64,000 nt of DNA from Burkholderia seminalis DSM 23518 (GTDB lineage Bacteria > Pseudomonadota > Gammaproteobacteria > Burkholderiales > Burkholderiaceae): positions 6,808 to 70,807 of the forward strand of contig NZ_CADFDK010000022.1 of assembly GCF_902832885.1 (NCBI RefSeq). Direction: 5' to 3'. How positions within the stretch are numbered: the stretch's first letter is position 1; each line of letters begins with the position of its first letter. Under the pieces are notes generated by a model that was not told the DNA's origin, did no database searches, and worked only from the letters and a program-made list of their open reading frames with translations. Shown here one piece after another: positions 1 through 64,000 of this stretch. Position numbers and translations under genes: made by a program.

Positions 1-61
1 TGACCTGCTCCCCGCGTTTAGTACGGTGACGGTGTAGAGTCCGTTCCAGAGAGGAACGGCA

Positions 62-322
62 ATGAAAAAGCGATTCACCGAAGAACAAATCATCGGCATC
101 TTGAAGGAAGCTGAGGCTGGCCTGAAGCCGTCGGAGCTGTGCCGCAAGTACGGCATATCGGAAGCGACCTACTACAACTGGAAAGCGAAGTTCGGCGGGA
201 TGACGGTCTCCGAAGCGCAGCGCCTGAAGGAACTGGAGCAGGAGAACAACAAGCTCAAGCGCCTGTTGGCCGAATCAATGCTCGACAACGCCGCGCTGAA
301 GGACCTGCTGGCCCGAAAGTAG
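62..322 (+). CDS. IS3-family transposase OrfA (IS407-like)
   Basis: This 86-residue protein is the DNA-binding half of an IS3-family transposase. The N-terminal helix-turn-helix (about residues 1-48, beginning MKKRFTEEQIIGILKEAE, with CRKYGISEATYYNW) recognises the IS ends. A leucine-zipper-like coiled coil follows (about 50-85, LKELEQENNKLKRLLAE). It normally makes a fused OrfAB transposase by -1 frameshifting near its 3' end. Here orfB is split by an insertion, so the element cannot transpose by itself. OrfA alone is intact and could still act as a repressor of related elements. Confidence 0.9.
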   Translation: MKKRFTEEQIIGILKEAEAGLKPSELCRKYGISEATYYNWKAKFGGMTVSEAQRLKELEQENNKLKRLLAESMLDNAALKDLLARK

Positions 323-360
323 CAAGCCCGCAGGCCAAGCGCGAAGCGGTCCGAATCTTG

Positions 361-693
361 ATGACCGAACGCGCCATGGGTGTTACCCGGGCCTGCGGGC
401 TGGTAGGGATTTCGCGCGCGCTGTTCCACTACGAATCACGCCGCCGAGTTGACGACGAAGCGCTGACTGGCCGAATGATGGCCATCGCCGCGCAGAAGCG
501 CCGTTACGGCTATCGCCGGATTCACGTGCTGCTGCAGCGGGATGGTTGCTTCGCCAACCACAAGCGCATCTGGCGCCTGTACAGCAAGGCGGGACTGAGC
601 GTGCGCAAGCGGCGACGCAAGCGAATTGCGGCTGTCGAGCGCACGCCGCTGCCGTTACCAACAGGCCCGAATCAGAGTTGGTCGATGGACTTT
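361..693 (+). pseudogene. IS407-like transposase OrfB, 5' part
   Basis: This is the upstream portion of the DDE transposase OrfB. It contains the HTH_21-like region (RRYGYRRIHVLLQRDG) and runs to W-S-M-D-F, where the D is the first catalytic aspartate of the rve domain. It stops exactly after the TTT codon of that motif, where an IS1111-type element has entered. Reading continues from 2048 with V-S-D. The upstream frame may begin a little earlier through frameshifting from orfA; ATG 361 is the first in-frame methionine. The gene is inactive through insertion. Confidence 0.85.
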
Positions 694-961
694 CTATGGT
701 CCACCCGCAAACCGCAAGCGCAGACTGGTGGCGATAGACGACTCGCGTTTATCTATCCGGCCTATAGCGATCCGATCGAAGCCGGATCTGGCCTGCATGA
801 TGTAGTCGCACGCTTCCGTCCCAATTAGTGGCGCGGCATGATGTCTGCCGGAAGTCCATACGGGTTTGGGGAAGCGACGGATGTTCGTTTGCGCCATGCT
901 GATTGGCTGCGCGAGCTGCGGAAAGAAGCGGCATCGAGGGTAGCGATCCGTCTGGTATGCG
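694..961 (-). ncRNA. Putative bridge/seek RNA region of the IS1111-type element
   Basis: These 268 bp lie between the transposase stop codon and the element end, and no convincing reading frame fills them. In IS1111-subgroup elements the guide RNA that selects the target is known to be encoded downstream of the transposase, in the same direction. The minus strand here contains ATGGACTT (complement of plus 852-859). That is the same 8 bases as the target side left of the insertion point (ATGGACTTT, ending at 693). Exact RNA ends and loops cannot be set by eye. Confidence 0.5.
696..708 (+). repeat. Left subterminal inverted repeat of the IS1111-type element
   Basis: ATGGTCCACCCGC is the exact reverse complement of the right repeat at 2028-2040. 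It sits 2 bp inside the left junction (693/694). Confidence 0.9.
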
Positions 962-1987
962 TCAGGCGTGATAGTGCAGGTTAAACTCCGCGCCGCTTCG
1001 CATGACGGCCCATGCAATGCGTACGAGTTTGTTTGCCAGAGCGCAGACCGCAATGTGCGCATGCCGGCGTTCGGCAAGTTGGATTAGCCAGTGCTGGATC
1101 GGATCGTTGGGATGCTTGTCTTTCCATACCCATAGCGCGCGGGCGCCCTGCACGAACAGGCGACGCAGATAACTGTTTCCCCTCTTTGTAATACCTAGCA
1201 AACGTGGCTTGCCGCCGGTTGTATGCTGCTGTGGCACCAGCCCTACCCAGGCGGCGAGATCGCGTGCCCGCCGGAACGTTGATGCATTGCCGACTGCGGA
1301 GACGATGGCGGTCGACAGCAAGACACCGACACCTGGAATCGTTTGAAGGCGTCGGCAAAGGTCACTCTCACGTGAGAGACATTTGAGCCGGTCGTTCATC
1401 TGTTCAATGGTTGATTCCGTGCGGTTCCACATATCGAGCAGCATGCGTCCAAGATCGCGCATCATGGGAGTTAAGCCGGAGTCTTCCTTCTCGAGCAGAG
1501 CGGGCAACACTGTGCGAAGCGCATAGAACCCCTGTGCAATCTCGATGCCGCGATCCAGCAGCAGTCCGCGAATCTGGTTGGTCAATGCCAGGCGTTGCTG
1601 GAGCATGCGTTCGCGGGCGCGATGCAGCGCCTGGACATCCATCTGTTCCTCTGACTTGAGCGGCACAAACCGCATCGTCGGAAGTCGGACAGCTTCGGCA
1701 ATAGCCTGAGCGTCGTTAAAGTCGTTCTTCTGCGATTTGACGAACGGCTTAACGTACTGTGCTGGCAGAAGTTTGACGTCGTGGCCGAAGCCCTGAAATT
1801 TGCGGGCCAGATACTGCGAGCCACAGCATGTTTCGATGCCGACAAGGCACGGTGGATGTTGTGCCATAAGCTGCAGGAGTTGATTACGCCCCAACTTCTC
1901 GCGCAGCACGACTTTGCCAGCAGCGTCGCAGCCGACGACGTGGAACCAACGCTTGCCGAGATCGATTCCTAACGTGACCGAGTTCAT
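962..1987 (-). CDS. IS110/IS1111-family DEDD transposase
   Basis: A recombinase of about 341 residues from the preferred start MNSVTLGIDLGK at 1987; an upstream ATG at 2014 would add nine residues. The N-terminal RuvC-like DEDD domain shows the first Asp in GIDLGK, a Glu in GIETCCGS and the D-x2-D pair in KNDFNDAQAIAEA. The C-terminal Transposase_20 domain has IPGVGVLLSTAIVSAVG and a conserved serine region near GITKRGNSYLRRL. Such enzymes use an RNA guide and a circular intermediate and leave no target duplication. The gene looks complete, so this copy could be active. Confidence 0.9.
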   Translation of the reverse strand: MNSVTLGIDLGKRWFHVVGCDAAGKVVLREKLGRNQLLQLMAQHPPCLVGIETCCGSQYLARKFQGFGHDVKLLPAQYVKPFVKSQKNDFNDAQAIAEAVRLPTMRFVPLKSEEQMDVQALHRARERMLQQRLALTNQIRGLLLDRGIEIAQGFYALRTVLPALLEKEDSGLTPMMRDLGRMLLDMWNRTESTIEQMNDRLKCLSRESDLCRRLQTIPGVGVLLSTAIVSAVGNASTFRRARDLAAWVGLVPQQHTTGGKPRLLGITKRGNSYLRRLFVQGARALWVWKDKHPNDPIQHWLIQLAERRHAHIAVCALANKLVRIAWAVMRSGAEFNLHYHA

Positions 1988-2027
1988 GGCAGCCTCCATG
2001 GGTGGTAGCGCCACTACGATAGAAGAA

Positions 2028-2040
2028 GCGGGTGGACCAT
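2028..2040 (+). repeat. Right subterminal inverted repeat of the IS1111-type element
   Basis: GCGGGTGGACCAT is the exact inverted partner of 696-708, 7 bp from the right junction (2047/2048). The same repeat recurs at 4768-4780 in the truncated copy. Confidence 0.9.
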
Positions 2041-2047
2041 ACCATTA

Positions 2048-2542
2048 GTTTCTGACGGGCTAGCCTATGGTCGGCGGTTTCGATGCCTGAACGTAGTCGA
2101 CGACTACACGCGCGAGTGCTTGGTCATCGAGGTCGATACTTCGCTGCCGGGCTTACGAGTGCAGCAAGTGCTCGAGCAGCTCAAGGAGATGCGAGGCTTA
2201 CCCGCATCCATCACGGTCGACAACGGGCCGGAGTTCGCTGGTAAGGTGCTGGATGCATGGGCCTACGAAGCCGGTGTCACGCTGTCGTTCATTCGGCCTG
2301 GCAAGCCGGTGGAGAATGCCTATATCGAGAGCTTCAACGGGCGGTTCCGCGATGAATGCCTGAACGAGCACTGGTTCGTCTCGATGCGCCACGCCAAGCG
2401 GCTGATTGAGGAATGGCGTATCGAGTACAACACCGAGCGGCCTCATAGTTCGCTCGGCTATATGACGCCTGCGCAGTTCGCCCGGGCGCACGACACGAAG
2501 CAGCAGTTTTTAACCTCGGACTCTAACTGCAGTTCGGACTAA
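2048..2542 (+). pseudogene. IS407-like transposase OrfB, 3' part
   Basis: This resumes the interrupted DDE transposase at the valine codon after M-D-F. It holds the second catalytic aspartate (TVDNGPEF) and the catalytic glutamate (AYIESFNGRFRDE), then the family signature YNTERPHSSLGYMTPAQFA and the normal C-terminus. Joined to 361-693 it gives a full OrfB. The first in-frame ATG is only at 2120, but the true reading frame is open from the junction. Confidence 0.87.
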
Positions 2543-2558
2543 AACCGGGGGCAGGTCA

Positions 2559-2676
2559 GAGCATTACAACGAAAAGCATCCCCGTAGCGCACTGAAGTAC
2601 CGCTCGCCTCGCGAGTTCCGGCGCTCAATGGATTCAGCAACCGTAGTGTGATGCTGTGCCCGGGATTACAGGGTCA
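2559..2676 (+). pseudogene. 3' fragment of another IS3-family orfB
   Basis: The frame 2562-2651 encodes HYNEKHPRSALKYRSPREF and then ends normally, matching the C-terminal end of IS3-family OrfB. The sequence ending GGGATTACAGGGTCA at about 2662-2676 resembles the terminal inverted repeat of that element. The rest of it lies beyond the left edge of the window, cut by the IS407-like insertion. Its end overlaps the last codons of the neighbouring recombinase gene. Confidence 0.75.
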
Positions 2677-3220
2677 ACTCCACTAGGTACCTCCGTAACG
2701 TTCGAACATGGACTTGCATGATGTCGGCTATTTCAACCTCGGTGCAGGTTGCCAAGAGCAAACGCGCCCGCTCCCGCTCAACGAGCGACAATGCACGAGG
2801 GCGCCCCGGCTTGCTGCCACGTTCTCGTGCACTGGCAAGACCTGCCCGGGTTCGTTCACTGATAAGCGAACGCTCAAATTCTGCAAGCGCAGCAATCATA
2901 TGAAAAGTAAGTCTGCCTGTCGGTGAACGCGTATCAATATTTTCGGTGAGCGACACGAATTCGACACCAACTTCGGCCAGTCGTCCCACCACAGCAATGA
3001 GGTGGCTAAGGGAGCGCCCCAATCGGTCGAGACGCCAGACAACCAATGTGTTGCCGGACGTGGCAGCTGTCAATGCTTCGCGAAGGCCTGGTCTGTCGAA
3101 GGAGGCACCTGAGATACCTTGGTCGGAAAATATCTGCGCACATCCGTACTTTCTGAGTGCGGAAAACTGCAAGTCCAAATGTTGGTCATCCGTTGAAACA
3201 CGCGCGTAACCTATTTTCAT
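2666..3220 (-). CDS. Serine recombinase (resolvase/invertase family)
   Basis: A 184-residue protein that would cut and rejoin DNA at specific sites through a phosphoserine link. The catalytic serine is Ser9 in MKIGYARVSTDDQ. The resolvase core includes DRPGLREAL, VWRLDRLGRS and the helix-E region EFERSLISERTRAGL. A C-terminal HTH domain follows (GRPRALSLVERER..., VRTLRRYL). The start at 3220 begins the family's MKIGYARVS motif; a longer reading to 3394 adds no known domain. The last codons (LTL and stop) come from the end of an adjacent IS3 relic, so the C-terminus was probably altered by that insertion. It may be a leftover of a Tn3-type transposon or invertible module. Confidence 0.85.
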   Translation of the reverse strand: MKIGYARVSTDDQHLDLQFSALRKYGCAQIFSDQGISGASFDRPGLREALTAATSGNTLVVWRLDRLGRSLSHLIAVVGRLAEVGVEFVSLTENIDTRSPTGRLTFHMIAALAEFERSLISERTRAGLASARERGSKPGRPRALSLVERERARLLLATCTEVEIADIMQVHVRTLRRYLVELTL

Positions 3221-3515
3221 GACGTCCTCGTATGGATTGGTTGAAATATCTCTCAGGCTCCAATGTACGACGGCGCGCACGTTGACTGGCATGACATGCC
3301 CGGCACCCCGAAAAATCACAACAACAAAACTTGGAGTGCCTTTTCTCACATGTGCCGGCCAGGTTTCCACCAAACCTAATACTGGTGGAACCAAAATCTA
3401 TCGGAATACTCCTAAATTAAACACACCAAGTGATTAACTTCAACACTTGTTTATTTTTTAATATTTTTCCAATAATCTTTCGATTACATGACCTGCGGCG
3501 GAATTTTGTAGCCAG

Positions 3516-4355
3516 TCAGGCAGCGAGTCTCGCGTCGATATTATCGGAATCCAGCCAGGCTCGACGGACCGTGGCCGGAGGTTGGTAGCGATGAGCGCTG
3601 TGGGGCCGGCGCTCGTTATAGAACTGCCGCCAGCGCTCGATGAGCACCTTGGCCTCGGCGCGGCTGCGGAACCATTCGCGGTTTAGCAATTCGTCTCGCA
3701 GTTTGCCGTTGAAGCTTTCGACGAATCCGTTTTGCCATGGACTGCCAGGCGCAACGAAGGCCGGACCGATTGCAGCGTCTCGCAGCCAACGCATGACCTT
3801 GGCAGCGGTAAATTCGGCGCCGTTGTCCGACCGAACAAACGCGGGCTTGCCGTACAGCCGCATGAGTCGCGATAGCGTCAAGATCACGTCCTGCGACCGC
3901 AGGCTGGCGCCAACCTCGATCGCCAGACACTCGCGGGTGTATTCATCGATCACGCATAGCATCTTCAAGGCCCGGCCATCCACCAGTTGATCGTGCACGA
4001 AGTCATAGCTCCAAACCGAATTGGGCTGTGTGGCGCCTGGCAGGCGTATGTCGTCGCCGCAACGACGTCGGCGAGGACGTCGGCGCGGAATGTTGAGCTG
4101 AAGGGCTCGCCACATTCGCCGCACGCGCGATTCGCTCAACGCCAGCCAGGCCGACATCCGGCGATAGCCGAAGCGCGGCACCTCTTGCGCGGCCGCCATC
4201 AGCCTCTCGCCCAAACTCCGATCCTTCTCCGGTTGCTTGAGCGTATAGGTCGCCACTCGGCGGCTCAGTCCCAGGTAGCGACATGCCTTGCGTTGCGAGA
4301 GCCCCCGCCGAGTCAGGACTTCCAGCGCTTCGCGCCGGCCCGTCGGGGTGATCAT
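3516..4355 (-). CDS. IS3-family transposase OrfB (DDE catalytic subunit)
   Basis: 279 residues. The N-terminal HTH_21-type region ([28 protein letters not shown]) is followed by an rve integrase core. The catalytic residues are visible: D in [13 protein letters not shown] in RSDNGAEF and E in [12 protein letters not shown]. The end [17 protein letters not shown] is typical. Its ATG overlaps the orfA stop (4-bp ATGA overlap) next to a run of seven A, so most product should be a fused OrfAB made by -1 frameshifting. The gene appears intact and the element may be mobile. Confidence 0.92.
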
Positions 4356-4615
4356 TTTTTTCGGCTGAACTCCTTCAGGCCGTCGATGACCAGCATCTGC
4401 TCGGCGATCAGGCGCTTGAGCCGATCGTTCTCCGATTCCAGCTCCTTGAGCCGACGAGCGTCAGCCACGTCCATCCCGCCGAACTTGTTGCGCCAACGAT
4501 AGAACGTCTGTTCCGAAATGTTGTGGCGCTTGCATAGATCCTTCACCGGCTCATCCCGGCTCTCGGCCTCGCGCAAGATGCGGATGATCTGCTCGTCGGT
4601 AAATCGCTTCTTCAT
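4352..4615 (-). CDS. IS3-family transposase OrfA
   Basis: 87 residues: an HTH ([32 protein letters not shown]) followed by a leucine-rich coiled coil ([18 protein letters not shown]). It binds the IS ends and supplies the N-terminal part of the OrfAB fusion. It ends in K-K-stop within the A-rich slippage site. It is preceded by a good ribosome binding site (GGAGG, minus strand, just upstream of 4615). Confidence 0.92.
4353..4361 (-). promoter_or_regulatory. Programmed -1 frameshift site (A7) between orfA and orfB
   Basis: On the minus strand the run AAAAAAATG covers the end of orfA and the start of orfB. Slippery A6/A7 runs at exactly this place are the known signal for -1 frameshifting in IS3-family elements. 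Confidence 0.7.
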
Positions 4616-4689
4616 CGAGTCCTCCTTGTCCCTAGGATAAAAGAGAACTCACTTGCCGGATGGCTACAAGAAACGTCTCAGGTCACCAG

Positions 4690-4787
4690 CGCTTGCCGAG
4701 ATCGATTCCTAACGTGACCGAGTTCATGGCAGCCTCCATGGGTGGTAGCGCCACTACGATAGAAGAAGCGGGTGGACCATACCATTA
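4690..4787 (-). mobile_element. 98-bp right-end remnant of a second IS1111-type copy
   Basis: 4690-4787 matches 1950-2047 of the complete copy, including the start of the transposase gene, the subterminal repeat and the terminal ACCATTA. Everything to its left is missing, replaced by the IS3 element ending at 4685. Its right junction enters an IS3 orfB at GTCGCCGAT, the same codon position as in the complete copy. Confidence 0.88.
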
Positions 4788-5282
4788 GTCGCCGATGCGC
4801 TGTTTGATGGTGGACGCTTGCGCACGCTCACGATCGTGGACAACTACACGCGGGAATGTCTAGCCATAGAGGTCGACGGCTCATTGCGTGGCGAGCACGT
4901 TGTCGCCGCGCTGACCCGGCTTGCGCAGCATCGTCCGCTTCCCCGCTATATCAAGGCAGACAACGGCAGCGAATTCATTTCGAAGGCGCTCGACAAATGG
5001 GCGTACGAGAATGGCGTGGAGATCGACTTCTCGCGTCCTGGCAAGCCGACCGACAACGCGAAGAATGAATCATTCAACGGACGCTTTCGGGAGGAATGCC
5101 TCAACGCACATTGGTTCTTGTCGCTGGAAGATGCCAGACGCAAAATCGAAGTCTGGCGCGAGTACTATAACGAGGCGCGTCCTCACTCTGCGCTGCAGTG
5201 GATGACACCGGCGGAATTCGCCCGCCAGTGCACCGATCGGGCCGATTTGGCCCGCCCCGAAGAGCCGGAATTTTCCAACTAA
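4788..5282 (+). pseudogene. 3' part of a third IS3-family orfB
   Basis: The reading frame is open from 4788 (V-A-D-A-L-F-D-G-G-R) to the stop at 5280-5282, which is 164 codons. It covers the rve core after the first catalytic aspartate: TIVDNYTREC, KADNGSEF (second Asp) and NESFNGRFREEC (Glu), then YNEARPHSALQWMTPAEFA. The 5' part is gone. It is a relative, not a copy, of the orfB at 361-2542, yet has the same length after the IS1111 junction. The element's outer end is probably near 5310 (GCCAGCCTCA). Confidence 0.82.
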
Positions 5283-5310
5283 GACCGGGACGGAAATTGG
5301 GCCAGCCTCA

Positions 5311-5811
5311 GCTAAAGCGAAAGGCTGTCGACTACAACACTCACATTATATTCCCGCGAGTGCTGCCGATCGACATTGTTATCGTTGGGCGGGATGCCCT
5401 CGGCAGGGGCGATCAGAATTCGGCGAAAGTGATGAAGTACGATCGGAATGTGCCGTGCCATGGACTATATCGTCAGGAATCTTTATTTTTACATAATTAA
5501 CATTGCCATCCGGGTGTGACACCCGTGCCTTCGCAACTATTTGCTGCAATTCAGATTGTCGAGGAGTAGTTTGCGCTAGAAAACTTCCTGGACATCGGGG
5601 CGCGACTATCTACGAGCGTGGCTCGAGTGGAGGCGCGTGTCGTTGACGTAAGCAAGCTCTCAATTCGAGTAGAGCCGGTGATGTCGCGCCGACGGCGATG
5701 GAACTGCTTATCGCGGCCTTCTTCGTCCGTGAGTTGGCGGAGTCACAAGTCCGCAATCACTATGTACGCTAGCGTGACAAAGGTCGGCCTTGCACGCAAA
5801 ACACTACTACT
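5311..5811. other. Intergenic, no gene recognised
   Basis: 501 bp without a convincing gene. A small palindrome CGGGTGTGACACCCG lies at 5511-5525. An open frame at 5618-5815 shows no recognisable domain and no good ribosome binding site. The stretch is probably decayed mobile DNA. Confidence 0.5.
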
Positions 5812-6093
5812 TTAGAGGCCAGAGCTTTTCAGAAGCTTCGATGGCGAAATATTCAGAGCGTCAGCGATTCGGATGAGGTTGAGGATGGTCAAATTGCGCT
5901 GGCCCCTTTCGATGCGGCCCATGTGACTTCGATCGATTCCGGTGACAAGGGCCAGCGCTTCCTGCGAGACGCCAAACTCCAGCCGACGAGCACGGACCGC
6001 CGCGCCAATCGCGGCCAGATGTCCTGCGTCGTCCCGTTTGCCAGATACCCTTTGCATCCGATGATGGTCGCGGTATGATGCTTGTTTGGCCAC
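5812..6093 (-). CDS. XRE-family HTH transcriptional regulator
   Basis: 93 residues with one Cro/C1-type helix-turn-helix at about 28-85: IGAAVRARRLEFGVSQEALALVTGIDRSHMGRIER..., NLTILNLIRIADALNISPSKLL. Such proteins bind operator DNA as dimers and usually repress neighbouring genes. It starts divergently from the unknown gene at 6147, so it may control that gene and itself. Met12 (6060) is an alternative start. In mobile islands such stand-alone XRE proteins often control integration or toxin genes; nothing here fixes the target. Confidence 0.8.
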   Translation of the reverse strand: MAKQASYRDHHRMQRVSGKRDDAGHLAAIGAAVRARRLEFGVSQEALALVTGIDRSHMGRIERGQRNLTILNLIRIADALNISPSKLLKSSGL

Positions 6094-6146
6094 GGCATTT
6101 ACGACCCATTTTGGGCTTGCTGCCAGTCTCTCTAGCTGTAAGACCT

Positions 6147-6608
6147 ATGTTTTTGATTCAGGATGGAAACCGTCTGCCGCTTCAGTCGGCGGTGGCCGGT
6201 GCGGCGGTGTGGGCAGTGATGGAGCAGTGGACGCCGGGTGACTTGCTGGTTCTGCGGGTGTCTGAAAAGCGAGCGCGTGGGGTTCCCTGCGTGATTTGGA
6301 CGGATCTCACATCGGGTGCGGCATCGCTGAAGCAGTTTCTCGACGGCAGTAACGTGCTGCGAGGGGCGGCGGTGGTGAGTACGCGTCGTGCGCGTCAGGT
6401 TGATGACTGGTATCTGGATCCACTGAGCGAGATCCGGGTTGGAGCGACCGAACTCGGCGAGGACGATCGCACACTGCTGACGGTGACGCAATTCACGACG
6501 GTGACGGGCCGAAAGTTTTCCGTGCCGAGCGGATTCGCGACGCGCTACGCCCGAGGCAGACGAGTCTGGCAAGCGCGGCGGTCGCGTCCGGGCTCGGCGC
6601 CGCAATGA
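6147..6608 (+). CDS. Hypothetical protein
   Basis: About 153 residues from ATG 6147 (MFLIQDGNRLPLQ); the frame is open further upstream to 6075, but that would overlap the divergent XRE gene. No domain was recognised. The protein has a compact hydrophobic N-terminal half (VAGAAVWAVMEQW) and an Arg-rich C-terminus (ARGRRVWQARRSR). It is transcribed toward the nuclease-like gene at 6720 with about 110 bp between them, so the two may share a promoter. Confidence 0.5.
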   Translation: MFLIQDGNRLPLQSAVAGAAVWAVMEQWTPGDLLVLRVSEKRARGVPCVIWTDLTSGAASLKQFLDGSNVLRGAAVVSTRRARQVDDWYLDPLSEIRVGATELGEDDRTLLTVTQFTTVTGRKFSVPSGFATRYARGRRVWQARRSRPGSAPQ

Positions 6609-6719
6609 GCGAGAAGGGCGCGTGTTACATGGACAGGCTATGTGCGCGACTTTGCCCCTCGAAGTGAGACGGGAGGAAGTCCGGGTGTTATGTGCTGAAT
6701 GCGCCCTGGGTGAGCGACT

Positions 6720-7238
6720 ATGACGGATACCCGCTTCCACAACGGGCCGACTTGGTCAGTACCTTCCGACGGCCGTAGCAGTTGGGGAAATCGTTTCTTC
6801 GTCGACACCGAGTTCACGGATTTCGAGGTCCCCCAACTCATTAGTCTCGCCATCGTTGGCGAGAACGGATCTGAATTTTACGGTGAATGCACGGACTATG
6901 AGGTAGCTCGCTGTAGTGACTTCGTTCGGGCCGCAGTGCTGCCGCAATTGGGTCGGTTCAGGGAGCGCGCAATGCCGTTTGATCAACTGCGTCAGGCGGT
7001 ACGGGCTTGGATCATAGGCATTCCGGCTACCTCCAAGCCGGTGCTTTGTTACGACCTTCAGGCGGACTTAGACCTGCTGCGATTTCTGTTTAACGGCCCG
7101 TTCCCCGAGGGATGGGCGTTCGAGGATGTCCGCGGCCAGATCGACGCTCGACGGCAAGCCAAATACTTCGCGCGGCACGGCGGCGAGCACCACGCACTCC
7201 ACGATGCCCGAGCTAACGCATACGCGTACATCGGTTGA
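6720..7238 (+). CDS. 3'-5' exonuclease-like protein of the DEDDh superfamily
   Basis: 172 residues. Motif Exo I is FVDTEFTDFE (about residues 29-38, D-x-E). Exo II is likely LCYDLQADLDLLRF, and Exo III is HHALHDARANAYA, with the H and D at the expected spacing. This pattern fits DEDDh ribonuclease/exonuclease folds such as RNase T or the short bacterial DUF5051-like exoribonucleases. Its substrate is unknown. It is followed by a convergent recombinase gene. In islands, small exonucleases of this type can belong to nucleic-acid-targeting defence, but the context does not prove it. Confidence 0.65.
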   Translation: MTDTRFHNGPTWSVPSDGRSSWGNRFFVDTEFTDFEVPQLISLAIVGENGSEFYGECTDYEVARCSDFVRAAVLPQLGRFRERAMPFDQLRQAVRAWIIGIPATSKPVLCYDLQADLDLLRFLFNGPFPEGWAFEDVRGQIDARRQAKYFARHGGEHHALHDARANAYAYIG

Positions 7239-7318
7239 GCTCGACCCAGTCGAGGAAGCAGCAAGGCCGGCAGCAATTCCACCGACCATACCGAACCTGC
7301 TTCGGACGTTTTGCGCGA

Positions 7319-9091
7319 TTATCGGGTTGGACGGGACGCACCTCGATGATGTGAGGGGCGCGATTGACGTTGGAAGGCTGCGCTGACCTGACGTGCCCGC
7401 TTTGCCTCTTCGTCGTGGAGATAGGTCGACGTCGTCGCCACCGACGCGTGACGCAGGTTGTCTCGCACGGCGACCAGTTCCACGCCGGCGTCGAGCGCGT
7501 GGGTGGCGTGTGTATGGCGCAGCCAATGGGGGCTGGCGTGCCGTAGCTTCTCGGCAAGCGCCGGATGGCGGGCGTTCACGCGTTCGGCCGTGTCCCGAAA
7601 AAACTCACCTAACGCCTGCCGCAACCGCGCTGCGCTGATACCAGCACCGGCATGGCATTCCGTTCGATGTTCCGCAGTGAGGGTGGTCACCAATGGGGTG
7701 GCCGGATGCCAGCGGGTGCGCATGACCGGTAGCCTCCGTGCCTTCAGTGTGCGCCGTAGCGCGTCCCGCGCGAGGGGCGGCAGCGCCACGCGCCCCGCCT
7801 TTGCTCCTTTTCCCGTTACCTGCAGCCATAACGTACCGCGGGCGTCCGCCGTGATGTCGCCCAGCGTTGCGGCCACCAGTTCCTGCGCCCGCAACCCGGT
7901 CGCGTAGCCGAAATCCAGCACAAAACGCAGTCGCTCGGCAGCCGGTGCGGTCCAGCCAGTTCGCTCGAGCTGGTCGGCCGCAGCCCGCACGATCTTCCAC
8001 TCACGGCCCGTCAACGCCCGCCCGGCATCAAACGGTGCACGGGCTGCGCCTCCGCGCACTGTCACTCCCGCAAACGGATTGAGCACAACGTAGTGCTGGT
8101 CCACGAGCCACTCGAAGAGGGCGCGCAGGACGGCCAGCGCATAGGCGGTTGACCGCGCCGTCAGGTGTCCCGTGAACGGGCGCCAGGCGGGCGTCGTGCG
8201 CGGGCGCGGTGGACCGATCCAGCGGGCGGCGGGCGTCGGATGGCGCAGGAAGGCCCGATAGGCGATCGCGTCGTCGGTGGTGAGCGATGAGAGGGGCTGG
8301 CGGCGCTCGACGATGGCCCATAGCAACAGCCGTTCGGCCTCGCGCCGGTAGGCACGCACCGTATGGATGCCCTCGTGGAGTACCAGCCATGCCTCGATCG
8401 CCTGGTAGTCGTTGGTGGCGGCGAGGCCGCAGGTGTCGTGCGGGGCCCGGAAGCGGCCCTGAGAACCATCGAGGTCGGCGGGCAGGGAATCCAGGGACCA
8501 CTGTGGCACCCACTGAGCCGTCACGGCCTCGTAACGAACCAGCGCGGCGGCGCGCGGGCTCAGGTCCGCGTGCGCCGCGAGGAGGGTTTCGACGCGGTGC
8601 GCACCCTGGCGCCCCAGTCCCGGTATCGGCCGCCACCAGCCCCGGCGGTGGGCGATCCGCACCAGCAGGTCGGCGAAGGAGTCGATGTCGGCCGCGGCAA
8701 GCGCCCGCGCGATGCGTGGTGGCAGCCAGCGGGCCACCGGGTCGGTTGGCTGCGGCGCCGGGATGGGGGTAGTCCGCAGGACGTCGAGCGCGGTGACGAC
8801 CTGTGCCGTGTGGCGGGTACGGTCCGCGGCCGGATGGGTGAACAGCGGGATCAGGTCGTCGCGGTGGCGGGCGCTTGCGCACGCGACGAGCTGGCGACGG
8901 ATCCGACCCAGCAGCCCCCGCGATGACTGGCCATCGGCCCGTCGGTGCGGCAGGTAGCGCACAACGGCCGCGCGGGCTGTGAGGCCGGCGTGCCAGGCGC
9001 GCAGGGCGGCCAACGAGGCGAGATCGGGCAGGGCGGTCGCGGCGACATTTCCGCCGTCCGACCCTGCGGAGGAGGCAGGGGCAGTACTCAT
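7319..9091 (-). CDS. Large tyrosine recombinase (phage-integrase family, DUF3701 type)
   Basis: 590 residues, longer than a usual integrase because of an N-terminal extension. That extension has a helix-hairpin-helix-like segment (about 100-150, WLPPRIARALAAADIDSF, IPGLGRQGAHRVETLL) as in the DUF3701 integrases common in Burkholderia. A SAM-like core-binding region follows (IEAWLVLHEGIHTVRAYRRE). The catalytic domain shows R in GYATGLRAQEL, a Lys in VTGKGAKAGRV, H-x2-R in HWLRHTHATH, H in LRHAS and the nucleophile Tyr in TSTYLHDE. All catalytic residues are present, so it should be active. Its attachment site is not identified. Confidence 0.88.
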   Translation of the reverse strand: MSTAPASSAGSDGGNVAATALPDLASLAALRAWHAGLTARAAVVRYLPHRRADGQSSRGLLGRIRRQLVACASARHRDDLIPLFTHPAADRTRHTAQVVTALDVLRTTPIPAPQPTDPVARWLPPRIARALAAADIDSFADLLVRIAHRRGWWRPIPGLGRQGAHRVETLLAAHADLSPRAAALVRYEAVTAQWVPQWSLDSLPADLDGSQGRFRAPHDTCGLAATNDYQAIEAWLVLHEGIHTVRAYRREAERLLLWAIVERRQPLSSLTTDDAIAYRAFLRHPTPAARWIGPPRPRTTPAWRPFTGHLTARSTAYALAVLRALFEWLVDQHYVVLNPFAGVTVRGGAARAPFDAGRALTGREWKIVRAAADQLERTGWTAPAAERLRFVLDFGYATGLRAQELVAATLGDITADARGTLWLQVTGKGAKAGRVALPPLARDALRRTLKARRLPVMRTRWHPATPLVTTLTAEHRTECHAGAGISAARLRQALGEFFRDTAERVNARHPALAEKLRHASPHWLRHTHATHALDAGVELVAVRDNLRHASVATTSTYLHDEEAKRARQVSAAFQRQSRPSHHRGASRPTR

Positions 9092-9179
9092 GAAACCAGT
9101 TTAGGTCGCCGGGAAAGCACTAGCGATAAGATTATTTATCGCAAGTTCCGTAATAGGACATCCACCGTCAAACGTGTTG

Positions 9180-9352
9180 TCATCTATGGGAGCAGGTCAA
9201 CGGCTCGGGGCTACCTATACGGATGTTCTCGTACTCGCCGAAGCGTGGCGCAGACTCTATGCTGGCGTGCAGACCAAGCCGCGCCAACAGCGGCAGAATT
9301 GCATAGTCATGGCGCCCGCACGGAGTTGACCGGTCTGCAGTGCCAGGTTCAT
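9180..9352 (-). pseudogene. Frameshifted partner gene downstream of the antitoxin-like gene
   Basis: An ATG at 9352 overlaps the upstream stop (ATGA) and reads MNLALQTGQLRAGA, then ends after 31 codons. In the neighbouring frame the text continues coherently (HDYAILPLLARLGLHASIES..., FGEYENIRIG) to a stop at 9180. The simplest reading is a translationally coupled second gene, frameshifted near 9310 and perhaps truncated. No family is recognised. It may be the former toxin partner of the adjacent antitoxin-like protein. Confidence 0.4.
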
Positions 9353-9753
9353 CCGAGGAATCCGGCCTCGGCCATCTGCAGATACTTGATGGTCGCGTCC
9401 GCGTGCCCCTCAGACACGAGAGTCTGCGCCGTTTTGTAGTCAAACTCGCGCAGCGGCTCGTTCTTGAACCAGAAAATCGCACGCTCGACATCGCCTGAGA
9501 CGTCTGTGGCTGCGCGAAGCACGCGGAGCGTTTCGCGCAAAAAGCGCTGGATCGCCTCGGAATCCGGCGCACGGCTGATCGTGCTCCGATGGACATGAGC
9601 TTGCGTAGCGAGATCCTGCAGGTCGAGACGAAGCACGCTGCTGTAGCGACGCGGCGAAATCGACACCGGGCTGGCGGCGGTGTCATGCAGGTAGCTCAAC
9701 AAGGCGCCGAAATCAGCCTTGAACGTCGGAATTGCTGCAGCTCGAGCGGACAT
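9349..9753 (-). CDS. MbcA/ParS/Xre-type antitoxin-like protein
   Basis: 134 residues. The N-terminal half looks like a weak HTH (LDLQDLATQAHVHRSTISRAPDSEAIQRFL). The C-terminal part, FWFKNEPLREFDYKTAQTLVSEGHADATIKYLQ, is typical of the MbcA/ParS/Xre antitoxin toxin-binding domain (small hydrophobic core with a P-L...F..KTA..L...G). These proteins normally neutralise a RES-type NAD-consuming toxin and repress their own operon. No RES domain follows here; the downstream frame is broken. It is therefore probably an orphan that may still repress or protect. Confidence 0.7.
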   Translation of the reverse strand: MSARAAAIPTFKADFGALLSYLHDTAASPVSISPRRYSSVLRLDLQDLATQAHVHRSTISRAPDSEAIQRFLRETLRVLRAATDVSGDVERAIFWFKNEPLREFDYKTAQTLVSEGHADATIKYLQMAEAGFLG

Positions 9754-10198
9754 TTTGCGACCTCAATTCAACATAAATACGACGTAATAGTAGCGCAAAG
9801 AATGCTGGTTGGTTCAAGAGGCGAAGGGGTTGGTCGTAAGCGGCCAGCCAACCCGTCTTGAGTTTGGCCGGGGCGCTTGGGAGTATCGTGCCCACTTAAC
9901 GAATAAGCGGACACGTGAAGGCGAGGCGAAATAATCGGTCAGTGCATGTTAGCCGCGATGCTTCCGTCATGTGGAACAGACGGCTTGTCGACGGACGGAA
10001 TCATCAGATTGGCCGACGGGAAGCTTCGTCGCGCGTACGGCTCGGGAATGAGCTGGTGGCTGATCGGCATGCGGAGGGAATAGGAACGGAAGGGGGAGAT
10101 ATATTGGGGTCTTATCAAGAGCAATTTTTTCGAAGGCCCTTTCCGGTTTTTCGAAGTCGCTGCTATTTGAGTATATGAAGCGCTGAAAGGGAGGCCCT
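9754..10198. other. Divergent intergenic region upstream of the defence-like block
   Basis: 445 bp without a supported gene. Toward 9754 an A/T-rich stretch (ATAAATACGACGTAATAG at about 9773-9790) should hold the antitoxin promoter. Toward 10199 a strong ribosome binding site (AAGGGAGG, about 10187-10194) precedes the sigma-like gene, behind an A/T-rich segment at about 10095-10180 that could be its promoter. Confidence 0.5.
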
Positions 10199-10972
10199 AT
10201 GGCCCGACAATTGACGAAAAAAACGCTCGCCGGCGTGACGATGACCCGATTGCCGCAGGTGCAGGCTGAGGTCGAAGAACTCCTCGAATTGCCGGAGGCG
10301 GTGTTACTAGAGCGCGCGGCAATATCAACGAAAGGTTCGGAAGGCTACTGTAGTTCCGAGGCACTGGTCGCGTTGTATCGCGAGGCGTGTCGAAGCGGCC
10401 AGGCGACGGTGGTGAACGGATTGATCTCCCGACTCATGAGCCACTGCAGCAAGCTTGCCAAGCACAAGCTCTTCATACGCGGTATCGATTCGGAAGAGGC
10501 GGTCCAGAACGTCGTGGACAGATTCGTTGACTTGCTGGTCGCCGCGGCAGGGAATGAACATTGCGAGCAGCTCGATTTCTTCGAGGTGCTATTCGACAAC
10601 GCCGTTGCGTCGCTGGCTGCGAGCGAAGCGCGCCGTGCTCATGTCAGGCATTCACGGTCCTTGCCGATCGCCGAGGCGGCGGACGACGACGCACCGACTC
10701 GGGATCTTGCGGACCGAGGCAGGGCCGACCTGTCTTTGCCACTGGGGTTGACCGAGCCAGAGCGGGGCGTGTTCACCACGCAAGTGCTTGCTGAAATTGC
10801 GAATCTTCCTGAGGCGCAACGAACACTGGCCATCATGACGGTTCTTGGTGTTCAGAGTGAGTCGAACGACCCGATGGAACTGACCATTTCCGCCACGCTT
10901 GACGTCAAACCGAAGACGGTGAGGAACCGTCAGAAACGAGTCGCAGAGAAGCTCGTCAACTTTAAGGAGTGA
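10199..10972 (+). CDS. Sigma-70-like protein (region 2/4-type, divergent)
   Basis: 257 residues. The C-terminal portion (about 205-257: LPEAQRTLAIMTVLGVQ..., ISATLDVKPKTVRNRQKRVAEKLVNF) resembles a sigma region 4 helix-turn-helix. The helical middle (LISRLMSHCSKLAKHKLF..., AVQNVVDRFVDLLVAAAG) could be a region 2-like bundle that binds RNA polymerase. An excellent ribosome binding site lies 5 bp upstream. It opens a co-directional block and is followed at once by an unknown gene, then by the ubiquitin-like cassette. A role as dedicated activator of that block, or as a phage-transcription decoy, is inference. Confidence 0.6.
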   Translation: MARQLTKKTLAGVTMTRLPQVQAEVEELLELPEAVLLERAAISTKGSEGYCSSEALVALYREACRSGQATVVNGLISRLMSHCSKLAKHKLFIRGIDSEEAVQNVVDRFVDLLVAAAGNEHCEQLDFFEVLFDNAVASLAASEARRAHVRHSRSLPIAEAADDDAPTRDLADRGRADLSLPLGLTEPERGVFTTQVLAEIANLPEAQRTLAIMTVLGVQSESNDPMELTISATLDVKPKTVRNRQKRVAEKLVNFKE

Positions 10973-11611
10973 ATGATGACCATCAACAATCCTCAAGGCA
11001 AGCTGCAAATTGAGGAGGTGCTGTTGCAATTTGCAGCGGAGCGGGCGTTGCCGACCGCTGATCAGCTGAGCCACTACATTCGAGTGTTCCCTCAGTACAG
11101 GGATGAGCTCATCAATTTCGCAGCGTCGTTGGTCCATGATCAGTTCTCTGCGGAACCCGTCGAATCAGATGCCACCCGGTTGCTCGCTAGCCGCGCCGTG
11201 AGCCGCTTCCATAATCTTCGCTTCGAGCAAGAAAGGGCGCGGGCCGGACAGGTGTCGAAAAAGGTGGAAAACCCCATTGCGCCCTTGTCGCGCACGGACT
11301 TCGGCAGTCTCGTTGACGCGTTGGGTTTGCCAAAGCAAGTGGTGACCAAGCTACGAGACCGAAAGATCAGTTTTTCGACGATCCCGAGCGGTCTTATCGA
11401 TGTGCTAACTCACAATCTGAAGGTCGCGCGGGATGTTACCGTTTCTCATCTGATGGCGAGACCGGAGGTGGCAAGACTGGCCACTTCGTCGTGCACATCC
11501 AGCGGGTCAACGTCCAACAAGCAGGAATCGTTCGATGAGGCTTTACGGCATGCTGGACTGTCTTCAGCTGAAATTTCAGTGCTCATGAAACGCTTTGCCG
11601 GCGAGCATTGA
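10973..11611 (+). CDS. Unknown protein paired with the sigma-like factor
   Basis: 212 residues, no family recognised. An N-terminal helical motif (about 14-50, LLQFAAERALPTADQLSHYI..., QYRDELINFAASLVHDQ) looks like a small protein-interaction module. A middle part follows (PLSRTDFGSLVDALGLPKQVVTKLRDRKI), and a serine/threonine-rich linker precedes a final helical segment (ESFDEALRHAGLSSAEISVLMKRF). The start follows the sigma-like stop directly, with AAGGAG 3-6 bp ahead of two possible ATGs (10973, 10976). Tight coupling suggests a partner, for example an anti-sigma-like regulator; this is not shown by the sequence. Confidence 0.6.
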   Translation: MMTINNPQGKLQIEEVLLQFAAERALPTADQLSHYIRVFPQYRDELINFAASLVHDQFSAEPVESDATRLLASRAVSRFHNLRFEQERARAGQVSKKVENPIAPLSRTDFGSLVDALGLPKQVVTKLRDRKISFSTIPSGLIDVLTHNLKVARDVTVSHLMARPEVARLATSSCTSSGSTSNKQESFDEALRHAGLSSAEISVLMKRFAGEH

Positions 11612-12067
11612 TCATCGATTTTCCATTCCCTTCGAGGGTGTTCCACTTTTGACCAATCCTCCCATCAGTCTGACACCGAGCTATCGTACCTCCAGTTGGA
11701 CTTCTGTCGGCCATGAAACGTGCAGTCACGCGCGCGTCATGGCCGACCAGATGCCATCGTGCAAGCCTCCTGACACGATTCCCTCTCTCGTTCCCCTTTG
11801 ACTCGATCGTAGGCATTGCTACGTGCTGGCTTATGTGCCGGGATTCGCCGTGCTCACGTGCCTGGAGCGGGTGCCGTTCGATGTTTCCGGGATAGCAGCG
11901 GTGCGGGCTGGCCAATGGGGAGCGTGCTCGCGGGTTGCTGATTCCTTGAGTGACCTGAGAAAAAATGTGCCGCGTGACTTTCCGGTTTTTGTGAATCGAA
12001 GCGATTTCCCTTGTGAAGGCCATCATCAGCGCTCGGCTGGTAAGGTCAACGATAAGGATAGCGAATC
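11612..12067. other. Intergenic region upstream of the ubiquitin-like cassette
   Basis: 456 bp. Open frames on both strands here lack recognisable domains and ribosome binding sites. The end (AAGGATA at about 12054-12060) provides the Shine-Dalgarno for the Ubl gene. The length suggests the cassette has its own promoter or regulator site, separate from the sigma-like pair. Confidence 0.45.
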
Positions 12068-12541
12068 ATGACTATTTTTTACCAAATGCAAAGCTGTCGC
12101 GAGGTTCGGAGTCTGGATGTGGTCGAAGGCATCACGCTGGCTGAACTGGTCAGCGCGGTGTCCGCGGGCGTGGTTGAGCAATTGAAGGTATTCGAAGAGG
12201 ACGGCGATCTGATGTTGACGGAGGAACGGCTGATAGTGGTTCTGCGCGACAAGCGTCATCCGAAGCTGCATTTCCACCCTCACTGCGAGGTCAAAGTGGT
12301 GGTTCATTTTAATGGCAGGGTGATCGAGCGCTTGGCGTCGCCTGCGATAACCGTCAGCCGCCTGAAGCAGTGGGCTGACAGCGAGTTCGGCGTCGATCCC
12401 GTGCACGCCGCGGAGCACGTGTTGCAGTTGAGCGGGACGACCGAGCGCCCGATGGGCTCGACCCACGTGGGTGCGCTCACGCAGCACGGCAGCCACTGTG
12501 TTTCGTTCGACCTTGTGCCGAACGAGCGCTTCCAGGGGTAA
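12068..12541 (+). CDS. bilA: Tandem ubiquitin-like protein, BilA-type modifier
   Basis: 157 residues. Two beta-grasp-like units can be traced. The first spans about 1-70 (V-x-EGITLAELVSAV..., DGDLMLTEERLIVVL). The second spans about 72-157 (CEVKVVVHFNGRVIE..., LKQWADSEFGVDP, ALTQHGSHCVSFDLVP). The architecture recalls ISG15 and the bacterial BilA modifier. The protein ends in Phe-Gln-Gly, so a C-terminal glycine is already exposed for adenylation and transfer. Assignment rests mainly on gene order: E2-like, JAMM protease and E1 genes follow directly. In studied Bil systems the modifier is attached to a phage tail protein and spoils virions; that role is inferred here. Confidence 0.78.
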   Translation: MTIFYQMQSCREVRSLDVVEGITLAELVSAVSAGVVEQLKVFEEDGDLMLTEERLIVVLRDKRHPKLHFHPHCEVKVVVHFNGRVIERLASPAITVSRLKQWADSEFGVDPVHAAEHVLQLSGTTERPMGSTHVGALTQHGSHCVSFDLVPNERFQG

Positions 12542-12544
12542 GAC

Positions 12545-13033
12545 ATGGACGCCGCTCAACCGAGCTTGACCCCCGACGCGCGCGCCTTTGGTGCGGATGT
12601 CGCGGCAGCGCCGTTCTGCCTCGGTGAGGTGGGCGGGAAGTGGCGTTTGCGAGAGATCGTGTGGCCGAAAGCACTGATCGACGTAACGGCGTCCGTCGGT
12701 ACCTTCAGTTTGCGCTTTGACCTCAGTGGCTTCCCGGTTCAGCCGCCGACCGCTCAACTCTGGGACCCGGTGGCCAACTGCCCACTACCGTTTCACCGAT
12801 GGCCGCGTGGTAAGGGCGGGCGAGTCAGCGACGTATTCAGATCTGACTGGCAGCACGGCACGGCGCTTTATCTCGCCTGTGACCGGGTGACGATCATGAC
12901 GCATCCCAACTGGGTTACCCAAATGCCAACCAGGCTTTGGCGGACCAACGGATCCATCGTTCAGTATCTCGAGGAAGTTTATGTCCTTCTCAATTCGGAA
13001 GACTATTCGCCGCCTTTGGTCGCCGCAGCATAG
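12545..13033 (+). CDS. bilB: E2-like ubiquitin-conjugating enzyme, BilB-type
   Basis: 162 residues starting 3 bp after the Ubl stop. The UBC-like fold shows a beta-rich N-terminal half ([22 protein letters not shown]), then W-rich [22 protein letters not shown]. The likely catalytic cysteine is Cys112 in [10 protein letters not shown], followed by the helical end [17 protein letters not shown]. Bacterial E2s of this class carry a C-D-R type active site in this place. It should accept the activated Ubl from the E1 and pass it to a target. Its 3' end overlaps the next gene by 53 bp if that gene uses its first ATG. Confidence 0.78.
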
Positions 13034-13496
13034 GGTGGTATGCAACGTCTGGCTGTGGCATCGATTGGTGCGCGGACTGCGGCACCGCAGCGACGGACAT
13101 AGGGAGAGTGGTGCTTTCCTGCTTGGTGATATCGACGGCGAGGTGCGCACGATAACGAACTTCGTGATGTATGACGACATCGATCCACATGCACTCGATA
13201 GTGGATACGTCCATATCGATGGTCGCCATATGGGACGTCTCTGGGCGCTCTGTCGTGAGCAAGGCGTGTCAGTGGTTGCGGATATCCATACGCATCCGGG
13301 TGGATACGGCCAGAGTGACACGGACCGGCAAAACCCGATGGTCGCGGTAAGAGGGCATATCGGAATCATCGTGCCGGAGTTCGCGGCGCGAACGGTGTCC
13401 AGGCAGAACCTGGGCATCTATGTGTACCAGGGGGCGCACAAATGGGATGAGGTCGGCGAGCACCGAAATCGGAAATTCATGTACATCGGCTTGTGA
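12981..13496 (+). CDS. bilC: JAMM/Mov34 metalloprotease (deubiquitinase-like), BilC-type
   Basis: 171 residues from ATG 12981. A GTG at 13035, directly after the E2 stop, is an equally good start and would leave the whole domain. The zinc and catalytic residues of the JAMM motif are present: Glu42 in [10 protein letters not shown], His103 and His105 in [10 protein letters not shown], and Ser112 and Asp115 in QSDTD. Family members process or remove ubiquitin-like modifiers. Because the Ubl already ends in glycine, deconjugation is the more likely job here. The gene overlaps the E1 gene region at its stop (GTGA). Confidence 0.85.
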
Positions 13497-13504
13497 GGGA
13501 AATC

Positions 13505-14869
13505 GTGACCAACCAATTCGAGGCAGAGTCGTTGCACCGTACAGTCAAGCGACTGGTTGATAGTGGGCGAGCGAAGTCTTTCGACGAAGCGCAGGCTATA
13601 GCCGAAGGATTTCGCCTTCACCTTGACCTGTCGGCGTCACGCTGCCTGCACGAGCAGATCGCAGCGATTGCACTTGTGGAGTTGGGGCGACGTGCGTTCC
13701 TTGGTGGCGTATCCGTATCGGGAGCCCTTGATGTGGCGCTTCACCACACGCTTGGCGATGAGACCTTGCTGCGCGACGCGCTGACGCGTGCAGGTGCGAG
13801 TGCGGCGGAACCGGCAGACGGTGTTCCGATCATCAAGGTCGGCGCCGCCGGTGATCCGCGTTCGCGGTTTCATCTCCGCCTTCTCATGGCGGGCTGGCGC
13901 GCAGGCGTGGCCCCGGTGAATGAGCCGTTCGAGATGGTCGCGGCCAGCGAGGAATACGTCATGCCGCTTGCCACAGTGGCATCCGCGGCGTTGGCGGTGA
14001 GTCAGGCGTTTCGTTACGTCAGCGACGGATATAGCGCTGGGTCAGAAGTCATTGGCCTGTCGCTATGGGCTCCTGGGGCATTGGCTTGGTCGGCTGCGCA
14101 CGCCGACGGACCTAGGCTGCAAGTGCTTCCCTCGTCTGTGTGGTTACTGGGATTGGGACACCTGGGGCAAGCATTTGCATGGTGTTTGAGTCTACTGCCG
14201 TATCCGCCCGGAAAGGGCAAGCGGCCACGTCTGCTTCTGCAGGACACGGACGTGGTTGGCGCTTCGACGGAAAGCACGTCGGTGCTCACGAACGCGGATC
14301 ACATGAACCGCCAGAAGACCCGGGTCGTGGCCGACTGGATGGATCGTCAGGGTTTCGCCACGAATATCGTGGAGCGCGGTTTCGATGCGTACACGCGGCG
14401 CGGCACCGATGAACCTTCGCTGGTTTTCTGCGGCGTCGACAATCCGGAAGCCCGTCGCGCGCTCGACTCTGCCGGCTTTGGCTTCATTGTCGAAGCCGGA
14501 CTGGGAAGTCGGTACGACGATTTCCAATGTCTTCGTGTGCACACGTTCCCGGCCACTCGATCGACGGCCGAAACCTGGGGGCCGCGTCCGCAGCAGCCAG
14601 AGCCAGTACTTAATGGGGCCTATGCGGTATTGATGGCGCGGGGCGCTAATCGTTGCGGCGTCGTTCAACTGGCGGGAAAGGCGGTTGGTGCGGCATTTGT
14701 CGGTGCTTTTACGGCCGCGCTCGCAGTCTCGGAGGCCCTGCGCGTCCTTCATGGGCACGCACCGAGTGAAGTGGCAGACATTGATATGTTCGCGCTGGAG
14801 TGCCGCAGCGTTGTCCAGAATCGCCGGGATCATCGTTGTATCAATCCTGGGTTCATTGCAGTCGAGTAG
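13505..14869 (+). CDS. bilD: E1-like ubiquitin-activating enzyme (ThiF fold), BilD-type
   Basis: 454 residues from GTG 13505 (AGGGA 4 bp upstream); GTG 13493, overlapping the JAMM stop, is an alternative. An alpha-helical N-terminal domain of about 200 residues precedes a ThiF/MoeB adenylation domain. That domain has a Rossmann loop in VWLLGLGHLGQAF, the acidic motif LLLQDTDVVGAST, an Asn/Arg/Lys set in NADHMNRQKTRVV, and FCGVDNPEARRAL. It would adenylate the Ubl C-terminus and load it as a thioester; the active cysteine cannot be fixed by eye. It completes a four-gene cassette in the Bil order. Confidence 0.82.
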   Translation: MTNQFEAESLHRTVKRLVDSGRAKSFDEAQAIAEGFRLHLDLSASRCLHEQIAAIALVELGRRAFLGGVSVSGALDVALHHTLGDETLLRDALTRAGASAAEPADGVPIIKVGAAGDPRSRFHLRLLMAGWRAGVAPVNEPFEMVAASEEYVMPLATVASAALAVSQAFRYVSDGYSAGSEVIGLSLWAPGALAWSAAHADGPRLQVLPSSVWLLGLGHLGQAFAWCLSLLPYPPGKGKRPRLLLQDTDVVGASTESTSVLTNADHMNRQKTRVVADWMDRQGFATNIVERGFDAYTRRGTDEPSLVFCGVDNPEARRALDSAGFGFIVEAGLGSRYDDFQCLRVHTFPATRSTAETWGPRPQQPEPVLNGAYAVLMARGANRCGVVQLAGKAVGAAFVGAFTAALAVSEALRVLHGHAPSEVADIDMFALECRSVVQNRRDHRCINPGFIAVE

Positions 14870-14920
14870 TTCGGTCAGGCGTGACGCTTGCAAATAAACC
14901 ATGCAGAAGGAAACTTATCA

Positions 14921-15634
14921 ATGAGCCGCTACGAGAACACATCGGTCAAGATCAAAGGCGTTGGCAACCACGTCGGAGACAAGGTCAAGGTTACGAACAA
15001 CCATGTGACCAACAACATGTATCGTGAGCCGCCGAAAAATGGTGGTGGTCCGCCGGACGGATTGTTGCCCATCGCGTTTCTGGCGTTGCTGGTCGTCTGG
15101 TTTTTCTTCCGCCACTTCGAACAGATTGAATCGCTTCTCAAGAACGCGAGTGTTGTGGCGATCATCCCGAGTGCATTGGCATCGCTCATCGCATTTGGGC
15201 GGGATCGCGATCTTGCGCCCACGACGCTGGCTCTCCTTCCAGCCACTGGTGCGGCGCTAACGGCGTACCTGCTGCTCGGGATCATTCACAACAACGTACC
15301 GCCGCAGATCCTGGCATTTGCCGCGACCGCAGCGGCCGGCAAGTTCTGGGCGACTTTGATCCGGGAAGACTTCCAGGTCGTGGTGCAGAACGGCGGCGCG
15401 ATTGCGCTATGCGTTTTTGCAATTGCCGTCAACGGGCTTGCAGGGCTGCGTGCGTTCGCGGCCACTAATAACAGCTGGTGTGGATGGCTGTGGACGCTGA
15501 CGTGGCGTTATTCTCCCGTACGGCATCTCTGGAGCCAGTTCATGTTGTTGGGCGGGGCGCTGCTTTTGACGACCGGTCGCGCATACGAACTGTTCGTCTG
15601 GTTTCAGGAGGCCATGCGAGCCGCGTTAGCGTGA
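14921..15634 (+). CDS. Multi-pass membrane protein of the Bil/Iet block, unknown
   Basis: 237 residues from ATG 14921 (GAAGGAA about 10 bp upstream). The first 45 residues are polar with a repeated beta-like pattern (SVKIKGVGNHVGDKVKVTNN) ending in a Gly/Pro-rich linker. Five or six hydrophobic segments follow: LLPIAFLALLVVWFFF, VVAIIPSALASLIAFG, LALLPATGAALTAYLLLG, ILAFAATAAAGKFWA, AIALCVFAIAVNGLAG and FMLLGGALLLTTG. It is placed between the E1 and the AAA ATPase genes, all in one direction. It could be a membrane effector or an anchor for the conjugation machinery. No family is recognised. Confidence 0.65.
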   Translation: MSRYENTSVKIKGVGNHVGDKVKVTNNHVTNNMYREPPKNGGGPPDGLLPIAFLALLVVWFFFRHFEQIESLLKNASVVAIIPSALASLIAFGRDRDLAPTTLALLPATGAALTAYLLLGIIHNNVPPQILAFAATAAAGKFWATLIREDFQVVVQNGGAIALCVFAIAVNGLAGLRAFAATNNSWCGWLWTLTWRYSPVRHLWSQFMLLGGALLLTTGRAYELFVWFQEAMRAALA

Positions 15635-15729
15635 GAGCGTGCCGGTGTCGTCTAAGGAAGCGGGCAAACAGGCTGACCACGATGGGACTGCTTGACGAAA
15701 TGAGTGTCATGTAGTCTCATCTGCACATT

Positions 15730-16911
15730 TTGGTCGGTTTCATGCACGTGAAGTCCTCAAAATTGCACATTTCAGGCGTGCTTCAAGAGCTCTGTGGCGC
15801 TGCGATGAGCGCGCCGGGCGGGACAGAGCTCGTACAGCGTCTGGCGGACGAACTTTTGAGCGCGGGGCACGCGAGGGAGGCGGAAACAATTCGCAAGCTT
15901 GTCCCGTCGCCTGAAGCCAGGGAGCCCGCCGCAGACGCCCCAGATGGGGCCTCATCGCTGCTTGCTGGCGAGCCGCTGACGCGCAGTTCGCGAGTACCCG
16001 TCGATCGGGAAACGGCGGCACCGGTCGCCACGGTCCTGGTGGCCACGTCAATGCCGGAAGTCAGCCCGATCTTGCCCGACGCCTTATCGACGGCCGTGAA
16101 TACCTGGGTGACAGAGTGGAGCCGTGCCAGCGAACTGAAGGCAGTCGGCATTGAACCCGCGCGGAGTTGCGTATTGTTCGGTGATCCTGGAACCGGTAAA
16201 ACCGAACTCGCGCTCTGGCTGGCGCGTCAGATGAAATTGCCGGTCATCCTTGCGCGATTGGACGGCCTGATGTCGTCCTTTCTAGGGACGACCTCCCGCA
16301 ATATTGGTAATTTGTTCGCATTCGCGAATCGTCATCGTGCCTTGTTGATTCTGGATGAATTTGACGCAATCGCGAAGCTGCGGGATGACCCCAATGAAGT
16401 CGGTGAAATCAAACGCGTCGTTAATACGCTGCTTCAAAACCTGGACGAGCGCGCCCGTCACGGACTGACTATAGGTATTACCAATCATCCCCAGTTGCTG
16501 GATCCCGCGGTCTGGCGCCGGTTTGAGTTGCAAATTGAGATGCCCAAGCCGGATCAGCACGCACGAACGAAAATCATCGAACGATACGCGAAGCCACTCG
16601 AATTTGGTCGTGCGCAATCGAAGTTGCTCGCGTGCATTTTGGAAGGCGCGTCCGGCGCTGAAATTCAAGACGTAGTTAAGTCGCTAAAAAAGAGTTGGAT
16701 TTTGGATGGGGTGAATGTATCCTTTGCCGAGCGTCTGCAGACGGTGATTTGCACGCATGCGGCGAGAGTGCCGAAGCAAGCGATTGAAATTGTTAATACA
16801 CCGTTGAAAGAATTTGCTCGAGTCGTGCTTGAGCGATATTCATTCACAACTGTAGAGGTGGGCGAAATATTTGGTGTCAACAGGACAACGATAAGCCGCT
16901 GGGTGACTTGA
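15730..16911 (+). CDS. ietA: AAA+ ATPase, IetA-like
   Basis: 393 residues (Met5 at 15742 is an alternative start). A Pro/Ala-rich N-terminal region precedes one AAA+ module: Walker A GDPGTGKTELA, pore-loop region LARLDGLMSSFLGTT, Walker B LLILDEFDAI, sensor ITNHPQLLDP and arginine finger WRRF. The C-terminus ends in a helix-turn-helix (TVEVGEIFGVNRTTISRWV). An AAA ATPase followed by a large S8 protease is the IetAS arrangement, known from Ti-plasmid incompatibility and reported as an anti-phage system. It probably remodels or delivers proteins to the protease encoded next. The gap of 16 bp suggests one transcript. Confidence 0.8.
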   Translation: MVGFMHVKSSKLHISGVLQELCGAAMSAPGGTELVQRLADELLSAGHAREAETIRKLVPSPEAREPAADAPDGASSLLAGEPLTRSSRVPVDRETAAPVATVLVATSMPEVSPILPDALSTAVNTWVTEWSRASELKAVGIEPARSCVLFGDPGTGKTELALWLARQMKLPVILARLDGLMSSFLGTTSRNIGNLFAFANRHRALLILDEFDAIAKLRDDPNEVGEIKRVVNTLLQNLDERARHGLTIGITNHPQLLDPAVWRRFELQIEMPKPDQHARTKIIERYAKPLEFGRAQSKLLACILEGASGAEIQDVVKSLKKSWILDGVNVSFAERLQTVICTHAARVPKQAIEIVNTPLKEFARVVLERYSFTTVEVGEIFGVNRTTISRWVT

Positions 16912-16930
16912 CCCGGCACCGGGGAAAGTG

Positions 16931-19558
16931 ATGGCTGCGGACTATCCGCTGTTGTATGTGTCGAATCCGTCGGCTTTGCAGCGGGATCGAAAGACGACCC
17001 CAGGCGGAAAAAAGACAGATTTCTACGCCGATCGCGATGCCGCATTCGCGGCACATCGCGCATCCATTACCAACAGTATTCGAACGATCCAGGCGCAGCT
17101 TGGTGAGAGCAGCGCGCGTTTCGGTCTATCCGGATTCGTCAAGGTCCGCCTTCAGGAAAAGGCTTGGGCGAAATCCCATCGCCCCGTCCAAAGGCTGTTT
17201 ACGCGAGACACGGCACCGGTTGTTGGCGGGGCTGACATAGGGGAGCTCGTCGTTCGTGCTGATGGTGCTGGGTTGAGCCGGGTGATTGAGAGGATCGAGG
17301 CGGCCGATGCGAACACGAAGCGCCGGCTCGACAAGCACGGTGACCTCGTTTTAAATCCAAATCGCGAGCGGTCCGAACTGGGCGCGCTGGAAAATCTTCA
17401 CCTGTGGTCAGCGGCGGACCGCCGTGTTCCGGACGCGAAGCACGCCGTCGGGCGGCTCAATGAGCAGAAACTGGCGCCCATGTATTCGGTGCGCTTTTTC
17501 GAACCGATTTCGGACGCGTTGGCTAAGCTTCAGTCGATGCCCGCTGCGCTGCGATCCGCTGATCAGCCCGCTGACACGTTTGTCCGTTCGCTGGCCGAAC
17601 TCAGTCGTTCCTTGGGCATCTATGTCGTACTCGAGAACGGGCTCGAGTCGATTTCATCGGCATACATTGGTTTGACGGAGTCTCCCGGCTTTGCCGTGCT
17701 GGACGGTTTTGCCGCGTTATCAAAAGTTGGCGAGCAACTGCGGGTCGACGGAGATTACTCGTTGAATGCGCATCGGGCCTTGTTGGCGCTACTGGGCGAG
17801 CATCCCGACATCCGGACGGTTGCGATACCGCAGTCGTTTGTCACGGATCAGCGCTCCCCGCTTGTCGAGGCTGCAGTGGGCCAGAGAATCCAGCGGACTT
17901 CAACGGTTGTTTCATTGCTTCCCGCCGAGATTCCCGAACCGGTCGAGCGCGTTACTTATCCCACGGTCGCGGTCGTTGACGGCGGCATCGCGAATACGTT
18001 GGGTAGTTGGGTCAAGGCCGTTTATGGTGGCATCCCAGAAAACCACCGCGATCTTGAACATGGAACGTACATTGCTGGATTGCTGGTCGGTGCTCGGGAG
18101 CTCAATCCTGAGTATGGGGCGCGCCTGGAAGACGACGGTTGCTGGCTGATCGATATTGCTCTCCAGACCAAGGACGCATTTGCAGGGGAATACTATGAAA
18201 ACGGTTCGGCAAAGTTTCTCGACAGTCTCGATCAAGTTGTCGGGGAGTGTCGACGGAACCATCCCGTGCGTGTCTTTAATTTCAGTCTGAACAATCAAAC
18301 TGCAGTTTCACAAAGTGATTTCAGTGAGGAGGCAATCTGGCTTGATGAGATTGCTCGTCGTCACGACGTGTTCTTTGTGATCTCGGCAGGTAATGCTATA
18401 GGCAGCGATGCGCGTCCGGAATGGGACGATAACCTGATGAATGCGGCGATTCAACTTATTGAAAGCAGGTCGGATACGCTTCGGGGCCCTGCGGATTCGC
18501 TGATGAACGTCTCGGTCGGTGCGACCAACGGCCAAGGTGTGCCCAATTGCATCCCGGATGCGCCAGCTCGATATAGTCGTCGTGGCCCAGGCGTGCGGGG
18601 ATCGGTGAAGCCTGACATCTGTCACATTGGCGGCGCGGATACGACTGACGTGTCGGGACTGACCGGGCTGGCTAGCGTCACCGAGGATGGCTTGGTGGCT
18701 GCAGTGAAGGGCACCAGCATGGCGGTCCCCTTGGCGGCCAAGACATTGGCCCAGCTCGACCTCGAGTTGGGGCATGAGGCTCGGCGCGAGATCGTGCAGG
18801 CCATCTTTCTTCACAACACGTATTTTCCTGCGCCACTACGCACTTTGAAGGCACGACGCGTGGGCCGAGGACTGGTCGGCTTCGGCTATCCGCGTCCGAG
18901 TTCGGAAACGCTGATTTTGAATAGGCACACGTTCGGCGTGGTCGTATGCGACAACCTGAAAAAGGACGACAACTGCGTGATCGATTTCAGGTGGCCGCGC
19001 GAACTCGTTGATGCCGAAGGGCGTTGCCGAGGGATTGCTCGTCTCACCCTGGTCTACTCGCCGCCGCTTGATTTTGATTACGGTGCTGAGGCGGCACGTA
19101 TCAGCCTGGTGCCTTCACTGCGCCAGCGAGAGGATGAGACGCAACCACGCGACGTCAGCGAGGATGACGAGGAGGAGGATGAAGAATCGGAAGATGCCAC
19201 CAAGGTCGGGTGGATCGGCAGGATCAATCCGGTTCATTCGCGTGGCTTGAAGCGCACGTCACGTGAGTCGGCCTTGCTGTTGGATGGACTCAAATGGAGT
19301 CCCGTCAAGGTGCTGGAAGGCAGTTTTCGCGGCATCGGCCGCTCGGCCGAGTGGCGCATGACCGTCAATTATGTCGCGCGGAATCAGGTGGAGTTTCCCG
19401 AGGACGGGGTTCCGTTTGCGGCGGTGTTGACGATTACAGATCCGGACGGCAAAGCGAACGTCTACGAGGATCTCAAGCAGGAACTGGTGGCGAATTCGGC
19501 CACCGTGTTGAACGACATTCGAATCGCGCTTCGTGTGCGTTCGCGGACGCAGCGGTAG
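16931..19558 (+). CDS. ietS: Subtilisin-like (S8) serine protease, IetS-like
   Basis: 875 residues from ATG 16931; a GTG directly before it is also possible. An N-terminal domain of about 340 residues without known fold precedes an S8 catalytic domain. Asp350 lies in AVVDGG, His377 in EHGTYIAGL, the oxyanion Asn488 in ISAGNA and Ser596 in KGTSMAVPLA. A C-terminal extension has an acidic stretch (SEDDEEEDEESEDA) and a beta-rich end. There is no signal peptide, so it acts in the cytoplasm. The length and pairing with an AAA ATPase match IetS. All catalytic residues are intact; it probably degrades host or phage proteins once triggered. Confidence 0.83.
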   Translation: MAADYPLLYVSNPSALQRDRKTTPGGKKTDFYADRDAAFAAHRASITNSIRTIQAQLGESSARFGLSGFVKVRLQEKAWAKSHRPVQRLFTRDTAPVVGGADIGELVVRADGAGLSRVIERIEAADANTKRRLDKHGDLVLNPNRERSELGALENLHLWSAADRRVPDAKHAVGRLNEQKLAPMYSVRFFEPISDALAKLQSMPAALRSADQPADTFVRSLAELSRSLGIYVVLENGLESISSAYIGLTESPGFAVLDGFAALSKVGEQLRVDGDYSLNAHRALLALLGEHPDIRTVAIPQSFVTDQRSPLVEAAVGQRIQRTSTVVSLLPAEIPEPVERVTYPTVAVVDGGIANTLGSWVKAVYGGIPENHRDLEHGTYIAGLLVGARELNPEYGARLEDDGCWLIDIALQTKDAFAGEYYENGSAKFLDSLDQVVGECRRNHPVRVFNFSLNNQTAVSQSDFSEEAIWLDEIARRHDVFFVISAGNAIGSDARPEWDDNLMNAAIQLIESRSDTLRGPADSLMNVSVGATNGQGVPNCIPDAPARYSRRGPGVRGSVKPDICHIGGADTTDVSGLTGLASVTEDGLVAAVKGTSMAVPLAAKTLAQLDLELGHEARREIVQAIFLHNTYFPAPLRTLKARRVGRGLVGFGYPRPSSETLILNRHTFGVVVCDNLKKDDNCVIDFRWPRELVDAEGRCRGIARLTLVYSPPLDFDYGAEAARISLVPSLRQREDETQPRDVSEDDEEEDEESEDATKVGWIGRINPVHSRGLKRTSRESALLLDGLKWSPVKVLEGSFRGIGRSAEWRMTVNYVARNQVEFPEDGVPFAAVLTITDPDGKANVYEDLKQELVANSATVLNDIRIALRVRSRTQR

Positions 19559-19577
19559 TTTTCTCGGATAGCTAGAA

Positions 19578-21059
19578 ATGACGTCGAACACCCAAAAATA
19601 CATCGTTATGACCGCGACCGTCGAAGGTTCGACGTTTGTCGGTCCGTTTCAACGTTCCAGTTTCCAGAGCGGAGGCGTCACGGCTCTTCTGCGCAATGCG
19701 TTTCCGGCCGGTGCAAACATTCCTGTTACGTCGTCCGCGGTCGATGATGTTGCGATGCTCGAGTTGACCGACGACCAGGCGCGCTCGTTCGAGGTCGCTA
19801 ACGGAGCGATCAAGTTACATCCGGTTCGAACGTATCGTCTCGCAGCGATCGAAATCGACCGCGCGTTGATGGCGGCCGGCCCGTACTCGTTTGGCATCGT
19901 GCCCCAGGTAACGAACACCCCATTTCGCATTCGAGTGGAGGGCCCCCGTGGTCAGCCTGTCGCGAACGCGGGGGTCGTTGTCTGCGAGTGGGGAACGAAT
20001 AATGTTTTGGAGGGCAAGACGGACGCCACCGGACATGCAACGATTCCCACGGGAGTCGGACTTGCTAATTTTGTGAGAGTCACGCCGTTTGCTGATTTCT
20101 GGGGGCAGTCCAAATCCGGGATCATGGCGATTCACGGGCCTGTCGTCTTCACGCTTGATGCGCTTGATCCAACGTATGTCGATAGCTTCAAGTTCCATTA
20201 CCCGCCGAATCAGCCGCTGCAGGGCGGGACGCAGGTGGGTCGTCGGGTCAAGGTGGCCGTGATCGACACGGGGGTGGACGACCATCCGGATCTTGGCAAT
20301 GTAACCCATCGCATTTCTCACACGCAGGCCGACGATGCGGACGATCTGGGTGACAACGGTACCGGGCACGGGACACATGTCGCTGGAATCATCGGGGGCC
20401 GGGGGCGCGTGAGCGGGCTTGCGCCGAATGCAGAGTTGATGAGCTTTCGCGTGTTCGAGCGTGACGCCGTAGAGGCGGACACGCTGTACATATTTGAAGC
20501 GGTTCGCAATGCCGTGGATCACGGTGCCGACATCATCAATCTGAGTCTCGGGCAGGAAAAGGTCGACGACGTGCTTGAATCGGCGATCAAGTACGCTGAA
20601 GAGAACGGCGTACTGGTTGTTGCAGCCTCCGGCAACGACGGGCACAGTGCCCCGGTATTTCCCGCTAGCTATCCGGAGGTAGTTTCGGTCGCGGCCGTTG
20701 GGCGATCTGGTACATTCCCGTCTGGCTCGGTGCACGCAAGTTGGCCGAAACGGGCGAAGGGAACCGACTCGAAGGATTTCGTGCCCGCGTTCTCGAACCA
20801 TGGAAAGGTCGAACTGGCAGCGCCCGGCGTCGCGGTCATATCGACCGTCGGTGTTAGCGGCTATGCTGCAAAGGACGGGACGTCAATGGCGTGTCCGATC
20901 GTCTCCGGTTTCGCGGCGCGGTTGCTTGAGACTGCGCCTGAGTTGGCAGGACGACCGCGTTCCTCTGACCGTTTGGTCGACCTGAAGTCGTTGCTGTACA
21001 AGACATGTAATTCGCTTGGGTTCGATAAATTTGACGTAGGGAGTGGATTGCCTCACTGA
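19578..21059 (+). CDS. Second subtilisin-like (S8) protease
   Basis: 493 residues, starting 19 bp after the first protease. The N-terminal part (1-105) looks propeptide-like (TATVEGSTFVGPF..., LELTDDQARSFE). A segment at about 115-195 has a carboxypeptidase-regulatory-like beta sandwich (RVEGPRGQPVANAGVVV, GKTDATGHATIP). The S8 domain has Asp230 (VAVIDTGVDD), His264 (GTGHGTHVAG), Asn353 (ASGNDG) and Ser436 (KDGTSMACP). There is no signal peptide. It is not part of the usual two-gene IetAS pair. A protease cascade with the upstream enzyme, or processing of the Ubl system, is possible but inferred. Confidence 0.82.
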   Translation: MTSNTQKYIVMTATVEGSTFVGPFQRSSFQSGGVTALLRNAFPAGANIPVTSSAVDDVAMLELTDDQARSFEVANGAIKLHPVRTYRLAAIEIDRALMAAGPYSFGIVPQVTNTPFRIRVEGPRGQPVANAGVVVCEWGTNNVLEGKTDATGHATIPTGVGLANFVRVTPFADFWGQSKSGIMAIHGPVVFTLDALDPTYVDSFKFHYPPNQPLQGGTQVGRRVKVAVIDTGVDDHPDLGNVTHRISHTQADDADDLGDNGTGHGTHVAGIIGGRGRVSGLAPNAELMSFRVFERDAVEADTLYIFEAVRNAVDHGADIINLSLGQEKVDDVLESAIKYAEENGVLVVAASGNDGHSAPVFPASYPEVVSVAAVGRSGTFPSGSVHASWPKRAKGTDSKDFVPAFSNHGKVELAAPGVAVISTVGVSGYAAKDGTSMACPIVSGFAARLLETAPELAGRPRSSDRLVDLKSLLYKTCNSLGFDKFDVGSGLPH

Positions 21060-21072
21060 TCGGAGCTGCGTC

Positions 21073-21288
21073 ATGAGTCGATATTTGCTGTTTTTCAAAG
21101 GATCCGGTGACATCCCGCAGGATGACCTTCGGACTATTCGGGACCACGCTGGAGTGACGGTCCTGGACGTGCGGCCATCAAAGACTTTGGTCCTCGAACT
21201 GGACGGTTGCGCGGGCGACTTTCTTGCGGACGTCGGCAAGATGAAAGACTGGGTAGCCAGCGAGCAAAGAAAGTATCGATTGAACTAG
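21073..21288 (+). CDS. Small protein, possible I9-type protease inhibitor/propeptide in trans
   Basis: 71 residues from ATG 21073 (GGAG 9 bp upstream), starting just after the second protease stop. The pattern RYLLFFKGSGDIPQDDLRTIRD, then VTVLDVRPSKTLVLELDG, then a C-terminal helix suggests a beta-alpha-beta ferredoxin-like unit like the inhibitor I9/propeptide of subtilases. Its place directly after an S8 gene supports a role as inhibitor or folding helper that keeps the cytoplasmic protease quiet. The family assignment is by pattern only. Confidence 0.55.
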   Translation: MSRYLLFFKGSGDIPQDDLRTIRDHAGVTVLDVRPSKTLVLELDGCAGDFLADVGKMKDWVASEQRKYRLN

Positions 21289-21662
21289 GGCCCGTGCCGC
21301 AGTTGGAGCAACGCCGATTGTGATGGTGCGTCGAACTCGGCTACTGTGCCCGTTGGCCCATTGCATCGATTAGTGGATGCCGTCGTACCAGGCGGTGCTC
21401 CCCATGTAGGTTTGCCCGAATGGATCCGGCATAGTGCGGGTGCAGCGTGCGGTGCTATGCGGACTCGCGGGCGAATTCGACGACAACTTGATTGGAATTG
21501 TGATTAATCAAGCGTTAGAGTATTTGCGACACGGGTTCCGGCATCGCGACGGTCGCGGGAAGGATGTCGAGATAGAGCATGTCGCTGCAGGAGTCGCAGA
21601 GACGTTGCTTTGGTTCACGGCCGGGCCGCGCAACTTGTCGAGCCGGGGTTGGGGTTGCGGCC
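21289..21662. other. Intergenic, end of the defence-like block
   Basis: 374 bp with only short overlapping frames on both strands (for example 21434-21670 plus, 21515-21703 minus) that show no domain. The co-directional block ends here. No clear terminator hairpin was found. Confidence 0.4.
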
Positions 21663-22094
21663 ATGCGTAAAGCATCTGACAGGGCGCGCCGTACGTTGAG
21701 CAAAGCGCATCTCTTGCCGTTGCCTGCTGCGCAAGTGCGACGACTGTCACTGAAGCACCATTGCGCGCTCGCTTCATTGCTGAACGGGCACGGTAGTGTC
21801 GATGGAATTGTGACGCTGTCGAATGTACTGGAACTGGCGTTCCGATTGCGCGACGAAAGGGAGACGGTGCTGTACCGCGAGGCGCAGGCGGCCTTGAGTG
21901 CGTGTGTCGAGCGAGCGGGGCGCGGCGATGCATGGTGCGCAACTGATGACGAACGAAGAGCGCTCGAAGCGTTGCTCGTCGCGCACGACGTTCAGCTCGC
22001 GTCGGTACCGGTACATCGTTACCTTGATGCGCTGGAGCGCGTGCAGCGTGAGTGTGCGTTGGGTGTCAATTTTGCGATTCCCGAGCACGATTGA
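21663..22094 (+). CDS. Small hypothetical protein (helical)
   Basis: 143 residues from ATG 21663 (MRKASDRARR); a longer reading from 21579 has no support. It is mostly alpha-helical: LSLKHHCALASLLNGHGSVDGIVTLSNVLELAFRL, TVLYREAQAALSACVERAGRG, DDERRALEALLVAHDVQLASVPVHRYLDALERV. Proteins of this look, with a basic N-terminus and a central LANVLNVAW-like helix, are frequent on Burkholderiales and Pseudomonas mobile elements, but their function is unknown. Confidence 0.5.
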   Translation: MRKASDRARRTLSKAHLLPLPAAQVRRLSLKHHCALASLLNGHGSVDGIVTLSNVLELAFRLRDERETVLYREAQAALSACVERAGRGDAWCATDDERRALEALLVAHDVQLASVPVHRYLDALERVQRECALGVNFAIPEHD

Positions 22095-22227
22095 GTGCAG
22101 ATGAATCGATCGCGGCAATTCAAGCTTCCGCATCGCGCCCGTGTGCCTGTGAATCGGGCCGAAATTCGGGATCGCGCACGCTTTTAGACTGAAGGTGTGC
22201 CACGAGGTAGAGGGTAAGTTATTGATG

Positions 22228-23192
22228 TTATAGGTATTTTTTTGAATTCGTTGGTATGTTCCACGCCTCATAGAGTAGTTTCCATCCGGCCGTGGGATGT
22301 CGACTTTCTTCGATCTCCGCGTGCAGCGCTTTCCAGGCATCGTTCCAGCGCAGCTGGGCACTCCATTCTCTAGCAAATTCCTTGAGAAATCGGCGGTCAG
22401 GTAGACGTCCTGAGCTGCCGAAGCGGCTGACGCCGTTATCGAAACGATTACTTCTCTGCCAATTTCGCTTTGCGACCTCTTCCATTTTGACGAGCAGCCG
22501 CGACTTCCGGCGTCTTTTCAGGGGGGGCGGGGTACCAGTGGTATCTGCGCCTCGTGTGCAAGGACGTATTGATTCAATGGACCACTGATGTAGCGAAACA
22601 CCGGGTCGTCTGTCGTCTCTACGGAATGAAGATGTGCAATTGCGCGAGCCCATTCTTGCTGCTTCGCTTCTGGTGCGTGCTCGAGGATAGCGAGGCGGTA
22701 GTGCGCCCATGTGCGGACGTGTTCAAGCGCGGGCATGCCTGGCAGGGGCTCTTCTAGCAGGCTCAAGATACCCCTCACGAACTCCACAGAAACGCCACCC
22801 TCGATCAACTCCCAGATCGGAGAGGCCGACCATAGGTGAGCTATGACACCGCCCGGTAGCTCTCGGATGGCTGCGGTCAGGTTCTGCCCATATTTGCCTC
22901 GCGGGCCCGGACGCGGTTCACGTTCCCCCCGCAGATATTGATAGAAGATCTTGCTGTTACTCGTAGCATGGCCAGGCGGTTCATTTCCGCAGGCTGTTCG
23001 ATCCCGGTTGAACAAGTTGCTCAACCACGACGCAGTTCTATGCGTATAGATAACAGCAGCTGCGGCATATGCCATCCCCCGTAGTCCTTCCAGCCGACGA
23101 CGCATCGGCACCTTTCTTTTGTCTTGTACGTCATCGGGAGGCGACTGCAGCTTTCGCCAGTACCGAGATTCGTTGAACGACGGGTGATTCAT
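22228..23192 (-). pseudogene. Hypothetical gene broken (or switchable) at a C7 tract
   Basis: From ATG 23192 a frame reads 224 codons (MNHPSFNESRYWRKLQ...) and stops at 22518, immediately after a run of seven C on the minus strand (22521-22527). In the next frame the text continues without a break (KRRRKSRLLVKMEEVAKRNW..., AWKALHAEIEESRHPTAGWK) to 22228. One extra C would join them into a protein of about 321 residues. No family is recognised; the first part is rich in aromatic residues and helices (MPALEHVRTWAHYRLAILEH). It is either a pseudogene, an assembly error or a phase-variable gene. It points away from tnsA. Confidence 0.55.
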
Positions 23193-23755
23193 CTGTTTGA
23201 GCAGATTCGCGAAAAGAACACAAATACACCATTACACACTAGTGAAAACCACTATGAATATCGGCCAATTCTTGTTCTCCGAGGTGTCCCTATTTTTTTA
23301 AGTCCGTTTTTTTACTATTTTCACCACGTTTACTAAGCTGCCCAGCAGTGAATGCGTGTCGAGCTCTTGCCGCCAAAGGCGAGATTACATGGTGCCCTTT
23401 AATGGGTGCCGCGGAGGAAACGCTATGGACGAACCTTAATTGCTTGGCTGAAAGGAAAAAAGGCCTCTGGGCGGCAACCCAAAAAGGCCTTTTCGGAACT
23501 GCATCGAATTGTGGAAATCGACAGTCCCATCCTAGTCGGCCCTTCCCACGGAGTCAAGCGAGCCCCGATTTTTTTGAAAAATCGTGGGGGGGCGCTCGTC
23601 CCAACGTACCTCGAGTTGCGCGCGCATCAAATATCGTCGTACCGATCAGCGGTTCAGAGCGTCTGGTCACTGCGGGTTGTACCTCGCCTAAACACGCCGC
23701 GCGCAAGCTCGTCGACTTATGCCGTAAGTCCGTATTGGTAATGGAGGGCATCATC
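23193..23755. other. A+T-rich region upstream of tnsA, candidate transposon end
   Basis: 563 bp between two divergent genes. 23221-23340 is strikingly A+T-rich, with oligo-T runs (TATTTTTTTAAG, GTTTTTTTAC) and inverted GTGAAAA/TTTTCAC units (about 23242 and 23319). In Tn7-like elements tnsA lies next to one transposon end carrying several TnsB-binding repeats, so this is the natural place for that end. No exact TGT...ACA terminus could be fixed. The reading frame continues upstream of 23756 but has no domain content there. Confidence 0.45.
23455..23494. terminator. Strong hairpin with A/T flanks, terminator-like
   Basis: GAAAAAAGGCC (23455-23465) pairs with GGCCTTTTC (23486-23494), and an inner TGGG/CCCA stem sits in the loop. 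With oligo-A on one side and oligo-T on the other it could stop transcription in either direction, shielding tnsA from upstream transcription. Confidence 0.45.
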
Positions 23756-24739
23756 ATGTTCGACACACGTGAAGTTCATGGAAATCCCAGCAAGTCTACA
23801 AGGGCCAGGTGTATCGATCCACGATGGGGGGAAGGGAGTCTCTCCCAAAAAAACAGGGACCGCTACATCAGAGAGGGACGTGGCTCGGGTGAGTGGGGTA
23901 CGTACGCGCCGGGCCGGACACTCAGCGAATTGCGCGGCATCGGTCGTCTGCACCGGTTCTCCTGTAGTCGGTGCGGCGGACGCCAGGTTGTGTTGGCTTC
24001 GGATTTGATTTTGTCCATCTTTCTGAAACAGCATTGGGACCGTCAAACGCGAGAACTGCGTGAATACTACCCGGTACTGGATGTTGACGAGACGGCGCGT
24101 ATCGCTCGCTTCATAGGTGTTAACCATCCGACGTATAGGGACGGGAGTCCACGCATCCTGATTACGGATTTGATGGTCTACAAGACCGGCTCGCGCGGCT
24201 CCAGTTGGGTTGCAATTGAATCGGCTTCGATGCGCAGGCGTTCGACGAAAGCTTCCGTGAAGCGATTGATTCTCGAGGAATATTGGCGGCGTCTGGGTAT
24301 TCAATGGCGTACGCAGTACTCGGCGGGATTGAACGATTGCTACGCGAGGAATCTATGGCAGTTGTTCGGGATCAACGAGCAATTTCTCGCGTACGGTCTC
24401 AGTGAACGTGAGCAGATGGCGCAAGAGGCCGTGAGTCGGCGATTGCGTCGTTACAGTTACGCGCGGATTCTGGACGTCTGCTTTGCCGTGGCCCGTGCGT
24501 GCGATTTCACGATAGCTGAATGCGTTCGAGCAGCGCTTCAATTGATTGCCGGTCGTACGATCGTTTGCCGCCTTGACGTACCCCTTCTACTGAATCAACC
24601 GGCGAGCTCCGTCCGAATTTTGAGCGACCCGCAGGAGATACGACACCCATTCCCAGGGCACGAATCCAATGTCGTCAACAATGTCCGAGCGACTTGGGAT
24701 GGAGAACGTGGTCAGAGCAATGAAAGGCGCAAACTCTAG
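23756..24739 (+). CDS. tnsA: TnsA-like transposition endonuclease
   Basis: 327 residues from ATG 23756, with GGAGG 8 bp upstream. The TnsA endonuclease cuts the 5' ends of Tn7-like transposons. The N-terminal domain shows GEWGTYAPGRTLSELRG, TRELREYYPVLDVD (candidate first Glu) and ILITDLMVY (Asp). Where TnsA normally has a Q/E-x-K motif, the sequence reads WVAIESAS, so the catalytic lysine seems to be missing. The C-terminal wing (KRLILEEYWRRLGIQWRTQYS) matches TnsA_C. If the lysine is truly absent, only TnsB would cut and cointegrates could form. The gene overlaps no other, and tnsB follows 70 bp later. Confidence 0.78.
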   Translation: MFDTREVHGNPSKSTRARCIDPRWGEGSLSQKNRDRYIREGRGSGEWGTYAPGRTLSELRGIGRLHRFSCSRCGGRQVVLASDLILSIFLKQHWDRQTRELREYYPVLDVDETARIARFIGVNHPTYRDGSPRILITDLMVYKTGSRGSSWVAIESASMRRRSTKASVKRLILEEYWRRLGIQWRTQYSAGLNDCYARNLWQLFGINEQFLAYGLSEREQMAQEAVSRRLRRYSYARILDVCFAVARACDFTIAECVRAALQLIAGRTIVCRLDVPLLLNQPASSVRILSDPQEIRHPFPGHESNVVNNVRATWDGERGQSNERRKL

Positions 24740-24809
24740 AGCTACGCTTTCAGTCAATGGGAGGCACTGTCGAGCGCTTCACATAGACCATTTTCCGACT
24801 GGAGGTGAT

Positions 24810-27200
24810 ATGAAAGATAAGGAGCCGCGCTCCGCATTGCCGGCGGTTGGAGAACTGGTGCGTGATAAATCAAACGGGAGGTTGTACCGAGTCGTGCTCG
24901 CCGGCGGTGGAGCGCCTGACGTAGCGCTGTGTCACGTATTTGGAAGTCGATTGGAGATAAAGCACATCTCGGTCGAGGAGTTCCAAAGACGCGCAGCGCA
25001 TGGCTATCAAAACGAGGATCAGTTTGTTTATGTAGAAGACGATCCTTTTGACGCATACAAGCGAGTCATAGGTCGTACCAAGGGACACGAATCAAAGAGT
25101 GTCGAGAACTGGAATCGAATCGAGGGGCTGGTAGGGGATCGAAATCTCTTCAAAAAGTTATTGTATGGGGGTACGACTCGGAAGTTGATTTTTGAACAAC
25201 ACGCTAACGGTCAAGGCGTCAGTATACAGTTGATCCGGCGACTACATCGTTTCTATCTGCAACGAGGCATGACTCCTTTGTCGGTGGCTAGCAATTTTTG
25301 GCGATGTGGTCGGATGGAGCAACCGGCACGTTTCCGTGACAGTGATGACGTAAATGAAAAAATAAAGCAAAGAGTATTCAAAAGCCGCCCAGGTCGTCGA
25401 TCGACCGACGGTGGCCATTACGCAATTCCTTCCGAGCTATTGAACCGACTCTTTCAGCAATACGTTGACATCTACCTGACTAGCAAGGAGGGGCCTTGGC
25501 AGATTGACATTCCCAACGCGCTAGCTAAGCGGATCAAGCTCAAGATTCCAGACACACGGTTTCCGGCACGTCGTACCCCTCAAAAGGCAAAACAACGTGG
25601 TCGGGAAAAATGTAGGGATACGGGACAATGGCCGCATGCGCCACCGATGCGCGACGGTCCACGCCGGCGCCAAACCATGCAACGGTTGGTGGACCATCTT
25701 AACTACGTTTGCCGTTGCACGCGTGAAGTCAGAGATCTCACGGGGCAAGTTATCGCTCTCGAACTGGCTCCATTTGAAGAGGTCACAGTCCGGCAGTTCC
25801 AGCACTATTGGCTAACACGGGTTCCGGTCGCTGTCCGTAAGCGCCGCGCTATGGGCGAGCGGAAATACGCGTTAACTGGACGTCCGAAGCATGGGCATGC
25901 GCTACAGCATAGTGCGGGACCCGGCACCGAATACATGATTGACGCTACGGTCGCGGATGTATTTCTGGTGTCACGATATGACCGAACCGTTGTGGTCGGG
26001 CGTCCCACCGTTTATCTAGTGATGGACGTTTGGAGCCGCATGATTGCAGGTGTGCTTGTCACCCTCGATCCGCCATCGTTTGCGGCGGTAGCGCTAGTCT
26101 TCGAGAATATCGTAACACCCAAAGACGAATTCTGTGCACGGTACGACCTTCAAATCGATCCAGAGCAGTGGCCCTGTCACGATCTTCCTGGAAACGGCAT
26201 GTCGGCCGATCGCGGTAGCGACTACATGAAGATTGATGCTTGGAAAAGAGTCAACCAGCAACTGCATCTACCGATCAGCAACGTCGAAGCGCGTAATCCA
26301 GTGAGGCATGCATTGATTGAGCGCAGGTTTGGCACCATACCGGTTCATTTCCAGCGAGAAAGTTTTGGTGTTGTGGAAAAAGATGCGACCGCCCGCGGAT
26401 CACCGCACTATGCGTGGGATGCGACTGACACGCTCAGCGAATTCACAAAGAAATTGCTTCGGGCCATCCTTGTCTATATTCAAACGCCTATTGGACGGGA
26501 AGGCGCGGAGCCAGACATGATCTTTCAGGGCATGGCTGATACACCGCTCAATCGATGGAACTGGGGCATGGAAAATCGTACAGGGTCCTTGCGTCACCAT
26601 TCGCTAGACGAAGTCCGTATGGCGACCTGGCCACGCTCGACCGCCTTGCCTACGGAACGCGGGCTCCTATGGCAGGGTGTGTATTACACGTCACCCTACA
26701 TCGAAAGCACGCTCATTCATTGTTGGGGGCAGAAAGCTCGTGAACCAGTACCAATTCAGTTCAATCCAGGTGACATGTCCCGCATCTTATTGGAAGGAAA
26801 GGGGCACCTTGAGTATGGCTATCAAGCGGGGACCAACAAGCAGCTACCCGGCGATGTTGACCTTATGGAGTGGAACATCCGAAGTCTGATTGACCGTGTA
26901 AATTCAAGGCGAGAGAAGCGAAAGCTGCAGCCGCAGCGAGTGATGGAAATCCTCAATAACACCGAGGAAAGTCGGAAATCAAAGAGGGAACAAAAAGTGA
27001 CTCTGAAACGGGCAGGGCTAAGTCATCCTGAGACAGTTGGGATGCGAGAGGCGCGTGAACGAGAGCGATATGCGAACAGGAAATCGAAGCGATCACTCCT
27101 GACGAAAAAGCAACATGATTCGAGCCGAGCAGAGATTCAAAATGAATCGGAGATCGAAGCGCGCGTTCGTCGAAATATGTTGGATTTGCTCGGTGACTAG
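24810..27200 (+). CDS. tnsB: TnsB-like DDE transposase
   Basis: 796 residues. The start at 24810 is set by an excellent GGAGGTGAT Shine-Dalgarno; a longer reading to 24669 would overlap tnsA. N-terminal winged-helix/end-binding domains (about 1-340) lead to an rve catalytic core with Asp378 (EYMIDATVAD), Asp467 (GMSADRGSDY) and Glu504 (HALIERRFG). These are the DDE triad that joins the 3' ends to target DNA. A Mu-type C-terminal beta barrel (LWQGVYYTSPYI) and a basic tail that contacts TnsC follow. The gene is full length and looks functional. Confidence 0.9.
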   Translation: MKDKEPRSALPAVGELVRDKSNGRLYRVVLAGGGAPDVALCHVFGSRLEIKHISVEEFQRRAAHGYQNEDQFVYVEDDPFDAYKRVIGRTKGHESKSVENWNRIEGLVGDRNLFKKLLYGGTTRKLIFEQHANGQGVSIQLIRRLHRFYLQRGMTPLSVASNFWRCGRMEQPARFRDSDDVNEKIKQRVFKSRPGRRSTDGGHYAIPSELLNRLFQQYVDIYLTSKEGPWQIDIPNALAKRIKLKIPDTRFPARRTPQKAKQRGREKCRDTGQWPHAPPMRDGPRRRQTMQRLVDHLNYVCRCTREVRDLTGQVIALELAPFEEVTVRQFQHYWLTRVPVAVRKRRAMGERKYALTGRPKHGHALQHSAGPGTEYMIDATVADVFLVSRYDRTVVVGRPTVYLVMDVWSRMIAGVLVTLDPPSFAAVALVFENIVTPKDEFCARYDLQIDPEQWPCHDLPGNGMSADRGSDYMKIDAWKRVNQQLHLPISNVEARNPVRHALIERRFGTIPVHFQRESFGVVEKDATARGSPHYAWDATDTLSEFTKKLLRAILVYIQTPIGREGAEPDMIFQGMADTPLNRWNWGMENRTGSLRHHSLDEVRMATWPRSTALPTERGLLWQGVYYTSPYIESTLIHCWGQKAREPVPIQFNPGDMSRILLEGKGHLEYGYQAGTNKQLPGDVDLMEWNIRSLIDRVNSRREKRKLQPQRVMEILNNTEESRKSKREQKVTLKRAGLSHPETVGMREARERERYANRKSKRSLLTKKQHDSSRAEIQNESEIEARVRRNMLDLLGD

Positions 27201-27277
27201 GGAGGTAAAAATAAGGATGACATGATGTGGAGTTGAGAGGGTGGCGTAGTAAAAATTTACAAATTAGGAATGCTATC

Positions 27278-28858
27278 ATGAAAAGCGCAAAAAAATCTAG
27301 TTCAGGTTGTGAATTATATCGTGATGTTCCTCTTGATCCGGCGGGAGACGATATTTTCCGAAATACTTGTCCATCGGTGGAGGCTGTTTATCATTCTTCA
27401 AGTCTGGAGTTGCAGGAACATGGTGAAAATCCTCTGATACTAGCATTGCCACCGTTCGGACCATTGAAGCCGATTCTCAATGGAATGGCGATGGCATTTA
27501 ACGTACCTCACGCTCCGCACTATCGAAAATGGTCGATTGACAGAAAGATTCTCGCCATCAGTCGCATCTCTCAGGTGCTAGTACTACAGGGTGAACTCGT
27601 CGAACTGTTGAGTTGGTTGCACACTGCGATGCGATACCGCTACTCTGGTCTAGTCCCAACCCGTTCCCTGAGGAAACGAGTACAAGAAAACTATGCGTTA
27701 GTGCAGGCGGGTTCGCCCCGACCGATCTGTCTGCCAGGGGATTCTCATGCGCTCAGTAAATTCGTGTTTGGAATTTCTGGAGCAGGGAAAACGACGTTGG
27801 CGAAAATGGTGCTGAGTACGTTTCCAATGATCATTGAGCATCGCGAGTACCAAGGAGTTCCAGCGAGATTCATGCAGGTGGTATGGGTTTTTGTTTCCTG
27901 TCCCGCTAACGGGTCGGTACTGACCCTGATGAAGGGAATTCTGCATTGGTTTGACCTGTACCTTGGGACGTACTATGTCAATGAAATATCATCAAGATCA
28001 AATACAACTGATTATATTTTGAAGGTGGAGGATGTGCTGCGTCGCCATTTTACGGGTGTGCTGGTGATTGATGAAATCCAGTTCGCCTTGCGGTCAGCAT
28101 ATAAAACTCAATTGATCGATTTTCTAACGAATTTGCTAAACAGTAATGGTTGCACATTCATCTTGCTCGGAACGCCTGAGGCTCGAAAGTACATGGTTCG
28201 GAGCTTGCGCACTACTCGTCGCTCGTCTGGTGATGGGGCTATTCCGATGAATCCATTCTCTATGGATGTGCTATGGAAGCGTCTGGCAAAAGCAATTATT
28301 AACATAGATTTTCTTCCGATGCCGCCAAGTGATCCGGAGGAAATCATGGCGGTATTGCACGAAGTTAGCGCCGGTTTGCCGGCATTTGCCAAACTGGCAT
28401 GGAAGCTAACCCAATATAAGGGGCTGCAGGCGAATAATGAGAGTGTCACGCCGGGACTTGTGCGGGAGGCTGTCAAGGCTGGTTTCGGGCCAGTGGAAAA
28501 TTTACTGCAAGCGTTGCGGACCAGGGACTATGTTACGTTGGCCAAATGCGTGGACCTCGCAACTGCGGACGTCGAGGCGTTTCGGGAGAGAATGACGCGT
28601 GAAAAGCGACGGCGGCAGATCGGCACGAAGCTGGTGGACGATGCTTTTTTGGAAAAATTCTCCGCCTCTGTTGCAGTGTTGATTGAAATGGGACGATCAG
28701 AAATTGAGGCTGAGTCTCTAGTACGTCGAGTCCTGGAAACTGACCGCACGCTTTCATTCGAGGAAGTAGTGCGCCGAGCGTTGCCGCCCGAAGACTCACC
28801 CCAGGGCGCGTCTATCAAACAGAGGGGGCGAAAAAGAGTGAATTTCAGGAAAGCCTGA
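27278..28858 (+). CDS. tnsC: TnsC-like AAA+ transposition regulator
   Basis: 526 residues from ATG 27278. Walker A is GISGAGKTT (about 165-173), Walker B GVLVIDEIQFAL, and a sensor-like FILLGTPEARKY follows. TnsC forms ATP-bound filaments on target DNA and links the TniQ/TnsD target selector to TnsAB. It is longer than TniB-type ATPases and has a helical C-terminal extension (AFRERMTREKRRRQIGTKLVDD) that fits TnsC. The 77-bp gap after tnsB and the low G+C content shared with tnsA-tniQ show they travel together. Confidence 0.9.
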   Translation: MKSAKKSSSGCELYRDVPLDPAGDDIFRNTCPSVEAVYHSSSLELQEHGENPLILALPPFGPLKPILNGMAMAFNVPHAPHYRKWSIDRKILAISRISQVLVLQGELVELLSWLHTAMRYRYSGLVPTRSLRKRVQENYALVQAGSPRPICLPGDSHALSKFVFGISGAGKTTLAKMVLSTFPMIIEHREYQGVPARFMQVVWVFVSCPANGSVLTLMKGILHWFDLYLGTYYVNEISSRSNTTDYILKVEDVLRRHFTGVLVIDEIQFALRSAYKTQLIDFLTNLLNSNGCTFILLGTPEARKYMVRSLRTTRRSSGDGAIPMNPFSMDVLWKRLAKAIINIDFLPMPPSDPEEIMAVLHEVSAGLPAFAKLAWKLTQYKGLQANNESVTPGLVREAVKAGFGPVENLLQALRTRDYVTLAKCVDLATADVEAFRERMTREKRRRQIGTKLVDDAFLEKFSASVAVLIEMGRSEIEAESLVRRVLETDRTLSFEEVVRRALPPEDSPQGASIKQRGRKRVNFRKA

Positions 28859-28903
28859 TCGGTTCGGAAGTTTTTCTCATCAGATAGGAAAATGGAGGGT
28901 CGC

Positions 28904-30286
28904 GTGGCCGTTTTTCTCGATATGCCTTTGCCTGATGAGGCCTTATTTAGCATTGTCGCACGATATCTCGAGGATGCGAAAGTGACGTCAAGGAGCGCAT
29001 TTCAGAAATACCCCTCTGGCTCGGATGTCGGCCTGCTGATTGGTATTGCACGCGGATTGGATCGCATAGCAATCGAAACGGCCATGGTATGGGGAATGAG
29101 CGTAGACGAAATTCGAGAAAGGTTAACTATTTACCCATACTATGCTGAGTTGTGTAGTCCGAAGCGAGGAGACGCTAGTCAAGATGATTCTACGAGTCAG
29201 TCGACATGGCTAAACAGAGCGACTCCGGGGCGTCTCGGTATGAGACATTGCGAGATGTGCTGGAAGGAGGACATCGCTTCCGATATTCCGAGATATTGGC
29301 GGCGGACCCATCAGTTACCCGGCGTACTAACATGCTTAGTACATCGATATCCGCTTAGCTATAGCGGTTGTGGTGCCACGCAATCATTGATCGCAACAGG
29401 TCGACAATTTGATGCGGGGCGGTGCATTGAACCTGTCGGTTCGACAAATCAACACGAGGCGCGATATCGATTTGCAAAGCTCTCGGCCAAGGTACTAGCT
29501 GGTAGAAAAGATGCTTGCCGGTATCTCGAAAGAGAGGCACGAATCGCTTGTGCGCGAGCCATTGGATATACGAATGAAAAATCTGTCGACATTCGGGATG
29601 TGGTGGGGGACCTTGCGAGGCTAATGGGTTATGCGTATTTTGAAAGAATCGGCATATCATTGCACAATGATTATTGGATGCGCAGAGTATTCTGGAGGGA
29701 AAAAAGCGAATCAAGTAGTGTGCTGAAATACGTGCTTTTGGAGTTCTTGCTTCAAGAACATGTTGACAGAATGCGAAGAGTGGTAGTTCCTATATGCCCT
29801 AGGGCAGTGTCAGTGGCTGATCCGCAACATCGACTTTCGATTCGAGAGCTTGGAGAATGTGAGTCACATTGTATCTGCTCGTGTGGTTTCTCTTTCCTTT
29901 ATTCCCGTAGCTCCACCGAGAGCGCCGCTGTGTTGAAGCCGACGCATGATGGTATCGATCTAGCAATGACGGCTGGATATCTCATTTCACGAGGATATTC
30001 GATGAGTAAGGCGAGCTATCACTTGGGTGTCGAGAAGGGGAGGCTGGAAAATATGTTGAGCGTCCAGCAGGAATTCGGTTCGTGGAGATGTCAGAGGAGA
30101 CGTGCAACACACCTAGCTGCGTGGATTGAACTCGTCGATCGTTACATCGAAGCGAATGCGGCGCTGGCGAACGACCGCGGACACTGGTGTGTCGTCGCGG
30201 AACTAGAACGAAGTTTGCCGAGCCACCTCATTCCATCCAGGCGTACTTTTGAGAATGGTGAGATTCATGGCGATCTATCTCGATGA
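28904..30286 (+). CDS. tniQ: TniQ/TnsD-family target-selection protein 1
   Basis: 460 residues from GTG 28904 (GGAGGG 4 bp upstream); ATG 28892 is an alternative. The TniQ domain begins FLDMPLPDEALFSIVARYLED. It carries the zinc-ribbon signature of the family: HCEMCWKEDI, then YWRRTHQLPGVLTCLVH, with Cys/His ligands. A second Cys-rich patch near CESHCICSCGF and helical HTH-like repeats (YLISRGYSMSKASYHLGVEKGRLENML) follow in the C-terminal half, as in TnsD-like proteins that read a target sequence. It belongs to the same operon as tnsC. Confidence 0.85.
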   Translation: MAVFLDMPLPDEALFSIVARYLEDAKVTSRSAFQKYPSGSDVGLLIGIARGLDRIAIETAMVWGMSVDEIRERLTIYPYYAELCSPKRGDASQDDSTSQSTWLNRATPGRLGMRHCEMCWKEDIASDIPRYWRRTHQLPGVLTCLVHRYPLSYSGCGATQSLIATGRQFDAGRCIEPVGSTNQHEARYRFAKLSAKVLAGRKDACRYLEREARIACARAIGYTNEKSVDIRDVVGDLARLMGYAYFERIGISLHNDYWMRRVFWREKSESSSVLKYVLLEFLLQEHVDRMRRVVVPICPRAVSVADPQHRLSIRELGECESHCICSCGFSFLYSRSSTESAAVLKPTHDGIDLAMTAGYLISRGYSMSKASYHLGVEKGRLENMLSVQQEFGSWRCQRRRATHLAAWIELVDRYIEANAALANDRGHWCVVAELERSLPSHLIPSRRTFENGEIHGDLSR

Positions 30287-31508
30287 ACCTTTAGATGACG
30301 AACCACTCTTCGGTATCGTGGCCCGCTATCTCGAATCTGTTCCGGCTCTACCACTAAAGCCGATGATACGTCGCCTGTTCGGACGGTGGATCATAGCGTC
30401 ATATGCTGCTGGCGGATTGGATTCCGTTGCACGCGAAACAACAGGCTGCTGGCACCTTTCACCGACACAGATCGCATGCGATATGACAGATTTCCCGTAT
30501 TTTGCATCAATCTTGACGCCCGAAAGAACTAAGATGATGTTGGAAAGGGTGTGTGGGGTATCCTCTTTAGGCGTTACAAAGGCGCGCCCGATGACGACTT
30601 GGACAACTCCCTGGCACGGACACAGATTTTGTCCGGTGTGCTTTCGCGAGGACAAGTTAACAGATGGCTTTCCACATTGGAGACGTAGCCATCAGCTCCC
30701 TGGCGTCATTGTCTGCCATTTACACAACGAAGTGCTATGGGAACTTGACCGGTATGCCGAAAAAGGAACTATGGGATATATATCTCCTGACAAAGCTGTT
30801 CGACTAGGAATATCGCCGATCAAACTCCGATTGACCAGCCGACAAAAGAAAAATTGTCAAATGGTCGCACAAGTATCTGCAGATTTATTGAAAGATAGAC
30901 TTTCGATCGATGTTGCTAATTTTCCGAACGAGTTTTGGGATTTTATGATTGGCGCTTCACGATACCTGGCCGGTGCGAAGCGTGGCATTTGTATGGAAAG
31001 GCTAATTAATAAATGCTTCGGAGATGATTATGTAAAAAAATATGTGGTTGCTAGGGGGCGGCAAGATCTTGCGGATATTTTCTCTTATCGAGGTCGAAGG
31101 AAGCCGATTCAGAATGTGATCGCGTTATCATTGATGCGTCTGGTCGCGGAAAACCCACGGCTCTTGGAAGATCGACAGTTCGCGGATATTTATAACTATT
31201 CAAAATCAAACGAAATAAAAATAAGGATGCCTAGTAAAAGGCTACCTCGCTTTCCTTGCCCGAGTCGATTAGCAAAACATGGGCCCGGTTATCTCGTTCG
31301 AAGGGTGCGTTCAGACCTAGGTCGATTACGCGCGGCCTGCGACTGCGGCATGCGATTTTCATACGTCGAAACGGCGGAGGGTTTCGCGTTGTTGCGCGTT
31401 TCTAGATGGGGCCCGGATTACCACAAAGAGATGCTTCGATTGGATGCGCTCGGGATGAAGCCAGGGGGGGCATCGCTCGCCGACTCGCGGTGCCTGAGAA
31501 GACTGTAA
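30267..31508 (+). CDS. tniQ: TniQ-family target-selection protein 2
   Basis: 413 residues from ATG 30267, overlapping the first TniQ gene by 20 bp. The N-terminus YLDEPLDDEPLFGIVARYLESV is clearly paralogous to the first protein. The zinc motif reads RFCPVCFREDK, then HWRRSHQLPGVIVCHLH. The C-terminal part diverges from paralogue 1 and has a short Cys pair (RAACDCGMRFSY). Two TniQ-type proteins in one Tn7-like operon usually mean two target-choice routes, such as a fixed chromosomal site and mobile plasmids. Which does which cannot be told. Confidence 0.85.
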   Translation: MAIYLDEPLDDEPLFGIVARYLESVPALPLKPMIRRLFGRWIIASYAAGGLDSVARETTGCWHLSPTQIACDMTDFPYFASILTPERTKMMLERVCGVSSLGVTKARPMTTWTTPWHGHRFCPVCFREDKLTDGFPHWRRSHQLPGVIVCHLHNEVLWELDRYAEKGTMGYISPDKAVRLGISPIKLRLTSRQKKNCQMVAQVSADLLKDRLSIDVANFPNEFWDFMIGASRYLAGAKRGICMERLINKCFGDDYVKKYVVARGRQDLADIFSYRGRRKPIQNVIALSLMRLVAENPRLLEDRQFADIYNYSKSNEIKIRMPSKRLPRFPCPSRLAKHGPGYLVRRVRSDLGRLRAACDCGMRFSYVETAEGFALLRVSRWGPDYHKEMLRLDALGMKPGGASLADSRCLRRL

Positions 31509-31928
31509 AAAATTTCCTTAATCGATGCCGTTGAGACAGCCCAGGTTGATCGCTAGTTACCTCACGGGAATCGGAAGTCGCTAGGCGAAGCGTAGAGGTT
31601 GAAATTTCCGCCGTCTGGACTGAGCAGGCCGTCAATGCTCGGTACGCATCTTCGACATGTCCCTGTTTTACATGGCATCGGAGCCCGCGTTTCTACTGCC
31701 GAGTGCAGACTCTTGTCTGTTTCTCGGTCTCTCTCTTAGCGCATTTCGACCCAAGTGCCAACTTTTCCGTGGCATCTGATGGCGTTTAGTGAATTGCCGT
31801 CCTCCGTATTGGCTGGCAATTCACGTGCGGACATTTATGTGTGTCTACAGTTGATAGGTGTCGACATACAAAAGGATTACGGCCGGAAGAAGGGGGCGGA
31901 ACGCCGAAGCCTCTCGCCGGCCGCCTGC
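31509..31928. other. Junction between transposon operon and catabolic region
   Basis: 420 bp without a supported gene. Base composition shifts here from the A+T-rich tns genes to the very G+C-rich right half. A perfect 10-bp inverted repeat GTGAATTGCC/GGCAATTCAC (31789-31798, 31815-31824) forms a 16-nt-loop hairpin. The other transposon end could lie here, but no clear terminal repeat was found. Confidence 0.45.
31789..31824. repeat. 10-bp perfect inverted repeat (hairpin)
   Basis: GTGAATTGCC and its exact inverse flank a 16-bp loop. No T-run follows, so it is not a typical terminator. It may be a protein-binding site near the island border. Confidence 0.5.
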
Positions 31929-32840
31929 TCACTTGCGCAACGATCCGGTCAGTTGCCGCAATTCGTCCAGCAGCTTGACCGCGGGTGTGGGTAGCGTGCC
32001 GCGCCGGCGCCGAAACGCGGTCAACGTGCGTTGCGCATCCAGGCCTTCGATGTCCAGCGCGTCAATGACGCCGGCCTTGCTTTCGGTGTCGTACATCGGC
32101 TCGGCCATCCATGAGACGAAGCCGCATCGTGCTACCAGGCTTTTGAGCACGGTGACCGAACGGGTCTCGACGGCAATGGCCGGCATCGGGAGGCCTCGGG
32201 CTTCGAAGGTTTCTTGCATGTGGGCATAAGGTCCGGTTCCCTTGGGCGTGATGGCCCACCGTTGTGTCAGCGTGTCCTCGAGCCGAAGGCCGCGCGTCGA
32301 GCGCAACGGATGATCGGTCGCCGCGACCACGAAACTCCGGTCGGTCCATGAACAATCGGTGAGCGCAGCGACCTCGTCGGTTTCGATTCCCGAGGTGCAG
32401 AGCGCCAGGTCGATCTCGTAAGCGAGCAAACCCTCGACGAGACGGTCCCACACGCCTTCAATCACCTCGACGCGCAGGTTGGGCCATTTATCGAGCACGC
32501 ACGCGATGGCCATCGGCAGCACGAGGCTCGCGATGCTGCCCACCGCGCCCACCTTGATGACGCCTTTCGCGAGGCCGCGCATCGCGTCCAGTTCCTCGCG
32601 CGCCTGCTCGGCTTCCCTTTGCAGCAACATGGCATGCGGCATCAACGCCTCGCCCAGCGCGGTCAGCTGCATCCCTTTCGTGTGGCGCTCGAACAGCGGC
32701 GCCCCGACCGATTCCTCGAGCCGCTTGATCGATCTGCTCAGCGCGGGCTGGGTCATGTCGAGCAGCGTCGCGGCTCGTCCCAGGCTACCGGCGGACACGA
32801 TCGTCGTGAACATCGTCAACTGCTGCAGATTGAAACTCAT
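31929..32840 (-). CDS. LysR-family transcriptional regulator
   Basis: 303 residues. The N-terminal winged HTH (FNLQQLTMFTTIVSAGSLGRAATLLDMTQ..., LSRSIKRLEESVGAPLFER) is the LysR signature. The effector-binding domain begins at about residue 90 (GVIKVGAVGSIASLVLP). It is transcribed divergently from mdlC across a 309-bp interval, the classic layout for a LysR activator of the adjacent catabolic genes. The inducer is probably mandelate, benzoylformate or benzoate, by inference. Confidence 0.9.
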   Translation of the reverse strand: MSFNLQQLTMFTTIVSAGSLGRAATLLDMTQPALSRSIKRLEESVGAPLFERHTKGMQLTALGEALMPHAMLLQREAEQAREELDAMRGLAKGVIKVGAVGSIASLVLPMAIACVLDKWPNLRVEVIEGVWDRLVEGLLAYEIDLALCTSGIETDEVAALTDCSWTDRSFVVAATDHPLRSTRGLRLEDTLTQRWAITPKGTGPYAHMQETFEARGLPMPAIAVETRSVTVLKSLVARCGFVSWMAEPMYDTESKAGVIDALDIEGLDAQRTLTAFRRRRGTLPTPAVKLLDELRQLTGSLRK

Positions 32841-33149
32841 CGCGGCGAACCTGATTGAAAGGGAATAAAGGGGGCGAACAAGATCCCGAGTCGGATGGCG
32901 CTAGGTGTCTTCCCTGAAAGGAACCGCCGCGTACGCTCGCGGCGGCTGCCGGAAAACCGGTGCTGGCGGCGCTCAGCCCCGCCCGGTAAGGCTTCCGGCC
33001 TGAATGGACCCGTCAGGCCACTCGGCGATGTCATGCATGAATGTAATGACTTTGAGCATTTTTGGCAATTTTCAAACAAGGTATCGAATCCCATACTGCG
33101 GCTCATCCCATCACCGCCAGCCCGAGTGGCGAACCGCAGAGGATTCGAG
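32841..33149. promoter_or_regulatory. Divergent LysR/mdlC control region
   Basis: 309 bp between divergent genes. An A+T-rich island at about 33025-33090 contains TTTGGCAATTTTCAAA (33061-33076). Its TTTG/CAAA arms are a candidate LysR-type T-N11-A box. AGAGGA at about 33138-33143 is the mdlC ribosome binding site. Confidence 0.45.
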
Positions 33150-34739
33150 ATGCAACGAAACACAAGTGGGCAGCCGACCGTTCGCGACGCCGTCGTGGAC
33201 TTGATGCGGCGCCTCGGCATGACGTCCGTGTTTGCCAATCCCGGCTCGACCGAGCTACCGATGTTCCGCGACTTCCCGGAGGATTTCCGGTACGTGCTGG
33301 GCTTGCAGGAAGCGGTCGTTGTCGGCATGGCGGACGGGTATGCGCAGGCGACCGGCAACGCCGCGCTGGTCAACCTGCATTCGGCGGCCGGTGTCGGCAA
33401 TGCGATGGGCAACATCTTCACGGCGTTCAAGAACCGCACGCCGCTGATCGTGACTGCCGGCCAGCAGGCCCGCTCGATCCTGCCGTTCGATCCGTTTCTG
33501 TCGGCGTCGCAGGCAACCGAGTTGCCGCGCCCCTACGTGAAATGGAGCATCGAACCGGCTCGTGCCGCGGATGTGCCGCTGGCGCTCGCCCGTGCGTACC
33601 ACGTGGCGATGCAGGAGCCGCGTGGCCCCGTGTTCGTTTCCATTCCGGTCGACGACTGGGATCAGCCGGCCGACTTCGTCGAGGCGACACGGGTCAGCAC
33701 CCGGTTCCGTCCCGATCCGGAACGGATCGCGGAGATCGGCGACGCGCTGGACAGCTGCCAGCGGCCGGCCATCGTCGTCGGCGCGGAACTCGATCGCGCC
33801 GATGCCTGGAGCGAGGTTATCCAGATCGCCGAGCGCCACAACGCGCGGGTTTACGTCGCGCCGATGTCGTCGCGCTGCAGCTTCCCTGAAGATCATCGGC
33901 TCTTCGCCGGATTCCTTCCGGCGATGCGCGAAAAAATCGTCCGGATTCTGCACGGGCATGACCTGATCTTCGTCGTCGGGGCGCCGGCGTTCGCGTATCA
34001 CGTCGAAGGCAGTGGGCCGCATGTGCCTGACGGTGCGGCGTTGTACCAGCTCATCGACGATCCGGCCACCGCGGCGTGGACGCCGGCCGGTACGTCGGTG
34101 GTGGCGAACATTCGCCTGGGGCTGGCGGACCTGCTCGCCCGTCCGGCGCCGCGGGGTCGGCCGCTACCGGCGCCTCGCGAGGCCGTCGAGCGCGCCGAGC
34201 CCACGGCGGTCATGTCGGTCGCCTATGCGTTGCAGACGCTGTCCGAGGTCCGCCATGCAGCCGATATCGTGGTCGAGGAGGCGCCGAGTTCGCGCCCCGT
34301 CATGCAACGGTATCTGCCGTTCACGCGCGGTCAGACGTTCTACACGATGGCAAGCGGCGGTCTGGGCTACGGCATGCCCGCCGCGGTGGGCGTGGCTTTG
34401 GGCAAACCGGGCAGCCGCGTGATCGGCCTCATCGGCGACGGCTCGGCGATGTATTCGCCGCAAGCGATCTACAGCGCGGTCCAGCTCGCTCTCCCGATCA
34501 CATTCGTCATCCTGAATAATTCACGCTACGCCGCCTTGCAGGAATTCGCGCCCGTATTTGGCTTTTCCGCGTCGGATCCGGTGCAGGGCACCGATCTCCC
34601 TGGGCTGGATTTCGTGTCTCTGGCCCACGGCATGGGCTGCAAGGGGGTTCGGGTGAGCGACGCACGGTTGCTCAAGTCCGCGCTGGAAGACGCGTTGTCG
34701 TCGGGTGAAACGCGCCTTGTGGAAATCGTCGTGGCCTGA
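33150..34739 (+). CDS. mdlC: Benzoylformate decarboxylase (ThDP-dependent)
   Basis: 529 residues from ATG 33150; the frame upstream is open but not domain-like. It splits benzoylformate into benzaldehyde and CO2. Active-site equivalents of the Pseudomonas putida enzyme are present: Ser33 in ANPGSTELPMF, Glu54 in GLQEAVVVGMADGYA (cofactor-activating) and His77 in NLHSAAGVGNAMGN. A second histidine falls in FPEDHRLFAGFLP. The ThDP/Mg motif is GDGSAMYSPQAIYSAVQLALPITFVILNN in the C-terminal domain. The length matches the family (about 528). It is followed 55 bp later by an aldehyde dehydrogenase that would use its product. Confidence 0.9.
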   Translation: MQRNTSGQPTVRDAVVDLMRRLGMTSVFANPGSTELPMFRDFPEDFRYVLGLQEAVVVGMADGYAQATGNAALVNLHSAAGVGNAMGNIFTAFKNRTPLIVTAGQQARSILPFDPFLSASQATELPRPYVKWSIEPARAADVPLALARAYHVAMQEPRGPVFVSIPVDDWDQPADFVEATRVSTRFRPDPERIAEIGDALDSCQRPAIVVGAELDRADAWSEVIQIAERHNARVYVAPMSSRCSFPEDHRLFAGFLPAMREKIVRILHGHDLIFVVGAPAFAYHVEGSGPHVPDGAALYQLIDDPATAAWTPAGTSVVANIRLGLADLLARPAPRGRPLPAPREAVERAEPTAVMSVAYALQTLSEVRHAADIVVEEAPSSRPVMQRYLPFTRGQTFYTMASGGLGYGMPAAVGVALGKPGSRVIGLIGDGSAMYSPQAIYSAVQLALPITFVILNNSRYAALQEFAPVFGFSASDPVQGTDLPGLDFVSLAHGMGCKGVRVSDARLLKSALEDALSSGETRLVEIVVA

Positions 34740-34794
34740 CCGTGAATCGGCGATTCGGCAGGCCGGCATGTCAAACATATTCGAGGAGACGGAA

Positions 34795-36246
34795 GTGAAT
34801 CAGGTAGCGATGCTGATCAATGGCGAGCGCACGATGGCTCGCGACGGGGCGACATTCGAGCGCCGTAATCCGCTCGACGACACGGTCGCCTCGACGGCGC
34901 CGGCCGCGACCGTCGCCGATGCACAAGCCGCGGTGCACGCCGCGGCCGCCGCGTTTCCCGCATGGTCGGCGATGGGGCCGGGCGAGCGACGCGCGTTGCT
35001 GAATCGAGCGGCGGAGGCACTCGAGGCAAAGGGCGACGCTTTCGCGCTGGCAATGGCAACCGAAACGGGCGCGTCCCGCCTGTGGGCCGATTTCAACGTC
35101 AAGCTTGCGGCCGACGGGTTGCGCGAAGCCGCTGCGATGATCACGCAGATCTCGGGCGAAGTGATTCCGTCGGACGTACCCGGCAGTCTCGCGCTGGGGG
35201 TTCGGCAGGCTGCCGGCGTCGTGCTCGGGATCGCACCGTGGAACGCTCCCGTCATCCTGGGCGTGCGTGCGGTTGCGTTGCCGCTGGCGTGCGGCAATAC
35301 CGTCGTGCTCAAAGGCTCCGAGATTTGCCCCGCGACCCACGGCCTCATCATCGAGGCATTGCAGGACGCGGGACTGCCGCGCGGCGTCGTGAACTTCGTC
35401 ACGAATGCGCCGGCGAATGCCGGCGACATTGTCGAAGCGCTGATTGCCGAGCCCGCGGTCAGGCGGGTGAACTTCACGGGTTCGACGCGCGTCGGCCGCA
35501 TCATCGCGACCCAGTGCGCGAAGTATCTGAAGCCTTCGGTACTTGAACTCGGCGGAAAGGCGCCGTTTCTGGTGCTTCACGATGCCGACCTCGACGCTGC
35601 CGTGCAAGGCGCGGCATTCGGCGCGTTCGCCAATTCCGGCCAGATCTGCATGTCCACCGAACGCATCGTCGTCGACACGACGATCGCCGACGAATTCGTC
35701 GCGCGTCTGGCCGAGAAGGCCAAGAGCCTGCCGCTTGGCGATCCGAGAAAGGGCCCGGCCGTCCTCGGTTCCGTCGTGGACATGGCGACCGTCAGGCGAT
35801 GCAACGACCTGATCGACGACGCGCTGGCGAAAGGCGCGACCCTGGTGTGCGGTGGGAAATCCGATACCACGCTGATGCCGGCCACGTTGCTCGATTACGT
35901 GACGGCGGACATGCATATCTACCGGGAGGAGTCGTTCGGGCCCGTCAAGGCGATCGTCCGCGTCGATGGAGACGAAGCGGCCATCGCATGCGCGAACGAC
36001 AATGAATATGGTCTGTCGGCGGCGGTCTTCAGCCGTGATGTCGCGCGCGCGTTGACGGTCGCGCGGCGTATCGAGTCCGGGCTTTGCCACGTCAACGGGC
36101 CGACGGTTCACGACGAGGCGCAAATGCCGTTTGGCGGGATGAAGTCCAGTGGTTTCGGGCATTTCGGCGGCAAAGCCGGAGTCGCGGAATTTACCGATTT
36201 GCGCTGGATCACCGTGCAAACGACGCCTCGTCACTACCCGTTCTGA
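34795..36246 (+). CDS. NAD(P)-dependent aromatic aldehyde (benzaldehyde) dehydrogenase
   Basis: 483 residues from GTG 34795, chosen for the GAGGAG 7 bp upstream; ATG 34768 is an alternative. It oxidises an aldehyde to the acid. The fold signatures are GIAPWNAPVILGVRAVALPLACGN, the Rossmann site NFTGSTRVG, the general base Glu in LELGGKAPFLVL, the nucleophilic Cys in SGQICMSTERI and ESFGPVKAIV. It resembles vanillin/salicylaldehyde-type dehydrogenases rather than the class 3 MdlD of P. putida. Gene position after mdlC points to benzaldehyde as substrate. Confidence 0.87.
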   Translation: MNQVAMLINGERTMARDGATFERRNPLDDTVASTAPAATVADAQAAVHAAAAAFPAWSAMGPGERRALLNRAAEALEAKGDAFALAMATETGASRLWADFNVKLAADGLREAAAMITQISGEVIPSDVPGSLALGVRQAAGVVLGIAPWNAPVILGVRAVALPLACGNTVVLKGSEICPATHGLIIEALQDAGLPRGVVNFVTNAPANAGDIVEALIAEPAVRRVNFTGSTRVGRIIATQCAKYLKPSVLELGGKAPFLVLHDADLDAAVQGAAFGAFANSGQICMSTERIVVDTTIADEFVARLAEKAKSLPLGDPRKGPAVLGSVVDMATVRRCNDLIDDALAKGATLVCGGKSDTTLMPATLLDYVTADMHIYREESFGPVKAIVRVDGDEAAIACANDNEYGLSAAVFSRDVARALTVARRIESGLCHVNGPTVHDEAQMPFGGMKSSGFGHFGGKAGVAEFTDLRWITVQTTPRHYPF

Positions 36247-36388
36247 TCGTTGCCGCGGTCGGGGGCGCGTCTTTTTCATGGTGGAAGAGACGGGCCTCCG
36301 GATCGTGGACGCGAACAAAACAACAACGATATACCGGTGAGTAGCCTTCGCTCCTCGAACGACGAGCGATCGGCACAAGGAGACTGCA

Positions 36389-36514
36389 ATGCCTGTCGTC
36401 AATTTCGAGTTGTCGCTCGATCGCATCCGGTTCGAGCTTGACCGTCACGTCGGAACACGGATTACCCGGCGATGCGATTCAGACTTGACCGATCTGGCGG
36501 GGAGAGCGAAATGA
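36389..36514 (+). CDS. Small 41-residue protein coupled to an MFS transporter gene
   Basis: ATG 36389 is preceded by AAGGAG at 6-bp spacing and reads MPVVNFELSLDRIRFELDR and on to a TGA at 36512-36514. That stop overlaps the ATG of the transporter gene (ATGA). The good ribosome site and overlap argue for a translated leader or small partner protein. No family is recognised; it is charged, soluble and probably helical. Confidence 0.4.
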   Translation: MPVVNFELSLDRIRFELDRHVGTRITRRCDSDLTDLAGRAK

Positions 36515-37857
36515 ACGATCGTAATCCTCTTCTGCCGACGGTAGACATCGGCCGTACCCTCGACGATGGACCGTTCTCGGCGTTCCAGCGAACGGTCGTC
36601 CTGCTCGCCGCGCTTGCGATCGTGATGGATGGATTCGACGGGCAACTCATCGGGTTCGCCATTCCCAGCCTGATCAAGGAATGGGGCATCACGCGCAACG
36701 CATTCGCGCCCGCCGTCGCAGCCGGCCTCGTCGGCATGGGGATTGGCAGCGCGTTCGCCGGGCTGTTCGCGGACAGGTTCGGCCGGCGCTGGGCCATCAT
36801 CGGGAGCGTGCTGGTATTCGGCTTGGCGACGAGTTCGATCGCGCTGTCGCCGGACGTCACGACCATCGCGATCCTGCGCTTCTTCGCGGGACTGGGTATC
36901 GGCGGTGCGCTGCCGAGCGCGACGACCATGACGGCGGAATTCACGCCTGCGCGCCGGCGCACGCTCGCCGTGACCGCTACCATCGTTTGCGTACCGCTCG
37001 GGGGCATGCTGGCGGGGCTGTTCGCGAGCGTCGTGCTGCCTCATTACGGTTGGCGGGGACTCTTTCTGATCGGCGGCACGCTTCCCGTGGCACTGGCGCT
37101 GCTGCTGTATTTCGTCATGCCGGAATCACCGCGTTATCTTGCCCGCCGTCACGAACGCTGGAACGAATTGCGTCACCTGCTGACCCGCATGTCCCGCTCG
37201 ATTCAGCCGGACGCCGTGTTCGCCGATCAGAAGGAGCAGAAGGCGGGACCGCGCCCGGGCTTTCGTGCGCTGTTCGCGGACCATCAGGGCCGTGACACTG
37301 TGGCGATCTGGGTCGCATTCTTCATGAACCTGGTCGCGGTCTACAGTGCATTCAGCTGGTTGCCGACGATGCTGGCGGGCGAGGGGCTCAGCCCGTCGGT
37401 GGCCGGTTCCGGTCTGACCGCCTACAACCTCGGCGGCGTATTCGGCGCAATGGGCTGCGCGCTGGCAATCGGTCGGTTCGGATCGCGCTGGCCTTTGCTT
37501 GTCTGTTGCCTGATGGCATCCGCGAGCGCGCTGTTCCTGCGCGGTCTCGACGTGTCCGCCCACACGACGTTGCTCGTGTTCGGAATCGGTCTGCACGGCC
37601 TCTTCGTGAACGCGGTCCAGTCGACGATGTATGCCCTTTGCGCGTACGTCTATCCCACCGAGATTCGCGCGACCGGGACCGCGTCCGCGCTCGCGTTCGG
37701 GCGGCTTGGCGCGATTCTCAGCGCGTTCGCGGGGGCATTCGTGATCACGCAGGGCGGTGCGTCCGCATACCTGGGCATGCTGGGCGCCGCGATGGCGATG
37801 GTGTTCATCTGCCTGATGATCGTGCGTCGCCATATTCCGCCCATCAATGGCGCTTGA
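36511..37857 (+). CDS. MFS transporter, aromatic acid:H+ symporter type (AAHS)
   Basis: 448 residues, about 12 membrane helices. The start at ATG 36511 (GGGGAGAG upstream) begins MNDRNPLLPTVDIGRTLDDG. AAHS signatures are clear: MDGFDGQLIGFAIPSLIKEWG with the D-G-x-D motif in helix 1, and GLFADRFGRRWAIIGSVLVFG in loop 2-3. Related proteins (PcaK, BenK, MucK) import benzoate, 4-hydroxybenzoate or muconate. Between mdlC/aldehyde dehydrogenase and mdlB it probably imports mandelate, benzoylformate or benzoate. Confidence 0.87.
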   Translation: MNDRNPLLPTVDIGRTLDDGPFSAFQRTVVLLAALAIVMDGFDGQLIGFAIPSLIKEWGITRNAFAPAVAAGLVGMGIGSAFAGLFADRFGRRWAIIGSVLVFGLATSSIALSPDVTTIAILRFFAGLGIGGALPSATTMTAEFTPARRRTLAVTATIVCVPLGGMLAGLFASVVLPHYGWRGLFLIGGTLPVALALLLYFVMPESPRYLARRHERWNELRHLLTRMSRSIQPDAVFADQKEQKAGPRPGFRALFADHQGRDTVAIWVAFFMNLVAVYSAFSWLPTMLAGEGLSPSVAGSGLTAYNLGGVFGAMGCALAIGRFGSRWPLLVCCLMASASALFLRGLDVSAHTTLLVFGIGLHGLFVNAVQSTMYALCAYVYPTEIRATGTASALAFGRLGAILSAFAGAFVITQGGASAYLGMLGAAMAMVFICLMIVRRHIPPINGA

Positions 37858-37949
37858 TCTCGCTCGTCCGGTCGACAGCGGCGCGCGAAACCGCACGCCG
37901 GCGCGCCGCGTTTTTTTGCATCACGATTGACTCCGACAGTACCCCGATC

Positions 37950-39111
37950 ATGACAACAGGATTTCCCGGCATGTTCTCCGTCAGCGACTATCGAGACGAA
38001 GCCAGACGGCGGCTGCCACGCATGGTGTTCGACTATCTGGAAGGCGCGGCGGACGATGAATCGGGGCTGACGCATAACCGTTCGGCGTTCGATACATTGC
38101 AGTTGTTGCCGCGCCGGCTGTCGGACGTCAGCACACGCGCGCAGTCCGTGGCGTTGTTGGGCCGGCGGAACCCGTTACCGCTGGTGATCGCGCCAACGGG
38201 CCTCAATGGCGCTTTCTGGCCGAAGGGCGACCTCGCCCTTGCGCGCGCGGCGGGCAAGGCCGGTATTCCGTTCGCGCTGTCGACGGCTTCCAACATGTCC
38301 ATCGAGGAGGTGGCAAAGGGTGCCGACGGAGAACTGTGGTTTCAACTGTACGTCGTTCATCGCAACCTCGCGAAGAGCCTGGTCAATCGTGCCCGCGCGG
38401 CGCGCTATTCGACCCTGATCCTCACCACCGATGTCGCGGTCAACGGCTTTCGCCGACGCGATCTTCGCAACGGTTTCGCGATGCCGTTCAAGGCCAGTGC
38501 ACGTGCGGCGGTCGACGGACTATCGCACCCGCGCTGGCTTTGGTCCTATCTGATGAACGGCATGCCCGAGCTGAAGAATTTCGCGACGGACGATGCATCG
38601 GACACGGCCTCGCAGGCCGCGATCCTGCGCCGGCAGATGGATGCGAGTTTCGGTTGGGACGACCTGCGCCGCCTGCGGGACGAATGGCCGGGCAAGCTCC
38701 TCGTCAAGGGCATCGTGACGGCCGACGATGCCGCGCGGTGCGTCGCGCTCGGCGCGGACGGCGTCATCGTTTCGAACCATGGCGGCAGGCAACTCGCCGC
38801 CCTGCCGGCGACAGCCGACGTGCTGCCGGACATCGTCGAGCGCATCGCGGGCGCGACGGTCATGCTCGACAGCGGCATACGGACGGGGGCCGACGTCGTC
38901 AAGGCGATCGCGCTGGGGGGCCCAGGCCGTGATGCTGGGGCGCGCCACGTTATACGGGTTGGCGGCCAGAGGGGAAGCCGGCGTGAGCGACGTCATCGAA
39001 ATGATCAAACGGGAAACGGACCGGACGCTTGCCCTCATCGGTTGTCGCTCGGTGGAGGCGCTCGATCGCAGCTACGTTTCGAAGCGGCCGTCCGGGGGTA
39101 TTGCGCATTGA
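37950..39111 (+). pseudogene. mdlB: FMN-dependent (S)-mandelate dehydrogenase, frameshifted
   Basis: The alpha-hydroxyacid dehydrogenase family oxidises mandelate to benzoylformate. From ATG 37950 (Met8 also possible) the barrel reads well: APTGLNGAFWPKGD, FQLYVV, Lys253 (LLVKGIVTADD), the catalytic His277 and Arg280 (SNHGGRQL), and MLDSGIRTGADVVKAIALG. Then six G at 38915-38920, where five are expected, shift the frame. In the next frame the natural end continues (AQAVMLGRATLYGLAARGE..., MIKRETDRTLALIGC) to 39111. The shift removes the phosphate-binding end of the FMN site. It may be an assembly error; otherwise the step needs another enzyme. Confidence 0.85.
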
Positions 39112-39179
39112 CGCCGGATTTTGGATGCGCAATGGTCCGGGATAACGCTCTCGCGTATCTGCCGCCGGAACCTCGTGCC

Positions 39180-40139
39180 ATGAATCAAGTGACGACCACG
39201 GATCATTACCATCGCGACGACAGGCTTCAGGCATGGGCGGATCAGGTTCGGGCCAGCTGCGTCCCGATGGTTTTCCGGACCGAGTCCGATCAGGGGTTTC
39301 ATGGCGAGATTTCGAGCGTGAACACCGACGGCGTGTGTGTGTCGCGGATCTCGGCGGTCGATCACGTCGCGGCGCATGACTGGGACGAAGTGCGGCGCAC
39401 GGCGGACGACTACCTGCTTGTGGCGATCCAGATCGAAGGGCGAGGCGCGATCGAGCAGGATGCCCGCACCGCGTTCGTCGGCCCTGCCGACATGGTGCTG
39501 TTCGATTCGTCGCGCAGTTTCGTCTGGCATTTCTCCGGGCAGCATTACACGATCCGCTTTCCCCGCAAGGCGCTGGAGAAATGGGTGCCGTGCGGCCGGC
39601 AGCACACCGCGGTGAGGATTCCCGCGGCCACCGGGATCCGCCGGATCGCCGCGGACCATATCGCGTCCCTGCACCGGGCGCTTTCGTCGGACGAAGGCGC
39701 CACGACCGGTTGCGAGCGGCTTGGCGATGTGTCCGCGAACCTGGTCGCGCTGGCGTTGGCGGATTATTTCAACACGGTCCCGCTGCCCAAATCCAACGTG
39801 AAAGAGATGCATCTGCTCCGCGCACGTGCGTTGATCCGTGACCGTATTCGCGAACCGGAACTGGGACCCGAACAGATCGCCGATGCACTGGGGGTATCCA
39901 GCCGTTATCTTTACCGGCTGTTCGCCGAGGTCGGAGAGTCGATCGGCGAGATCATCTGTACGGCCCGACTCGACGGATGCGGCGAGTGGCTTCGGCAACG
40001 CGCCTACGCAAACCGCTCGATTACCGATATTGCGATGGCGTGGGGTTTCAATAACGCATCGCATTTCAGTCGCACGTTTCGACGTCGCTTCGGCATGTCC
40101 GCGCGCGACTACCGTGCGACGCATCGCGACGCTGCCTGA
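39180..40139 (+). CDS. AraC/XylS-family transcriptional regulator
   Basis: 319 residues from ATG 39180; ATG 39132 in the same frame is an alternative. The N-terminal AraC-binding-like domain (VFRTESDQGFHGEISSVN, DMVLFDSSRSFVWHFSGQHY) is followed by two HTHs (ELGPEQIADALGVSSRYLYRLF, SITDIAMAWGFNNASHFSRTFRRRFGMSARDY). This layout matches NbaC/FeaR-like activators of aromatic degradation genes. It lies directly after mdlB and may control that operon or the nitrilase gene 150 bp downstream. Confidence 0.9.
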   Translation: MNQVTTTDHYHRDDRLQAWADQVRASCVPMVFRTESDQGFHGEISSVNTDGVCVSRISAVDHVAAHDWDEVRRTADDYLLVAIQIEGRGAIEQDARTAFVGPADMVLFDSSRSFVWHFSGQHYTIRFPRKALEKWVPCGRQHTAVRIPAATGIRRIAADHIASLHRALSSDEGATTGCERLGDVSANLVALALADYFNTVPLPKSNVKEMHLLRARALIRDRIREPELGPEQIADALGVSSRYLYRLFAEVGESIGEIICTARLDGCGEWLRQRAYANRSITDIAMAWGFNNASHFSRTFRRRFGMSARDYRATHRDAA

Positions 40140-40291
40140 ATCGCCGCTGAGCGGGCTGCACGTCGATCCCGCGTGCTGGCAGCATAAGCAAAAATCCTGT
40201 TCTGTCAGAGTCAAGCGTCCGCCATATTGGCCCCGGACACTTCGTCTACAACGTTGCGGGCGTCCCGTCCCGCGAGTCGTGGAGGAGTATC

Positions 40292-41344
40292 TTGGCGCTC
40301 AATCATCCCCAGTTCAAAGCGGCTGTCGTGCAGGCCGCCCCGGCCTTCCTCGATCTTCAGGCCGGAATCGAAAAGTCCATCCGCTTGATTGAAGAGGCGG
40401 CGCGGGCCGGCGCCGCGCTGATCGCATTCCCTGAAGTGTGGCTGCCGGGCTATCCGTTCTACGTCTGGCTCGGTACACCGGCCTGGTATATGAGCAAGGG
40501 CTATGTTCAGCGCTACTTCGACAACTCGCTGAGCTACGACAGTCCGGAAGCCGATGCACTGAGGGACGCGGCGAGGAAAAACCGCATCACGGTCGTGATG
40601 GGCCTCTCGGAGCGCAAGGGCCACTCGTTGTATATCGCCCAATGGATGATCGGCCCCGACGGCGAGACCCTGCTGCAACGGCAGAAACTCAAACCCACCC
40701 ACCTCGAACGGACGGTTTTCGGTGACGGGGAGGGCAGCGGCCTGACCGTGATCGACAGTCCGTTGGGCAAGCTCGGCGCGCTGTGTTGTGCCGAACACGT
40801 GCAGCCTTTGACCAAAGCCGCCATGTATGCGCAAGGCGAACAGGTCCATGTTGCCGCGTGGCCGAGCTTTTCCCTCTATGAATTCGCCAGCGCATTGAGC
40901 CATCAGGTGAACAACGCGGTTTCGCGGACCTATGCCGTCGAAGGCGGGTGCTTCGTCCTCGCGCCGTCGACCGTCGTCACCGAGGAGATGGTCGAGCATC
41001 TTTGCGACACCGAGGACAAACGTCAGCTGTTGCGGGCGGGCGGTGGCCATAGCGTTGGATATGGGCCCGACGGGGCGGAGTTGTTCGACAAGATCGACGA
41101 AACCGCGGAAGGCCTGCTCTACGCCAATATCGATCTCGGCACGCAATCGCTGTCGAAGTGCGTGTTCGATCCCGCGGGGCATTACTCGCGGCCCGACGTG
41201 CTGCGATTGCTGATCGACCGGCGACCGCGCCCCCCTGTCGCCGAAATACTCGACGGAACGCCGGCGGAGACGGCCGCCGACGATCTAGCCTCATCAGACG
41301 GCGGCTGCCCGACCGGGCTTGCGGGCAGCGGCGGAGATCGGTAG
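40292..41344 (+). CDS. Nitrilase, arylacetonitrilase/mandelonitrilase type
   Basis: 350 residues, starting at TTG 40292 with GGAGGA 5 bp upstream. It hydrolyses nitriles directly to acids and ammonia. The catalytic triad is visible: Glu48 (FPEVWLPGYPF), Lys132 (QKLKPTHLER) and Cys166 (GALCCAEHVQPL). The residue after Cys166 is Ala, where many nitrilases, including the second one in this window, have Trp; this position influences specificity for bulky arylacetonitriles. Its place among mdl genes makes mandelonitrile or phenylacetonitrile the likely substrate, giving mandelate directly. The C-terminal tail (about 310-350) is low complexity, as is common. Confidence 0.87.
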   Translation: MALNHPQFKAAVVQAAPAFLDLQAGIEKSIRLIEEAARAGAALIAFPEVWLPGYPFYVWLGTPAWYMSKGYVQRYFDNSLSYDSPEADALRDAARKNRITVVMGLSERKGHSLYIAQWMIGPDGETLLQRQKLKPTHLERTVFGDGEGSGLTVIDSPLGKLGALCCAEHVQPLTKAAMYAQGEQVHVAAWPSFSLYEFASALSHQVNNAVSRTYAVEGGCFVLAPSTVVTEEMVEHLCDTEDKRQLLRAGGGHSVGYGPDGAELFDKIDETAEGLLYANIDLGTQSLSKCVFDPAGHYSRPDVLRLLIDRRPRPPVAEILDGTPAETAADDLASSDGGCPTGLAGSGGDR

Positions 41345-41477
41345 CGGGACCATCGGGCTCGCCATGTCGTGTCATGGCGGGCCGGCCGGAGGTTTTCGCT
41401 TCGCGGCCCGGTGGGCTTGGCGGTTTTTCTTCGAATCAACGGTCATTCAGTCACGACGATATAGTTAGGATGGCGAT

Positions 41478-42710
41478 ATGAAATACAAGGAAAGTAGCGA
41501 ATACGAATGGAAGATGGTCATCTTTCTTGCGGTACTGTTCGGCATCGTGGGTCTCGACCGTCTGGTCATCGTGTACCTGTTTCCGGTTCTGCTGCCGGAG
41601 CTGAAACTGAACAATACGCAGGCAGGCGCCATCGCTTCGGTGCTCGCGTTGACCTGGGCCATTTCGACATGGGTGCTCGGGAGCCTGTCCGACCGCCACG
41701 GGCGCCGCAAGATTCTGCTCGGGTCGTCGATCTTCTTCTCGGTGATGACTGCCTTTACCGGCGTCGCCAAGTCGTTCCACGGCATGCTGCTCGTGCGAGG
41801 CCTTCTTGGCGTGGGCGAGGGGGGCGTGTTCAGCGCCAGCGTCGCGACCATCGACGAAATATCGACGCCGAGCCGGCGCGGCCTGAATCTGGGCATCCAC
41901 CAGTCGTTTTTCCCTCTTCTGGGTATCGGCCTCGGACCGATCATCGCGACCCAACTCGTGATGCATATGCGCTGGGAGTGGGTGTTTTTCGTGCTCGGCA
42001 TTCCGGGGCTGCTGCTGACGTTCCTGATCGGCCGGACCATGCGAAAGGCGGAGGCCGGTCGCGACACGCAGGCCCGCTCGGCATCGGGTGGCCCCTTGAC
42101 CGTGCTGAGATACAAGAACATCTGGCTGACCACGGTCATCGGATCGCTGTTCCAGACGGGCCTGTTCGTGTTCTCGACGTTCGTCGCGCTCTATCTGACC
42201 AAAGTCGTGGGCCTCGGTCTCGGCACGGTCGGCCTGATCATATCCGGATGGGGTTTCGGCGGGTTTATCGGGATGATCGCCGTTCCGGCGATATCGGATC
42301 GGCTCGGGCGGCGGATCGTGCTCGTCGTTTCCGCGGCTTGTTACGGCATCCTGATGTTGGCGTTTGTTCTTTGTCACGCGTCGCCGGTCGTCATGTTCGC
42401 CAACCTCTTTGCTGCCGGGATTTGCGGCTTCGGCATCGCACCGCTCTTTCTTGCCGTGATTCCCTGCGAATCCGTCCCGTCCACGCTGACCGGCTCGGCC
42501 GTGGGCGTTCCCACCGCAGTCAGTGAACTGATTGGCGGGGTCCTGATGCCGGTGGTGGCAGGCGGGCTCGCCGACACGTTCGGTCTGGGTTATCCGATGC
42601 TGATCGTCGGAGGCGTGTCGCTGGTGAGCGCGCTCGTGGGAATGTTTCTCGATGAAACGGTGCCTGCGGCGACGTCGAAGCATGCCGTCTCGACCATCGA
42701 CGCGGCCTGA
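41478..42710 (+). CDS. MFS transporter (anion symporter-like)
   Basis: 410 residues with 12 predicted helices. Helix 1 has FGIVGLDRLVIVYLFPVLLPEL, and loop 2-3 has GSLSDRHGRRKILLGSS. The second half repeats the motif (VPAISDRLGRRIVLVVS). The leader TTAGGATGGCGATATGAA spanning the start is nearly the same as that of the porin gene at 50114. It is encoded between nitrilase and amidase, so an organic acid, amide or nitrile is the probable substrate, by context only. Confidence 0.82.
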   Translation: MKYKESSEYEWKMVIFLAVLFGIVGLDRLVIVYLFPVLLPELKLNNTQAGAIASVLALTWAISTWVLGSLSDRHGRRKILLGSSIFFSVMTAFTGVAKSFHGMLLVRGLLGVGEGGVFSASVATIDEISTPSRRGLNLGIHQSFFPLLGIGLGPIIATQLVMHMRWEWVFFVLGIPGLLLTFLIGRTMRKAEAGRDTQARSASGGPLTVLRYKNIWLTTVIGSLFQTGLFVFSTFVALYLTKVVGLGLGTVGLIISGWGFGGFIGMIAVPAISDRLGRRIVLVVSAACYGILMLAFVLCHASPVVMFANLFAAGICGFGIAPLFLAVIPCESVPSTLTGSAVGVPTAVSELIGGVLMPVVAGGLADTFGLGYPMLIVGGVSLVSALVGMFLDETVPAATSKHAVSTIDAA

Positions 42711-42835
42711 CCGTTCGGCAACGGGCAGGCGGATGTCGGACCGTTGCGCGGACTCGCGCGACCAGGGCCACTGACGTCGGTCGCGGGGCTGTACCAGGGG
42801 CGGTGAAGCGACGCTGTCAGGGCTGACTGCGTCGT

Positions 42836-42859
42836 CATTTCTGACGATGCGCGACAAAA
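42836..42859 (+). promoter_or_regulatory. Repeated upstream element, copy 1 (amidase operon)
   Basis: CATTTCTGACGATG, five other bases, then CAAAAA, about 50 bp before the amidase start. The same 14-mer plus CAAAAA at the same spacing recurs at 49902-49925 between the LuxR and porin genes. It is a candidate shared operator or activator site. Confidence 0.55.
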
Positions 42860-42905
42860 AGGCCGACGCGCAATCTACGAAGACCGCAATGTACGAGAGA
42901 CGTAG

Positions 42906-44366
42906 ATGCCCACCCTGCCGCAGCTTTCAGTCGTCGACGCAAAAGGCGCGATCGATCGACGCGATATCTCCTGCCTGGAATACGTACAGGCGCTGGTGGA
43001 TCAACAGGCCAACACCGAGTCGCTGAACGGGTTCGCGCATTTCAACCCCGAGACGTTGTTGCAATCGGCGCGAGCCCACGACGAACCGCTCGCAGCCCGG
43101 ACAGGCCGGATGTCACTTGCCGGCATTCCGTTGGCGATCAAGGACAACATCGACTGCGCGGGCATGCCGACAGCGGCTGGAACGGCCGCGCTTCGCCACG
43201 CCGTTCCGCGAGCGCAGGCGCCAGTCGTGGCGCGTGTGGTCGAGGCGGGGGCGTTGGTCGCCGGCAAAGCGAACATGCACGAACTCGCTTTCGGCTGCAC
43301 CAACGACAACGGATTTTTTGGCCCGGCCCGCAACCCGTATGACCCGTCCAGAATTCCCGGCGGAAGCAGCGGTGGGTCGGCCGTGCTGGTGGCGAGCGGG
43401 GCGGTGCCGGCGGCGCTCGGCACCGACACGGGCGGATCGGTGCGCATCCCGGCGGCGCTGTGCGGGCTGGTCGGCTTTCGTCCCACGCACGGACGTTATC
43501 CGTCCGAGGGCGTCGTGCCGATATCGCCCACGCGCGACACGGTCGGCCCGATCGCCCGCACCGTCGCCGACGTGATGTTGCTGGACGCGATCCTGTCTGG
43601 AGGGGGTTCAGCGCCGCCCGTTGCCGACGATGCACGTGACGTTCGCCTGGCAGTTCCGTACTCGACGTTGTGGGAGGGGTTGTCGCCCGACGCACGGCCG
43701 GTACTCGAACGTGCGCTGCAGACGCTGAAGGATGCGGGCTTCGATCTGGTTGACGTGGACCTGCGACGTTATCCGTTTTTTCGTGCGAAGAAGAACGCAA
43801 CCATTCCTTTTTTCGAGTTCGGCGGCGCCGTGGGCCGCTATCTGGAAACAGGCGGCGTGGCCGTGACGTTCCCGGAGATCGTTGCCCAGATCAGGAGCCC
43901 GGATGTGATCCGGATCGTCGGCGACATCCTGGGGGCCGGTGCGATTTCCGCGGCCGAATACGCCGAAGCGCTCCTCGCGCGAGAGCGGTCCCGCACGTCC
44001 TACGTGGCGTGTCTTCGCGAAGTGGAGGCAGATGCGCTGCTGTTTCCCACCGTGCTGATTCCCGCTTGCCGCATCGGCGCCGAAACCGTGGCGGTCGGGT
44101 CTGAAGCGCTCGATGTCTTTGCCGCATACACACGAAATACCGAACCGGGCAGCAACGCAGGGGTACCCGGCATCACCGTTCCCGCAGGCCTGACCCGGGA
44201 CGGCCTCCCGGTTGGATTGGCGCTGGACGGTGCGCCGTATTCGGATCAGCGAATCCTGCAGATCGGCAAGGAAATGGAGCGCGTCCTGTGTGCGGCGACG
44301 TTCCCGCGTCTCGACGCACACGTTCAATCATCCGGCAACGGCTTAACGAGGAAGGCAAGCAAATGA
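42906..44366 (+). CDS. Amidase-signature hydrolase, mandelamide hydrolase (MdlY)-like
   Basis: 486 residues. The Ser-cisSer-Lys triad of the amidase-signature family is present: Lys79 (LAIKDNIDCAG), Ser154 in IPGGSSGGSAV and Ser178 in TDTGGSVRIPA. It hydrolyses an amide to acid plus ammonia. P. putida carries such an enzyme, mandelamide hydrolase, in its mandelate cluster, and the context here (mdl genes, nitrilase, amide-type ABC importer overlapping downstream) supports the same role. The gene ends overlapping the ABC binding-protein start (ATGA). Confidence 0.85.
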   Translation: MPTLPQLSVVDAKGAIDRRDISCLEYVQALVDQQANTESLNGFAHFNPETLLQSARAHDEPLAARTGRMSLAGIPLAIKDNIDCAGMPTAAGTAALRHAVPRAQAPVVARVVEAGALVAGKANMHELAFGCTNDNGFFGPARNPYDPSRIPGGSSGGSAVLVASGAVPAALGTDTGGSVRIPAALCGLVGFRPTHGRYPSEGVVPISPTRDTVGPIARTVADVMLLDAILSGGGSAPPVADDARDVRLAVPYSTLWEGLSPDARPVLERALQTLKDAGFDLVDVDLRRYPFFRAKKNATIPFFEFGGAVGRYLETGGVAVTFPEIVAQIRSPDVIRIVGDILGAGAISAAEYAEALLARERSRTSYVACLREVEADALLFPTVLIPACRIGAETVAVGSEALDVFAAYTRNTEPGSNAGVPGITVPAGLTRDGLPVGLALDGAPYSDQRILQIGKEMERVLCAATFPRLDAHVQSSGNGLTRKASK

Positions 44367-45548
44367 ATCGTCGACATATCCTGAAAAGTATTGCGCTCGG
44401 TGCCGCCAGTGCCGCGGTGGGCGCCGGGGGGGCTCGTTCCGGTGTCGGTTCGCGCGGCAAACCAGCCGCTGAAGTTGGCGCTGATGGCGCCGATGAGCGG
44501 GCCGGCCGCATTTTTCGGTCAAGCCTGCAAAAACTGCGCAGCGATGGCGATCGACGAGATCAACGCGCGCGGGGGCGTGTTGGGGCGCCCGCTCGAGTTG
44601 CTGGTGGGAGATGCCGGCGCCGCGCCTTCCGAGTCCGCGCAGACGGCGCTGCGCCTGTGGAAGCGCGACAAGGCGGAGGTCTTTGTCGGATCGCACGATA
44701 GTGCTGTCCGCACGGCGCTGGAAAGTCTGTTCCGAGGCCAGGTGCCTTACTTCTATACCCCGATGTACGAAGGGGGCGATTGCGCGAAGGGCACGTTCTT
44801 CGTTGGCGAGACGCCCGCGCAGCAACTGACGCCGGTCATTCCGTGGTTGACCGCCCAGCACCAGGTCAAGCGCTGGTTCCTGATCGGCAACGACTACGTC
44901 TGGCCGCGCAAGTCGAACGAAGTGGCGAAAAAGGCGATTCAGGGTTCCGGCGCGACCGTGGTCGGCGAAGAGTACGTTCCGTTCGACGTCGACAACTTCG
45001 ACGCGGTACTGGGCAAAATTCGCGACAGCAAGGCGGATGCGGTGTTCATCACGCTGGTGGGCGGGTCGGCCGTCACGTTCAACAGAAGTTTTGCGAGCTT
45101 CGGTCTCGGCGACAGGATGATCCGCTTCGGCACGATGATCGAGGAAAACACGTTGATCGGGATCGGTGCGTCCAACACCAGGAACCTCTACTCGGCGTCC
45201 GGCTTTTTCGCGACGCCGACCGCAACGTCCGCGCCGTTTCTGGAGCGTTATCACAAGCGGTTCGGCGCGTCGGCGGTTTTGAGCAGCATCGGCGAGTCGA
45301 CGTACGAGGGCGTCCTGATGTATGACGCGATGGCCAGGAAGGCGAATTCCGCGTCGATCGGCGATCTGACGAAGGCTTCCGACGGGGCAGGCTACAAAGG
45401 CCCGCGCGGCGTGGTCACGATGAAGTCCCGCAACGTGACGGCCGACATCTTCCTCGCCAGGGCATCAGGTGTGCGATACGACATCGTCAAGACGTTCTCG
45501 CAGCTTGGCTCGGCCGAGACCTGTGCGAGCGGAGCGGGTGCGGGTTGA
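44363..45548 (+). pseudogene. ABC-transporter substrate-binding protein, signal peptide out of frame
   Basis: The ATG at 44363 starts a typical export signal (MNRRHILKSIALGAASAAVGAGG). After seven G (44426-44432) the reading frame leaves the protein. With six G it would run on to LVPVSVRAANQPLKLALMAPMSG, the normal cleavage site and mature N-terminus. The mature part (Peripla_BP_5, LivJ/UrtA/AmiC type: GGVLGRPLELLVGD, TPMYEGGDCAKGTFFVGE, YVWPRKSNEVAKKA) is intact to 45548. As read, no exported protein is made from this start; an internal ATG at 44391 would lack a signal. It is either an assembly error or a recent mutation. Confidence 0.8.
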
Positions 45549-45552
45549 CGTC

Positions 45553-46398
45553 ATGCTGCTTTCCCATCTTCTCAATCTCGGGTACGCGTGTGCGGCCCTC
45601 GCGCTCACGACGATCGGTCTGGCCATCGTGTTCGGGCTGCTGGGCGTGCTGAACATGGCGCATGGCGAGTTCATCATGCTGGGCGCGTACTCGGTGGTCG
45701 TCGTGCAGCGTTTCGGATTACCCGCTTTGCTTGCCATACCCGTGGCGATCGTCGTATGCGCTGCCGTGGGTTGGATCGTCGAACGCGTGCTGGTTCGTCC
45801 CTTGTATGAGCGGCCGTTCGATACCTTGCTCGCCACCTGGGGCGTTTCGATCCTGCTGCGCGAAGGGGTGGTCGCATTGTTCGGAAAGGGTTACCAGGAC
45901 GTGACTGGCGCGGATGGCGCATCGATCGATGTCCTGGGCACCCCGTATCCGGCATTCCGGCTTGCGATGATGCTCGCGGTGGGCCTGGCATTCGCCGCGC
46001 TCGCGGCATGGTACGGCCGCAGCCAGACGGGCGCGCGGATTCGGGGCATGGTCGCGAATCCCCTTCTTGCCAGGGCGGCCGGCATCAATACGACCCGGCT
46101 GGCCAGCGGCACGTTCATCACGGGGGTGGTGCTGGCCGGGTTGGCGGGGGTGTTGCTCGCGCCGATCGTGCGGGTCGAGCCGTACATGGGCCTCGACTAT
46201 CTGCTCAATTCGTTTTTCGTGCTCGTGGTCGGCGGCCTGGGCAACTTGCTCGGTCTCGCGGTCGGCACGTTCGTCATCGGCGGAACGCAGGTCGCGGTGT
46301 CGAGTTTCATCGATCAGACGTCGGGTTACACCGCCGTTCTGATCCTGTCCATCTATTTCTTGTGGAGTCGCCCGAATGGCCTCGTCTCGCGCCGTTGA
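45553..46398 (+). CDS. Branched-chain/amide ABC transporter permease (LivH/UrtB-like)
   Basis: 281 residues from ATG 45553; no strong ribosome site is seen and a GTG slightly upstream is possible. About eight hydrophobic segments are present, with family motifs VFGLLGVLNMAHGEFIMLGAY near the N-terminus and VVGGLGNLLGLAVGTFVIGG near the end, the EAA-like contact loop RIRGMVANPLLARAAGINT in between. It forms half of the membrane channel with the next gene product. Its end overlaps the next gene by 23 bp. Confidence 0.88.
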   Translation: MLLSHLLNLGYACAALALTTIGLAIVFGLLGVLNMAHGEFIMLGAYSVVVVQRFGLPALLAIPVAIVVCAAVGWIVERVLVRPLYERPFDTLLATWGVSILLREGVVALFGKGYQDVTGADGASIDVLGTPYPAFRLAMMLAVGLAFAALAAWYGRSQTGARIRGMVANPLLARAAGINTTRLASGTFITGVVLAGLAGVLLAPIVRVEPYMGLDYLLNSFFVLVVGGLGNLLGLAVGTFVIGGTQVAVSSFIDQTSGYTAVLILSIYFLWSRPNGLVSRR

Positions 46399-48151
46399 AA
46401 CGGCCCTCCAGGTTGTCACGGCTGCGGTTCTTCTGAGCTTGCCGCTGTGGGCCGGTGACTACAGTGCAAACCAGATCGGGCTTCTGTTGCTGTATGGAAT
46501 GGCAACGCAAGGCGTTGCGTTGTGCTGGGGGAATGCGGGCTTTTTGCCGCTGGGCCAAAGCCTGTTCTTCGGGCTGGGCGCGTATGTCAGCGCCTTGGTA
46601 TTGCGCGCCGCGGCCGCGGCCGGCGGCGAATGGCAGATCGTCCTGCTTCCGCTTGCAGTCGCGGTACCGGCGGCCCTGGCCTATGCCATCGGATTGATCG
46701 TCTTTGCGCGCCGGATCGACAGCGGGCCGTTTTTTTCGCTGATTACCCTTGCGTCATGCATGTTGGGATTTCTGTTGGCCAATCAATGGAGCAGCGTCAC
46801 CGGCGGCTTCAACGGGCTCACCGATATTCCCGACCTGCCGATGACCGACCGGTATGGAAACCTGTATTACGTGATCGCCGTGGCCGCGGTTGTCGTCACG
46901 GCGGGGATCACCTGGTTGAGTCGCCGCCCCATCGGGACGCTCTGGGCCGCCCTCTCGGAGAATGAGGATCGCCTCCAGTTCCTTGGATTCGCGACGCACC
47001 GGCTGAAGGCTGCCGCTTTCGGCCTCTCGGGCGCGATCGCGGGTCTGGGCGGCGCGCTGTATGCGCCTCACGAGGGTCTCGTTGGCCCTCAGGCGGTCGG
47101 CGTCGCGTTGTCGGCGCAGTTCGTCATCTGGGCAGCCGTCGGGGGGAAGCGCAGTCCGTTGGGTGCGCAACTCGGTGCCGTCGTGATCGGGCTGCTCGCC
47201 GCGACCTGGCGCGATCTGTTCACCTATTGGGAAGTGCTGGTCGCGCTGATTTTCATCGGTGTGGTGCGGCTGTTTCCCGATGGCCTGGCCGGCGCGGCCG
47301 CCGCGCTTGCCCGGATGGCGGGTCTGCGCGTCGCGAACAGCATTCCGGAGAAACGGCTAGATGCTCACGAGATCGCGACGATCGACAGGCGGCCGGCTCA
47401 ATCCGTGCTGCTCAGTTTCCGCAAGGTGGAAGTCAGCCAGGGGGGCGTCAACATTCTCAACGGGCTCGATCTCGAGGTGGGAGCCGGGGTCATCCATTGT
47501 TTCATTGGCCCGAATGGCGCCGGCAAGACGTCGACATTCAACGCAATGACGGGCCGCTTGCCGGTCCGTTCAGGTGAAATTCACTTTCGCGGGACCGAGA
47601 TTTCGTCCTCTCAGGCGTGGCAGGTCGCCCGACTGGGCATCGGCCGCAAGTTTCAGATTCCCGCGGTGTTTGCCCGGTTGTCGGTCGACCAGAATCTTCA
47701 GATCGCCCTGTGGGCGAACCGGATACGTCCTCGGGAGATGCTGAGCGCGGCGCCGCTGCATTGGAATTCGGTTCAACGCGTACGCACGCTCGGGAAATTC
47801 GGGTTTCTCGAATCGAATCTGGCGGTTCGTGCGGGCGATCTGTCTCAAGGGATGCGCCAGATGCTGGAGTTCGCGATGGTGGCGATCACCGAGCCGCGTC
47901 TTTTGCTCCTCGACGAACCGTGCGCCGGCCTCTCGGCGCACGAAACCCGTCACATGATGGACGCGATCACGTCGACCGTGGGCGAACTGGAGGCGTCAGC
48001 CATCGTGATCGAGCATGACATGAGCGCACTCGAAAAGATCGCCGGCAACGTGGTGGTCCTGCATCAGGGAAGAAGCCTCGCGGTCGGATCGCTGTCGCAG
48101 ATCAAGATGTCGGCAGACGTCAAGGCCGTCTACTCGGGAGGAAGAAAGTGA
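46376..48151 (+). CDS. Fused ABC permease-ATPase (LivM-LivG / UrtC-UrtD type)
   Basis: 591 residues that join two subunits usually made separately. Residues about 1-320 are a LivM-type permease (GNAGFLPLGQSLFFGLGAY, SENEDRLQFLGFATHRLKAAAFGLSG). Residues about 345-590 are a LivG-type ATPase: Walker A GPNGAGKTSTFNAMTG, signature LSQGMRQMLEFA, Walker B LLLLDEPCAGLS and H-loop VIEHDM. Such fusions exist in some amide and urea importers. There is no frameshift or stop at the joint. The next gene overlaps by 4 bp. Confidence 0.88.
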   Translation: MASSRAVETALQVVTAAVLLSLPLWAGDYSANQIGLLLLYGMATQGVALCWGNAGFLPLGQSLFFGLGAYVSALVLRAAAAAGGEWQIVLLPLAVAVPAALAYAIGLIVFARRIDSGPFFSLITLASCMLGFLLANQWSSVTGGFNGLTDIPDLPMTDRYGNLYYVIAVAAVVVTAGITWLSRRPIGTLWAALSENEDRLQFLGFATHRLKAAAFGLSGAIAGLGGALYAPHEGLVGPQAVGVALSAQFVIWAAVGGKRSPLGAQLGAVVIGLLAATWRDLFTYWEVLVALIFIGVVRLFPDGLAGAAAALARMAGLRVANSIPEKRLDAHEIATIDRRPAQSVLLSFRKVEVSQGGVNILNGLDLEVGAGVIHCFIGPNGAGKTSTFNAMTGRLPVRSGEIHFRGTEISSSQAWQVARLGIGRKFQIPAVFARLSVDQNLQIALWANRIRPREMLSAAPLHWNSVQRVRTLGKFGFLESNLAVRAGDLSQGMRQMLEFAMVAITEPRLLLLDEPCAGLSAHETRHMMDAITSTVGELEASAIVIEHDMSALEKIAGNVVVLHQGRSLAVGSLSQIKMSADVKAVYSGGRK

Positions 48152-48855
48152 GCGAACGCCGGCGGGAAGCCGTGTTGAGGTTTTCGTCGATCGTCGCGGG
48201 TTACGGCGACACGATGGTGCTCAAGGGAATCAGCGGCGAGGTGGCCGCGGGTAATGTCCTGGGGGTGTTTGGCCGCAACGGTGTGGGCAAGTCGACACTG
48301 ATGCGCGCCCTGACAGGTGTTATCCAGCCCACTTCCGGGGCAGTCACGGTCAACGGCGGTGAAGTAGGAAAAGTACCGTCGCACCAACGGCGACGTCTGG
48401 GGATGAGCTATGCGCCGCAGGAACGGGTTGTCTTCGACAATTTGAGCGTTGCAGACAACCTGACCCTCGGATTCAGGACAAGAAGCCTGGAAGCATACGA
48501 AGAATTGTTCGAGATTTTCCCGCGTCTGAAAGAGCGGTTGCCGCAGGCAGCCGGGAAACTGAGCGGGGGTGAAAAGAAGCTGCTTTCCTTCGCCAGGATC
48601 ATCGCGGAGCGTTCGCCGCTCACGCTGATCGACGAGCCGTCGGAAGGCGTTCAGCAGGAGAACCTGGAGCGGATGGCATCCGTTATCCGGTCTCGAATCG
48701 AGGAAGGCGCGGCGTTCGTGGTGGTCGAACAGAATCTGACGTTTCTCACTTCGATCGCGGACCATTTCATCGGTCTGGATCATGGAGAGGTCGTGCTGTC
48801 GGGCGACTCGATCGATATGTCGCGCGACCGGCTCGAAGCCGTATTGGCGGTTTAG
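48148..48855 (+). CDS. ABC transporter ATPase (LivF/UrtE-like)
   Basis: 235 residues. Walker A GRNGVGKSTLMRALTG, Q-loop YAPQERVVFDN, signature KLSGGEKKLLSFARI, Walker B LTLIDEPSEG and H-loop VVVEQN are all present. It is the second nucleotide-binding subunit of the importer encoded by 44363-48855. It is translationally coupled (GTGA overlap) to the permease-ATPase fusion gene. The transporter probably brings in an amide, nitrile-derived or amino-acid-like compound. Confidence 0.9.
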   Translation: MSERRREAVLRFSSIVAGYGDTMVLKGISGEVAAGNVLGVFGRNGVGKSTLMRALTGVIQPTSGAVTVNGGEVGKVPSHQRRRLGMSYAPQERVVFDNLSVADNLTLGFRTRSLEAYEELFEIFPRLKERLPQAAGKLSGGEKKLLSFARIIAERSPLTLIDEPSEGVQQENLERMASVIRSRIEEGAAFVVVEQNLTFLTSIADHFIGLDHGEVVLSGDSIDMSRDRLEAVLAV

Positions 48856-48929
48856 GCTTTCGTATCAGGCAATTCGCCGCTCGTGCGTACCTGACGTACC
48901 TGAGCGTCGGCCGCGCCGTTCAATCGTCG

Positions 48930-49664
48930 TCACGGCGCGGCCGTTCCGGCCGCGGCGACGGAAGCAGCCAGCTCCGCACGGTTGGAGAATCCCTTCTTGT
49001 CCATGATCCGCCGCAAATGGGTGCGTACGGTCGACAAGCTGATGCAGAGAAGGCGGCCGATATCCTGATCGGTACAACCCTTTGCGACGAGCTGGGCGAT
49101 CTCGCTCTCACGGTCCGTGAGCCCCGTCGCGCTGCCTGCCCGACGTTTGATGGCGCGGCAAAGGAACGGCTCGATCGCATCGAGCACGAGTTTGTCGCGC
49201 AGCTCGAATTCAGGCCGATTCCTGGTTCGCCAGATTCTCAGGTCGCTGAGCTGGCGTTCGCCGTCGAAAACGAACACGTTGATCCCGTGATGCAAACCAT
49301 CCTGCGCGAGAAACTCGTTATAGAACTCGCTTTTCTCCAGGGCAGGCCGGTCCATCACTTCTTCCACGAACGTGGCCCGGCGCATCCTGCAGAGCTGCGC
49401 CGTCATCGGGTCATTGTGCTGATACCAGCTTGTGTAGCGACGCACGTGATCCGAGTCGACGTTGACCGCAATCGGGTCGACGTAGGTCCCTTTCTCGGCA
49501 TCCCAGTTGTAGGACACGCAGAAATCGGATCGCAACAACCGGGTCAAGTCTGACAAAACGACACGTCTGACATCCACGATCGGTCCGAGCTCTTCGAGCC
49601 GCCCGATGATGTCGCCGAAAAGTCGGAGTTCGTCGAGCGTGAGATCGTGAACTGGTGGCTTCAA
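48930..49664 (-). CDS. LuxR-family transcriptional regulator
   Basis: 244 residues. The C-terminal LuxR HTH is clear (GLTDRESEIAQLVAKGCTDQDIGRLLCISLSTVRTHLRRIMDKKGFSNR). The N-terminal 170 residues carry no autoinducer-domain signature or receiver domain that I recognise (FCVSYNWDAEKGTYVDPIAV, SWYQHNDPM). It is transcribed away from the porin gene and converges with the ABC operon. A repeated element found upstream of both the amidase and the porin genes makes it a candidate regulator of both. Confidence 0.85.
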   Translation of the reverse strand: MKPPVHDLTLDELRLFGDIIGRLEELGPIVDVRRVVLSDLTRLLRSDFCVSYNWDAEKGTYVDPIAVNVDSDHVRRYTSWYQHNDPMTAQLCRMRRATFVEEVMDRPALEKSEFYNEFLAQDGLHHGINVFVFDGERQLSDLRIWRTRNRPEFELRDKLVLDAIEPFLCRAIKRRAGSATGLTDRESEIAQLVAKGCTDQDIGRLLCISLSTVRTHLRRIMDKKGFSNRAELAASVAAAGTAAP

Positions 49665-49901
49665 GGGGGCCTCATCGGTAGGAGGAGTCGGGAGACGGCA
49701 CGCGCGACAGTCTTGGAAGACTGGTTCGCATTACGCATCAATCATAGCAGCGTAAAAAATCCCGATCAGCAACGAACGTGCGGCCTTTGCCGGTCCGTTG
49801 TATTCATGCCGCAGTCGCGTCCGCCGCCTGTTTTCGGGCCGAAAGGGATGCCCGCGGCGGACCCTGAATGCCGCCGCCACTGACCGGGATTTCCGCATCG
49901 A

Positions 49902-49925
49902 CATTTCTGACGATGGGGCTCAAAA
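49902..49925 (+). promoter_or_regulatory. Repeated upstream element, copy 2 (porin)
   Basis: CATTTCTGACGATG, five bases, then CAAAAA: the same sequence and spacing as at 42836-42859. It lies about 190 bp before the porin start and about 240 bp before the LuxR start. Confidence 0.55.
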
Positions 49926-50071
49926 AACGCCGGTCATAAAGTGGACGCGCAGTGGGAAGCGGACGTGTTGAGACCGTTCGTCGTGGAGGCAAGCCGGAGG
50001 TTTACCCGCAGACGCCTGCCCATTGATCAAACGATTTCAGCGCATTTTCAGCGGGACGTGTTCCTCAGCCA

Positions 50072-50087
50072 TTTTCGTCAACGAAAA
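50072..50087. promoter_or_regulatory. Palindromic operator-like site before the porin gene
   Basis: TTTTCGTCAACGAAAA has perfect 7-bp arms around CA, about 26 bp before the start codon and next to the -10-like element. A bound repressor would block transcription. Confidence 0.5.
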
Positions 50088-50113
50088 CTACGCCATAAAA
50101 TTAGGATAGCGAT

Positions 50114-51172
50114 ATGAACAGGATCATCAAGCGAAGCATGGTGGTGTGCGCCGCGGTCGGGTGCGGCGTGGCACATGCGCAGTCGTCAGTGACGCTGTAC
50201 GGGCTGGTCGATGCGGGCATCACGTACACGAACAATGCAACGTCGGGCACCGGACATGGCGCGCTCGTGCAGTTCACGTCCGGGTCGTCGCAGGGAGATC
50301 GTTGGGGGCTGACGGGCAAAGAGGACCTGGGTGGCGGGCTCAAGGCGATCTTCACGCTCGAAAGCGGTTTTCAACTTTCCAACGGGGCCTTGGCGCAAAG
50401 CGGGCTGTTGTTCAACCGCGCGGCCTTCGTCGGCCTCGACGGGCGGTTCGGGACGCTGACGCTCGGGCGGCAATACGACTTCATCGGCGATATTTTCCCC
50501 GCGTACTCGATCGCGGGAAACACGGCCGCGGGTATCCTCGCGTGGGGCATTCCGGCGTATGCGGCTGGCGGGTATACGCTGGATAACCGACTGTGGGGCG
50601 ACAACGTCAATAACTCGGTGAAGTATCTTTCGCCGACGATTTCGGGCTTCAGTGTCGGTGCCATGTACGGTTTCGGCAATGTGGCCGGCTCATTGGGCAC
50701 CAACAGCGCGATGAACTTCCTGCTGAACTACAACCGGGGCGGGCTCGCCGCATCGCTGTCGTATTTCAAGCAGCATAACGCGACCCGCTCCGCGAATTTG
50801 ACGGAATACGCCGGCGGTGCAACATACAGCCTGGGGAAAGCGCAGATATTCGGTGTGGTGACCGATGTCCAGTTGAGCAGCGGCACCCAAGCGCGCGCGC
50901 TGACCTATGACGGCGGCGTGACTTACTTTGTCAGGCCCGACCTCTCGCTCGGCGCCGGGTTCCAGTTCCAGCAGCGCAACAACGGGGTCGGCAGCGCGAA
51001 TCAGGCGACCATCGGGGCCGATTACTTCATTTCCAAACGCACGGACGTGTATTTCGTCGGGGCGCTCGCGCATGATCATGCGCACGGCGCTCAAATCGAA
51101 GCAGCGCTCGGATCGCCGTCCAGCACGAGTTTTCAGACCGCGGCGAGGATCGGCATTAGGCACAAGTTCTGA
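50114..51172 (+). CDS. General outer-membrane porin (Burkholderia Gram-negative porin family)
   Basis: 352 residues with a Sec signal peptide (MNRIIKRSMVVCAAVGCGVAHA, cleavage before QSSVTLYG). The start of the mature protein, SSVTLYGLVDAGI, and the motif SRWGLTGKEDLGGGLKAIFTLE-like segment are family hallmarks. The final residue is Phe after RIGIRHKF, the outer-membrane assembly signal. It forms a 16-stranded trimeric pore. Its leader resembles that of the MFS gene at 41478, so it is probably co-regulated for uptake of the substrates of this cluster. Confidence 0.93.
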   Translation: MNRIIKRSMVVCAAVGCGVAHAQSSVTLYGLVDAGITYTNNATSGTGHGALVQFTSGSSQGDRWGLTGKEDLGGGLKAIFTLESGFQLSNGALAQSGLLFNRAAFVGLDGRFGTLTLGRQYDFIGDIFPAYSIAGNTAAGILAWGIPAYAAGGYTLDNRLWGDNVNNSVKYLSPTISGFSVGAMYGFGNVAGSLGTNSAMNFLLNYNRGGLAASLSYFKQHNATRSANLTEYAGGATYSLGKAQIFGVVTDVQLSSGTQARALTYDGGVTYFVRPDLSLGAGFQFQQRNNGVGSANQATIGADYFISKRTDVYFVGALAHDHAHGAQIEAALGSPSSTSFQTAARIGIRHKF

Positions 51173-51306
51173 CTGGTGCGGCGGCACGTGCCGGTGGTGC
51201 AGGGGCGGGCCGGCAGCGCTTGGTCGTGCGTCGAAATACGATGCGTATGTGAGTGGATGCGTCGCGCGGCGTCCGGTTCGTGCGATCCGTCCGCTACCCG
51301 GCGCGG

Positions 51307-52698
51307 CTACATCGCGGCACTGTAAAGATGATGTGCGTCGGTCAGTGCGTCGGCGACAAGCTGCAGGCCGTCGCGGCAGCGCTCCTGATCCTGCGGGCCG
51401 CCGAGGCAGAGGCGAATCGCGTCCGGCGGGTTGCCGTCGGTCGAGAATGCCGCGCTTGCCACGGCGGCGACACTCCGGCTTCGCAGATATTGCGCGAGAT
51501 CCGGTGCTGTCCACTGGCACTCGCCGGGAATCGGCAACCAGAGATGAAAACCGTCGGGATGCGCGTCGAAAGGCCATGCGCCGAGAACGCGGCTGGCGAT
51601 CGCCTGCCGTGAATGCGCTTCGGATCGGATGGCGGCCAGCATCTCGCTTGCCGTGCCGTCATTGATCCACTGGGTGGACAGCAGCATCGTGAACGGGCTC
51701 GGCATCACGGTCGTGGCGCGCAATGCCCCCGCGATACGCTGTGTTTCGCGCACCGTCGGCGCCAGCAGATAGGCGATTCGCAGCCCGGCGCCGAGGTTCT
51801 TCGACATGCCGGTCACGTAGTAGGTCAGTTCGGGGGCCAGCAACGCCAGTGGCGGCGGGGCGCTCTGCGGGAGCATCGCATACGCGTCGTCCTCGATGAT
51901 GGGCACGTTGTAGCGCATCGCGATATCCGCCAGCGCTTCGCGGCGCCTGAACGGTATCGTGAGCGTGCTTGGATTCTGCAGGGTCGGGTTGCAGTACAGC
52001 GCCGCGGGCTGTCCGCTTCGGCAGAGCGATTCGAACGCATGCGGCAACGGCCCGTCGTCGTCCCGCGGCAGCGGCTGCAACTGGACGCCCAGTTGCGATG
52101 CGATGGCCTTGATGCCGGGGTACGCGAGTGAATCGAGGCAGATCGAATCACCGCGGCGCGCAAGCCGGGAGACGAGCGCGACGAGCGCGCTGTGGATTCC
52201 CGGACAAACGAGCACGGTATCGCTGCTGCAGCCGGGCAGGCGATGGGCCAGCCATGCGCGGCCGGCGGCGCGATCCGCCGGTGTGCCGCCGAAATCCTGA
52301 TATCGCATCAGTTGGTAAGGGTCCGCGGCGGCGAACAATGCCGCCGCCGATTGTTGCAGCCGGCCGACCATCTCGGCCGGTTCAGGGGGCATGTTCATCG
52401 ACATCTCGATGCTGCTCCCGCCCGACAGCTGGACCGTTTGCGTCGGGCCGCGCACGAACGTGCCGCTTCCTGCCCGCGTATCGAGCAAGCCGCGTCGGCG
52501 GGCTTCCGCATACGCGCGGGCGACCGTCGTGTAGTTCAGGTTCAGCGCCCCGGCGAGATCGCGCAGCCCGGGCAGGCGGTCGCGCGGTTTCAGCCGGCCG
52601 GCCGCAAGATCTTCCTCGATGAGGTCGGGGATCAGCTGATAGGCCGGTTTCCTGCTTTCCAGCAAGCGCTTCGACCAATGATGGATTGCGTAATCCAT
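51307..52698 (-). CDS. MocR-family regulator (GntR HTH plus aminotransferase-like domain)
   Basis: 463 residues from ATG 52698 (ATG 52710 is also possible; the long upstream frame is unlikely). The N-terminal GntR winged helix (LIPDLIEEDLAAGRLKPRDRLPGLRDLAGALNLNYTTVARAY) is fused to a PLP-dependent class I aminotransferase fold. The likely PLP lysine is in YYVTGMSKNLGAGLRIAYL, and IIEDDAYAML carries the ring-contacting Asp. MocR proteins sense a metabolite with PLP and bind direct repeats. It is divergent from the Nit1C cluster, with repeated TGATTGCAT boxes between, so it probably controls that cluster. Confidence 0.88.
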   Translation of the reverse strand: MDYAIHHWSKRLLESRKPAYQLIPDLIEEDLAAGRLKPRDRLPGLRDLAGALNLNYTTVARAYAEARRRGLLDTRAGSGTFVRGPTQTVQLSGGSSIEMSMNMPPEPAEMVGRLQQSAAALFAAADPYQLMRYQDFGGTPADRAAGRAWLAHRLPGCSSDTVLVCPGIHSALVALVSRLARRGDSICLDSLAYPGIKAIASQLGVQLQPLPRDDDGPLPHAFESLCRSGQPAALYCNPTLQNPSTLTIPFRRREALADIAMRYNVPIIEDDAYAMLPQSAPPPLALLAPELTYYVTGMSKNLGAGLRIAYLLAPTVRETQRIAGALRATTVMPSPFTMLLSTQWINDGTASEMLAAIRSEAHSRQAIASRVLGAWPFDAHPDGFHLWLPIPGECQWTAPDLAQYLRSRSVAAVASAAFSTDGNPPDAIRLCLGGPQDQERCRDGLQLVADALTDAHHLYSAAM

Positions 52699-52781
52699 AC
52701 CTGTTTCCATTTGACGATTCATCAAAACGTTAGCATGGCGCATTAATCGAAAAATATATATATCGCGCCGTGGAAGCCGAC

Positions 52782-52979
52782 TGATTGCATTGATTGCATC
52801 GTGTATCGGATTGATGCATCGATGCACGCCGGGCGCGCACCGGTTCATGCGTGCTGCATCAGTCAGGTGCGCCGTTCGGCCCGGACGGGCCGTTTTCAGT
52901 TGGATCCGGATTGGGGCACGCAAGGATCGAACCGACTGCAGCGGCATTTTTGGATTGAATGATTGCAGAGTGATTGCAT
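52782..52979. promoter_or_regulatory. TGATTGCAT repeats between MocR and the Nit1C cluster
   Basis: Copies of TGATTGCAT lie at 52782-52790, 52791-52799 and 52971-52979, near-copies at 52960-52968 (TGATTGCAG) and 52811-52819 (TTGATGCAT). Two tight pairs (9 and 11 bp apart) flank about 170 bp. Paired direct repeats are the usual binding sites of MocR regulators. The remaining sequence 52711-53080 holds an A+T-rich ATATATATAT near 52755 but no gene. Confidence 0.6.
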
Positions 52980-53080
52980 CGGGTTGCGGCCCGGTTGGCA
53001 TATGCGTTGCGTTAATGAGTTCGCCCGGATTCGAAAGCGTTCGGGAATCTCATTCAACTCATTTCCAGACGGAGCGTGCC

Positions 53081-53563
53081 ATGCCCGCAGTCAATCAGCC
53101 TCTGCACAAGAAGGGAGATTTCCTCGTCGACTACGAGGAAAAAGTATTCGAAGACGTCAAGGCGGAAGCGGGCGAGAAGGCGCTCGTGACGTTCCACACG
53201 GTTGCGTTCGAGGGGTCGATCGGCTTCGTGAACCTCCTGCAGGCGACCCGCCTGCAGCGCAAGGGGTTCGAGACGTCGGTGCTGCTCTACGGCCCCGGCG
53301 TGACGCTCGGCCTGCAACGCGGGTTCCCGACACTGGGCGACGAGGCGTTTCCCGGCCATCTGAACTTCAACAAGCAGCTCGTGAAGTTCATGGAGGAAGG
53401 CGGGAAAGTCTATGCGTGCCGCTTTGCATTGCAGGCGCTTTACGGGCATGGCGAAGCGTCGCTGATCGAGGGCATCCGGCCGATCAACCCGCTCGACGTG
53501 CTCGATATCCAGCTGCTTCACCGCAAGGAGAACGCGCTGATCATCCATACCTGGACCGTTTGA
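53081..53563 (+). CDS. nitB: MSMEG_0572/Sll0783-family protein of the Nit1C cluster
   Basis: 160 residues from ATG 53081 (GGAGCG upstream), first gene of the cluster. It has a compact alpha/beta pattern resembling DsrE-like folds: [75 protein letters not shown]. The family is always found with the Nit1 nitrilase and radical SAM genes and was noted in cyanobacteria as a nitrogen-starvation gene. Its biochemical role is unknown. Confidence 0.85.
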
Positions 53564-53582
53564 TCGAATCACGGGTGCCATC

Positions 53583-54605
53583 ATGTCCGACAAACGCATC
53601 GTCCGGGCGGCAGCCGTCCAGATCGCGCCCGATCTGGAACGCGCCGGCGGCACGCTCGACAAGGTCTGCGCGGCGATCGACGAGGCCGCCGGCAAGGGCG
53701 TCCAGCTGATCGTCTTTCCCGAAACATTCGTGCCGTACTACCCGTACTTCTCGTTCGTGCGGACGCCGGTCGCGTCCGGCGCCGATCACATGCGGCTCTA
53801 CGAGCAGGCCGTGACGGTGCCGGGGCCCGTGACGCATGCGGTTGCGGAGCGCGCGCGCCTGCACGGGATGGTGGTCGTGCTCGGCGTGAACGAGCGCGAC
53901 CACGGCAGCCTGTACAACACGCAGCTGATCTTCGACGGCGACGGGCGCCTCGCGCTGAAGCGCCGCAAGATCACGCCGACGTTTCACGAGCGGATGATCT
54001 GGGGGCAGGGGGATGCGGCCGGACTCAAGGTCGTGCGGACCGGTGCCGGACGGGTCGGTGCGCTCGCCTGCTGGGAGCACTACAACCCGCTCGCCCGTTA
54101 TGCGCTGATGACGCAGCACGAGGAAATTCATTGCAGCCAGTTCCCCGGATCGCTGGTCGGCCCGATCTTCGCGGACCAGATCGAGGTCACGATCCGCCAC
54201 CACGCGCTGGAGTCCGGCTGCTTCGTCGTCAATGCGACCGGCTGGCTGGCGGATGCCCAGATCGAGTCGATCACGGGCGATCCGAATCTGCAGAAGGCCC
54301 TGCGCGGCGGATGCAATACCGCGATCGTGTCCCCGGAGGGGCAGCACCTGGCCGAGCCGTTGCGTGCCGGCGAAGGGATGGTGATCGCCGACCTGGACAT
54401 GTCGCTGATCACCAAGCGCAAGCGAATGATGGACTCGGTCGGCCATTATGCGCGGCCGGAACTGCTGAGCCTTGCCATCAACGATCGGCCGGCGGCGACG
54501 GTGACCCCGATGGGGATCAACGGGTCGGCCGCCCCTGACTTCGAGGGAAACTGCCATGAGCGTGAACGCGAAACCGTCGGTGCAGAGCCGGCAATTGATG
54601 ACTGA
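53583..54605 (+). CDS. nitC: Nit1-type nitrilase (Sll0784 family), NitC
   Basis: 340 residues. The nitrilase triad is Glu47 ([14 protein letters not shown]), Lys129 ([18 protein letters not shown]) and Cys163 ([16 protein letters not shown]). These motifs are those of the Nit1/Sll0784 subfamily. In Nit1C clusters this enzyme is required for growth on cyanide as nitrogen source. The exact substrate, perhaps a cyanide-derived nitrile, is not settled. It is the second gene of the cluster, 19 bp after nitB, and its end overlaps the radical SAM gene by 50 bp. Confidence 0.9.
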
Positions 54606-55668
54606 ACTGCAGTCGGTCGGGCTGCGCCTCGCTGATCCGCGGGTTGGCGCCGCGAGCCGGCGCGGCGGCGCCGGGCCGTCCGATCACAAGGCCGTGACGG
54701 TCGACGGCGTGACCATCATGGTGCCGGTGCACACGAGCACCGCGTGGGATTCGCCGTTCGTCGCGGCGGCGCCCGACGCGGCGGGCGTCAGCCAGCTCTC
54801 GCGCGGCACCATCCCGATCGCGAGCATCAGCTTTCCGTCGAACCCGCGCTTCTACGCATTGCAGACGCTGGAGGGCGTGCCATATTCGCACATCGCGACG
54901 CTGCACGGTGCCGACGTGCTGGCGACCACGGTGTTACAGACCTGCATTCGCTACGAGAGCCGGCGCAAGACCTGCCAGTTCTGCTCGATCGGCCAGTCGC
55001 TCGCAGCCGGCAGGACGATCGCCCGCAAGACGCCTGAACAACTCGCCGAGGTGGCGCGCGCGGCGGTCCTGCTCGACGGCGTCAAGCACATGGTATTGAC
55101 GACCGGCACACCGCCGACGCCCGACCGCGGCGCGCGCGTGCTCTGCGAAAGCGCGTTCGCGATCAAGGCGGCCGTCGATCTCCCGATCCAGGCGCAATGC
55201 GAGCCGCCCGACGACGACGGCTGGTTCGAGCGGATGAAGGCAAGCGGGATCGATACGCTGGGCATGCATCTGGAAGCCGTGACGCCGGCCGTGCGCGAAC
55301 GGATCATGCCCGGCAAGGCGAGCGTGCCGCTGTCCCGCTACATGGCGGCATTCCGCGCGGCCGTCGCGGTGTTCGGCCGCGGACAGGTCAGCACCTACAT
55401 CCTCGCCGGGCTCGGCGACAGCGCGGCCGCGATCCTCGACATGTCGCGCGAACTGATCGGGTTGGGCGTGTATCCGTTCGTCGTGCCGTTCGTGCCGATC
55501 AGCGGCACGCCGCTGGAGAGTCATCCCGCGCCGTCGCCGGACTTCATGCGGGCGGTGCTCGAACCGCTCGGCGCCATGCTGCGCGATGCCGGCATGCGCT
55601 CCGCCGACATCAAGGCAGGCTGCGGAAAGTGCGGTGCCTGCTCGTCGCTGTCGACCTACGAGGTATGA
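54556..55668 (+). CDS. nitD: Radical SAM protein, MSMEG_0568 family
   Basis: 370 residues (ATG 54598 is an alternative, shorter start). The 4Fe-4S site is unusual for radical SAM enzymes: [19 protein letters not shown] gives C-x9-C-x2-C instead of C-x3-C-x2-C. The C-terminus has a second Cys group ([11 protein letters not shown]), probably an auxiliary cluster. It uses S-adenosylmethionine radical chemistry on an unknown substrate. The gene neighbours fix the family: nitrilase before, GNAT after (ATGA overlap). Confidence 0.88.
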
Positions 55669-56231
55669 CCATGTACTGCGCAGAGATGGGACTGGCCGAC
55701 AGCAGCAGCCCGTACCGGCCAGCCGAATACCGGATCAAATGGGCGGCGCTTCCCTGGGAAATCGACGAGGCGTACAAGCTGCGCCGGGCCGTGTTCTGCA
55801 TCGAGCAGGGCATCTTCGCCGGCGACGATCGCGACGATATCGACCGCCACGCGCAATTGCTGGTCGCGGTCAGTTGCTGCGCGGGGCTGCCGGAGCAGGT
55901 GGTCGGCACGGTGCGGATTCACGAAACCGGGCCGGGAACCTGGATGGGCTCGCGGCTCGCGGTGCATCCGGCATTCCGGCGGCAAGGCAGGATCGGCTCG
56001 ATGCTGATCGCGCTGGCCGTCAGCAGTGCGCATGCCGAAGGTTGCCGGCGCTTCGTCGCACACGTGCAATCGCAGAACGTGCCGCTGTTTCTTCGGCTTC
56101 ACTGGGATGCGCTCGGCGAGGAAACGTTGTTCGGACGTCCTCATCAACTGATGCAGGCCCAGCTTGAACACTATCCGCCGTGCGGCACGCCGTTCGAGGG
56201 TTTCGTCCTGCGGCTGGAGGGGGCGCAATGA
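55665..56231 (+). CDS. nitE: GNAT-family N-acetyltransferase of the Nit1C cluster (MSMEG_0567 type)
   Basis: 188 residues from ATG 55665, overlapping the radical SAM stop (ATG 55671 is also possible). The acyl-CoA site is GSRLAVHPAFRRQGRIGSMLIALAVSSA. The N-terminal part (IKWAALPWEIDEAYKLRRAVFCIEQGIF) is typical of the subfamily. In some species this domain is fused to the AIR-synthase-like partner that here follows as a separate gene with a 4-bp overlap, so the two proteins probably act together. Confidence 0.88.
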   Translation: MTMYCAEMGLADSSSPYRPAEYRIKWAALPWEIDEAYKLRRAVFCIEQGIFAGDDRDDIDRHAQLLVAVSCCAGLPEQVVGTVRIHETGPGTWMGSRLAVHPAFRRQGRIGSMLIALAVSSAHAEGCRRFVAHVQSQNVPLFLRLHWDALGEETLFGRPHQLMQAQLEHYPPCGTPFEGFVLRLEGAQ

Positions 56232-57214
56232 GTGTCGAGGATCGCATCGCGACGCTGCGCGCGAGCCGCGGCTTCCAGCACAAGCACGACATCGCCGGCG
56301 TGGTTGCGTCGCTCGCGGGCGCATTGCCGAGCGGCGAGCGGGATCTCGCACAGGCCGTCGCGCTCGGTGACGACTGCGCGGCGATTCCCGACGCGGACGG
56401 CTACCTGCTGTTTGCGATCGAGGGGATGGTCGGCGATTTCGTCGAGTCGATGCCGTGGTTTGCCGGGTACAGCGGCGTGATGGCGAACGTCAGCGACATC
56501 TACGCGATGGGCGGGCGGCCGATCGCCGTCGTCGATGCATTGTGGAGCGACGGAATCGACGCCGCGCGGCCGGTGCTCGCCGGGATGGCCGCGGCGGCGT
56601 CCGCGTACGGCGTGCCGATCGTCGGCGGCCACAGCAACACGCGCAGCGTGCAGGCGCAACTGGCCGTATCGATCCTGGGCCGGGCCCGCGCGCTGCTGTC
56701 GAGCTTCAGCGCGCGGCCGGGCGATCGCCTGATGATGGCGGTCGACCTGCGCGGCGCATTCGAGGCACCGTATCCGTTCTGGAATGCGTCGGTCGGCGCG
56801 CCGCCGGCCCGGCTGCGCGGCGATCTGGAGATTCTGCCGACGTTGGCCGAAGCCGGGCTGTGCGACGCCGCGAAGGATATCTCGATGGCCGGCGTGCTCG
56901 GGACGGCGCTGATGCTCGCCGAATGCTCGCGCGTCGGTGCGCGGATCGCGCTGGACGCGATCCCGCGTCCGCCAAGCGTCGACTTCGATCGCTGGCTGAC
57001 GGCCTTTCCGAGCTATGGGTTCGTGATGGCGGCGCGGCCGGCGCATGCCGACGCGATCGCGGAACGCTTCGCGGCGCGCGGGCTTGCGTGCGCGGTGATC
57101 GGCGATATCGACGCCTCGTGCGAGGTCGTCGTCGAAGAAGCGGGCGAAACGGCGGTGCTGTGGGATTTCCGGGTCGAGCCGTTCATCACCTGCACCGTTG
57201 GGGATGTGCGATGA
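56228..57214 (+). CDS. nitF: AIR-synthase-related protein (Sll0787 type)
   Basis: 328 residues. The PurM/ThiL-like ATP-binding fold shows LGDDCAAIPDADGYLLFAIEGMVGDFVE, MANVSDIYAMGGRPIAVVDALW and IVGGHSN; D, N and G residues of the Mg-ATP site are kept. It may phosphorylate or cyclise a small molecule made by the cluster. Both ends overlap the neighbouring genes by 4 bp, showing strict translational coupling. Confidence 0.87.
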   Translation: MSVEDRIATLRASRGFQHKHDIAGVVASLAGALPSGERDLAQAVALGDDCAAIPDADGYLLFAIEGMVGDFVESMPWFAGYSGVMANVSDIYAMGGRPIAVVDALWSDGIDAARPVLAGMAAAASAYGVPIVGGHSNTRSVQAQLAVSILGRARALLSSFSARPGDRLMMAVDLRGAFEAPYPFWNASVGAPPARLRGDLEILPTLAEAGLCDAAKDISMAGVLGTALMLAECSRVGARIALDAIPRPPSVDFDRWLTAFPSYGFVMAARPAHADAIAERFAARGLACAVIGDIDASCEVVVEEAGETAVLWDFRVEPFITCTVGDVR

Positions 57215-58395
57215 GCGCCGATACGTTGCGCATCGCACTGCTCACCCACTCGGTCAATCCGCGCGGCGGTGTCGTGCACGCGCTGGAACTCGCCCGTGCG
57301 CTGCACGATGCGGGCAGCGACGTCACCGTGTTCGCACCGGCCGCGCCGGGCGAGAGAATGTTCCGCGACGTCCGGTGCCGCGTCGTGCTGGCGCGCGTCG
57401 ATGGCCATCCGCGCAGCGTCGCGGACATGGTGCGCGCGCGGATTGTCGCGATCAGGCATGCATTGCTGGAGCACGATGCAAGCGGCTTCGACGTGCTGCA
57501 TGCCCAGGACAGCATCACGGGCAATGCGCTGGCCGACCTGAAGCAGTCGGGTGTAATAGACGGCTTCGTACGGACCGTGCATCACCTCGACGTATTCGAC
57601 GACCCGCAGCTCGAACGCTGGCAGGCGCGCGCGTGGCGAGCGGCGGACCAGGTGCTGTGCGTGAGCGCTGCGTGGGCAGCCACGATGCGCGGGACGTTCG
57701 GGGTCGACGCAAGCGTGGTGCCCAACGGCGTGGACGTCTCCCGGTTCGCTCGGGCGGATCGGGCGGCCGTGCAGGCGGTGCGGCAGCGGTTCGGCCTGCA
57801 CGGCGCACCGGTCGTCCTCGCGATCGGCGGGATCGAGCAGCGGAAAAATTCGATCGCGCTGCTCGAGGCGTTCGCCCGGTTGCGCGGCACGATGCCCGAC
57901 GCACGGCTCGTGATCGGGGGCGGCGCGAGTCTGCTCGATCACGATGCTTACGCGCGCCGCTTCGTCGCGCGCGCCGCCGCGCTGGGGCTGGGGATCGGCG
58001 TCGACGAAACCGTCGTGTCGACGGGGCCGCTCGACGATGCGGCGCTGGTCGCGCTGATGCACTGCGCCGACGTGGTGTCGATGGTGTCGATCCGGGAGGG
58101 ATTCGGCCTGGTCGTGCTCGAGGGGCTTGCTTGCGGAAAGCCCGTGGTCGTATCCGAAATCGAACCCTTTACCGAGTATCTGGACGAGCGCGTGTGTGTG
58201 TGGGCCGATCCCGCCGATGTGGATTCGATCGCCGGCGCGCTGCGCGACGCGCTATCGGGACGGCGTGCTCCCGATTTCGCACGTGCCGTGCCCGCGCTGA
58301 TGAACCGCTTCACATGGGAAGCGAGTGCGCGCAGGCATCTGGACATCTACCAGGACAGGCTGGCGCAGCGTGCGCAAGCATCGTCCGCCAAGTGA
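57211..58395 (+). CDS. Glycosyltransferase family 4-like, MSMEG_0565 type
   Basis: 394 residues with GT-B architecture. The N-terminal nucleotide-free domain has LLTHSVNPRGGVVHALELARALHDAG. The C-terminal donor-binding domain carries IGGIEQRKNSIALLEAFARL and the E-x7-E motif region SIREGFGLVVLEGLACGKPVVVS. A glycosyltransferase of this type is present in a subset of Nit1C clusters, not in the minimal nitBCDEFGH set. It suggests that the pathway makes or uses a glycosylated intermediate. Confidence 0.87.
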   Translation: MSADTLRIALLTHSVNPRGGVVHALELARALHDAGSDVTVFAPAAPGERMFRDVRCRVVLARVDGHPRSVADMVRARIVAIRHALLEHDASGFDVLHAQDSITGNALADLKQSGVIDGFVRTVHHLDVFDDPQLERWQARAWRAADQVLCVSAAWAATMRGTFGVDASVVPNGVDVSRFARADRAAVQAVRQRFGLHGAPVVLAIGGIEQRKNSIALLEAFARLRGTMPDARLVIGGGASLLDHDAYARRFVARAAALGLGIGVDETVVSTGPLDDAALVALMHCADVVSMVSIREGFGLVVLEGLACGKPVVVSEIEPFTEYLDERVCVWADPADVDSIAGALRDALSGRRAPDFARAVPALMNRFTWEASARRHLDIYQDRLAQRAQASSAK

Positions 58396-58404
58396 GGAGG
58401 CATC

Positions 58405-58689
58405 ATGCCGGTCATGCATTTTCGGGTCCGTTGGCCCGACCAGTCGGAAACCAATTGCTATTCGCCTTCGACCGTGGTGTCGGAATTTTTCACGCCCGGC
58501 ACGCAATACGCGCTCGACGACTTCGTCGAACGAGCCCGGCGTGCCCTGGGTATCGGGTCCGAGCGCGTACGGGAGAAATACGGGTTCGCGTGCTCGGCCG
58601 CGATGGATGAGCTGGCACGGATCGAAGCGCACGCGCAACGATTTTCTCCGCAGGGCGATGCGACCGTGACCGTCGTCGAGCTCGTTTAG
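58405..58689 (+). CDS. nitG: MSMEG_0570-family small protein of the Nit1C cluster
   Basis: 94 residues, with GAGGAGG just upstream of ATG 58405. The family pattern is MHFRVRWPDQSETNCYSPSTVVSEFF, then YALDDFVERARRALGIGSERVREKYGFACSAA. It is found only in Nit1C-type clusters; no activity is known. It may be a carrier or a subunit of a neighbouring enzyme. Confidence 0.85.
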   Translation: MPVMHFRVRWPDQSETNCYSPSTVVSEFFTPGTQYALDDFVERARRALGIGSERVREKYGFACSAAMDELARIEAHAQRFSPQGDATVTVVELV

Positions 58690-58745
58690 GGCGTCCGGCA
58701 CGCGGCAATCCACCGTCGTCTTCAACACACATTCAGGACTGCATC

Positions 58746-60047
58746 ATGTCAAGCGAACCCGTTGTTTCATCCAGCCTCCCGGATATCGATTCCCGTCTCG
58801 GCGTAGCGGTCGTCGGCGGCGGGCAGGCAGGACTGTCGATCAGCCACTACCTGAAGCAGGCAGGTATCGATCATCTCGTGTTCGAAAAGGAGACCGTGAC
58901 GCACACGTGGCGCACGCAGCGCTGGGACGCGTTCTGTCTCGTGACGCCGAACTGGCAGTGTGCGCTGCCGGGTTATCCGTATCGCGGTGCGGATCCGCAC
59001 GGCTTCATGACGAAGGACGAGATCGTCGAGTATCTCGACGGATTCATCCGCAGCGTCGATGCCCCGGTGCTGGAACACACCGCCGTCGAGCGTGTGACGC
59101 GCGACGCGGACGGACGCTATCGCATCGCGACGTCGCGCGGCACGTACACGGCGGATCGGGTCGTCGTGGCATCGGGCGGCTACCATCGGCCGATCGTGCC
59201 GCGGATGGCCGAGCGGTTTCCGGCCACGATCGTGCAGATCCAGTCGTCGGAGTACCGGAATCCGGCCGCGTTGCCGGACGGACCGGTTCTCGTGGTCGGA
59301 TCGGGACAATCGGGTGCGCAGATCGCGGAGGACCTCCACCTCGCCGGGCGAAAGGTGTTCCTCGCGGTGGGCGATGCGCCTCGCTGCGCCCGTTTCTACC
59401 GGGGCAGGGACGTCGTCGAATGGCTGGCCGACATGCAGTACTACGACATGCCGGTCGATGCGCATCCGCTGCGCGAAGGCGTGCGCGACAACACCAACCA
59501 CTATGTGACCGGCCGCGACGGCGGGCGCGATATCGATCTGCGCCGCTTTGCCGCCGACGGGATGGAACTGTACGGCCGGCTGGAGGATTTCACGGGCGGA
59601 CAGTTGCGCTTCTCCGCGGATCTGGCGGCGCGGCTCGACAGCGCGGACGATACGTACAACCGGATCAACGCCGGCATCGATGCCCATATCGAGAAGAACG
59701 GAATCGCGGCGCCCCCTGCGACGCGTTACGCGCCCGTGTGGCGTCCGGCCGGCGAGCGCACGGCGCTCGATCTCGCGGCGAGCGGCATCGCATCGGTCAT
59801 CTGGTGCATCGGCTTCACCCCGGATTTCAGCTGGCTGGATGCGCCGGTCTTCAACGGCCGCGGTTATCCCGCGCACCGGCGCGGCGTGACGCCGGTTCCG
59901 GGGCTCTACTTCGTCGGACTGCCGTGGCTGCACACGTGGGGATCGGGGCGATTCTCCGGCGTTGCGCGCGATGCCGCCCATATCGTCGACCAGATCCGGG
60001 CCGAGATGACGGCGCCGCGGCGCTCATCCGAAAGCGTGGCTGCCTGA
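58746..60047 (+). CDS. nitH: FAD-dependent oxidoreductase (MSMEG_0569 family), NitH
   Basis: 433 residues. The FAD Rossmann motif is VAVVGGGQAGLSISHYLKQAGIDHLVFEKE, and a second dinucleotide site is VLVVGSGQSGAQIAEDL. Between them lie WRTQRWDAFCLVTPNWQCALPGYPY and the FAD motif near GFTPDFSWLDAPVFNGRGYP. It resembles flavin monooxygenases of the TrkA/CzcO-like type. It closes the Nit1C cluster and probably oxidises the nitrile or amine intermediate. Confidence 0.88.
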   Translation: MSSEPVVSSSLPDIDSRLGVAVVGGGQAGLSISHYLKQAGIDHLVFEKETVTHTWRTQRWDAFCLVTPNWQCALPGYPYRGADPHGFMTKDEIVEYLDGFIRSVDAPVLEHTAVERVTRDADGRYRIATSRGTYTADRVVVASGGYHRPIVPRMAERFPATIVQIQSSEYRNPAALPDGPVLVVGSGQSGAQIAEDLHLAGRKVFLAVGDAPRCARFYRGRDVVEWLADMQYYDMPVDAHPLREGVRDNTNHYVTGRDGGRDIDLRRFAADGMELYGRLEDFTGGQLRFSADLAARLDSADDTYNRINAGIDAHIEKNGIAAPPATRYAPVWRPAGERTALDLAASGIASVIWCIGFTPDFSWLDAPVFNGRGYPAHRRGVTPVPGLYFVGLPWLHTWGSGRFSGVARDAAHIVDQIRAEMTAPRRSSESVAA

Positions 60048-60381
60048 CGCCGCTGCATACGCCATCCATCGCCATCGAGCCGGCATGCCGCGACGCGCGC
60101 ACGCGAGGCTCGCGGAAGACTGGCCGGGCGACGCGTGCAGGCAGCGTCGCCGGGATGCGCCGGCCGCGCATGCGGGCCGCGACGACCCCGGGTTCTTCGA
60201 CGAGGGGGCGGCAGCATGCCCATGCGACGATCGTGCCGATGCCCGCCGGTTTCGGCGCGTCGGACTACGCCGACAATCTCGCCTATAACGATGTCTACGA
60301 TCGCGCGTTGGAAAGTCAAACCGAAACGAAGCTCGATTCAGGCAATTGACTCCGCCGGACGATTGCTTTAAAAAGTAAAGC
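60048..60381. other. Intergenic, end of the Nit1C cluster
   Basis: 334 bp. An open frame continues in protein-like text to about 60349 (ASDYADNLAYNDVYDRALES) but lacks a start codon with ribosome site, so no gene is called. The last 20 bp hold the HxlR operator-like palindrome. Confidence 0.4.
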
Positions 60382-60382
60382 A
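60364..60382. promoter_or_regulatory. Palindrome at the HxlR gene start
   Basis: TGCTTTA-AAAAG-TAAAGCA has 7-bp perfect arms and ends on the A of the start codon. A dimeric HxlR repressor bound here would block its own transcription or translation. Confidence 0.6.
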
Positions 60383-60750
60383 TGACCACGCCAAGAATCG
60401 GACAACGCGTTCGCGGATCGACGACGGGGCGGCCCATCATGGTCGTGCTGGATCTGCTCGGGCGCCGCACCGCGCTGCGCATTTTGTGGGAGCTGCGCGG
60501 CTCGCCGCTCACGTTCCGCGCATTGCAGGAAGCCTGCGAAACGAACGCGCGTCTGCTCAACACGCGGCTGGCCGAGCTCAAGGCGTCGGGCCTCGTCGAG
60601 CACGGGGAGGGCGGCTATCGTATGACCGCCGAAGGCCGCCGGCTCGAAGCGGCGCTGCAGCCGTTGCTGGGGTGGGCAAGAGAGTGGGCGAAGCGCGACC
60701 CGGACGGGCTGGACGCGGCCGATCGCGAACAAGCCGGTCAGGCGCGCTGA
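60382..60750 (+). CDS. HxlR-type winged-helix transcriptional regulator
   Basis: 122 residues. The winged helix covers about 20-95: VLDLLGRRTALRILWELRGSPLTFRALQEACETNARLLNTRLAELKASGLVEHGEGGYRMTAEGRRL. HxlR proteins are dimeric sensors of aldehydes, oxidants or quinones; no N-terminal cysteine of the redox type is visible, only one Cys in QEACETN. An inverted repeat overlapping its start codon suggests self-regulation. It may control the HAD/MFS genes that follow. Confidence 0.82.
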   Translation: MTTPRIGQRVRGSTTGRPIMVVLDLLGRRTALRILWELRGSPLTFRALQEACETNARLLNTRLAELKASGLVEHGEGGYRMTAEGRRLEAALQPLLGWAREWAKRDPDGLDAADREQAGQAR

Positions 60751-60834
60751 CCGCTCCTGCGCGCGGGTGCGGTCGCATCGTCATTCCAGGTCACGCGTCG
60801 AGCGTGATCCATTTTTCGTTCGCGGAGTCCATTC

Positions 60835-61527
60835 ATGCCTGTTCGGGCCGTCATATTCGACTTCGATCTGACGCTGGCGGATTCGTCCGCGGCGATCGTC
60901 GAATGCACGGAATACGCATTGCATCGGCTTGGCGCGGCACGCGCGACACCCGCGCAGATCGGCGCCGTGATCGGTCTGACGCTGCCGCAGATGTTCCGTT
61001 CGTTGACGGGCGAGACCGAAGCGGCGCGGGCCGATGCGTTCGCGCGGCACTTCGTCGCGCGTGCCGACGAGATCATGGTGCCCGGCACGCGCATCTATCC
61101 CGAGGTGCCGCCGCTGCTTGGACGGCTGCGCGAGCAAGGGCTCGCCGTCGCGATCGTGTCGTCGAAGTTTCGCTACCGGATCGAGGCGATTCTCGAGCGC
61201 AACGGCTTGCAGTCGCTGGTCGACGTGTTGATCGGCGGAGAAGACGTGCAACGTCACAAGCCGGATCCCGAAGGGCTCGTGCTGGCGTTGGCGCGGCTGG
61301 GCCTGCCTGCCGCCGCCGCGATCTATGTCGGCGACCATGCGGTGGACGCGCAGGCGGCCGAGCGCGCGGGCGTGCCGTTCGTCGGCGCGGTGACCGGCAT
61401 GACGTCGTTCGATGCGTGGGCGCGCGCGGGCAAGCAGGCGGTCCCGGCGCATATCGGCGAACTGGCCGCGATCGTGCGGCGGATGCAGCACGAGCCGGGC
61501 CGGGCGTCCGGCCCGCACGGCGTCTGA
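60835..61527 (+). CDS. HAD-superfamily hydrolase (phosphoglycolate-phosphatase-like)
   Basis: 230 residues. HAD motif I is IFDFDLTLADSSA with the nucleophilic first Asp. Motif II is AIVSSKFRYRIEAIL, motif III contains Lys in HKPDPEGLVLAL, and motif IV is IYVGDHAVDAQAAERAG. The helical cap lies between motifs I and II. It dephosphorylates a small metabolite such as a sugar phosphate or phosphoglycolate; the substrate cannot be read from sequence. It lies 22 bp before an MFS gene. Confidence 0.85.
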   Translation: MPVRAVIFDFDLTLADSSAAIVECTEYALHRLGAARATPAQIGAVIGLTLPQMFRSLTGETEAARADAFARHFVARADEIMVPGTRIYPEVPPLLGRLREQGLAVAIVSSKFRYRIEAILERNGLQSLVDVLIGGEDVQRHKPDPEGLVLALARLGLPAAAAIYVGDHAVDAQAAERAGVPFVGAVTGMTSFDAWARAGKQAVPAHIGELAAIVRRMQHEPGRASGPHGV

Positions 61528-61549
61528 CGCCGGTTTCGGGAGCCGCACG

Positions 61550-62914
61550 ATGCCGCGCCGCGTGAACCATCTCCGCTGGAAGATCGTCGCGTTTCTGGTC
61601 GCGCCGCTGACCTTCGTGATGACGCTCGATCGCGCGGCGATGGCCGTGGCCGCTCCGGCGATCCAGGGCGAACTCGGCCTGTCGATCGTCGAGATGTCGA
61701 TGATCCTGACGATCTACTTCTGGGCCTATGCGCTCGGCCAGATCCCGGCCGGACGCGCGGCCGAACGCTTCGGGTCGCGCCGCGTGCTGTTCGGCACCAG
61801 CACGCTGTGGTCGCTGATGATGATCGTCACGCCGCTCGGCGGTTCGTTTGCCTGGTTGTTCGGTTGCCGGCTGGTGCTTGGCGGCGCGCAGTCGGCCGAC
61901 TGGTCCAGCAGCGTCGTCGCGCTCAAGCGCTGGTTTCCGGCCGGCGAGCGTGCGAAAGGCAACGCGGTGCTGCTCGCGGGGCTGTATCTGGGCCCGATCG
62001 TGTCGGCGCCCCTCACGGCCTGGACGATCGTCCATTTCGGCTGGCATGCCGTCTTCCATGGATTCGGCGCGCTCGGCCTGCTGCTCGGCGCAATCTGGTG
62101 GTTCGGCTACCGCGATGCGCCGGCGTCCCATCCGCTGATCACGCCGGCCGAGGCGGACTACATCGCGGCCGGCCAGCCGCCCGGCCAGACGGCCGTGTCG
62201 GGTTCGCTCGCGCGTTGCCTGCGGCTGGGGCGTTTCTGGATCTTCGGCATTCAGTACTTCCTGCTCGTGCTGATCCAGAGCTTCTACACGACGTGGCTGC
62301 CGACCTACCTGATGCGCGCGCGCGGCCTGTCGCTGAAGGCAATGGGGCTGTACGCGTCGCTGCCGTGGGTGGCCGTGTTCGCGGCGGTATTCGTCGCGGG
62401 TACCGTCAGCGACCGGTTGCTGAGGAAAACGGGCTCGATCTACCGGGCGCGCACGCCGGTCGCGATCGCGGGATTCGTCGTGAGCGCGCTGGCCCTGGTC
62501 GCCGCGTCGCGCGCGCAGGCGATGGCCGCGGTCATCGCGCTGCTGTGCCTGTCGTTCGCGGCCGTCGGGTTCGTGCAGGTCGTCGTGTGGTCGGCCGCGC
62601 AGGATCTCGGGCGGCCGTTCGCCGGCGTGATGTCGGGCTGGACCAACGTGTGGGGCGCCCTGTCGAACGTCGCGGGGCCGATGGCGCTCGCGCTCGTCGT
62701 CAAGATCACCGGCAACTGGGGCAGCGGGATGGTCGTGATCGGTGCCGCGGCGGCCTGCGGCGCGGTGCTGTGGCTGTTCGTGCATCCCGAGCGCCCGCTG
62801 CTGGCCGCGACGGCGGGCGGCTTGCCGCCGTCGGCAGCGGGCGGGAACGCGCCGCGCGGCGACGCGGGCGCAACCCGTGCCGACGCCGGGCGGGTGTCCG
62901 AGCCGGCCGACTGA
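61550..62914 (+). CDS. MFS transporter, anion:cation symporter (ACS) type
   Basis: 454 residues from ATG 61550. Helix 1 is FVMTLDRAAMAVAAPAIQGELGLS with the ACS-type D-R motif. Helix 2-3 has YFWAYALGQIPAGRAAERFGSRRVLFG. Tandem YLGPIVSAPLTAWTIVHFGWHAVF is typical of hexuronate, galactonate and phthalate importers. The last 40 residues are a Gly/Ala-rich tail. It follows the HAD gene in the same direction, so the pair may import and process one carbon source. Confidence 0.85.
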   Translation: MPRRVNHLRWKIVAFLVAPLTFVMTLDRAAMAVAAPAIQGELGLSIVEMSMILTIYFWAYALGQIPAGRAAERFGSRRVLFGTSTLWSLMMIVTPLGGSFAWLFGCRLVLGGAQSADWSSSVVALKRWFPAGERAKGNAVLLAGLYLGPIVSAPLTAWTIVHFGWHAVFHGFGALGLLLGAIWWFGYRDAPASHPLITPAEADYIAAGQPPGQTAVSGSLARCLRLGRFWIFGIQYFLLVLIQSFYTTWLPTYLMRARGLSLKAMGLYASLPWVAVFAAVFVAGTVSDRLLRKTGSIYRARTPVAIAGFVVSALALVAASRAQAMAAVIALLCLSFAAVGFVQVVVWSAAQDLGRPFAGVMSGWTNVWGALSNVAGPMALALVVKITGNWGSGMVVIGAAAACGAVLWLFVHPERPLLAATAGGLPPSAAGGNAPRGDAGATRADAGRVSEPAD

Positions 62915-62999
62915 GCCGTATTGCACAACGGGCCGGCAGCGCGCGACGGATTCTGCGACCATCGCCGTTAAAGTCCTGTCCGCAACCCGATCCGCTGCC

Positions 63000-64000
63000 A
63001 TGTCCCTAATTTCCGTCGCCTTTGCCAGCGTCCGGCCCGCGCACGCGTGGTCGGCCGCCCGTGCGCTGTCGTTCGCACTTTCGCTCTCGGTTTCGATCGC
63101 CGGTGGCGTCATCGGCATGGCGGGCAGTGTGCGTTCGGCCGAAGCCGCGACACCTACCCAGCGCGAACGTCTCGAAGCACCGGTCAAGGCCGTCGCCGAC
63201 CAGCGCGTGGCCGTCGCGACGCCGCAGGGTAGCGCGGCGCTGCCCGTCTATGCCGACCATCCGCTCGATCAGCCCGCGCCCGACGTCGTGCGTGTTTTCA
63301 TCGTGATTCACGGCACGCTTCGCAACGCCGACACGTATTACGCGTCGGGGCGCCAGGTCGTCGAGAAGGCCGGTGCGGCCGGCAGCGGCACGATGGTCGT
63401 CGCGCCGCAGTTCCTGACGCGCGCCGATACGCGCGCATTCTCGTTGCCCGCATCGACACTCGCGTGGACGCAGGAAGGCTGGAAGGGCGGCGAACCGGCG
63501 CGCCAGCCGGGGCCGGTCAGCTCGTTCGCGGCGCTCGACGCGCTGCTTGCGCATTTCGCCGACCGCGGCCTGTACCCGTCGCTGACGACGGTCGTCGTGA
63601 TCGGTCACTCCGCCGGCGCGCAGTTGCTGCAGCGTTACGCCGTGGCCGGGCACGAAGGCGACGCGCTGGCGCGTGGCGGCGTCGCCGTGCGCTACGTGGT
63701 CGCGAACCCGTCGAGCTACCTGTATTTCGACGACGAACGGCCGAATGCCGACGCGATCGCGGGCGGCATCTGCCCGCGCGCGATGCAATGGAAGTACGGG
63801 CTGAAGTCGGCGCCGCCTTACGTCGCGTCGCAGGATGGGCGCGAACTCGAAGCGCGTTATGTGGCGCGCGATGTCGTGTACCTGCTCGGGCAGGCCGATA
63901 CGAATCCGTACACGCATTTCATCGACCGTTCGTGCGCGGCGATGGCGCAGGGCCCGTACCGGCTCGCGCGCGGGCTCGCGTATTTCGACTACCTGAAGAA
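63000..64000 (+). CDS. Exported alpha/beta hydrolase (5' part, runs off the window)
   Basis: An open frame from ATG 63000 continues through the window end (333 codons seen). It begins with an export-like hydrophobic segment (LSFALSLSVSIAGGVIGMAG, processing likely near SAEAA). The alpha/beta hydrolase core shows VFIVIHGTLRNADTYY (oxyanion region) and the nucleophile elbow VVVIGHSAGAQLLQRYA with its serine. It probably acts on an ester or lipid in the periplasm or outside. The C-terminal catalytic His is not yet reached. Confidence 0.75.
   Translation, partial: MSLISVAFASVRPAHAWSAARALSFALSLSVSIAGGVIGMAGSVRSAEAATPTQRERLEAPVKAVADQRVAVATPQGSAALPVYADHPLDQPAPDVVRVFIVIHGTLRNADTYYASGRQVVEKAGAAGSGTMVVAPQFLTRADTRAFSLPASTLAWTQEGWKGGEPARQPGPVSSFAALDALLAHFADRGLYPSLTTVVVIGHSAGAQLLQRYAVAGHEGDALARGGVAVRYVVANPSSYLYFDDERPNADAIAGGICPRAMQWKYGLKSAPPYVASQDGRELEARYVARDVVYLLGQADTNPYTHFIDRSCAAMAQGPYRLARGLAYFDYLK

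Follow-up and report, generated by a model that had tools for sequence, protein, structure and literature searches.

The ubiquitin-proteasome and Pup-proteasome systems comprise tagging enzymes, an AAA ATPase and a protease. Bacterial ubiquitin-like systems tag phage proteins, and in the accessible parts of the literature the tag is described as acting alone. In Collimonas, Bil is reported to place the tag on the central tail fibre of the phage, and to obstruct it (PMC11364771); by our reading, a protease is unnecessary there. Bub, Bil and CBASS operons are headed by regulators (PMC13373217). IetAS consists of adjacent genes for an AAA ATPase and an S8 peptidase.

The window analysed here, a stretch of 64,000 nt, hosts a block in which the Bil genes, IetAS and a second S8 peptidase (S8b) follow one another on the same strand. 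Proteasome genes, present in the ubiquitin and Pup systems, are missing from the block, which carries subtilisin-type proteases. IetA and IetS have intact motifs, as elsewhere, yet differ from stand-alone IetAS in being embedded in a ubiquitin-like operon. The combined unit is undescribed in the literature within reach of our search, the two founding Bil papers lying outside it. The eleven genes of the block almost certainly form one unit, and the arrangement is best explained overall, with moderate confidence, as a single immune operon whose protease arm is the effector of tagging. The block suggests a bacterial counterpart of the linkage between tagging and protein destruction.

Gene content and predicted products

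The block spans positions 10199 to 21288 of the plus strand (Table 1, rows in gene order). An earlier sequence-only reading had seen ten same-strand genes; the co-directional genes are all at the positions it gave, and their number is eleven. Intergenic gaps, from the first gene to the last, measure 0, 456, 3, -53, -4, 51, 95, 16, 19 and 13 bases. The starts of the membrane protein (an ATG) and of the last gene are most likely those tabulated, because the alignments of their relatives begin there. No Rfam family reaches its gathering score between 9000 and 23000. Prediction of sigma-70-type promoters and terminators between 9700 and 22600 is uninformative, since the 4 and 12 sites found are no more than the 4.4 and 13.8 of shuffled sequences.

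Table 1. Features of the block, numbered along the window
Feature	Positions	Strand	Evidence or remark
Promoter-like two-part box 1, upstream of the sigma-like gene	10140..10168	+	TTTCCGGTTT-N12-GCNATTT; aligned in 5/5 loci
Sigma-like protein, 257 aa, with a helix-turn-helix resembling region 4 at its C-terminus	10199..10972	+	Profile match to sigma-E
Partner protein, 212 aa, probably helical	10973..11611	+	Position after the sigma-like gene
Box copy 2, upstream of bilA	11979..12007	+	
bilA, ubiquitin-like modifier, ending at conserved Gly157	12068..12541	+	PADLOC BilA 1e-40
bilB, E2-like, Cys112 and His120 invariant	12545..13033	+	PADLOC BilB 1e-52
bilC, JAMM peptidase, E42/H103/H105/S112/D115 invariant	12981..13496	+	PADLOC BilC 5e-67
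bilD, E1-like, GxGxxG and Cys388 invariant	13493..14869	+	PADLOC BilD 2e-148
Membrane protein, 237 aa, about 4 membrane segments	14921..15634	+	Conserved Gly/Asn-rich N-terminal motif
ietA, AAA+ ATPase, Walker A and B motifs	15730..16911	+	PADLOC PDLC02195 1e-130; Pfam AAA
ietS, S8 peptidase, D351/H378/N489/S597	16928..19558	+	PADLOC PDLC02199 5e-208
S8b, second S8 peptidase, 493 aa, D230/H264/N353/S436	19578..21059	+	Pfam Peptidase_S8 1e-44
71-aa protein of ferredoxin-like fold, putative inhibitor of S8b (propeptide type)	21073..21288	+	AlphaFold model

The four bil genes are all found, in order, and PADLOC models match their products over almost the whole length. The residues listed in Table 1 are invariant in every aligned sequence (13 for the C-terminal glycine of BilA, 11 for BilB, 10 for BilC, 9 for BilD), and we take them to be the modifier glycine, the E2 cysteine, the JAMM residues and the E1 cysteine, respectively. 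Catalytic residues of BilB and BilD are also given in the accessible part of a review, which describes in the BilB studied a CEHH motif formed by the E2 Cys, Glu at +6, His at +8 and His at +13 (PMC11354881). In the translated BilB of the window Cys112 and His120 (+8) agree with the motif, but Met is found at +6, and Thr at +13.

PADLOC models also match the adjacent IetA and IetS over nearly the full length. The Walker residues of IetA and the four IetS residues are invariant in 7/7 aligned sequences, those of S8b, which in addition matches the PADLOC "subtilase" model PDLC03014, in 6/6. Lengths of IetA and IetS are similar to those of stand-alone copies. Against the NCBIfam equivalogs IteA and IteS the pair scores 268 bits (cut-off 510) and 253 bits (cut-off 900); both scores fall far short, hence the IetAS of the window is a diverged subfamily rather than that equivalog. 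That the subtilases are cytoplasmic and the 237-aa product a membrane protein, as had been read from the sequence, holds as prediction on the basis of hydropathy scans: membrane segments are absent from both subtilases, as from IetA and the sigma-like pair (19 residues, threshold 1.6), and the segments of the membrane protein emerge at a threshold of 1.4. Among 72,556 plasmid records the sole match of the membrane protein (E<=0.01), and of the 71-aa protein (E<=0.1), is a block of Cupriavidus. PHROGs yielded no match (E<=0.1) for these two proteins or for the sigma-like protein and its partner.

Conservation of the block and related loci

Full Bil systems, defined by a BilD match below 1e-100, have been identified in 11 of 398 sampled genomes of the host's family. 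At E<=0.001 the matches are 113/398; the remaining 102 (best 1.2e-18, most below 30 bits) are fragments or, probably, ThiF/MoeB-type proteins, and have been left out of the count. Five of the 11 genomes, representing four genera, have the complete set of eleven genes with its order unchanged. Among these five loci identities range from 29 to 92%, and pairwise values of the different genes are correlated (r 0.74-0.99), as expected of parts diverging together. In one of the four loci additional to the window ietA, ietS and the second subtilase have broken frames. All eleven genes have matches on contig NZ_SMRP01000004.1 of the soil bacterium Paraburkholderia silviterrae. A separate search of the same sample at a limit of 1e-25 retrieved 4/398 genomes, that of the window included.

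The two halves thus occur together in 5 of 11 Bil genomes, that is, not rarely. Full BilD and IetS share five genomes of 398, against 0.28 expected from margins of 11 and 10 (Fisher p 1.3e-6, or 2.4e-5 when the genome of the window is set aside). IetS is only about 30-38% identical to family copies residing outside the block, and all five IetS of the sample exceeding 50% identity sit in complete blocks; an order-wide search (E<=1e-40, 399 genomes) added three distant matches. The restriction of close IetS to whole blocks, the co-divergence and the lack of a box between bilD and ietA sustain the earlier proposal that the halves make one unit.

The same reading had allowed that the genes may be just neighbours in a defence island; shared mobility could in that case have kept them together. 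Defence genes generally cluster, and the window does carry a tyrosine recombinase gene (7319-9091) and transposases on the left of the block, and Tn7-like genes on the right. Yet neither the recombinase nor the Tn7-like genes are matched in the other four loci, where the eleven genes keep their order. Conserved order, correlated divergence and boxes restricted to two genomic sites make mere neighbourhood very improbable, and this explanation is largely refuted. The stretches searched for Tn7-like ends near the block hold no convincing inverted repeats.

The other six BilD genomes lack the genes for S8b, the membrane protein and the 71-aa protein. Four of them are headed by the same sigma-like pair, and host a gene for a UvrD-family helicase. 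Among sigma-headed Bil, the protease-type BilD proteins form a single clade (support 0.994). Helicase-type loci have also been found on plasmids of Rhizobium, Xanthomonas and Roseovarius. As in the window, the sigma-like gene, the partner and bilA-B-C-D come in order, and in most of them matching boxes precede the sigma-like gene and bilA; unlike the window, they have a helicase of about 1100-1150 aa between partner and bilA, where the block has a gap of 456 bases, and no match to the membrane protein, S8b or the 71-aa protein. Remnants of a helicase in that gap do not rise above chance (best E 0.35). Two helicase-type loci (L007 and G130) have IetAS too; therefore helicase and IetAS are not mutually exclusive. 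The plasmid survey covered the neighbourhoods of 14 of 36 matches, plus H35 (as L074), and a second plasmid set those of 9 of 73 records. The Bil of the Paraburkholderia caffeinilytica CF1 plasmid shares the four genes bilA-D with the window, but is headed by helix-turn-helix and ImmA/IrrE genes, taken for a CapH+CapP-like pair, in place of the sigma pair; its annotated neighbourhood is devoid of sigma pair, helicase and protease arm.

The sigma-like pair and the two-part box

A profile of 20 sequences of the first protein matches, among PDB entries, sigma-E (1or7, E=1e-7) over its C-terminal half; helix-turn-helix domains of the FixJ/NarL type follow close behind in score among the same matches. 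The score against NCBIfam sigma70-ECF (13.5 bits) misses the cut-off of 42.9, and for this reason the protein is called sigma-like only. Activity as a sigma factor may be supposed from these resemblances. The partner gene follows in all 17 loci aligned; its product has no match in Pfam, PADLOC or NCBIfam, and its AlphaFold model is too poor to be used (pLDDT 51). CapK+CapS and CapW feature STAS, GHKL or WYL domains. The window pair differs in resembling sigma region 4, and is free of these and of peptidase domains (Pfam, E<=1).

The factor had been described as private to the block. It does head it, but the same pair also heads many Bil and multiubiquitin operons. The sigma-like gene has 15 relatives in the family sample, of which 14 stand at the head of a ubiquitin-like operon. 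Multiubiquitin operons with ThiF and DUF6527 genes (Acinetobacter, Agrobacterium, Leptolyngbya, and family genomes G044, G120, G265, G292 and G297) have the pair at their head, usually a helicase, and in some cases IetAS alongside; they differ from the window in the ubiquitin-like protein and the E1, and BilB and BilC are unmatched.

A scan of the 7.97-Mb genome that tolerates up to one mismatch finds the two-part box at two sites, upstream of the sigma-like gene and upstream of bilA, and the reversed pattern at none. No sigma-type box was found between bilD and ietA. In 11 of 15 helicase-type loci the regions upstream of the sigma-like and the ubiquitin-like sides are more alike than random windows of the locus (p<=0.05; combined p 3.8e-13), figures that, like those of the search for a box between bilD and ietA, are flattering because random windows are mostly coding. 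A comparison exempt from this bias shows that, in 13 of these loci, the two regions of one locus match each other better than regions paired across loci (290 vs 247; p 5e-5, the lowest value that 20,000 shuffles allow). Paired boxes are unclear in multiubiquitin-type loci: one of the five tested (L073) reached p<=0.05, with an AT-rich match that is not the box, another (L070) has no ubiquitin-like match, and box-like sequence has been seen on the ubiquitin-like side alone. Pair and boxes together provide a handle on how the operon is switched, and a means to find operons by their head genes.

Tagging, proteolysis and the 71-aa protein

In the family sample IetAS adjoins 8 of 14 sigma-headed ubiquitin-like operons. 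The eight belong to three diverged subfamilies, whose IetS proteins are 24-28% identical where alignable. A co-regulated operon could still hold two independent defences under a shared sigma switch, with Bil blocking virion assembly, and IetAS and S8b obeying their own trigger. Of the 10 family genomes with an IetS match, four (G168, G308, G323 and G356) indeed have IetAS by itself, with no ubiquitin-like gene in the 20 kb covered; Bil cores without IetAS exist, the two systems are separate PADLOC entries, and regulators and partners found near Bil vary. Three diverged subfamilies have nevertheless joined ubiquitin-like operons, and the protease arm is found in a single Bil clade, which is precisely the place where the helicase is absent. 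This pattern suggests an effector slot rather than a random second system. Two separate defences are the less likely account, and tagging and proteolysis are, judging from gene arrangement and sequence, probably coupled.

According to the coupled model, the sigma-like factor would act at the dedicated box, turning on the gene that encodes it as well as the bilA promoter, and the partner, at a guess, would restrain the factor. A single transcript from the bilA box would encode the Bil conjugation machine and then the protease arm. BilD and BilB would attach BilA to phage proteins, and BilC remove it. IetA could unfold or remodel the tagged target, or an assembly stalled by tagging, and IetS cut the target. 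The 71-aa protein might restrain S8b until the system fires, and S8b may then cut or release the membrane protein, causing damage to the infected cell. Degradation of tagged targets by IetAS or S8b is plausible by analogy, though tentative. Equally tentative is the broader notion of a proteasome-free tag-and-destroy system, in which Bil conjugates would be handed to IetAS, with a guarded S8b, a membrane effector and one sigma-like switch, and bacterial ubiquitin-like operons would have recruited IetAS as a protease arm at least three times. The conserved operon and the repeated pairing with IetAS offer a test of proteasome-independent, tag-dependent proteolysis in defence.

The AlphaFold model of the 71-aa protein (pLDDT 84.7, one extra N-terminal residue modelled) has the order strand-helix-strand-strand-helix-strand. 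Subtilisin propeptides share this ferredoxin-like topology, and the protein is, on the strength of the model, a candidate propeptide-type inhibitor of S8b. The fold is common, and the match to propeptides is unspecific, many other ferredoxin-like folds scoring alike: one subtilisin propeptide (8gkq, E 0.12) is among the 50 matches listed by Foldseek, and none among the 50 listed by VIA-align. No Pfam family, I9 included, matches the protein. Kinship with the N-terminus of S8b itself was tried by profile comparison, and failed (probability 0.2).

In a third account the tag is a signal. The 71-aa protein would be conjugated, or tagged nearby, and S8b thereby freed in a protease cascade that kills the cell, processing the membrane protein into a pore; degradation of phage proteins would be secondary. 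The detection of the 71-aa and membrane proteins in this block only, and the propeptide-like topology, speak for it, as does the C-terminal YRL, resembling by eye the end of the N-terminal region of S8b. The unspecific structural match, the lack of a Pfam family and the failed profile comparison speak against it, and so do distant S8b relatives (31-35% identity) residing on plasmids outside Bil, where S8b is therefore independent of tagging. We regard tag signalling as improbable, and prefer the immune operon with a protease effector. A subtilase of Paracoccus has an 84-aa neighbour with a pattern that looks similar by eye, an observation on which the signalling account may also draw.

The eleven-gene block and its surroundings

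Comparisons among genomes indicate that the eleven genes of the block form a unit. In a genome scan, close BilD relatives turned up at one locus of Pandoraea cepalis and one of Paraburkholderia silviterrae, each with all eleven genes in the same order, at 44-73% identity. The eleven genes are also present in a Cupriavidus sp. EM10 plasmid, where ietA, ietS and the gene of the second subtilase (S8b) have broken reading frames. Among 398 genomes of the host's family, full BilD (E<1e-100) was identified in 11, and an IetS match (E<=1e-20) in 10. Both occur in five (the window's genome, G295, and G213, G239 and G266, taken to be the Paraburkholderia, Pandoraea and Cupriavidus loci just named), and are adjacent in the full block in 5/5. 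The co-occurrence has a Fisher p of 1.3e-6, or 2.4e-5 minus the window's genome, values uncorrected for kinship, the five genomes representing four genera. IetS proteins of >50% identity all lie inside the block (5/5), the remaining five (about 30-38%) outside. Pairwise identities across the five block loci, hereafter protease-type loci, range from 29 to 92%, and those of the eleven genes correlate with each other (r 0.74-0.99). Gene spacings are similar in the four unbroken loci, except for the partner-bilA gap (456-888 bases). In the Cupriavidus plasmid (L004/L052) the Bil genes each match in one piece despite the broken frames, which may reflect either decay or sequencing error.

Features of the block and of the surrounding DNA in the window
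Feature	Coordinates	Strand	Remarks
Transposase and integrase-core genes, plus resolvase	139-5282		several, from different insertion sequences; some short
Rv2179c-like exonuclease-type gene	6720-7238		below Pfam's cut-off
Tyrosine recombinase with DUF3701	7319-9091	-	directly left of block
Weak MbcA/Xre-type antitoxin match	9349-9753	-	directly left of block
Block, eleven genes	10199-21288	+	sigma-like, partner, bilA, bilB, bilC, bilD, membrane protein, ietA, ietS, S8b, 71-aa
Likely Tn7-like transposition genes	23348-31508		TniB-type ATPase and two TniQ (Pfam), TnsA- and TnsB-like (by eye)

The Tn7-like stretch has about 50% GC, against 57-70% around it, and at the other four loci no match to its genes adjoins the block.

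Matches of the window's BilA-D, IetA and IetS to PADLOC models are near full-length. Key residues are intact, and invariant among aligned relatives: BilA Gly157 (13/13), BilB Cys112 (11/11), BilC E42/H103/H105/S112/D115 (10/10), BilD GxGxxG and Cys388 (9/9), the IetA Walker motifs (7/7), IetS D351/H378/N489/S597 (7/7) and S8b D230/H264/N353/S436 (6/6). Their catalytic role is assumed from the families to which the proteins belong. In alignments, the conserved glycine is the exact C-terminal end of BilA in 5/5 protease-type loci, and is followed by a short tail in 3/8 BilA proteins (L005, L006 and L014) from helicase-type loci, sigma-headed loci hosting a UvrD-family helicase. Since protease-type BilA already end at the glycine, the need for trimming should be confined to the tailed type. 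According to the review PMC11354881, in which BilABCD is described, the glycine is exposed through trimming by BilC, and the BilB cysteine is surrounded by a CEHH motif, with which the window's BilB agrees at 2/4 positions.

The sigma pair and its promoter-like boxes

The sigma-like gene and its partner, to judge from their neighbourhoods, belong to ubiquitin-like operons at large. By profile search, 15 sigma-like relatives were identified in the 398 family genomes, and 14/15 head a ubiquitin-like operon, in most cases with a helicase in between. Nine of these operons are Bil, five multiubiquitin-ThiF-DUF6527 (G044, G120, G265, G292 and G297), DUF6527 being unmatched in G292. No ubiquitin-like operon was found for the weakest relative (G083), and the sigma pair is absent from 2/11 full Bil genomes (G364 and G141). 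The same pair heads plasmid multiubiquitin operons of Acinetobacter, Agrobacterium and the cyanobacterium Leptolyngbya.

When the upstream regions of the five protease-type loci are aligned, the sigma-like gene and bilA are each seen to be preceded by TTkCCGGTTTTT and, about ten bases on, by GC.AT or a variant close to it. In the window's 7.97-Mb genome, exactly two sites, window 10140 and 11979, fit the pattern TTTCCGGTTT-N12-GCNATTT at one mismatch or fewer, and none fits its reversed control; since the pattern was built from the two sites themselves, their recovery is by construction, and the result is the absence of further sites. A weight matrix made from ten protease-type box sites assigns 39.8 and 33.4 bits to the window's two boxes, and at most 8.7 to the rest of the plus strand in 9700-22000; thus no such box lies between bilD and ietA.

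In helicase-type loci, the regions preceding the sigma-like and the ubiquitin-like gene are alike beyond random pairs of same-locus windows in 11/15 cases (p<=0.05; combined p 3.8e-13), among which L011, where the match is not the box; L010 (0.058), L013, L050 and L074 remained above p 0.05. By a stricter control, own upstream pairs of 13 helicase-type loci share 290 matches versus 247 for mixed-locus pairs (p 5e-5, the lowest value that 20,000 shuffles can give), and the within-locus box match thus exceeds the general likeness of upstream regions. By eye, L006 has GCGATCA twice, and L007, L047 and L049 each have two copies of GCGACTT. On 22 helicase-type and multiubiquitin-type loci outside its training set, the matrix detected a box (p<=0.05) upstream of 13 sigma-like genes and 10 ubiquitin-like ones, where about one per side would be expected; the sigma-side match of L010 falls in a different place from the paired box, and the L069 match is AT-rich. 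Three box copies lie in a row before bilA in P. silviterrae (L053; 7983, 8099 and 8213), possibly a repeated promoter.

A profile of 20 sigma-like sequences matched sigma-E at E=1e-7 via its C-terminal half, other helix-turn-helix regulators scoring close behind. On these grounds, the product of the block's first gene is termed a sigma-like factor, which probably reads these boxes.

Related loci and the association with IetAS

In the other sigma-headed Bil loci, among the plasmids and genomes examined, a UvrD-family helicase sits between the partner and bilA. Membrane protein, S8b and 71-aa protein found no match in this set (L005-L008, L010, L012-L015 and L047-L050), where the sigma-like gene of L008 and L012-L015 is assigned from position and alignment, not from a direct match. 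L074 was counted for head, helicase and Bil, and L011 carries a shortened head, then helicase and Bil. Neither helicase nor sigma match was found in the fetched stretch of L009, L016, L055, L056 and L083-L085. In a midpoint-rooted BilD tree of 26 loci, the five protease-type loci form one clade (support 0.994) among sigma-headed loci, its nearest kin being weakly resolved (0.33), and 6/7 loci lacking the sigma pair form a separate group (0.985). The simplest history would have helicase loss and gain of the protease arm take place once. A third form is found in Paraburkholderia caffeinilytica, whose Bil is headed by helix-turn-helix and ImmA/IrrE genes.

IetAS adjoins 8/14 sigma-headed ubiquitin-like operons of the family sample. 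It is located downstream in five, the block loci (Cupriavidus frames being broken), directly upstream on the same strand in G130 and G292, and on the opposite strand, about 1.7 kb off, in G265. Only a C-terminal piece is found in G120. The longest sigma-like frame of G292 overlaps the stop of ietS, and of the helicase between sigma pair and multiubiquitin gene only short fragments are left (L111 6571-6922). IetAS also precedes the sigma pair in the Xanthomonas plasmid L007, whose IetS is 35% alike to that of G292. As the IetS proteins of operon-associated IetAS fall into three subfamilies, 24-28% identical over aligned parts, the association arose more than once. A 54% identical copy of the window's Rv2179c-like gene (L086 5657-6121) is present in another genome of the family, G168, with an IetAS that stands alone about 2.7 kb away.

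A possible role for the protease arm

Among the titles and abstract beginnings listed, none describes a Bil joined to IetAS, to the sigma-like pair or to the box, the two founding Bil papers and the Bub structure paper being outside this scope. The terms 'helicase', 'sigma', 'IetAS' and 'subtilisin' are absent from the available part of PMC11354881, as are 'helicase' and 'sigma factor' from that of PMC1779556. By domain, the window's sigma pair is none of the head regulators of Bub, Bil and CBASS operons in the accessible portion of PMC13373217. Acquisition of nuclease-protease pairs by immune systems, as described in the sections available of PMC12799240, is similar in principle but concerns other systems, and 'Bil' and 'IetAS' are absent there. 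Collimonas Bil is reported to put its ubiquitin-like protein on the phage central tail fibre, yielding defective particles (PMC11364771, PMC12948488), and IetAS is tied to phage resistance by a mechanism reported as unknown (PMC11878078).

We think that the protease arm would act on what Bil tags or stalls, and that S8b would form a further stage kept in check by the 71-aa protein. Sequence does not discriminate between a tag that serves as a trigger and one that marks its target for destruction. The 71-aa protein is predicted by AlphaFold to adopt a ferredoxin-like fold (pLDDT 84.7), common to many unrelated proteins; subtilisin propeptides have ferredoxin-like topology. The Gly/Asn-rich N-terminus of the membrane protein (window 14921-15040) carries a NTSVxINGxGNHVGDxVxVTN-like sequence in four loci, looser in G295, which is reminiscent of amyloid-type signalling motifs. 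In Paracoccus (L076 6770-8576), a subtilase 33% identical to S8b is followed by an 84-aa gene patterned like the 71-aa protein; the two may be a protease-inhibitor pair that stands alone.
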